This document shows, piece by piece, positions 1-24,919 of a stretch of 24,919 nt of DNA. Position 1 is the stretch's first letter; each line of letters opens with the position of its first letter. Where the stretch lies: positions 1 through 24,919 of the IMG/VR virus record IMGVR_UViG_3300027659_000193; one strand, written 5' to 3'. The position numbers and the translations under genes were made by a program. The notes under the pieces were generated by a model. It searched no databases. It saw only the letters and a program-made list of their open reading frames with translations, and was not told where the DNA came from. This stretch comes from a virus.

Positions 1-136
1 GGGCAGTCCCTTCCTAGTTTACTGTTCCCCTTACAGTACTGTACCAGACACCAGTCTGTGTCTGCTCAGTTCTCTTTTACCATTTAGGATGAAGAAGGGG
101 TAGTCTCAGTACTGGTCTATTCTCTTCTCTTTTAGG

Positions 137-156
137 GGAGGGCCGCTGGGCCCTCC
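137..156. other. Hairpin in the repeat region (8-bp stem, GCTG loop)
   Basis: GGAGGGCC pairs perfectly with GGCCCTCC around a 4-base loop. It is preceded by a pyrimidine-rich CTCTTTTAG and followed by ATCCTAGTCT. There is no T-run on either strand, so it does not look like an intrinsic terminator. Confidence 0.7.
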
Positions 157-228
157 ATCCTAGTCTGCTGTTCCAGTTACAGTACTGTAAGGATCTCAGT
201 ACTGTGTCTGCTCAGCTCTCTTATTAGG

Positions 229-247
229 GGGAGGCTCTAAGCCTCCC
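229..247. other. Second hairpin in the repeat region (8-bp stem, CTA loop)
   Basis: GGGAGGCT pairs perfectly with AGCCTCCC around a 3-base loop. Its flanks (CTCTTATTAG before, ATCATAGTCT after) match those of the hairpin at 137-156, while the stem bases differ on both arms. Conserved flanks with changed but still paired stems point to a structure kept by selection. Confidence 0.7.
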
Positions 248-400
248 ATCATAGTCTTTGTCTAGACCAGAACCACCCTGTCCATTCCCTTCCTACTGGG
301 TAATCTCAGTACTGTAAGGATCTCAGAGACTGTACTACTATAGTCTCGTGTTGCTCCTGATTCCGGCAACAAATAGTTCAAAATAGTTTAGGGTACAGAG

Positions 401-421
401 AGGGACTGCCCAACAGTCCCT
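401..421. other. Hairpin containing an inverted copy of the first 10 bases of the window
   Basis: AGGGACTG at 401-408 pairs with CAGTCCCT at 414-421 around CCCAA. Bases 402-411 are also the exact reverse complement of bases 1-10. The run of seven A at 434-440 lies on the wrong side for a + strand terminator. It could mark a boundary of the control region or act in packaging or replication; function unknown. Confidence 0.55.
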
Positions 422-463
422 CACAGGGCTCAGAAAAAAAGATCAGGTTTCTTCTCTGGCTGC

Positions 464-492
464 TTGACATCTTGCCAGCCCGGCAGTATATT
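464..492 (+). promoter_or_regulatory. Sigma-70 type promoter for the sigma-factor operon
   Basis: TTGACA at 464-469, a 17-base spacer and TATATT at 487-492: a perfect -35 and a 5/6 -10 element. The predicted transcript starts near 499, about 12 bases before the ATG at 511. It would be read by the host housekeeping polymerase. Confidence 0.75.
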
Positions 493-510
493 GAAAGAAG
501 AAGGGAGGCG

Positions 511-1179
511 ATGCTTCTAACATCCCTCCCTCGTGACCAAGAACCTATACACCAGGCCCTCAATATGAAGACTATACACCAGACCTCACCAGAATACAAG
601 CAGCTAGCACAGTATCTTTACTACAACCTCAACAAAGATTTCAAACAGTTCTATCGTAGCACCAGTTCAACCAACAGCAAAGCCAACGCTGCTGCTGTCT
701 CTAACAACATCAACCTTCCTGCTGAGGAGCTAGAGGATCGCAAGGTATCCTTCATTGCCTATGTCCTCCCAGAGCTAGTAGAGAAGGGAGCCACCCTGGC
801 TTCCTACAAGAGAAGCCGGCAGACTATCATCAACAGCTACCGCAATATGATGATAGACATGTGGCGTAGAGAGCAGACTGAGCGTAAGCACATAGTACAC
901 CTAGAGAACATCTATTCAGAAGACGGAGAAGACATGACCCCAAGCAACAACATCGCAGATACCACCGAGCCTTATGATGGTTCTATCGACAAGCTCTGGG
1001 CCAACTGGGCACAGTTTGTTGTGACCCTCTCACCCAAGGACAAGCAGCTAACCCTCTCTCTCCTAGGCCATACCTCAGCCATGCTGTCAAAGCAGCTTGG
1101 TATCCCCGAACGTACAGTACGTTATCAGGTAGAGAAACTACGGGCTTCCTTCCAGACCTTCTGCCTAAATAACAAATAG
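511..1179 (+). CDS. ECF-like RNA polymerase sigma factor (phage-encoded)
   Basis: A 222-residue protein with the layout of a small two-domain sigma factor. Around residues 98-127 a helical stretch with N-x-x-x-D-x-W-R-R (SYRNMMIDMWRREQTER) resembles the end of sigma region 2, which contacts the polymerase and the -10 element. Residues 173-214 (LSPKDKQL, then LSKQLGIPERTVRYQVEKLR) fit the region 4 helix-turn-helix that reads the -35 element. An acidic linker lies between them. The start at 511 is chosen because AAGAAGGGAGG lies just before it and because an upstream in-frame TTG at 472 falls between the -35 and -10 of the promoter, so it would not be transcribed. First gene of a + strand unit. 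By analogy with other phage sigma factors it probably redirects host polymerase to phage promoters. A helix-turn-helix regulator that is not a sigma factor remains possible. Confidence 0.65.
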   Translation: MLLTSLPRDQEPIHQALNMKTIHQTSPEYKQLAQYLYYNLNKDFKQFYRSTSSTNSKANAAAVSNNINLPAEELEDRKVSFIAYVLPELVEKGATLASYKRSRQTIINSYRNMMIDMWRREQTERKHIVHLENIYSEDGEDMTPSNNIADTTEPYDGSIDKLWANWAQFVVTLSPKDKQLTLSLLGHTSAMLSKQLGIPERTVRYQVEKLRASFQTFCLNNK

Positions 1180-1228
1180 TTTGAAGAAGCCCTTGACCTT
1201 CTCAGGGGCGGACCTAAATTGAAACTAC

Positions 1229-1246
1229 CTAGGCAGGAAAGCCTAG
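1229..1246 (+). other. Small hairpin upstream of the 1267 gene
   Basis: CTAGGC pairs with GCCTAG around AGGAAA in the 87-base leader between the sigma gene and the next ATG. A weak promoter-like TTGACC (1193-1198), 16 bases, TAAATT (1215-1220) sits just upstream. Either could adjust expression of the next genes; evidence is slight. Confidence 0.3.
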
Positions 1247-1266
1247 ACAACAACACAGAGAGAACA

Positions 1267-1503
1267 ATGACAAACAAGACCCCAGCAGCACTAACCCCTC
1301 AGCAGATCTCCAAGAAGGAGAAGGCCCTAGTAGACACCTTCGCCAAGCTATCTCGTCAGCTAGAGGCAGCCCTCGATAGCGATGATATGAGCCTCGTAAT
1401 ACAGGCCAGCGTAATCAACGTCATGATGAAGGGGCTTAGCTCCAAGATCGACAAAGAGATCTACATTGCCTACGTCCAAGACAACATCATGGAGCGCAAC
1501 TAA
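1267..1503 (+). CDS. Small helical protein of unknown function
   Basis: A 78-residue protein, probably all alpha-helical, with a Thr/Pro-rich start, a Lys/Glu-rich first helix (residues 13-30) and a more hydrophobic second half. I do not recognise a family. The ATG at 1267 is preferred to an upstream in-frame TTG at 1219 because that TTG lacks a ribosome site, though the site before 1267 (GAGAG) is also modest. Its stop is followed at once by the ATG of the 55-residue membrane protein, so the two are probably translated together. Confidence 0.6.
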   Translation: MTNKTPAALTPQQISKKEKALVDTFAKLSRQLEAALDSDDMSLVIQASVINVMMKGLSSKIDKEIYIAYVQDNIMERN

Positions 1504-1671
1504 ATGACCCCCTTTCATGACCTCGCGAATCATCCCCTAGCACTACCAATCTTATTCGTAATCCTACCTGGTTTCTTCTACTACACCGGAGGCTGTGCAT
1601 CTCTAGCTATCTTCTTCATGGTAGCTATAAGCATACTAGGTCCAATAGCAAAAATCCTCTCCGACAACTAA
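1504..1671 (+). CDS. 55-residue two-helix membrane protein, holin candidate
   Basis: The ORF starts on the base after the previous stop (TAA-ATG) and encodes 55 residues. Two hydrophobic segments, about residues 12-30 (LALPILFVILPGFFYYTG) and 31-49 (CASLAIFFMVAISILGP), are separated by Gly-Gly, and a short charged tail follows. Size and two-span topology fit small phage holins, which form lesions in the inner membrane so that endolysin can reach the wall. The endolysin gene is the next gene, but on the opposite strand and convergent. No sequence motif proves holin activity; another small membrane protein is possible. Confidence 0.55.
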   Translation: MTPFHDLANHPLALPILFVILPGFFYYTGGCASLAIFFMVAISILGPIAKILSDN

Positions 1672-1693
1672 CTACCCTTCACAACTGATACAG

Positions 1694-1720
1694 AAAGGCC
1701 CGGCTAACACCGGGCCTTTT
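1694..1720 (+). terminator. Rho-independent terminator between convergent genes
   Basis: AAAGGCCCGG (1694-1703) pairs with CCGGGCCTTT (1710-1719) around a 6-base loop, followed by T and then GCTTTTAT. It ends the + strand unit starting at 464. The mirrored A/T flanks could also slow polymerase coming from the endolysin gene on the other strand. Confidence 0.85.
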
Positions 1721-1724
1721 GCTT

Positions 1725-2252
1725 TTATCTAGAGCATTCTTTTCGCAGAGCATTGAGCCTATTCATCCATCCCTTAAGGAAGACACCCATCCTGGGCTTA
1801 GCAGCTATGATCTTCATATAGAATTCCTCACGCAGATCGTTGAGGTCTTCGCATAGTCCATTAACGTCCTCTATGGCGTCTAGGGCAGCTTGTGTCTTAG
1901 GTCCCCATATCCCATCATCATTCACACATAGAATGCGCTGAAGAGATTTTATCGCTCTTGTAGGGCCACTGTTCACAGCGAAATCAAACATAGCAGTAGA
2001 GAGAGGAAGAGGTTGCTTATCACAGGCAGCGGCTAACCAGTACCGTGTGTAGTAGATCGCGCGGATCTCACCAGCCTCAATCTCCTCTACAGTCCTAATA
2101 GGTAATCCTCTTGCTTCACGCCAAGAATCATAGGTACGTTGTGTGACACCACACATAGTAGCTCCACCCGGATCTAGGATATGATTGCTCCACCCGCCTT
2201 CCCAGCGCAGGGAAAAGGATAGTGCTATTGCAAACGGTGTTGCTTTGGTCAT
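1725..2252 (-). CDS. Endolysin, GH108 N-acetylmuramidase with C-terminal peptidoglycan-binding domain
   Basis: A 175-residue protein that cleaves the glycan strands of peptidoglycan at the end of infection. The N-terminal part has the family motif W-E-G-G (residues 17-20, Glu18 the expected catalytic acid) followed by the conserved D-P-G-G-x-T-x-x-G-V-T stretch at residues 27-37. The C-terminal part (about 86-130) has F-D-x-A-V-N-S-G, then S-L-Q-R-I-L and D-G-I-W-G-P-K-T, typical of the peptidoglycan-binding domain paired with GH108. Length is normal for the family. No signal peptide, so release would need a holin. GAGGAGAAT precedes the ATG. This is the only - strand gene in the window; I found no convincing - strand promoter in 2253-2340. 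Confidence 0.9.
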   Translation of the reverse strand: MTKATPFAIALSFSLRWEGGWSNHILDPGGATMCGVTQRTYDSWREARGLPIRTVEEIEAGEIRAIYYTRYWLAAACDKQPLPLSTAMFDFAVNSGPTRAIKSLQRILCVNDDGIWGPKTQAALDAIEDVNGLCEDLNDLREEFYMKIIAAKPRMGVFLKGWMNRLNALRKECSR

Positions 2253-2291
2253 AAATTCTCCTCAAAATAAATACACGAAATCGTAAGGTTT

Positions 2292-2311
2292 CCTATGGTA
2301 TTGGACATAGG
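2292..2311. promoter_or_regulatory. Inverted repeat next to the -35 box, possible operator
   Basis: CCTATG at 2292-2297 and CATAGG at 2306-2311 form a 6-base inverted repeat with an 8-base centre, ending four bases before the -35 at 2316. This is a plausible site for a dimeric regulator controlling the divergent transcripts; no protein can be assigned. Confidence 0.35.
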
Positions 2312-2315
2312 TAGC

Positions 2316-2345
2316 TTGACAGAATAAGCTCTCATTTATTATAAT
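2316..2345 (+). promoter_or_regulatory. Consensus sigma-70 promoter
   Basis: TTGACA (2316-2321), an 18-base spacer and TATAAT (2340-2345), both hexamers perfect. The predicted start is near 2352, 19 bases ahead of the ATG at 2371, which has AGAGGGA in front. It would start the small-gene and packaging transcript with host polymerase. Confidence 0.85.
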
Positions 2346-2370
2346 ATCTGTAATAACCCAAGAGGGATTT

Positions 2371-2598
2371 ATGGATAGTGATATAAATGCAATGGATGTT
2401 CTCCTGCTCATAGAGGAGCTTACTGTTCAACTGAATCAGGTTAATGATGAGATAGCTCGGTTCCCTAGGAGCGACGAGCTTATGTTCCCCAGCTACCTAC
2501 AGTTGAAGAGCATAGCCCTTAGTACAAGAATCCGACTGCACCAGCAGGAGGCTTTGTTAGCCATGCTTATCAATGGTCAGACTAAGGTAGAGCCCTAA
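2371..2598 (+). CDS. Small helical protein of unknown function
   Basis: A 75-residue, probably coiled-coil protein (MDVLLLIEELTVQLNQVNDEI, then a second helix from about residue 40). No family recognised. It is the first gene behind the consensus promoter, with ribosome site AGAGGGA. Its stop overlaps the next start (TAATG), so it is coupled to the nuclease candidate at 2598. Strong host-type promoter and position would suit an early or constantly made protein. Confidence 0.6.
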   Translation: MDSDINAMDVLLLIEELTVQLNQVNDEIARFPRSDELMFPSYLQLKSIALSTRIRLHQQEALLAMLINGQTKVEP

Positions 2599-3116
2599 TG
2601 CGGGCCACCTATGTACCCAATAGTTTCTCAGAAGAGAATGCTAAGCACGACAAAGCAATCAAGGCTTTGAAGAAATACTACGAAGGCAAGATACTATTCA
2701 AGGAATTACCTGGTAAGAATGATGAGGGATGTGATCTCCTTATGAAGCAGGGTAACGAGATTCTTGGTGTTGAGATCAAGACCTTGGCCGGGTGCTCCCG
2801 AACGGGCACCCCCTACAGCACATTCATTGTAGAGACCTTTACTGACTACGAGAAGAAATACCTGAGCGGCTGGCGTGCAGCATCAAACCTCAGCACAATA
2901 ATCTTCTTCAACCTTCACACAAAGAGAGCTTATATCTATGATGCTACCACCTTACGATCTTATGTTGAGGAGCATCTTCATCTGGAGCAACCTTCCGGAA
3001 CCTCGACTGGTCAATACAATAAAGCTAATAAGAATTGCAGTTGGGGAATCAAGATTCACTGGGCTTGCAAAGAAGCTGGGCTCATCAAAGAGATAGACCT
3101 TAAGGACTACCTATGA
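2598..3116 (+). CDS. PD-(D/E)XK-type nuclease candidate
   Basis: A 172-residue protein. Asp46 lies at the start of a hydrophobic strand (GCDLLM) and is followed by Glu59-Ile60-Lys61 (LGVEIKT), the D...ExK pattern of the restriction-endonuclease fold, with Glu36 and Asp42 nearby. A helix with charged residues (about 78-90) and an aromatic strand (TIIFFNLHTKRAYIYD) follow, as in many such folds. I do not recognise the subfamily; roles in DNA processing during packaging or in host-DNA degradation are possible. It overlaps its neighbours by one base upstream and by ATGA downstream, so it is translationally coupled. Confidence 0.5.
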   Translation: MRATYVPNSFSEENAKHDKAIKALKKYYEGKILFKELPGKNDEGCDLLMKQGNEILGVEIKTLAGCSRTGTPYSTFIVETFTDYEKKYLSGWRAASNLSTIIFFNLHTKRAYIYDATTLRSYVEEHLHLEQPSGTSTGQYNKANKNCSWGIKIHWACKEAGLIKEIDLKDYL

Positions 3117-3328
3117 TTCTTCTGAACACGCCCTTCACTGTGACTAGGAAGGGGCGCGCAACCTACATCTCCTATCAGATGTGGCCCATCTGTTCTCTAA
3201 CTGTAAAAGGTAAAGAAGCTACCCTATATAACCTAGCCAGCATGACACCCAATCTCAGACTATACATTCACCATCTAAAACACTATCTTGCTCTCGAAGG
3301 CTTCTCAACCACAGTGAAGGAGAACTAA
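3113..3328 (+). CDS. Small basic protein of unknown function
   Basis: A 71-residue protein starting inside the previous stop (ATGA overlap). The first half looks like beta strands (FTVTRKGRATYISY) and the second like a helix (LRLYIHHLKHYLALEGF). No family recognised. Its tight coupling to the nuclease candidate upstream suggests a partner or accessory protein, but this rests on position only. Confidence 0.55.
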   Translation: MILLNTPFTVTRKGRATYISYQMWPICSLTVKGKEATLYNLASMTPNLRLYIHHLKHYLALEGFSTTVKEN

Positions 3329-3330
3329 TC

Positions 3331-3756
3331 ATGTTTCGCCGCGACCCATACTACAAAGACCTTACTACCATTAGAGACGAGAACGGGAAGATTCTCCCCA
3401 AGGAGATAGAAACACCAGATAGTGTACTGTTCGTTTACAATGAATGGTACTGGGATGACCTACTAGGCCCATCAGAATCACCAGAGGATGCTATCATAGC
3501 AGCCATAGACGGAGAAAGGGAGAAGGAGAAATATGCTATCGAAGGTGTCACCTTCAAGCCCTTTGAGGTACACACAGTTGCGAAGGAGGTTCTCAATGAG
3601 ATTGAATATGATGTCTTCTATGAACACTACGTCAATGGTCTAGCCTACCGAAAGCTAGGAAAGAAATGGAAGAAAGCGCATACGGTAATCTTTGCCATCT
3701 ACAAAGACAGTATAGCCAAGATCCGTAATCACCTTATGGAACACTATAAGGAATAA
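3331..3756 (+). CDS. Sigma-region-4-like helix-turn-helix protein; candidate small terminase subunit
   Basis: A 141-residue protein. The C-terminal segment (about residues 88-135: LNEIEYDVFYEHYVNGLAYR, then KLGKKW, then a recognition-like helix ending IAKIRNHL) matches the arrangement of sigma-70 region 4 helix-turn-helix units, including the G-L-x-Y-R-x-L core. The acidic N-terminal half is unrecognised. Small terminase subunits are commonly helix-turn-helix DNA-binding proteins encoded just before the large subunit, and this gene is two genes upstream, so that is the leading guess. A transcription regulator is the alternative. It starts two bases after the previous stop, with GGAGA near. 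Confidence 0.45.
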   Translation: MFRRDPYYKDLTTIRDENGKILPKEIETPDSVLFVYNEWYWDDLLGPSESPEDAIIAAIDGEREKEKYAIEGVTFKPFEVHTVAKEVLNEIEYDVFYEHYVNGLAYRKLGKKWKKAHTVIFAIYKDSIAKIRNHLMEHYKE

Positions 3757-3802
3757 CGACTAACAGCACCTATAGAAAACACTACCCGCGAGGACTGTTA
3801 CT

Positions 3803-4111
3803 ATGGCTGCGAAGAACAACTGGAAAGACATACTACCCAAGGCACCTGAACGGGAACCAAAACCGCTCACTGCCATATCAGCGGCTATCGCTAACAAGGA
3901 CATGGACGGCACGCTCCATGCCCTGCTTAAGCTCTACCTACATGAAGCTCAGTATACTGACACAGGTACTAGAGATATGCGGGAGCTTCTCCGGGACCTG
4001 TCTAGATTGGCCCTTGAAATCAAGAAAGCCACACCAGCTACAGATGATGAGAAGCAGGCCATGCTAAGAGAGCTGATGCAGTACATAGAAGGTAACAGTG
4101 AAGGCTCTTAA
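3803..4111 (+). CDS. Helical protein upstream of large terminase; alternative small terminase candidate
   Basis: A 102-residue protein, mostly helical, with two Leu-rich helices (about residues 36-50 and 57-75) and a charged tail. It ends 14 bases inside the terminase gene, and GAAGG plus the GTG start of terminase lie within its coding sequence, so the two are coupled. The position directly before large terminase is where the small subunit usually lies, but no DNA-binding motif is visible, unlike in the 3331 gene. GAGGA precedes its ATG. Confidence 0.5.
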   Translation: MAAKNNWKDILPKAPEREPKPLTAISAAIANKDMDGTLHALLKLYLHEAQYTDTGTRDMRELLRDLSRLALEIKKATPATDDEKQAMLRELMQYIEGNSEGS

Positions 4112-5609
4112 TCTAACAGACCCATACTGGTTTCTCAGTAGGCTATGGATATCAGACAAGAAGGGTAAGCTCATTCGTCTAGTGTTAAACGATGAGCAGA
4201 AGGCTGTCATAGCTGAGCTAGAGGCTGGGCGCAACCTAGTTATAGCCAAAGCAAGACAGCTTGGTATCTCTACTATAGTAACAGCATACCTGTTCTGGAA
4301 AACCTACATAGCAGTAGACCCAATCTCAGCAGTATCTATCCTACACAAACAGGATAGTGCTAACGAGATCTTCCTCAAATATGAGACCTTCCAGAATACC
4401 TTGCCCAAGGTTCTTCAGAAGAACCTATTGAAGAAGACTACCAGTACCCTGAGGTTCTCTACTGGGTCTTCTATCCTAGCTACTACTGCCGGAGGCCATG
4501 GTGGCCTCCGTTCCTATACACTGAATATAGCCCACATATCTGAGCTATGCTTCTACCAAGATCCTGATGAGCTATTAGCCACTGTTCTTTCTGCTTTGAA
4601 CGGCAACCAGATTATCATTGAATCTACTGCTAAGATGTATGGCGATCCGGTCCATCGTCTTGTTGACAAGATCCAGCGCGGCGAACTACAAGGAGACTGG
4701 AAGCTTCTCTTCTTCCCATGGCACGAGCACAAAGCCTATGCTCTTGACCTAGATGGTATATTCACACCAACTACAGAAGAAGCAGCACTAGCAGTACAAT
4801 ACAGCCTAAGCAATGAACAGCTATACTGGCGGCGTCTTAAGATACAAGAGATGGGTATCTCCAAATTCAAAACAGAATACCCAGCATGTCTAGAAGACAT
4901 CTTCTCTCAGAAGGGAGATGCTTACTATACTGACAATGACCTGGACCTCATAGAGCCATTCCTCCTACCAGCTAACCAAGAGCTTACATACATAGAGCCT
5001 CCTAATCCTCAGAAGAGATATGCTCTCGGTGTGGACGTAGCTTCTGGAGCAGGCAGAGACTATAGCGTAATCGTCGTCCTCGAAAGGACGACTAGCAATC
5101 CAGTATGTATATTCAGGTCTAATGAGATCACACCTATCAACCTCGCGCGGAAGATACAACACCTGTCTACCGAATACAATAATGCCAAGGCTCTTATAGA
5201 ATCAAACAACTGGGGACTACCAGTATTGAATGAACTGAGGAACCTAGGCTTCTCTAACCTATGGAAAGATCCTCAGGGTCAAGACTGGACCACTACCAGT
5301 AAATCCAAACTAGTCTTACACGAAGAGCTTAAAGAAGCTATCCGTAAAGGTATCATCAGTTCTCTTGATAACATCACACTGACAGAACTAAGAGAGCTAG
5401 CCCTCAACAAGAATGGACTAGCACCAGAATCAGTACGTGGATTGTCAGGTCATAGTGATCAGGTGATAGCCTTAGGTCTAGCCTTCCAATGTCTCAAAAC
5501 TGTAGAACGTCCGATGACCGCGGTCGAGAAATTTATGAAACAGCAGCAGACCTCTTCTGTCCGGAAGAGGCTTAACCTACATAGTACAATGCTACCGAGG
5601 TCTTACTAA
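4098..5609 (+). CDS. terL: Terminase large subunit (packaging ATPase and nuclease)
   Basis: A 503-residue motor that translocates DNA into the prohead and cuts it. The ATPase half carries a Walker A-like AKARQLGIST (residues 50-59; the lysine of the usual GKS/T is absent, as in many large terminases), a Walker B-like strand NIAHISEL ending in Glu149 and a coupling motif IIIESTA (172-178). The nuclease half has the three acidic motifs: GVDVASGAGRD (Asp313), ALIESN (Glu368) and GHSDQVIALG (Asp454). It starts with GTG, supported by GAAGG five bases ahead and by the N-terminal NLTDPYWF helix. The last 12 residues (492-503, LNLHSTMLPRSY) recur in diverged form at the end of the HNH gene that follows, suggesting that this C-terminus was replaced when the HNH gene arrived. 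Confidence 0.95.
   Translation: MKALNLTDPYWFLSRLWISDKKGKLIRLVLNDEQKAVIAELEAGRNLVIAKARQLGISTIVTAYLFWKTYIAVDPISAVSILHKQDSANEIFLKYETFQNTLPKVLQKNLLKKTTSTLRFSTGSSILATTAGGHGGLRSYTLNIAHISELCFYQDPDELLATVLSALNGNQIIIESTAKMYGDPVHRLVDKIQRGELQGDWKLLFFPWHEHKAYALDLDGIFTPTTEEAALAVQYSLSNEQLYWRRLKIQEMGISKFKTEYPACLEDIFSQKGDAYYTDNDLDLIEPFLLPANQELTYIEPPNPQKRYALGVDVASGAGRDYSVIVVLERTTSNPVCIFRSNEITPINLARKIQHLSTEYNNAKALIESNNWGLPVLNELRNLGFSNLWKDPQGQDWTTTSKSKLVLHEELKEAIRKGIISSLDNITLTELRELALNKNGLAPESVRGLSGHSDQVIALGLAFQCLKTVERPMTAVEKFMKQQQTSSVRKRLNLHSTMLPRSY
5571..5609 (+). repeat. Terminase 3-prime end, recoded copy of 6133-6171
   Basis: Twelve codons plus stop match the last 12 codons plus stop of the HNH gene at 6133-6171: 9 of 12 residues and 27 of 39 bases agree. 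Six codons differ only at the third position. The copies are 562 bases apart, the inferred length of the inserted unit. Confidence 0.85.
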
Positions 5610-5610
5610 C

Positions 5611-6171
5611 ATGAAGACATGCGCTAAATGTAAAGAAGAGAAATCTCTTGAGATGTTCAGTAAGGACAAGAGCAGGAAGGATGGCTTACAGCGTTGTTGC
5701 AAGGCGTGTATGTCTAATATAACTAAAGCCTGGCAGCAGGCAAATCCCGATAAAGCTTTAGCTCATACTGTGGCTTGGCAGAAAGCTAATCAAGACAAGG
5801 TTACTGCTACTAAAAGAGATTGGTATCAAGCTAATACCGAGAAGGCGAAGGCCGATGTAAAAGCCTGGAAGCAGAACAATCGAGACAAGATGGCAGCACA
5901 AAGCAAGGCTTACCTCCAGCGCCTAAACCTTGTCAACACTAAGATATCCAGACGGACACTAGCTGCTTGGGCTGCTCAGGTTAAAGCTCTTAATCCCCGT
6001 TGTGATTGGTGTCTCTGTGTTGACGATCTTGAAGCTCACCACATTCTACCCAAGGCTATGTACCCAGAACTGGCACTAGATATTTCCAATGGCCAGACCT
6101 TGTGTATAAAGCATCACGATGAAATCCATAGTCTAAATCTACATAGCACAGTTCTTCCTAGAGGGTTCTAA
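5611..6171 (+). CDS. HNH homing endonuclease 1, inserted in the terminase 3-prime end
   Basis: A 186-residue free-standing nuclease expected to cut DNA lacking the insertion and so spread its own gene. An N-terminal zinc finger (CAKC at 4-7 and CxxC near 30) is followed by four helical repeats of about 14 residues (pattern A-W-x-x-x-N-x-D/E-K), then the HNH domain: C-D-W-C, E-A-H-H-I-L-P-K, N-G-Q and C-I-K-H-H-D-E-I-H. Related protein HNH2 ends three residues after its HHDEIHS motif, but this one continues with LNLHSTVLPRGF, a copy of the terminase C-terminus. It starts one base after the terminase stop; its ribosome site GAGGT lies inside the last terminase codons. The end of the gene (AGAGGG) in turn supplies the ribosome site of the portal gene. 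Confidence 0.9.
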   Translation: MKTCAKCKEEKSLEMFSKDKSRKDGLQRCCKACMSNITKAWQQANPDKALAHTVAWQKANQDKVTATKRDWYQANTEKAKADVKAWKQNNRDKMAAQSKAYLQRLNLVNTKISRRTLAAWAAQVKALNPRCDWCLCVDDLEAHHILPKAMYPELALDISNGQTLCIKHHDEIHSLNLHSTVLPRGF

Positions 6172-6173
6172 AT

Positions 6174-7778
6174 ATGTCAATAGCTCAACGTAACTACCCA
6201 TCCCTAATCAGGCCGATCGTAGCCAGTCACAATCGATACTGGGAGGAAGCTCGCCCAACTATGGAGAAATACCGAGATGTCTATGGCATTGATTTCTACC
6301 GTGGTGATAACAAGAGAGATGATCTTGCTATTCAGGTAGCAGATGCTAACAGCTTCATTGAAGGTTACATCGCATCCCTCTTTAGTAAAGCACCATCGGT
6401 TCGTATCGGTGAAGATGTCAAAGCCTCTGGTGGTAATGAAGAGGTAGCCGAAGCTATCGTAAACAGATTCCTCCTCAACCAGCAGGAGACTATCACCAAC
6501 GCTGCTCGTCTTGCTCTCATCTACCCAATGGCCTTCCTTAAGATCATCTGCTCTAGAGCTAATGATGATGAGGTCTTGAACAAATTCTCCATTGCAGCTA
6601 TCAAGCCGTGGGACATTCTCCTAGATATGACAGCACCTGATTGGGATAGTCAGCGTTGGGTCGGGCACATAACCTCCATGCCTGTTAACATTGCTAATGA
6701 GAAATATGGGAAGAAGGACTGGAAGCCAGCGCCTCTTAAGGACTATTTCTCTGACACTAAGCTATCTACCTATGAGGTAAAGGACCTCCCTGATGAATTC
6801 CTTTACGTACAGGTTATCGAATTCTATGACCTCATCAACAACAAGCTAGTCTTCTGGTCCCCTAACTGGAAGAACGGTGATGCACCTATTGAGGTTCTAG
6901 ACATTCCTGTTATGGATCATGATGGTAGCTTCATGACACCTATCATCCCACTGTACCTCTGCTCCACGCCTGATGCTCCTCTTAAGGGCTTTAGCTCCCT
7001 TAAGAAAATCTATGACCAGATCAGAGAGAAGAACCTTATCCGCACCCACATTGCCAAGGCTATCCGTAGAGATACCCGTCAGGTTGGATATAAAGAGGGG
7101 GCCTTCGATGAAGAGAGCTTAGCTAAACTAGAGGGTGGTCTAGACAACTGCTTCGTCCCATTCAAGGGCGACATAGACCCCCGCTTAGCTTTCGCTGTTA
7201 TTCCCAACCTAGCCCTATCTTCTAACTATTCTGTACACCTTGGTCTTGTTGAACAGGATCTTGCGCGCGCATCAGTCCTCGCCCCCTTCACAAGAGGAGA
7301 AGCTACCAGAGCAACAGCTACTGAGGTAACAGCCTTAGTACAATATACTGCTGCTGAGATTGGTAAGATGGCTCGTGCTCGTGACAGTGCAATAGAGAGA
7401 TTGGCGCGCACCTACATTCGTATGATAGAAGCATTCCTAGATGAAGAAGATGAGAAGACTGTTATCCTTCTAGATGGTAAGGTACACACAGTTAAAGCTA
7501 GTGAGCTTGATGGCAAGATGAGAATCTTCGCTCTAGACGGTGGCTCCATGCCTCTAGCCAAGGCTACACAGAAGGCTGAACTAGTCTCTCTAATCCCCAT
7601 CCTACAGGCTAGTGGCGTCCCTCAGGACGCTATCCTAAAGGGTATAGTGGAACTGTTTGATCTTGACGGTAATCTCTTCAAGGCCGCACCACCTCCCCCA
7701 CCAATGCCACCACCAGTGCCTAATGCTCCACCAGTGCCGGGTCTACCAGTAGACCCCCTAGCTAAGATGGGGGTGTAA
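6174..7778 (+). CDS. Portal protein
   Basis: A 534-residue protein between terminase and scaffold, the standard place and size for the dodecameric ring through which DNA enters and leaves the head. The N-terminal part (HNRYWEEARPTMEKYRDVYG) is helical as in podovirus portals. Strand-rich wing segments sit around residues 130-270. A long helical stem-like region (TEVTALVQYTAAEIGKMARA, about 384-425) resembles portal clip/stem segments. The last 33 residues are proline-rich (PPPPPMPPPVPNAPPVPGLP), an unusual flexible tail that may contact scaffold or other head proteins. Identification rests on position, length and general pattern, not on a diagnostic motif. Confidence 0.85.
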   Translation: MSIAQRNYPSLIRPIVASHNRYWEEARPTMEKYRDVYGIDFYRGDNKRDDLAIQVADANSFIEGYIASLFSKAPSVRIGEDVKASGGNEEVAEAIVNRFLLNQQETITNAARLALIYPMAFLKIICSRANDDEVLNKFSIAAIKPWDILLDMTAPDWDSQRWVGHITSMPVNIANEKYGKKDWKPAPLKDYFSDTKLSTYEVKDLPDEFLYVQVIEFYDLINNKLVFWSPNWKNGDAPIEVLDIPVMDHDGSFMTPIIPLYLCSTPDAPLKGFSSLKKIYDQIREKNLIRTHIAKAIRRDTRQVGYKEGAFDEESLAKLEGGLDNCFVPFKGDIDPRLAFAVIPNLALSSNYSVHLGLVEQDLARASVLAPFTRGEATRATATEVTALVQYTAAEIGKMARARDSAIERLARTYIRMIEAFLDEEDEKTVILLDGKVHTVKASELDGKMRIFALDGGSMPLAKATQKAELVSLIPILQASGVPQDAILKGIVELFDLDGNLFKAAPPPPPMPPPVPNAPPVPGLPVDPLAKMGV

Positions 7779-7779
7779 C

Positions 7780-7977
7780 ATGCCTCTCTATACCTACACA
7801 TGCCCACACGGGGATACCACAGATGTTCTTACCTCTTACGAGAAAAGACCAGAGGTAGTTTTTTGTGAGAAATGTGGTCAAGCCGCTAGACAAACTATAG
7901 CTCTTCCTGCTAAAACAGAATATAGGTGGGGCGATTATGCCAACACCTATAACCCACGGAACGGTGGAAAGAAATGA
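7780..7977 (+). CDS. FmdB-like zinc-ribbon protein 1
   Basis: A 65-residue protein with the typical start M-P-L-Y-T-Y-T-C of small zinc-ribbon proteins. Possible metal ligands are Cys8, His10, Cys29 and Cys32 (FCEKCG). The C-terminus is basic. It begins one base after the portal stop, with GGGGGTG as ribosome site. Such proteins are common between portal and scaffold genes in phages; their role in the head is unknown. It appears to be a shorter paralogue of the zinc-ribbon protein beyond the HNH gene: both have Cys8 and a CxxC about 20 residues later. Confidence 0.75.
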   Translation: MPLYTYTCPHGDTTDVLTSYEKRPEVVFCEKCGQAARQTIALPAKTEYRWGDYANTYNPRNGGKK

Positions 7978-8435
7978 AGACAAAACAAGATACATGTCCT
8001 GATTGCTCCAGCCCAAAAGACTATCGGTCGGTACGATGTCGGGCTTGTTCTCGGAGACATTCCAAGCCCTGGAATTCCGAGCAACGGCAGAGACATAGTG
8101 AATGGTGGCACAAGAAAGCCGCAGAAGGCAATCCTCCTGGCTCTAAGCTAGGCACTAAACAATCTCAAGATACTATCCAAAAGAGATTGCTGACTAGAGG
8201 AATGAACTATCTTCCCATAGAGGAGAGAGGTTCGCGTTGGAAATATTTCCTTTGGGCAAAAGCCGTAAAAGAAAGAGATCTTGTCTGCGTCTATTGTGGC
8301 GGAGAAGATCGTCTTCACGCTCATCATATTCTATCTAAAAATAAACATCCGTTGCTATCCTTGAAGGTCGACAATGGTATAACATTATGTCATGGTTGTC
8401 ATTGGGACGAGCATCGTCTTAATGGCTATCTATAA
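7974..8435 (+). CDS. HNH homing endonuclease 4 with NUMOD3-like segment
   Basis: A 153-residue nuclease, unrelated to the other three HNH proteins outside the catalytic core. N-terminal zinc ribbon CPDC (8-11) with CRAC (22-25); a NUMOD3-like DNA-binding segment near residues 53-75 (GSKLGTKQSQDTIQKRL, pattern G-x-x-x-S-x-x-T-I-x-K); then the HNH core CVYCGGEDRLHAHHILSK, DNGITLC and CHWDEH. It starts inside the stop of zinc-ribbon gene 1 (ATGA overlap), so it borrows translation from that gene. Its TAA stop is in the same frame as the next zinc-ribbon gene, only four codons before that gene's presumed ATT start. Confidence 0.85.
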   Translation: MKTKQDTCPDCSSPKDYRSVRCRACSRRHSKPWNSEQRQRHSEWWHKKAAEGNPPGSKLGTKQSQDTIQKRLLTRGMNYLPIEERGSRWKYFLWAKAVKERDLVCVYCGGEDRLHAHHILSKNKHPLLSLKVDNGITLCHGCHWDEHRLNGYL

Positions 8436-8447
8436 GGAAGGTGTATT

Positions 8448-8867
8448 ATTCCAATCTACGAACATGTATGCAACAAGGGAACAGTCACAGAGGACATCTA
8501 TTCTGAAGCACCAGCTTCTATTGACTGTCCCTGCTGTGCTGCACCAGCAACATTAATGGTATCTAACATCGCACGTACTAGGGGCTCCTGGGGAGCCACA
8601 GGTCTTGGTGGCACAGAGGTCAATCCCTACTATGACAGAGGCTTGGGCGCGTCCTATACCTCATGGGCAGAGAGAGATCGGATCATGAAAGCAAAGGGTC
8701 TGAGAGACCACTGTGATGCAGAAGAGGAACGTGCTCTCTCTAAACAGAGAACACATATAGCTAAAGAAGAAGCCTACTGTGCAACGTATGAGAAGCATGT
8801 ACAAGCTGGGGCAGAACCAATCCAGGCAATGCAGCTAGCACAAGACGTTAAAGCCGCCACCAACTAA
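8448..8867 (+). CDS. FmdB-like zinc-ribbon protein 2, apparent ATT start
   Basis: From 8448 the frame reads (M)PIYEHVC..., the expected start of an FmdB-like zinc ribbon with Cys8, Cys27 and Cys30 (DCPCC), then a 100-residue charged helical region: 139 residues in all. The codon at the expected start is ATT, not ATG, with GGAAGG about six bases ahead. The first ATG in frame is at 8556 and has no ribosome site; starting there would remove all zinc ligands. The TAA of the HNH gene (8433-8435) is in the same frame, so readthrough is another possibility. I call it a gene with a rare ATT start or one weakened by the adjacent insertion. The C-terminal helices (RDRIMKAKGLRDHCDAEEE) are unrecognised. 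Confidence 0.55.
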   Translation: MPIYEHVCNKGTVTEDIYSEAPASIDCPCCAAPATLMVSNIARTRGSWGATGLGGTEVNPYYDRGLGASYTSWAERDRIMKAKGLRDHCDAEEERALSKQRTHIAKEEAYCATYEKHVQAGAEPIQAMQLAQDVKAATN

Positions 8868-8879
8868 AGGATAACCAAC

Positions 8880-9383
8880 ATGAAACTATTACCAGACCAA
8901 CTAGGTCAGATAGCCGTAGATGATAAGCAAGCTCGTGATGAGCAGATGATGACTATAGCCCCCAAGGCTATAGGCACCTTCAGTCCAACAGCATTGAACA
9001 AACTAGTAGCTGCTTGGAACAAGCTCTCTAAACTGTTTGGTATCAGCGAAGCTTATGAGACCTTCAGTGAACCACAGAAGGTCTTCCCCGTAGAATTTAC
9101 CAAGCTTATTGCTATGGCTAGCTCTGCTATTGAAGACGCTGTTGCTGCTGAGGTACTAAGCTCCGATCTTCTATTAGACCTTGCTAACACCAAGAAGGAT
9201 CAGGATGTAGTTCTCCTTGCTGCCAAGATTGAACAGGCTGCTAAGAACGCTGCCTTCAAGAGCTTCCTAATGGAAGCGCCACCTGAACCCAGTGAACCAG
9301 AGGAACCTTCTGAGATCGCAGAAGAGGAAGCTCCCATGGACGAGGACGCTTTCCTAAACATGATCAGCACACGTATGAAATGA
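8880..9383 (+). CDS. Helical protein with acidic tail, head-assembly accessory
   Basis: A 167-residue protein, mainly helical for the first 128 residues, then a Pro/Glu-rich acidic tail (PPEPSEPEEPSEIAEEEAP) and a short amphipathic end. Acidic tails are common in proteins that work with scaffold during head assembly. The position between portal and scaffold fits, but no family is recognised. AAGGA precedes the ATG. Its last four bases (ATGA) contain the start of the next HNH gene. Confidence 0.65.
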   Translation: MKLLPDQLGQIAVDDKQARDEQMMTIAPKAIGTFSPTALNKLVAAWNKLSKLFGISEAYETFSEPQKVFPVEFTKLIAMASSAIEDAVAAEVLSSDLLLDLANTKKDQDVVLLAAKIEQAAKNAAFKSFLMEAPPEPSEPEEPSEIAEEEAPMDEDAFLNMISTRMK

Positions 9384-9868
9384 AAACCTGTACCAAATGC
9401 AAAGAGGAGAAACCTCTTGATATGTTTGGAAAAGACAATAGGCACAAAGACGGTTTACAGTCCTCTTGTAAGGAATGTGAAACGAAAAGAACACAATCCT
9501 ACTATGAAGATCATCCTGAGAAGAGACAGCTATCATTGAGAGATTATGCGCAGAGGAATCCTGATAAGGTCAGAGAATCTCAGAGAAGGTGGAAGAAGGA
9601 GAATCCTGATAAGGTTTATGCTAAGAACCAACGATATCTTACTAAGCTCAATCTAGCTAACTGTGAGATATCTCAGCGTACACTAAATGCCTGGGCTGCT
9701 CAGGTGAAAGCTCTTAATCCCCGTTGTGATTGGTGTCTCTGTGTTGATGATCTTGAGGCCCATCATATCAAACCTAAAGCTTTGTACCCAGAACTGGCAT
9801 TGGATCTTACCAATGGACAGACCTTGTGCACGAAGCATCATGACGAAATACATTCAACTAAATTCTAA
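9380..9868 (+). CDS. HNH homing endonuclease 2 (mosaic of HNH1 and HNH3)
   Basis: A 162-residue nuclease of the same family as the 5611 and 19182 proteins: zinc finger CTKC (4-7) with a second Cys pair near 30, three helical repeats of about 14 residues (one fewer than its relatives), and the HNH core CDWCLCVDDLEAHHIKPK, NGQTLC, KHHDEIHS. It starts inside the stop of the upstream gene (ATGA). DNA at 9566-9682 is 116/117 identical to 19425-19541 in HNH3, whereas the C-terminal part from 9695 closely follows HNH1 from 5971. The protein therefore looks like a recombinant. It separates the acidic-tail protein from scaffold. Confidence 0.9.
   Translation: MKTCTKCKEEKPLDMFGKDNRHKDGLQSSCKECETKRTQSYYEDHPEKRQLSLRDYAQRNPDKVRESQRRWKKENPDKVYAKNQRYLTKLNLANCEISQRTLNAWAAQVKALNPRCDWCLCVDDLEAHHIKPKALYPELALDLTNGQTLCTKHHDEIHSTKF
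9566..9682 (+). repeat. 117-bp near-identical block shared with HNH3 (19425-19541)
   Basis: Direct comparison gives one mismatch in 117 bases (T at 9617, A at 19476). The block spans the last two helical repeats and the linker into the HNH domain. Similarity falls off sharply on both sides. Confidence 0.9.
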
Positions 9869-9886
9869 CCTATTGAGAGCACTGTT

Positions 9887-10744
9887 ATGGAAACAAACAA
9901 TACGCCCACAAGCACTACCTCCTCAACCCCAGCACCTACAGCAGATGCAAACACTACCACAACCTCTAATACAGAGACTGGCGGGGCACCTAACAAACCT
10001 GTAGCACCACTATCTACCTTCGATGAATTCATGAATGTAGATTTCTCAGACCAGCCCCAGCTTCAGGAGATCATGTCCTCTGAACACACGGGCCTCCCAC
10101 ACTACAAAGATCTTCTAAACAAGCACACTACCGTAGAAGGTAAGAAGCTTCTTGCTAACATGCGTGCGGATTACACACGCAAGACACAAGAGATTTCTTC
10201 TATGAGAAAGCAGATGGCAGACCGTGAGGCTGCCATCCTAGCCAGAGAACAGTCTCTCTATCAGGGTGATTTCGCCCGCAAGGTAAATGAGACTGCCACC
10301 AAAGATGCCTCTGCTCTTGACCCCTACGTACAAGAAGACCTTGCTCAGATCATAGAGATCCAGACAGCTAAGCGTCTACAGGATATGCTTAAGCCCTATC
10401 AGGAGGAGATTGCCTCTAAGCAGCACATGCTTGAAGCACAGCAGTTTGTTGAGCGCCACCCTGAAATGAAGACTGAAGCTTTCAAAGAGAAGCTCATTCC
10501 TCTCCTATCCAGCCGCGGTGATCTTGATCTAGAGACTGCCTACCTTATAGTAAAAGGACAGCTTGCAGATGTGCAAGCTACAGCCCAACAGGAGCAGACA
10601 AAGCTTAAGCAGACTGCTAAGGAAGCTGCAAGACAGACTATCGCCAAGACTACTGGTACACAGAACGCTGGCCCCGCAACACCCCCAAGAAGAATGTCTC
10701 CTACAGAGGCTCTCAAATTCTTCGCTTCTCAAAAGAAAGGATAA
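9887..10744 (+). CDS. Capsid scaffolding protein
   Basis: A 285-residue protein just upstream of the capsid gene, with the composition typical of scaffolds: a Thr/Pro/Ala-rich disordered start (residues 1-45), long charged coiled-coil helices (about 85-130 and 215-260, with QTAKRLQDMLKPYQEEI between) and a basic end (PRRMSPTEALKFFASQKKG). Scaffolds guide shell assembly and then leave the prohead; basic C-termini commonly bind the capsid protein. The ribosome site is weak (GAGAG). The HNH gene inserted directly upstream may have replaced its original leader. Confidence 0.8.
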   Translation: METNNTPTSTTSSTPAPTADANTTTTSNTETGGAPNKPVAPLSTFDEFMNVDFSDQPQLQEIMSSEHTGLPHYKDLLNKHTTVEGKKLLANMRADYTRKTQEISSMRKQMADREAAILAREQSLYQGDFARKVNETATKDASALDPYVQEDLAQIIEIQTAKRLQDMLKPYQEEIASKQHMLEAQQFVERHPEMKTEAFKEKLIPLLSSRGDLDLETAYLIVKGQLADVQATAQQEQTKLKQTAKEAARQTIAKTTGTQNAGPATPPRRMSPTEALKFFASQKKG

Positions 10745-10750
10745 ACCCAC

Positions 10751-10936
10751 ATGCCCCTAACACTAGACGACACCATTACCCTATCAGCTAAAGCTACAGT
10801 CCTCAGCAGGGTCATTGCTGAATCTCTTAACGTAGATGGTGATGGTGGGAAGCGCGTAAGCAAAGAAGAACTAGGTCAGATCGTAAAGGCTACCCTAGAG
10901 CTTCTTGCTCAGCTTGTCATAGACATCATAGATTAG
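10751..10936 (+). CDS. Small protein with EF-hand-like loop
   Basis: A 61-residue protein with two helices joined by LNVDGDGGKRVSKEEL (residues 26-41). The N-x-D-x-D-G run followed by S-K-E-E resembles the calcium loop of EF-hand or dockerin modules, but it has one residue too many for the canonical 12-residue loop. The C-terminal helix is hydrophobic (LLAQLVIDIID). It has AAAGGA before the ATG and is the last gene before a strong terminator. A role in head assembly is inferred only from its place between scaffold and capsid genes. Confidence 0.6.
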   Translation: MPLTLDDTITLSAKATVLSRVIAESLNVDGDGGKRVSKEELGQIVKATLELLAQLVIDIID

Positions 10937-10954
10937 CTTCACGTATAAGCAGCA

Positions 10955-10984
10955 GAAAGGGGGCCTAGAGCCCCCTTTCCTTTT
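10955..10984 (+). terminator. Strong rho-independent terminator before the capsid gene
   Basis: GAAAGGGGGC (10955-10964) pairs perfectly with GCCCCCTTTC (10970-10979) around CTAGA, followed by CTTTTATCC. This 10-bp stem should stop most transcription coming from the scaffold side. Confidence 0.92.
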
Positions 10985-11185
10985 ATCCATACCTGCCTAC
11001 CAGAGAATAGCTAGGACGCCTTATAGGACATCTCTCGAACATTCTACAGTGCCTTTAGATGATCAGGGCAACATATCCCGCCTGATACACAACAGATAGA
11101 GCCTCCTCAGGAATACCTCTTACTGTTAACCGACTGGGGATGAATCAAATCAAACCAATCTATAACAGTATTAAAGGAGCCTCAC
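10985..11185 (+). promoter_or_regulatory. Capsid leader and presumed promoter region
   Basis: About 200 non-coding bases between terminator and capsid ATG. A hairpin (ATCAGG 11062-11067 with CCTGAT 11081-11086) is visible. No good sigma-70 promoter is seen; TATAAC at 11161 lacks a fitting -35. ACCAAT-CT-ATAAC at 11154-11166 resembles ACCAAT-AG-ATAAC at 12766-12778 before the tail genes, so it might be part of a phage-sigma promoter. AAAGGAG just before the ATG is a strong ribosome site. Confidence 0.4.
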
Positions 11186-12199
11186 ATGGCAGTATCTTCG
11201 GACGTTCTCGCGTCTACCCTACAGTATATCCTCGAAGAGGAAACCGAAGCCGTCAAACGTCGGCACGCATTCCTCGATTACGCTGAGAAAAGCAAGGGCA
11301 TTGAAACCCTAGACGGCGGCGCTCGTATCGACGTAGCCGTTGGCGTAAAAGACCATTCCCTCATCACCTACCACAGCGATGGCTACGAAGCCACCGACGA
11401 GACCATCCAGGATGTGCTCGTGTCTGCTCAGTTCCCCTGGGCCTTCTGGACCGCACCTGTTGCTCTCTCCGCCAAGCGCGCTCTTGAGAACAGTGGCGAT
11501 GCCGCAATCGTAAGCCTCTACAGCGCCCACGTTAAGAGCGTTATGGATCGTATGGGTCGTGACCTTAACGGTCAGATCCTCAACGGTTCGCTCGTTGGTA
11601 CTGGCCTTGAGACCCTTTACGGTGCAGCCGCTGGTGTTACCACCGGGTTCATCGAAGGTGTTGCTAAGGCTTCTCAGGACAACACCGTTGGTGGTGTCTC
11701 GAAAGCTACCTACAACGTCCCCGGCTGGACCAACGCATTCGCCTCCGCAGGCGGTGCATTCGCAACCAACGGTAAGACTGGTATGGATTCGATCCAGACC
11801 CAGATCATGGCCGTACATCAGGGTCCAAAGCCTGTTGATGTAGTCATCGCTTCTGAGGCGGCCTTCCGTCTCTACAAGCAGACCCTCTTCGCAAACGAGC
11901 GTTATGTCTCTGATGCAGAGCTTGATGGTGGTCGTATGAACCTCCTCTTTGCAGGCGCCCCTGTCGTACCTGACCTCGCCATGAGCGTAGCTGGTCGTGC
12001 TGGTGATGCAATCTTCTCCATGTATTTCCTCAATTTCAATGGTGTTAAGCTCTATTTCCACACTGATGGAAAATTCAATCTCGTCAGCCGCGGTCGTGCC
12101 CTTGGGTATGCCACTGACACCTGGCAGGTACAGCTTATGGCTCAGCTTGTAGGTTGTCACATGGGCTCCCTCGGTGTTCTTACCAACGGCGACGCATAA
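11186..12199 (+). CDS. Major capsid protein
   Basis: A 337-residue protein following scaffold and preceding a decoration protein, the expected size and place for a HK97-fold shell subunit. The N-terminal helix is charged (LEEETEAVKRRHAFLDYAEK); the middle has long strands and helices (QFPWAFWTAPVALSAKRALE), and the end has the hydrophobic strands usual for this fold. Codon use differs sharply from neighbours: I read no AGA, AGG or ATA codon and only two CTA in the whole gene, whereas these are frequent elsewhere. This is the mark of a very highly expressed gene. Assignment is by context, size and codon use, not by a diagnostic motif. Confidence 0.88.
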   Translation: MAVSSDVLASTLQYILEEETEAVKRRHAFLDYAEKSKGIETLDGGARIDVAVGVKDHSLITYHSDGYEATDETIQDVLVSAQFPWAFWTAPVALSAKRALENSGDAAIVSLYSAHVKSVMDRMGRDLNGQILNGSLVGTGLETLYGAAAGVTTGFIEGVAKASQDNTVGGVSKATYNVPGWTNAFASAGGAFATNGKTGMDSIQTQIMAVHQGPKPVDVVIASEAAFRLYKQTLFANERYVSDAELDGGRMNLLFAGAPVVPDLAMSVAGRAGDAIFSMYFLNFNGVKLYFHTDGKFNLVSRGRALGYATDTWQVQLMAQLVGCHMGSLGVLTNGDA

Positions 12200-12237
12200 T
12201 CGTTTAACCTCATTCCAACAAATATTCAGGAGATATA

Positions 12238-12681
12238 ATGCGCTCACGTATAATTCAGAAACTAGACACTGGTGTTGACGCTAGTGTATCGGACCGCAGT
12301 AGCTCGGAGACCTTCCTTGCTAACGGCACAATCGCCATCGGCGATTGGGTTCAGCTTGATAGCTCTGCTACTGGCACCGACCGTGCCTTCAAGGTAATCG
12401 AAGCTGGTGCAGGTACTGCTACAGGTAACCCTCTCGTTATCGGTGTCGCTCTCACCGCAGCCTCTGCCGGACAGACCGTCCGCGTATGTGTTGCCGGTTA
12501 CTGCGCGACTGCTAACGTAGACGCTGCTGTAGGTGCTGCTGGTGTTGCTCTCATCGTAGACAACACTGGTGCTGGCATTGCCAATGCAATCGCCGCTGCC
12601 GATACCGCCCCCGCTTGTGGTGTAAGCCTTGCCGCTTCCGCTGCTGGCGTAGCCCCAGTCATCGTGTTTGCCAACTGGTAA
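12238..12681 (+). CDS. Capsid decoration/stabilisation protein (DUF2190-like)
   Basis: A 147-residue Ala/Gly/Val-rich beta protein. The segment FLANGTIAIGDWVQLDSS (residues 26-43), the later G-V-A-L-T-A-A-S-A-G-Q-T-V-R-V-C-V-A-G and the Ala/Gly-rich end are typical of small decoration proteins that sit on the outside of the shell. It follows the capsid gene by 38 bases with AGGAGAT as ribosome site and shares most of its expression-adapted codon use. The hairpin at 12709 follows it. Confidence 0.75.
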   Translation: MRSRIIQKLDTGVDASVSDRSSSETFLANGTIAIGDWVQLDSSATGTDRAFKVIEAGAGTATGNPLVIGVALTAASAGQTVRVCVAGYCATANVDAAVGAAGVALIVDNTGAGIANAIAAADTAPACGVSLAASAAGVAPVIVFANW

Positions 12682-12708
12682 TCAGTTCAACTAACCGAAG
12701 CTAGAAAG

Positions 12709-12741
12709 GAGGGCCTGTGCATTGAAAGATGCCAGGCCCTC
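12709..12741 (+). terminator. Hairpin terminator closing the capsid unit
   Basis: GAGGGCCTG (12709-12717) pairs with CAGGCCCTC (12733-12741); inside, GCAT pairs with ATGC around TGAAAG, with one bulged T. The tail TGGCTTTGT is a poor T-run, so it may terminate only partly or protect the 3-prime end of the capsid mRNA. Confidence 0.6.
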
Positions 12742-12801
12742 TGGCTTTGTATAACTATTAACAAGACCAATAGATAACCCTTACCAGCTAAGAGGACTAC
12801 G

Positions 12802-14289
12802 ATGAACCTGCGACAGATACGTGAGCGGCTAAGCAACATTACCGACTACAAGCCCACCAACCTTGCACACCTTACGGACATGGACCAGCTTATCAATAGT
12901 GCTTACCAGTACGTTTGGTTAGCAAAGCCTTGGAGCTTTGCTCAGAAGCTAACCTTCTTGGATGTATACCCAGACCTAGACAGCACACTGACTGCTGGTA
13001 TCACAGCCTCTGTAACTGATTTCAGACGACAGGTAGTCTTCTCTGCTGCTATCAAAGCTATCCTCAATTTCAAATATGAGGGACAGGTCTTTGAGATTCA
13101 GGGTAGAGAATACGAGATTCTCCATGTAATCAATGATACTACTATCAGATTGAAGGAGCCCTTCCGGGGCACCACCAATGCTGCTGATACCACCTGGAAG
13201 CTGAAGACTAAATACTATGAGCTACCACAGGACCTAGTAACTATCTGCTCCGTATCCCACAGAGATGCTCCTATGGTTGGTGGACAGAGACAGATGCTTA
13301 CAGGTATCTCTAACAAGAGAGAAGAAGAGCTAGGTCTTGAACAGGATCGCACTGCTTCCTATGCAGATTTCTATCTAAACATACCACCTGAAATTATACC
13401 ATCTGGTGAGAAGCTTAAGGTAGTCTCTGGTTCTGCTGCTAACGGAGATCTTGTAGCTGGAAGATACTATGAATTCTGTTGGTGCTTTCAGAAGGGTGAT
13501 GTATTCGGCCCTCTCTCTGAGCCTCTGGTGACTACCGTAGTGGATGCTGAAGGCGCGAACCCCAACTACATAGCTCTCTCTCCTGTCACACACAATGATA
13601 CTGTAGTAGTCACACCAGCCTATAACGACATCTTCGATAAATATCCTAATGTCTGGGAAGGCCACGCTAAGATACTATGGGTCAATGCTAATTTCAACAA
13701 CGTAACTGGTGAGCGTCTTGGTATTCCTAAATGGGTACATGTCAATGCTTACAATGGTTCTCCCTCTCAGTATGACCACAGACCTTATCTGATTCTCGAT
13801 ACTGCTAGCACATGGACCGTTAGCTTTGAAGCTCAGATGTCCCCTGGGAATACCCAGTACATTGAGGTCGATGGACATCATCACTGTATCCGTCCTTACC
13901 CCCGCATCAATAGTTATGATATCAAGCTTCCTTATGCTACCTATGCTGATGGTGCGGGCGGCAACATCTTCGCGCCCGAGATCTATTTCAGACAACTAGA
14001 GCTAAGATACCTATACAAGCCTATAGAGCTTACACAGGTAACAGATACCCCTACTATGCCCTATGAGGTACATGAGCTTATAGTTCTTAAAGCTCTTGAA
14101 GACTACTACAACAAGAAGGGTAACGCACAGCTAGCTCAGGTCTACCGCATAAGGTACGAGAAGGATCTTCTAGCTGCTACATCTAAATACGTGGAGCGCC
14201 CCGACATAAACCACCAGCGCGCCTTACAGTGGGGAGCAGGCCGTGAAATGGTCACAGCTAGCACGAACATCAAACGCTCTAGCTTCTAA
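12802..14289 (+). CDS. Head-tail adaptor protein with inserted beta domain
   Basis: A 495-residue protein that probably forms the ring below the portal. The N-terminal part carries the pattern of podovirus adaptors: MDQLINSAYQYVWLAKPWSF near residues 27-47, strands leading to KYYELPQDLVTI near 137-150. The C-terminal helix pair (PYEVHELIVLKALEDYYNKK, then RIRYEKDLLAATSKY) is also typical. Between them, about residues 205-340, an extra beta-rich segment (AGRYYEFCWCFQKGDVFGPLSE) looks like an immunoglobulin/fibronectin-type domain, which makes the protein longer than usual adaptors. AGAGGA precedes the ATG. First gene of the tail module. Confidence 0.65.
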   Translation: MNLRQIRERLSNITDYKPTNLAHLTDMDQLINSAYQYVWLAKPWSFAQKLTFLDVYPDLDSTLTAGITASVTDFRRQVVFSAAIKAILNFKYEGQVFEIQGREYEILHVINDTTIRLKEPFRGTTNAADTTWKLKTKYYELPQDLVTICSVSHRDAPMVGGQRQMLTGISNKREEELGLEQDRTASYADFYLNIPPEIIPSGEKLKVVSGSAANGDLVAGRYYEFCWCFQKGDVFGPLSEPLVTTVVDAEGANPNYIALSPVTHNDTVVVTPAYNDIFDKYPNVWEGHAKILWVNANFNNVTGERLGIPKWVHVNAYNGSPSQYDHRPYLILDTASTWTVSFEAQMSPGNTQYIEVDGHHHCIRPYPRINSYDIKLPYATYADGAGGNIFAPEIYFRQLELRYLYKPIELTQVTDTPTMPYEVHELIVLKALEDYYNKKGNAQLAQVYRIRYEKDLLAATSKYVERPDINHQRALQWGAGREMVTASTNIKRSSF

Positions 14290-14300
14290 AGGAGAATCAA

Positions 14301-16481
14301 ATGCTACCCTATAAAGAGACTAAGCTAAAGCCGGTCCTCGGTACAGACCAGACAGTCTTCCCAGCGGATAACACCGCTAATGAGATTCGTATGTTCAGGG
14401 TTGATGATGATGGTGGCTTCATAAACAATGTAGGTTGGGAGCCTCTTATCCCCACAGATACTACAGAGACTATACCCATTGCAGATTTCCAAGCACTGTA
14501 CCAGCCAGTACGATTCCTCAGCATCTGGTCCCGTCACCAGAATGCTGAGCAGTATTATCTATACGAGCGCAATGGTGAACTAAGATATGACTACGGTAAC
14601 AAAGGTCTTGCGACCTCTCGTACTGTAAGCTTAGGTACTGGACGTAACCTCCCCAAGCCAGATGACCCTGGGACACAGCTAGCACCCTATGGGCGCTTTG
14701 CTCTAATCCTAAATGGTAATGATGCTCCCATGAAATTCTGGGGTAGAGAGCTTACTGAACCTTTCTCTTGGTCCTTCCCTCCCTCAAGACCATTCGTTCT
14801 AGAGCCACAGCCCAGTGCCTGTGATACTACTGTAACCAACTATCTTGATGCAGACAAATCTGCTGTACCTCTCTCGGCCAATAGTTACTACGGTGTGGGT
14901 GCTTCCTCTAATGGAAGCATGAACACTGTATCTTACCGGGTAGCATTCATAAGCAAGACTGGTAGCATGTCTCCTCTTAGTGAGGAGACTATAGTTCAGT
15001 GGAGAATCACCTCTACCAATGAGCAGTTTAAATTCATCCTGCCAATCAAGGACATTCCTATTGGTCCTAAGGGTACTGTCGCGCGCATCATCTTCCGGAC
15101 CAAGAATAAGACTGATGGGCTTACCGCTCAGCTAGATAAATACTATGAGGTCAAGCGCATCAATGACAACATTACTACAGCGTGGCTTGATTTTATTCCT
15201 GACAGTGAACTAGGTGCTACCGCTATAGACATTCAGGATAGCACAGCTATCGACCAAGGCTTCAAATATGCTACTGCTTGGGACAACTGCATGTGGCTTG
15301 CGGGTGGTACTACACATCCTACTAGGTTGATTTATTCCAAGGAGGGATTACCTGAGCAGTTCCCTGCATTCAACTACATTGATGTTGGTGTACGCTCGGG
15401 CGGGCATATCACACAGCTAGTCCCATACTACAACAGCTTACTAGTATTCAGAGAATCAGCTATTGATGTTATCACTAAGACTAGCTCAGGCTATCAGTCC
15501 TCTACACTAGATCCACTAATAGGTACTACTGCCTCTAACACCATCAGGTTCGTGCCTGAGGTTGGCGTATGCTTTCTTACCAAGGACGGTGTATACACAA
15601 TCTCTGGTGGTCTATACGGTGGCTCTGAGCACAAAGCGAAGAGCATCTCTTCTCAGCTTACTGAGGAATGGGAGCGTCTAACCCCTGGTGCATTGGCCCG
15701 CGCTACTGCTACCTATTCAGACAAAGAGAAGGAATACTGGGTTCACTATCCTGCTGATGGCAAGACAGAGAACACAAGAGGAGCCGCCTTCCACCTACAG
15801 ACAAGAGGATGGACCCTCCGTAACAGTGAGGACTATGAACGTGGTCAGATGAAATTCACACACCTAGCCACTGATCCTGCTGGCTGGATCATCATGGGGA
15901 CCAACCCAACGTACAATGCTACCCCTGCTAATGCAGATTCATGGCCCGGCCTTGGACTACAGGTATGGTCTGCTGCGAACTACTGGGGCAAGAAGCACAC
16001 ATATAGTGCTACAGTAGATAATAGCTACACCTTCAATATAACTGAATTCACCAAGGGAGACAGTGTATTCCGTAGCGTGTGGGAAGATCAGGGTAGTGTG
16101 GACATTAAGAAGAGCATATCCTACGTCCTTCTTGAAGGACTATCACAGGGTAACAATGCAGTACCTCTTACATGGTCAGTAGATGGAAGCTGGGCTACCA
16201 CAGCCAGTAGCTCTATTGCGACCCAGCAGCCTGAATATTTCAACACTACCTCCTCTCAGTCTATCATGGCGCCTGCTCCTACTGGAACAAGCAGACCTGT
16301 TGCTATATGGAATACCTCTTCGTGGGAGAACAGCAAGCGCATTATCCTCCGCTATGACATCGGTGCAACACAGGTTAGTACGTTTAGGTTCGAGCTTCGC
16401 ACCCCAAACTACCTTAGTATAATCTTGTATCGACTAGCTTTCGAGACAACCGGTATCAAGACCAATAGCCAGAGGTCATAA
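14301..16481 (+). CDS. Tail nozzle / tubular protein, beta-propeller type
   Basis: A 726-residue, almost entirely beta-strand protein. The start (LPYKETKLKPVLGTDQTVF) and repeated strand blocks with W-x-x-x-M-W-L-A-G-G, Y-Y-N-S-L-L-V-F, V-G-V-C-F-L-T-K-D-G-V-Y-T-I-S-G (about residues 330-450) are what I expect of propeller-based nozzle proteins closing a short tail. A fibronectin-like segment at about 206-275 (VSYRVAFISKTGSMSPLSEE) resembles the inserted domain of the adaptor upstream. AAAGGAG precedes the ATG at a 12-base gap, so the two are co-expressed. A receptor-contacting role is possible at the C-terminal 150 residues. Confidence 0.65.
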   Translation: MLPYKETKLKPVLGTDQTVFPADNTANEIRMFRVDDDGGFINNVGWEPLIPTDTTETIPIADFQALYQPVRFLSIWSRHQNAEQYYLYERNGELRYDYGNKGLATSRTVSLGTGRNLPKPDDPGTQLAPYGRFALILNGNDAPMKFWGRELTEPFSWSFPPSRPFVLEPQPSACDTTVTNYLDADKSAVPLSANSYYGVGASSNGSMNTVSYRVAFISKTGSMSPLSEETIVQWRITSTNEQFKFILPIKDIPIGPKGTVARIIFRTKNKTDGLTAQLDKYYEVKRINDNITTAWLDFIPDSELGATAIDIQDSTAIDQGFKYATAWDNCMWLAGGTTHPTRLIYSKEGLPEQFPAFNYIDVGVRSGGHITQLVPYYNSLLVFRESAIDVITKTSSGYQSSTLDPLIGTTASNTIRFVPEVGVCFLTKDGVYTISGGLYGGSEHKAKSISSQLTEEWERLTPGALARATATYSDKEKEYWVHYPADGKTENTRGAAFHLQTRGWTLRNSEDYERGQMKFTHLATDPAGWIIMGTNPTYNATPANADSWPGLGLQVWSAANYWGKKHTYSATVDNSYTFNITEFTKGDSVFRSVWEDQGSVDIKKSISYVLLEGLSQGNNAVPLTWSVDGSWATTASSSIATQQPEYFNTTSSQSIMAPAPTGTSRPVAIWNTSSWENSKRIILRYDIGATQVSTFRFELRTPNYLSIILYRLAFETTGIKTNSQRS

Positions 16482-16484
16482 TCC

Positions 16485-17120
16485 ATGCGCAGCTACACAA
16501 GAAAATCAAATGTCCAAGGGAATCTTCTCTTAGCTACTAACCAGAACCAAGAGATGAAGGGTATTGCAGAGCCGCTCAACGGCTCCCTTGATATGCACAA
16601 CCTACCCTTGAATACTGTGAACGAAAGCAAGATGGTAGTACCTACTGCTTATTCCTACAACGTAACTACAGGTGCTATAGGCCCCACCAAATCCTATTAC
16701 AAGATTGCTCCTAGAACATCTACAGTAACCTATGCCTCAGCTAGTGGTGAGATCTTCCAAGGCTGGAACATCATAGAATCCGATTGGCTTCTAGAATTCA
16801 CCGCTGTAGAAGGAATGGTCAAGGGTAGTGCAGTCGTCTGCGGATACAAGCCTGCTACTATCTCTGCTGGTGTGGAGGTAGGAACTGAATCTGCTTGGGA
16901 GATAGCTGTGTTTGCCAATGATGTCATGGTAGCTCAGTCTGGTTTCATACCAGTCGGGCTCTACACAATAGACCTTCCATATGCCTTCCCATGTGGTAAC
17001 GAATTCATTACCATTGATGTGAGATGGAAACAGTTCAACACACAAATGAACGCCACCTGGACCTACCCTGATTTCAGCATCAGACATAGACACCAGTGGG
17101 CATGTAACATCAAGAGGTAA
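16485..17120 (+). CDS. Tail appendage protein A
   Basis: A 211-residue beta-rich protein. Residues 30-52 (LNGSLDMHNLPLNTVNESKM) look like the short repeat found at the start of phage fibre-type proteins. The rest alternates strands in a jelly-roll-like way and ends with SIRHRHQWACNIKR. First of three similar-sized genes in tandem after the nozzle; probably a short fibre, head fibre or receptor-binding subunit. The ribosome site AGGT lies in the last codons of the nozzle gene. Confidence 0.5.
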   Translation: MRSYTRKSNVQGNLLLATNQNQEMKGIAEPLNGSLDMHNLPLNTVNESKMVVPTAYSYNVTTGAIGPTKSYYKIAPRTSTVTYASASGEIFQGWNIIESDWLLEFTAVEGMVKGSAVVCGYKPATISAGVEVGTESAWEIAVFANDVMVAQSGFIPVGLYTIDLPYAFPCGNEFITIDVRWKQFNTQMNATWTYPDFSIRHRHQWACNIKR

Positions 17121-17123
17121 CCC

Positions 17124-17759
17124 ATGTCACTACCAGATATCTCATACAAGAAGCCAGGTACAGTTGCTAGCGCAACCACCCTCAACACTGAATATGCTGC
17201 AATAGCCACAGAGACTGGGGTTATTGACGGAGAGAACATTCGTACTGAGGGTCTTACCCGTGCTCATTTCACATCCCTAAATGCTTCTACTGGGTACTGG
17301 GTTGCCCAAGAGAACACAGGTAATGCTACTGCCTATACCAATTCAGCCTATGCTGTAGTTGGTCATGGTATCCCTATGCGCCTCTTGGTGAACAACCAGA
17401 TCAACGCAGGGGATGTGGTGCGCATCCATGCAAACGTCTATATCTCAGACTGTGTAATAGATGGTGCTGATACCACCCCTCTTGAATTCAGATTCCAGTT
17501 CTGGTGGGATATCGGCGCTGGCTATGTTGCTATAGACACTATGGAATTTCCCTATGGTGGTGCAGTCAAAGCTTATGCCGCTCCTTCCCCCAACCTAATA
17601 AAGAATAGACGTATGGGTTTCTCATATGTCTATGTCCATACTGGAGCACCCATAACCATAGCTAACATAGAGACTAGGGTTCGGGTCCTAAACCCAGGTG
17701 GTATCGGGACTATCACCCTTCGTGAAACAAACAGCTTTGCTCTTATCGTGCGGGGTTAA
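17124..17759 (+). CDS. Tail appendage protein B
   Basis: A 211-residue protein with a fibre-like N-terminus (KPGTVASATTLNTEYAAIAT, then IDGENIRTEGLTRAHF), a common attachment motif of phage fibres, followed by a beta-sandwich-like domain. Same length as protein A and the same two-part layout. The ribosome site AGAGGT lies at the end of gene A. Likely a virion surface protein; it carries no sign of an enzyme. Confidence 0.55.
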   Translation: MSLPDISYKKPGTVASATTLNTEYAAIATETGVIDGENIRTEGLTRAHFTSLNASTGYWVAQENTGNATAYTNSAYAVVGHGIPMRLLVNNQINAGDVVRIHANVYISDCVIDGADTTPLEFRFQFWWDIGAGYVAIDTMEFPYGGAVKAYAAPSPNLIKNRRMGFSYVYVHTGAPITIANIETRVRVLNPGGIGTITLRETNSFALIVRG

Positions 17760-17761
17760 TC

Positions 17762-18448
17762 ATGCCAGTTGTCATACCAAATACCTTTACCTCCTCTACC
17801 AACGTAGAGGCCGCACCTATCCAAGCTAACAACGAAGCTGTCCGTAAATACATTAACGGCAAGGGCATAGTCCAAGCAGACCTTCTAGCAGCAGGCGTAG
17901 ACACTGAGGACATCATTCGTGGTGAAGCATTCAATGTGCTGCCCGATCATCAGTTCACAACCTGTGATGTCTATTCAAGCTTCACTAACACTGAGACCCT
18001 CAACAGATCCTACGTAACTGGTGAATGGAAGACTGTCCCTGACTATACTACTACTACCCAGTACGTAACAGTAGAGGGTTCTGGTAAGCAGATCTTCTTA
18101 GAAGAGGATGGGCTTATTCTTATCCACGGGTACTACGCTATAGTATTCCCTGTAGATATCAACCCTAGTCTAAACCTACATGCTGGTAGCACTGATCAGG
18201 ACGTGTACATTAAGATTGATGGGTCGCGCCCATCAACCTCCCGTGCTCTAGCATTCACAGAAGATACTGTAGTGCCAGCAAATTCAGGCTCTGCTGTAGC
18301 CACCATGGCAGTCAGACGTTCTTACCCAATCTCTTACCTTGTAAGCAAGACTGCTGGTATGCATACCATCTCCTTGGTAATCAACGTAAATACATCATAT
18401 GGATATGTCTCTGCAAAGAACCTTTCTATAGAAGCCATTTACATCTAA
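17762..18448 (+). CDS. Tail appendage protein C
   Basis: A 228-residue protein related in layout to protein B: an N-terminal stretch TFTSSTNVEAAPIQANNEAV, then INGKGIVQADLLAAGVDTED, then a beta domain ending LSIEAIYI. It starts two bases after the stop of gene B. The C-terminal domains of A, B and C differ much more than their N-terminal parts, which suggests a shared attachment part and different binding parts. Function is inferred from position and composition. Confidence 0.55.
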   Translation: MPVVIPNTFTSSTNVEAAPIQANNEAVRKYINGKGIVQADLLAAGVDTEDIIRGEAFNVLPDHQFTTCDVYSSFTNTETLNRSYVTGEWKTVPDYTTTTQYVTVEGSGKQIFLEEDGLILIHGYYAIVFPVDINPSLNLHAGSTDQDVYIKIDGSRPSTSRALAFTEDTVVPANSGSAVATMAVRRSYPISYLVSKTAGMHTISLVINVNTSYGYVSAKNLSIEAIYI

Positions 18449-18464
18449 TAACTAAAACCATCTC

Positions 18465-18480
18465 TTCTGAATCTTCAGAA
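18465..18480. other. Inverted repeat between tail and ejection genes
   Basis: TTCTGAA pairs with TTCAGAA around TC in the 50-base gap after appendage gene C. It has no T-run, so termination is unlikely; it could be an mRNA processing or stabilising hairpin. Confidence 0.35.
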
Positions 18481-18498
18481 CAATATGAGGTAATCTTC

Positions 18499-19182
18499 AT
18501 GGACCCTGCTACCCTCTCAGCTATATTTGGTGTCGCCCGACAGGGCATAGGTGGTATCGCTTCTAATGCTCCTTATCTGTTTGAGAATCCACACGAACAA
18601 GAGAATGCAAAAGAAGCTGCCAAGCTTAAGCACCTCATTGATAGTGGAGCCTTAGGTCTTACTGCTGATGAACAACAGCGTATCCTATCTCGTCAGCAGG
18701 GTGCTGCCGAGAACCAGCTACAGCGTACTGCTGCTCAGTCTGCTCAGATACAAGCCGCTGCCGTAGGTAGTGGCGAGGCTTTGAAGAAGGCTGTGCTTCT
18801 TGGACAGTCTGGAGCAGGTATCCGTCAGGACATTAGCCAAGGTGTAGAGGATCTCAACCAGAGAGAAGCTCAGCGTCAGCGTGAAGAATATGCTGCACGT
18901 TCTGCTGCTGATCAGGAAGCTAAGGACCGTCGCCTACGTGCATGGCTTGGTATCCTAACTGGTACTGTTGATGCTGCTGCTACCACAGCAGATCAGAACA
19001 AACTACTAACTGGTAGTGCAGCCAAGCCTCAGGCAGTTGCAGCTACAGACATTGCTGCTCAGTACATGAAGGACTATGGGCTTAGCCAAGAAGATGCCGA
19101 GGCCCTCGCCGCAGCATCTAGTGAAGATGCTGACCTAGCCGCTAGTGCTAGCAAACTATTAGGTAACACAGGAGCAGAATAG
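18499..19182 (+). CDS. Small internal virion (ejection) protein
   Basis: A 227-residue, Ala/Gln/Glu-rich helical protein. It begins with a Gly/Ala-rich segment (LSAIFGVARQGIGGIASNAP, residues 6-25) that could insert into membrane, followed by long coiled-coil helices (RQREEYAARSAADQEAKDRR near 130-150). Composition and position after the tail genes match the smallest of the ejection proteins of podoviruses, which leave the capsid with the DNA and build a channel across the cell envelope. GAGGT precedes the ATG. Its stop overlaps the GTG of the next HNH gene by one base (TAGTG). Confidence 0.6.
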   Translation: MDPATLSAIFGVARQGIGGIASNAPYLFENPHEQENAKEAAKLKHLIDSGALGLTADEQQRILSRQQGAAENQLQRTAAQSAQIQAAAVGSGEALKKAVLLGQSGAGIRQDISQGVEDLNQREAQRQREEYAARSAADQEAKDRRLRAWLGILTGTVDAAATTADQNKLLTGSAAKPQAVAATDIAAQYMKDYGLSQEDAEALAAASSEDADLAASASKLLGNTGAE

Positions 19183-19757
19183 TGAAATACTGTACTGGGT
19201 GTGATAACACGAAAGCCTCAGAGATGTTCTATAAAGATAAGAGCAAGAAAGATGGATTGTCTTCATCTTGTATGGACTGTGCTAAGACGCGGGCGCAGGA
19301 TTGGTATCAGTCAAACCCTGAACAGGCTAAAGAGACACGGGCATTATATCGTACAGCTAATCCAGAAAAGATTAAAGAAATAAATAGAGCTTGTGCCAAG
19401 AATTGGCGAGAGGCTAATCCACAGAAGGTCAGAGAATCTCAGAGAAGGTGGAAGAAGGAGAATCCTGATAAGGTTAATGCTAAGAACCAACGATATCTTA
19501 CTAAGCTCAATCTAGCTAACTGTGAGATATCTCAGCGTACATTGAATGCTTGGTCCTCACAAGCCAGGGCGGCCCACCCATACTGTGAGCTATGTCTAAC
19601 TACTGACAACCTTGAAGCTCATCACATATTACCCAAGAGCAGATATCCTCAACATGCTTTGAACCTAACTAATGCTCAGATCTTATGTGCCGATTGCCAC
19701 ACCGATATTCATACTGAGATTCCCAATCTAAAGAAAGAGGAGGTTTCCCTTGCCTAA
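19182..19757 (+). CDS. HNH homing endonuclease 3
   Basis: A 191-residue nuclease of the HNH1/HNH2 family: zinc finger CTGC (4-7) with CxxC near 30, four helical repeats of 14 to about 20 residues (N-P-E/D-K pattern), HNH core CELCLTTDNLEAHHILPKSR, NAQILC and CHTDIH, then a 15-residue tail. It starts with GTG, using the AGGAG at the end of the ejection-protein gene. Its own end carries AGGAGGT, the ribosome site of the next gene, which it overlaps by eight bases. It shares a 117-bp block with HNH2. It separates two ejection-protein genes. Confidence 0.9.
   Translation: MKYCTGCDNTKASEMFYKDKSKKDGLSSSCMDCAKTRAQDWYQSNPEQAKETRALYRTANPEKIKEINRACAKNWREANPQKVRESQRRWKKENPDKVNAKNQRYLTKLNLANCEISQRTLNAWSSQARAAHPYCELCLTTDNLEAHHILPKSRYPQHALNLTNAQILCADCHTDIHTEIPNLKKEEVSLA
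19425..19541 (+). repeat. 117-bp block shared with HNH2 (9566-9682)
   Basis: Partner of the block in HNH2: 116 of 117 bases identical, about 9.86 kb apart in the same orientation. Such a direct repeat is also a possible site of deletion by recombination. Confidence 0.9.
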
Positions 19758-21657
19758 GATGATCTACCCAGGTGTCTATGTTCTAGATACCCCACAGACT
19801 GAGGCTTTTCAGTCTTCCCGTGCTAGCAAATATCTTACCTCTTATACCGAATCTCGCTATGAGAACTGGCAGCTTGCCCTAAAGCAAGCTGAGCTAGCAT
19901 ACAAGATGGACTATGACGCTTACACCTCTCGTGACAAAGCTCTCCGTGATTTAGAAGAGGCTGCTCGTAAAGACCTTACCTCTGCTGAGCGGACCCTGCT
20001 TTCTCTACAGAAAGAAGACAGGGCAACTGAAGACAAAGAAAGAGCTATTAAGGCTAGCCGTACCACAGAGCATGATAAATGGAAAGCTTCTGAGGTAGGT
20101 AAGGATCGTCGTACTAATGTTATGGCTGGAGCACCAAAGAGCATGGGACCGGGAGGAGAGAAGGTAGCTGCTCAGACAGTAGATGCTCTCTTTAAGAATG
20201 CTCAATCAGAAACAGATATAGAAGAAGCCTCGAAGGAGCTTCTCGGTCTGATCTTAGATGATACATCTGACGCACAGGGTTTCCGTTCAGCCACAGCGCA
20301 ACGTACTGGGGTAGCTGAGGACCGTATCGGCGCATATATAGCCAAGGAGGCGGCTACCCTTGCTGCCAAGAAGAGAGAGAAGCTTGGGCTTCCCCCTAGT
20401 GCTGGCAAAGGTTATGAGAAGGATCTCGCCGCCTTGGGCGCTTCTTATGCACCTGGGGTTGCAAGCTCAGGTCGTAGTGGTGGTAGCCGTGGAAGCTATG
20501 ATCCCACCAGTCCTGAATTCGTAGACCGTAGTGAAGCTATCAAGGCTGCTGAAGCTGACATCGCTGCTAAGAAAGCCTCGTATGCCGAGGCTCTCCTTGC
20601 ACGTACCGGTCTCTCTATGCCCAAGCCCAACCTAGTAGAATCTGCTAGAGACATCTACGCTTCCCAGTTTGAAACCCTACCCGGTTATCTCAAACACAAA
20701 GAAGACCTACGTTCTGTAGAAGCTCAACGTAGAGCCCATGAGAATACTGCGGCTCTTGTTGAACTGTTTGTCGAAGACCGTAAGAAAAAGCTTGGTGAGA
20801 GCCCTTCGATGGAAGACCTCTTGGCTGCTAAGACAGAAGGTGCAAAGGATGCATTGTTCTTCTTGAAGCACAAGGAATTACGTGGTAAGGCACAGAACCT
20901 TAACACCCCCATCCTTGAAGCAGGGAAGGTTGTTGGGTTCAAGCCAGCAGGCTTTGACATTGAAGCCCCTATGCAGGATGAGAAGGAATCCCTGTGGGAT
21001 TACATTGATGGTGCCAAGAAAGGACAGCCTATCCCAGAAGGGCTTAGAGGCCCCTTAGAGGGGCTTGTCTCTGCTCCTGGCTCTGCCCCTAGCCCTGGTG
21101 CTAGAACCGATTCTAGCCCTATTAGCGGTGATCCTGAAGAGGACTACGATCTTGGTGACACTGATGCCACTATCAAGCTACCCCCTTCTGTACGTATTGA
21201 ACAGATGAAGGCGCTTAAGAGCGCCCTCGGTAACCTTGATGTAGTAGACCCGGCTACCAAGCCAATATCTGAATCTGAGCTAGATGCATTCCAGTTCGGT
21301 AAGGGCGGTGGTGTATTACCCCCGGCGCCAGCAACAGTTAAGATTGAGAAGAGACCAGATGCTGAGCTAGTAATGGAGGAGATCAAGAACAAAGGTCCCA
21401 AGGTCCAAGAGGGCCGTGCTATCTCTGCTCAGATCAAGGACAGTCATGAGCTAAGCAAGCAGCCTAAGAAGGTTGAGCGCCTTGCATCTACGACCTCATA
21501 TGGTAAATATGTAAAGGATCTGTATGTTGCTAACAAGGCATCGACCACGCCTCAGAACGGAGCACAGTTAAGAGAGCAGGTTCTACAGAACCTTCCCGAA
21601 GGAGAAAGGGAAGCAGCTTCGCGCCTGCTCTTCGCCCTGATTTTGCTAGACAAATAA
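19750..21657 (+). CDS. Large internal virion (ejection) protein
   Basis: A 635-residue charged, helical protein. The first 120 residues form a coiled coil (RYENWQLALKQAELAYKMDY, LRDLEEAARKDLTSAERTLL). A Gly/Ser-rich linker (about residues 235-255) separates it from further helices, and a Pro/Ser/Asp-rich disordered stretch lies near 440-470. No enzyme motif seen. It lies between a small ejection-like protein and a giant one, the usual order for such proteins. The TTG start is chosen because AGGAGGT (19738-19744) stands five bases ahead; the next ATG at 19759 would be 14 bases away. Confidence 0.6.
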   Translation: MPKMIYPGVYVLDTPQTEAFQSSRASKYLTSYTESRYENWQLALKQAELAYKMDYDAYTSRDKALRDLEEAARKDLTSAERTLLSLQKEDRATEDKERAIKASRTTEHDKWKASEVGKDRRTNVMAGAPKSMGPGGEKVAAQTVDALFKNAQSETDIEEASKELLGLILDDTSDAQGFRSATAQRTGVAEDRIGAYIAKEAATLAAKKREKLGLPPSAGKGYEKDLAALGASYAPGVASSGRSGGSRGSYDPTSPEFVDRSEAIKAAEADIAAKKASYAEALLARTGLSMPKPNLVESARDIYASQFETLPGYLKHKEDLRSVEAQRRAHENTAALVELFVEDRKKKLGESPSMEDLLAAKTEGAKDALFFLKHKELRGKAQNLNTPILEAGKVVGFKPAGFDIEAPMQDEKESLWDYIDGAKKGQPIPEGLRGPLEGLVSAPGSAPSPGARTDSSPISGDPEEDYDLGDTDATIKLPPSVRIEQMKALKSALGNLDVVDPATKPISESELDAFQFGKGGGVLPPAPATVKIEKRPDAELVMEEIKNKGPKVQEGRAISAQIKDSHELSKQPKKVERLASTTSYGKYVKDLYVANKASTTPQNGAQLREQVLQNLPEGEREAASRLLFALILLDK

Positions 21658-21695
21658 CTAGCATCAGTCCCTATGATCACCAATGAGGTTTACTG

Positions 21696-24600
21696 ATGGC
21701 TATACCTGTTACCCCTGACCGTCTCACTGAAGATATGAAGAAGCTGGCAAAGGCTTTTGGAAAAGAATGGCCAGCCGATCTAGACGAGCAGGAGGCCCTC
21801 CTCTCTGAGCACCCCAGTATGAGGGACCAATATGAGAGATACAAATTAGTAGATACCACGACGATCTCTGCTACCGAATCTTCAAATAAGGCTAAGACCT
21901 CTAGGGGTGAAGCTGCGTCCCAGACAAGAGATAGCAGAGCAGAAAGAGAGAAGCTTACTGGGCCACCTATCATCAAACCTCCTCCTCCTGATGAATATAC
22001 CAAGGGGAAGACACAGCTTGCTGGACCTTATGGAGCCAAGAGGGAGGCTTCGGGTTATCCTATTGTAGAGACACCACAGTTCTATCCTGATGGTCCATCC
22101 TATTTTGAGATGATAGCTCCTCAGTCTAGCAATGCTTCTATTGATATAGCGGGTCCAGTGCAGGATCAGTTTATGGTCAGAAAAGATTCTACCCCTGGAG
22201 AATCTAAGAATTTTCCTTTACAGACATCAGTTGAGGATTTAATTGAGAAGGCTCGGGAGGAAGCTGATAACGCTATTCATGATGAGCAGATGAAATTCGG
22301 TTGGGGTTACGCAAAGCAGAAAACAGATGAGGAGAGGAAAGCTTACCGAGAGCGTAGATGGAGAAACCTAGAGACTGCTTTCAGAGATCCTAAATATATT
22401 CGTAGATCTTCTGAGAAGGGTAAGACACAGGCAGAGCTTGATGTAGATATCTTTGGCAAGAGCACCACGCTTGGTGCCACACCTGATATAGACATTGAGA
22501 CTAGCAAGACCCTGGAATATTTCCGGTCTGCACTAGCTCGTCAGAAGAAGGCAGATCTAGAAGCTCATGGCACTAGCCCAGAGACAGCTAGTGCTGAAGC
22601 TATTGCTTGGGCCAACAGTCTTCTTGGTGCTCCTCAGTGGTGGCAGAATCCTAAACAGAAAGCGGCTAAGCTTCGTGAGAAGCCTGAGACCTATTCTGTT
22701 CTTGGCTTTGGTGTAGATGTATATCCTTCTGGTACAGTAGTTGAGACTACACCAGCACAGATGGCTCGTATCATTGGTACTGGTAGCTCCCTTATCTCTG
22801 GTATGGCTGGCTCTCTAGCCAGCGAGGTTACCCCCGGTCTAGCTGAAGCCCGTAAGGAATCTGAGATAGCTCCTATCAAAGATGTGACTGGTGCCGACAA
22901 TGCATGGGACCGTGCAGTAGATTCAGGTCTTCTTAATATCAAGGCTGGTCGCGGTGTAGCTGAGGAAGCTTATGATGCTGCTACTAATGCTGATGCTCCT
23001 GACTGGCTTAAGAAAGCTGCTTATGGTACTGGCCTTGTAGTAGACATTGTAGCTGTACCTCTTGTACCTGGTAGTGGTATAGCAAAAGGTGGTGCTCGCG
23101 CCGCCAAAGAACTATCCTTCGCAGGTAAGGTCCTAGAAGAAGGTGCTCAGCTTACCAAGGGTGAGAAGGGCGCTTATGTCTTAGGTAGAATCCTAGAAGA
23201 GAACCCAGTATCCAATGCTATTGCTAAGAGACTAAACCTAGTACCCGGTGATATCAGACTAGTGGCAGCCGAGAGAGCATTCGCAGATACCAATGATCTT
23301 ACAGCAGCTATAGACCTAGCAGAGAAAGCCAAGGCAGTTGAGAAATCAGGGAGATCCCCTGAGGTATTCCTTAAGGATCTTGCTGAGAACAATCCTTATG
23401 GTAAGAGAATGTTGAAGGAGCTTGGCGGACATGTCACTGCTGAAGAAGCAATATCGTGGTTAGCTAAGAAGGCAGAAGGCAATGAGATCTCCAAGAAGGC
23501 TGCTGTTATCATGTCTAAGCTTGATGAGGTGCCCACGAATCCCCGTGCCATCCATGAGGCTACAACACAGAAGATACTGAGGGCTGACGACATGCCTCGC
23601 TATGTTCAGGATACCTTGCGTATGAACCCTGACATGGCTGCACAGGTACGTGCCTTCATTGGAGAGGGTAGCTTAGGCGCATCCCCCGAAGCCATCCTAT
23701 CTGAGATACTGTCCAAGCCCAACTGGCGCAAGGAGCTTCTGCGTACAATCACACTAGATAAGACCCTCGGTCATATCATAGAAGAGACTGCTAAGCTTCC
23801 TGCATGGAGAGCACTGGACGAAAACCCCTTCTATCTCCTAACTGGTAGAACTGCTGTAACCTCTGAAGAGAATGCAGCGAAGATTCTTAAGGCTGCTCGT
23901 GAGACAGATGTCTCCAAAGCTATTCAGGAAGGTGTAGCAGGAAAGACAGAAGGTGTACTGAAGGAAGCACAGGAAGCTGATGCTGAGCTAGCAGGAGCTT
24001 TCTACCAGAGCCGTATGCCCCTGACACCAAAAGGTGTTCAGGCTATCTATGACTACATTCAGACAAGAAAGGCCGATACCTCATTCCAGTCTCCGTTGCT
24101 TGATGAGATTCTTACTGACATGGGTGCTGGTGCTAAATTCGATAGCAAAGGATTCTCACAGACTATCTCCTCAGAGAATGCTCGTAAGCTTATTGAGATG
24201 CAGATTGATGATGTAGCCCGCCTATCTCCAGATGGTAAGATCCTTGCCATAACAGAGAAGGAAATCCGTAAGCTTCCTCAGTCAGTACAGACTGATCTTC
24301 TCAAGCCCGTGCCGCTCCGTAGAGGGGCTGTCACTAGAGGGGTAGCTAAGCTAGTCCGGGACGAAACCCTTGGTGATCTCTCTAGCCTAGGCATTCCTGC
24401 ACAGAAAGCCCTGGCTGCCATGCAAGCAGAGATGGCTGGTATTGACAAGACCCTCTCAACACAGATCAAGGAGCTTACTACCAACGAAGATCTATGGAAG
24501 CTCTATGGGTTCACCTCTGCTCCTAGTGAGCGTACGGCTATGCTCGCCCTCATCTTTATCCCACGCCCCAAGATCCTTGGTGCTATGGCCTCTGACAGTG

Positions 24601-24919
24601 TAAAGGCTAGGGTAGACTACCTATTAGAAGATGCTATTGCTAGATCTTCTGAGCTTACTGATCTTGCTGAGGGTCTCTCTGTAGGTGGGAGAAGCACCCC
24701 GTCCAAGCTCTCAGACTATATCTCTACTATTGCAGTCTCTCGTTGGAATGAGGCTATGCTCTTTATTCGTTCTGAGCTTGACACAGCTAAGAACGCATTG
24801 CGCCATGACCTTGTAGCTGAGACTAGCAGACATGGTACTGCTGAGATGGCTGACGCTTTGGAGCGTCAGGCTGCTGCTATCCGTACATATCTAGGGAAGG
24901 TAGCTGAGATAACTGCGCC
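21696..24919 (+). CDS. Giant internal virion (ejection) protein, 3-prime end outside the window
   Basis: I read this frame from the ATG at 21696 to the last base without a stop: at least 1,074 residues. GAGGT lies six bases before the ATG. Residues 1-330 are charged with Pro-rich stretches; two Gly/Ala-rich hydrophobic segments follow, about 356-385 (MARIIGTGSSLISGMAGSLA) and 434-455 (AAYGTGLVVDIVAVPLVPGS). The remainder is long Ala/Glu/Lys-rich helices. This resembles the largest ejected proteins of podoviruses, which line the envelope channel and often carry a lytic transglycosylase; no such domain is visible in the part present. A packaged enzyme further downstream cannot be excluded. Confidence 0.65.
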   Translation, partial: MAIPVTPDRLTEDMKKLAKAFGKEWPADLDEQEALLSEHPSMRDQYERYKLVDTTTISATESSNKAKTSRGEAASQTRDSRAEREKLTGPPIIKPPPPDEYTKGKTQLAGPYGAKREASGYPIVETPQFYPDGPSYFEMIAPQSSNASIDIAGPVQDQFMVRKDSTPGESKNFPLQTSVEDLIEKAREEADNAIHDEQMKFGWGYAKQKTDEERKAYRERRWRNLETAFRDPKYIRRSSEKGKTQAELDVDIFGKSTTLGATPDIDIETSKTLEYFRSALARQKKADLEAHGTSPETASAEAIAWANSLLGAPQWWQNPKQKAAKLREKPETYSVLGFGVDVYPSGTVVETTPAQMARIIGTGSSLISGMAGSLASEVTPGLAEARKESEIAPIKDVTGADNAWDRAVDSGLLNIKAGRGVAEEAYDAATNADAPDWLKKAAYGTGLVVDIVAVPLVPGSGIAKGGARAAKELSFAGKVLEEGAQLTKGEKGAYVLGRILEENPVSNAIAKRLNLVPGDIRLVAAERAFADTNDLTAAIDLAEKAKAVEKSGRSPEVFLKDLAENNPYGKRMLKELGGHVTAEEAISWLAKKAEGNEISKKAAVIMSKLDEVPTNPRAIHEATTQKILRADDMPRYVQDTLRMNPDMAAQVRAFIGEGSLGASPEAILSEILSKPNWRKELLRTITLDKTLGHIIEETAKLPAWRALDENPFYLLTGRTAVTSEENAAKILKAARETDVSKAIQEGVAGKTEGVLKEAQEADAELAGAFYQSRMPLTPKGVQAIYDYIQTRKADTSFQSPLLDEILTDMGAGAKFDSKGFSQTISSENARKLIEMQIDDVARLSPDGKILAITEKEIRKLPQSVQTDLLKPVPLRRGAVTRGVAKLVRDETLGDLSSLGIPAQKALAAMQAEMAGIDKTLSTQIKELTTNEDLWKLYGFTSAPSERTAMLALIFIPRPKILGAMASDSVKARVDYLLEDAIARSSELTDLAEGLSVGGRSTPSKLSDYISTIAVSRWNEAMLFIRSELDTAKNALRHDLVAETSRHGTAEMADALERQAAAIRTYLGKVAEITA

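Follow-up and report, generated by a model that had tools for sequence, protein, structure and literature searches.

The linear IMG/VR phage record IMGVR_UViG_3300027659_000193, of which a stretch of 24,919 bp was analysed (the window in what follows), comes from an uncultured phage and opens with a gene-free gap of 460 bases in which one short palindrome recurs. This raises the question of what such an array does at the edge of a phage contig. A first-pass annotation had suggested three functions, i.e. a multi-operator switch, a replication origin or a packaging region, of which the multi-operator switch fits best. The repeated-palindrome region is real and of an ordinary kind, and we give a probability of about 0.5 to its being the section with multiple operators in a control region between divergent early and late transcription, governed by a phage regulator that would be encoded off the contig. 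That the region is without an open reading frame, as annotated earlier, was correct: no ORF of at least 50 aa lies wholly within 1-377, and 1-460 holds only the end of a minus-strand frame (378-599). The features on which the argument draws are collected in Table 1.

Table 1. Features of the gap and of the neighbouring genes; positions are those of the window.
Feature	Position	Strand	Description
Palindrome CAGTACTG	34..41		Inside 12-bp palindrome TACAGTACTGTA (32-43)
CAGTCTG	52..58		Degenerate partner of site 34; matches site 197 in the 146-bp register
Palindrome CAGTACTG	107..114		Single site, neighbours 73 bp away
Palindrome CAGTACTG	180..187		Inside 14-bp palindrome TTACAGTACTGTAA (177-190)
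Palindrome CAGTACTG	197..204		Partner of site 180, 17 bp off; TAAGGATCT between
Palindrome CAGTACTG	307..314		307-326 is an exact repeat of 180-199
CAGAGACTG	324..332		Degenerate partner of site 307
Pyrimidine-rich module GTCTGCTCAGTTCTCTTTTA, copy 1	60..79	+	Downstream slot 80-100 without hairpin
Pyrimidine-rich module GTCTGCTCAGTTCTCTTTTA, copy 2	115..134	+
Pyrimidine-rich module GTCTGCTCAGTTCTCTTTTA, copy 3	206..225	+
Contig start GGGCAGTCCCTTCCTAGTTT	1..20	+
Hairpin A	137..156		GGAGGGCC-GCTG-GGCCCTCC, 8 bp, loop 4
Hairpin B	229..247		GGGAGGCT-CTA-AGCCTCCC, 8 bp, loop 3
Hairpin C	400..422		GAGGGACTG-CCCAA-CAGTCCCTC, 9 bp; absent from the first-pass annotation
Sigma-70-type promoter	464..492	+	TTGACA-17-TATATT; 150 bp past the last exact palindrome
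Sigma-factor-like ORF	511..1179	+	222 aa from ATG 511; in-frame TTG at 472
Endolysin	1725-2252	minus
Terminase	4098-5609
Portal	6174-7778
Capsid protein	11186-12199

The palindrome CAGTACTG is present in five copies, at 34, 107, 180, 197 and 307, and no other copy exists in the 24,919 bp of the window. The spacings between successive copies are 73, 73, 17 and 110, which bears out the earlier description of five copies with three of them 73 bp apart. For the whole window 0.64 copies are expected, and five were reached in one of 100 shuffles. When the whole window was simulated 40 times with a second-order Markov model, the highest number of copies of an 8-mer per 300 bp was three, and three was also the maximum in the real window outside 1-460, vs five in the array. 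The palindrome array is more than chance.

Part of the regularity of the palindromes and hairpins is accounted for by tandem duplication. The region had been read as two diverged units of 146 bp, and in this register 9-43 matches 155-189 at 86% identity and 56-76 matches 202-222 at 95%. The period is imperfect, however: position 253, which should match 107, is without a palindrome, and the last copy of CAGTACTG follows 180 by 127 bp rather than by 146. The array is better described as modules than as two 146-bp units. A module begins with a palindrome, to which a second one, 17 bp further along, is often added; GTCTGCTCAG.TCTCTTTTA comes next, then a G-rich slot and finally TAGTCT. Only at 197 is the second member of a doublet exact; at 52-58 and 324-332 it is degenerate. 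Bases 1-11 are the exact reverse complement of 401-411, and the first 20 bases of the contig resemble the 3' arm, with its flank, of one more unit that was cut by the contig end. Helical phase was assessed on the first-site palindromes only; at 10.5 bp/turn sites 34, 107, 180 and 307 share one phase (0.0, 0.95, 0.90 and 0.0), a weak test because two of the three intervals have the same length and the result varies with the assumed pitch, the phasing being lost at 10.6 bp/turn and with site 307 drifting at 10.4.

The core of the palindrome, AGTACT, occurs five times in the window and always inside the array. Its absence from 461-24919 compares with 5.6 copies expected from a maximal-order model, and its absence from the genes with 7.9 copies expected from synonymous shuffles, 0 of 300 of which were free of it. 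This depletion is part of a general purge of palindromes, since at least 13 hexamer palindromes, AGTACT included, are wholly absent from 461-24919 and palindromic hexamers together are depleted there (241 vs 344 expected). The purge is probably a response to restriction. Five copies that survive in one gap despite this purge are unlikely to be idle, and the CAGTACTG palindromes look functional.

The first-pass annotation placed the region upstream of a promoter and a sigma gene. The promoter stood; for the sigma gene the match of ORF 511-1179 to Sigma70_r4_2 (E 0.02-0.03, 14.3-14.9 bits) remains below the Pfam curated cut-off of 25.7. A structural model of the protein, made without relatives, reached a pLDDT of 47.6. 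As a sigma factor gene the ORF is weakly supported.

Neither for the region nor for the sigma-like gene was a close relative found among phages, plasmids or genome contigs, or in IMG/VR when searched by a 20-mer and by protein, and the sigma-like ORF had no relative in 173 loci or 18 whole contigs. The contigs of the clade were found only via searches with terminase, portal and capsid protein, of which terminase and portal gave at least 80 loci each. The closest relative is IMGVR_UViG_3300036985_007718 (capsid 78%, terminase 60%, o726 59%, portal 55%, endolysin 51%). Its contig also begins in a gap, of 430 bp, behind which come a first gene, two small ones and an endolysin in convergent orientation; because the order is the same, this gap is regarded as syntenic with that of the window. 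The first genes after the two gaps differ. In its first 50 bases the relative's gap contains palindromes and hairpins (TAGGTACCTA, CCTCCCT-CTA-AGGGAGG and ACAGTA-ACC-TACTGT), and a promoter precedes its first gene. The palindrome CAGTACTG is absent from the closest relative, and the two gaps are unalignable (42 and 109 of 200 shuffles were as good on the two strands). Loss of the spacing and the palindromes in relatives was what the first-pass annotation had named as speaking against its reading; the closest relative keeps neither, with the reservation that its contig also breaks inside the region. The anatomy may persist while sequence and spacing change.

A scan of 82 loci and the window for at least three equal 8-bp palindromes within 400 bp returned CAGTACTG only in the window and in its copy L001, and other words in L064, L077 and L079; none of the 71 loci of the TerL search beyond the three nearest has kept the array. 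Locus L002 differs at 3 of 2850 positions. Among the IMG/VR stretches with CAGTACTG triplets at a spacing of 58-88 bp, 12 in number, none had the modules of the region, and several look like within-gene repeats (e.g. L083, L087 and L088). Two other candidates were set aside. The stretch 5051-5400 of L021 lies inside an ORF (9665-10531 of its contig) and is not a non-coding array. The gap at 1997-2633 of L016, between an HTH gene and a late operon, contains 11-bp tandem repeats TCCTGATAGAA and GC-rich hairpins; as an analogous array it was rejected, the adjoining HTH gene not being related to the gene of the window.

The end overlaps of three clade contigs (77 bp at 100%, 272 bp at 99% and 60 bp at 98%) give genome sizes of 33.0, 32.5 and 33.9 kb. 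If the genome of the window phage is about as large, some 8 kb are missing, and the left neighbour of base 1 is plausibly a leftward early operon. Among the 11 relatives that were mapped, these three included, early/late strand switches are often in or near a gap, and in some the two operons diverge from it. In one of them, G015, the leftward operon encodes Erf, a cytosine methylase and an HTH_3 regulator, and the gap from which this early operon starts contains the inverted repeat TATACAGTTCAACTGTATA. For the window, the rightward operon is present beside the region, and the divergent arrangement is suggested by the maps of the relatives only, as no contig of the window's own subclade spans both sides.

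These observations are consistent with the following organization. Bases 1 to about 345 would form the right-hand part of a control region that lies centrally in the phage genome and is transcribed divergently. In it, the CAGTACTG palindromes would be putative operators of a dimeric phage regulator encoded outside the contig, arranged as the doublets 34/52, 180/197 and 307/324 and the single site 107. Joint binding to them would switch between a predicted leftward early operon, off the contig, and the rightward operon that is read from the promoter at 464-492 and begins with the sigma-like gene. As in switch regions, near-identical sites are repeated within a gene-free region, and the helical phasing of the first sites suits a looped complex or a protein that sits on a single face of the helix. 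The one visible promoter has no adjoining site, as the nearest exact copy ends 150 bp upstream of 464. In 1-520 no leftward sigma-70 promoter with at least 9 of 12 matches was seen (best 8/12), and the contig contains no candidate gene for the regulator in the form of a DNA-binding protein.

The proposed control region can be compared with the switch of the lactococcal phage TP901-1, in which several palindromic operators (OR, OL and OD) are served by one repressor in and near a divergent promoter region of less than 1 kb (PMC7250872). The likeness lies in the several palindromic operator-like sites within a short control region. In TP901-1, however, the repressor, both promoters and the binding are known, whereas the window contig is without regulator or left promoter; the TP901-1 motif differs, and the sites in the window are at least 150 bp from the sole visible promoter. 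Mycobacteriophage stoperators are likewise many repeated repressor sites in a phage genome, but they are asymmetric and spread over the genome, whereas the window has one palindromic cluster. If the multi-operator reading is true, a control region is marked for a phage lineage known almost only from metagenomes, and the CAGTACTG doublets are a defined bait for finding the regulator.

A replication origin, in which a phage initiator would use the palindromes as iterons and the hairpins would serve for primase or single-strand entry, appears unlikely. Phased repeated palindromes in a gene-free region would suit it, and the gene right after the syntenic gap of the closest relative (L175 11985-13154, minus strand) encodes a protein of 389 aa with motifs that, read by eye, we take to be family-A-polymerase-like. 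This protein had no match in Pfam, and its best PHROG is a family of unknown function. The window itself argues against an origin. There are no DnaA boxes in 1-500 (the only one in the window is at 6101), and no stretch is AT-rich, the lowest 40-mer in 1-500 having 35% GC vs 22.5% elsewhere in the window; on these two points the earlier suggestion of an origin lost ground. The next gene is sigma-like rather than a replication gene, and no initiator gene was recognised in the window. With lambda ori, an iteron-type phage origin, the array shares palindromic repeated sites and helical phasing. The iterons of lambda ori are spaced by about 20, whereas the sites in the window are 73-127 bp apart, with no AT-rich stretch and no initiator gene seen.

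The region could also have no present function and be a decayed tandem duplication, the hairpins of which were kept perfect by template-switch mutation. The hairpins bear directly on this. Three such hairpins within 460 bp were found in 0 of 2000 Markov sequences of the region's own composition. As the first-pass annotation noted, A and B occupy equivalent slots and their stems differ yet remain paired: five of the eight pairs are identical, three are changed on both sides and none is broken. The probability that all three changes are compensated is about 0.0003 under random placement, a value that assumes independent point changes. From this compensation selection on structure had been concluded, which is not supported on these grounds. 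The compensated changes occur between two copies within one genome and not across independent relatives, and the third slot (80-100, with flanks 60-79 and 101-106) holds CCATTTAGGATGAAGAAGGGG, which has no significant fold (z 0.09). Moreover, the contig as a whole contains 18 perfect hairpins of at least 8 bp vs 2.7 expected, and 13 of them are inside genes vs 1.6 expected from synonymous-codon shuffles (maximum 6 in 200). The comparison with the closest relative covered 11 of these 13, those in ORFs 19750-21657 and 21696-24917 being left out; none of the 11 is kept whole, and 1-6 of their 8-9 pairs remain. In the hairpins at 14969 and 18216 one arm is near-conserved in the relative and the other differs at 6 or 7 of its 8 positions, a pattern to be expected from template switching, whereas most of the other compared gene hairpins have changes on both arms. 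According to PMC8794818, template switching can both create and repair perfect stems. The selection argument is weak, because an excess of hairpins that includes the genes fits template-switch mutation. In a contig rich in perfect hairpins, compensated stem changes are no proof of selected structure, which matters beyond this case. The excess is not clade-wide, as the closest relative (L095) has 2 perfect hairpins and most others are near expectation. In one other contig (G009, of locus L029) 24 perfect hairpins were counted vs 3.3 expected; the excess in the window is about seven-fold and mostly in genes.

An idle duplication would agree with this excess, and also with units that are diverged and incomplete and with one of three hairpin slots being empty. 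It leaves unexplained why five exact palindromes stand amid diverged flanks and why the contig lacks AGTACT everywhere else, and we regard it as improbable. With the palindromes as operators, the GC-rich hairpins would be secondary, i.e. leftovers of duplication and template switching, or accessory RNA or DNA structures.

A structured RNA or leader with signals for attenuation, antitermination or processing, transcribed from a promoter to the left of the contig, is a distinctly poor candidate. Among 1240 segments of 120 nt in the window, those at 121 and 141 fold most stably, and the plus strand of 1-510 folds with a z of -4.95, a score that is inflated because the copies of the palindrome pair mutually by construction. 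Rfam gave no match in 1-460 at E up to 1. No T-run follows any of the three hairpins and the third slot is unfolded; none of hairpins A, B and C was scored as an intrinsic terminator, and hairpin C, which is without a T-run, is therefore not one. A packaging (pac) site or recognition site for the small terminase subunit is very unlikely: relatives look circularly permuted, and two of them (G015 and G018) exceed one genome length with overlaps at 83% identity, but these overlaps may be mixed assemblies because 17% of their positions differ, the terminase large-subunit gene is about 3.6 kb away and nothing ties the region to packaging.

The word CAGTACTG itself led to a separate and cheaply testable observation. 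The window phage and the Klebsiella jumbo phage RaK2 (JQ513383/NC_019526, record G019) were brought together by the search for CAGTACTG, as was a second jumbo record, a 371-kb contig (G020), via loci L085 and L093. The palindrome occurs 247 times in RaK2 and 205 times in the 371-kb contig, the reversed word 1 and 2 times, respectively. In a 49-kb stretch of RaK2 (L199, 200001-249000), 49 of the 93 sites are fully intergenic, while 22% of the stretch is non-coding; the stretch was chosen for containing L085 and is richer in sites than the genome average, so that these shares may not hold for all 247. In two examples from L085 that were picked by eye the palindrome lies between -35 and -10. A general location in promoter spacers was rejected, as it applied to 9 of the 93 sites, compared with 128 of 500 positions drawn at random from gaps. 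RaK2 shares with the window the identical 8-bp palindrome, enriched between genes, but has about 250 copies over 346 kb, in genes and gaps, whereas the window has five in one gap; no relatedness was seen. The literature matches listed, most of them on microRNA, contained no description of CAGTACTG as a phage site, which is not proof of absence. That a palindrome-binding system encoded by phages and common to unrelated ones targets CAGTACTG is highly improbable. The role of such a system could be in nucleoid organization, partition or global transcription; if it were true, its targets would be hundreds of scattered copies in jumbo phages of the RaK2 type and a compact array for control in the small phage of the window.

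Some further observations concern the genomes around the region. In the closest relative (L095/L175, G001) the terminase-portal module follows the tail module, and in the window it lies between endolysin and capsid; between the two there is a module rearrangement at the endolysin junction. The records that run past one genome length, G015 (L109) and G018 (L114), have the same genes repeated at their ends and may each combine two strains of one phage with circular permutation. HNH/endonuclease-VII-like ORFs are scattered through the head module of the window (5611-6171, 7974-8435 and 9380-9868), the last of which also has weak matches to zinc-finger families, the Lar-like one among them. The ORF at 2371 is preceded, at 2316-2345, by a sigma-70 promoter of perfect consensus (TTGACA-18-TATAAT), which sits in the lowest-GC 40-mer of the window.

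Follow-up and report, generated by a model that had tools for sequence, protein, structure and literature searches.

The window, by which we mean the whole 24,919-nucleotide stretch of viral DNA analysed here, carries a gene for a putative HNH endonuclease (HNH1) between its terminase and portal genes. The features on which the analysis turns are the following.

4098..5609, + strand: terminase large subunit, 503 residues, GTG start; PHROG terminase match at 7.8e-26
5571..5609, + strand: terminase ending, copy 1, LNLHSTMLPRSY followed by the stop codon
5611..6171, + strand: HNH1 endonuclease ORF, 186 residues; matches to PHROG endonuclease, endonuclease VII and HNH families; paralogues in the window
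5611..6132, + strand: HNH-family portion of HNH1, with DNA similarity to HNH3
6133..6171, + strand: terminase ending, copy 2, which is the in-frame C-terminus of HNH1, LNLHSTVLPRGF followed by the stop codon
6174..7778, + strand: portal protein, with PHROG and Pfam portal matches
7974-8435: HNH2, a more distant relative of HNH1
9380..9868, + strand: HNH3, a tail-free paralogue with the C-terminus HHDEIHSTKF; no counterpart at the syntenic site of the related record G001
19182..19757, + strand: HNH4, a tail-free paralogue; no counterpart at the syntenic site of G001

From N to C terminus, HNH1 is laid out as a zinc ribbon, a helical linker, an HNH domain and a terminase-like tail. Its start lies 1 base past the terminase stop, and 2 bases separate it from the portal gene. 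That the HNH genes lie in group I introns was rejected, since none was detected when the window was scanned with Rfam and the spacers beside HNH1 are just these 1 and 2 bases.

The terminase ending at the end of HNH1

The sequence-only reading of this DNA had claimed that the terminase tail recurs at the end of HNH1, and the comparison confirms it: 9 of the last 12 residues are identical, as are 27 of 39 bases between 5571-5609 and 6133-6171. Codon by codon, the two copies show six synonymous third-base differences and three residue changes, the other three sense codons and the stop being identical. Elsewhere in the window, 39-mers match the terminase end at no more than 24 of 39 bases on the + strand and 21 of 39 on the - strand. 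When end-anchored 12-residue tails were compared across 4,852 neighbouring ORF pairs (drawn from 168 loci plus the window, and including mechanically called ORFs, some of which may not be genes), the terminase/HNH1 pair was the sole one to reach 9 of 12, the next being one pair with 7 and one with 6. A degenerate DNA pattern for the tail peptide, run against all viral contigs, matched only in L001, a near-identical contig. L001 has the same arrangement, with 5 differences in 4,772 bases and none in the tails, which makes an assembly error unlikely. No other convincing copy of a terminase tail was seen in the 3 kb downstream of the terminases of 142 distinct relatives, read in three frames. A downstream match in L222 was dropped, being low-complexity and away from the gene end.

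The two gene ends could be alike by coincidence, or for no other reason than that a ribosome-binding sequence for the following gene lies in each. A GAGG-like sequence is indeed present at the ends of both the terminase and HNH1 genes, and AGAGGG lies within copy 2 upstream of the portal ATG, where it had been noted from the sequence alone. The GAGG motifs are, however, out of register between the two ends, and the match is one of peptide, with third positions changed, at a level unequalled among the 4,852 pairs. We consider such a translational likeness extremely improbable.

HNH1 and its paralogues

The best profile matches of HNH1 are to PHROG families 2340 (3.6e-11), 1035 (1.8e-10) and 144 (1.6e-9), which place it with the HNH and endonuclease VII proteins; the Pfam HNH profile is reached by HNH2-HNH4 only. 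Its three relatives in the window are HNH3, which is 61% identical, HNH4 and the more distant HNH2. Residues H143, H144, N160, H169 and H173 are invariant across HNH1, HNH3 and HNH4, and we take these to be the catalytic H-N-H residues of the family. One zinc cysteine of HNH4 has been lost in HNH1 and HNH3 (LCIKHH versus LCADCH), which counts against the origin proposed below. Solved structures gave no sequence match, and the HNH1 structure model is too poor for use past the zinc ribbon and the helical linker. In that model the zinc ribbon leads into a chain of five short helices that recur about every 15 residues and are separated by NPDK-like motifs; the repeats are fewer in HNH3. Used as a degenerate pattern, the HNH core was found in L001 only among all viral contigs, and in none of the plasmids.

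Over 189 bases the DNA of HNH1 and HNH3 is 84.7% identical; the similarity breaks off at 6129 and is gone beyond that point, and the tail begins at 6133. The tail is therefore foreign to HNH1, and the earlier claim that it is alien to the HNH family, whose member HNH3 ends in HHDEIHSTKF, holds good. Judged by these alignments, the HNH1 ORF is a fusion, made up of HNH-family DNA to about 6132 and of terminase-ending DNA thereafter. A terminase-like tail is absent from HNH3, HNH4 and the other HNH homologues, no copies of upstream-gene ends were seen at HNH3 and HNH4, and inspection by eye of the HNH/tail junction for microhomology gave nothing that could be claimed. Among about 45 other HNH homologues in viral contigs, none was found to have a tail copied from its own upstream gene, so that tail capture is no general habit of the family.

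The HNH genes are mosaic. Besides the 189-base block shared by HNH1 and HNH3 there is one of 145 bases, 93.8% identical, between HNH3 and HNH4, and blocks of this kind are a sign of recombination among the HNH genes of this phage. The 145-base block (9552-9694 and 19409-19553) lies inside genes that have otherwise strongly diverged, which suggests, from the sequences, a recent exchange between nuclease genes of one phage.

Relatives and the terminase-portal junction

The HNH1 site shows the presence/absence polymorphism expected of a free-standing homing gene. In L092 (record G001) and L202, whose terminases are 61% and 60% identical to that of the window, no gene lies between terminase and portal, the gaps being 7 and 11 bases respectively, and in L093 (terminase 53% identical) the terminase directly abuts the portal gene. 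G001, a 27.9-kb relative collinear with the window, is without HNH1-HNH4 at all four sites and has a different endonuclease VII-like gene at another place. Among the relatives as a whole, the distinct terminase-portal junctions number 116, and 88 of them span no more than 120 bases; the longer ones include methyltransferase, GIY-YIG-like and small zinc-ribbon genes, so named from sequence motifs. In L014, L015, L074, L024, L027, L029 and L034 the junction is occupied by a small ORF, some 80-115 residues long, that encodes a zinc ribbon. These ORFs resemble the N-terminal zinc ribbon of HNH1, and each may perhaps be the remnant of a nuclease gene.

An HNH gene in this position might also be a domesticated packaging nuclease of the HK97 gp74 or Skunavirus HrdP type, situated between terminase and portal for the sake of its function. 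Like those genes, HNH1 adjoins the terminase and portal genes, and the HNH genes of Skunavirus, which are conserved between the two, are seen as packaging components (PMC12724721). Unlike gp74 and HrdP, HNH1 is not conserved in relatives and has paralogues in its genome; it is missing from the closest relatives, and three genes related to it stand elsewhere in the same genome, for which reasons a packaging role is very unlikely. Nor is there conservation beside the terminase, 88 of the 116 junctions being direct, and the best PHROG families (endonuclease, endonuclease VII and HNH) are filed under nucleotide metabolism, not packaging.

The sequence-only reading had expected terminases without a neighbouring HNH gene to end in an LNLHST-like tail and to run straight into portal. 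They do lead into portal, with 7 or 11 bases in between, but their endings are not LNLHST-like. The L092/G001 and L202 terminases, which are the closest nuclease-free relatives at 60-61% identity, finish in NNPFAPISRQY and SNPFGSGITRKF; both stop at the homologous residue rather than elsewhere and have an R-x-[YF] ending, and they match neither copy. Among the relatives LNLHST is carried only by the near-identical L001, and the further claim that the HNH1 tail is the old terminase ending is not supported by these endings. The general form of the ending is widely shared: R501 and Y503 of the terminase are invariant in 11 of 11 aligned terminases, and across 124 distinct terminase tails R stands two before the end in 76 and Y is final in 81. 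Relatives of the terminase are up to 61% identical to it, and in bacterial genomes the search for them gave a single distant match only.

Divergence of the copies and a proposed origin

Between copy 1 and copy 2, pS is 0.80 and pN 0.17; synonymous sites are thus saturated while the peptide has been kept. In simulations of free drift after a simple duplication, with 12 base differences, 9 of 12 residues were kept in 0.15-2.6% of runs, the range reflecting how changes are split between the copies. With only 12 codons the estimate of selection is rough and serves as argument rather than proof. As far as these codons go, the synonymous excess favours two terminase endings that diverged in two phages over one copy drifting after a duplication.

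We propose that the HNH unit, on entering, brought along a related terminase's ending, and that the displaced ending became fused to the HNH 3' end, an origin to which we give a probability of roughly 0.62. HNH1 would then be a free-standing endonuclease gene of the homing type that came to lie at the terminase-portal boundary when two related phages recombined, their terminase endings by then differing at synonymous sites, and repair of an HNH-driven break may lie behind the insertion. The terminase body would have been joined to the ending of one phage, with the HNH gene next, and the ending of the other phage (about 39 bases) would have been left in frame at the HNH 3' end, directly before portal. 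As a consequence of the insertion the terminase would keep a complete, functional-looking tail, presumably a working one, and the portal gene would keep its ribosome-binding sequence upstream; the 12-residue HNH extension is probably a meaningless by-product. The AF2 model of the terminase has its final helix at 475-492 and pLDDT below 50 at 493-503, so that the protein is predicted to be structured to about residue 492 with its last 11 residues disordered, and the piece that would have been replaced coincides almost exactly with this disordered tail. What was directly observed is that the terminase ending is duplicated, that HNH sequence gives way sharply to the tail, that relatives have an empty site and that synonymous changes are in excess. 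An insertion had already been suggested from the sequence alone; the empty site, the foreign tail and the synonymous excess speak for it, while its direction and its LNLHST-like endings in relatives were not borne out. That earlier suggestion also held that recoding would destroy the cleavage site; on this view HNH1 might cut the empty site and spare the recoded one.

The arrangement could also have arisen by plain duplication: insertion of the HNH gene just past the terminase stop would have copied a short piece of the terminase 3' end, and the two copies would have drifted apart later. A single phage would suffice for this, and a methyltransferase gene inserted behind the terminase in L051 (3283-4101) ends in CTAAGGAGATACTGAT, identical at 15 of 16 positions to the terminase end, CTGAGGAGATACTGAT. 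Three methyltransferase homologues in other phages have different endings, and the gene past the L051 methyltransferase starts exactly as it does in L042, which is itself without that methyltransferase. The L051 copy is, however, shorter and contains a ribosome-binding sequence, and so may be maintained for translation. In the window, moreover, the divergence is mostly synonymous, and no more than 2.6% of the simulations leave 9 of 12 residues in a drifting HNH copy. Plain duplication is thus rather unlikely.

A different kind of explanation holds that the tail has a function. A mobile nuclease could have been brought to the packaging motor by a captured portal-docking tether, with HNH1 keeping its terminase-like C-terminus for a shared partner, e.g. 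portal, and with both copies of the peptide under selection. The peptide has been retained despite saturated synonymous sites, the common R-x-aromatic ending of terminases is preserved as R-G-F in HNH1, and the C-terminus of lambda TerL bears a tether that binds portal (PMC9026076). However, none of the other HNH homologues examined has such a tail, just one distinct sequence shows it, and divergence before fusion explains the pattern equally well. We therefore regard docking mimicry as quite improbable.

The nearest parallels to an insertion with a substitute ending come from fungal mitochondria. The precedent first named was atp6 of Allomyces; the architecture is indeed known, but that precedent is too narrow, since in Glomus the genes atp6, atp9, cox2 and nad3 also have endonuclease ORFs with a replacement C-terminus, the atp6 ends being 63.5% identical in DNA and 91% in protein (PMC3630166). 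In Endoconidiophora, part of the C-terminus of atp6 and of cob is reported to be duplicated beside endonuclease ORFs (PMC6279837). As in Allomyces and Glomus, an endonuclease ORF stands here at a gene's 3' end with a diverged second C-terminus beyond it and the protein better conserved than the DNA, so that two diverged host-gene endings flank the nuclease part of HNH1. Unlike those cases, which involve LAGLIDADG or GIY-YIG enzymes, this one involves an HNH protein and a phage terminase, the duplicated ending is just 12 residues long, and its second copy is read as the C-terminus of the nuclease itself.

Among phages, free-standing homing endonucleases such as T4 seg and mob and those of ICP1 are placed at the boundaries of essential genes, including terminase, in the available excerpts of two accounts (PMC2988022, PMC10448857). 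HNH1 is like these in being missing from relatives; they co-convert their flanks, and the same excerpts, unlike the present case, describe no host-gene ending borne by a nuclease (PMC2988022, PMC10448857). The proposed insertion also resembles Aeh1 mobE in nrdA and T4 mobA in gene 60, where, in the excerpted text, an HNH gene sits within an essential gene (PMC2988022). Whereas nrdA and gene 60 are split, the substitute ending leaves the host terminase intact. In the literature searched, we found no description of a phage nuclease that carries a substitute host-gene ending.

If the proposed origin is true, the use of a mobile nuclease with a substitute host-gene ending, a strategy of fungal mitochondria, would also occur in phages, and there in an essential packaging gene. 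A free-standing nuclease would thereby have a way to enter an essential gene at its 3' end and leave it unsplit, and a nuclease protein could pick up a host-gene peptide as a by-product. Since a collinear relative without the HNH genes exists, the predicted cut site is directly testable. Within the window, HNH2 is preceded by a short FmdB-like zinc-ribbon gene (7780-7977) and followed by a full-length FmdB-like gene (8448-8867) with an apparent ATT start; relatives have one FmdB-like gene at the site corresponding to 7780-8867, and here too an HNH gene may be flanked on both sides by pieces of a host gene.
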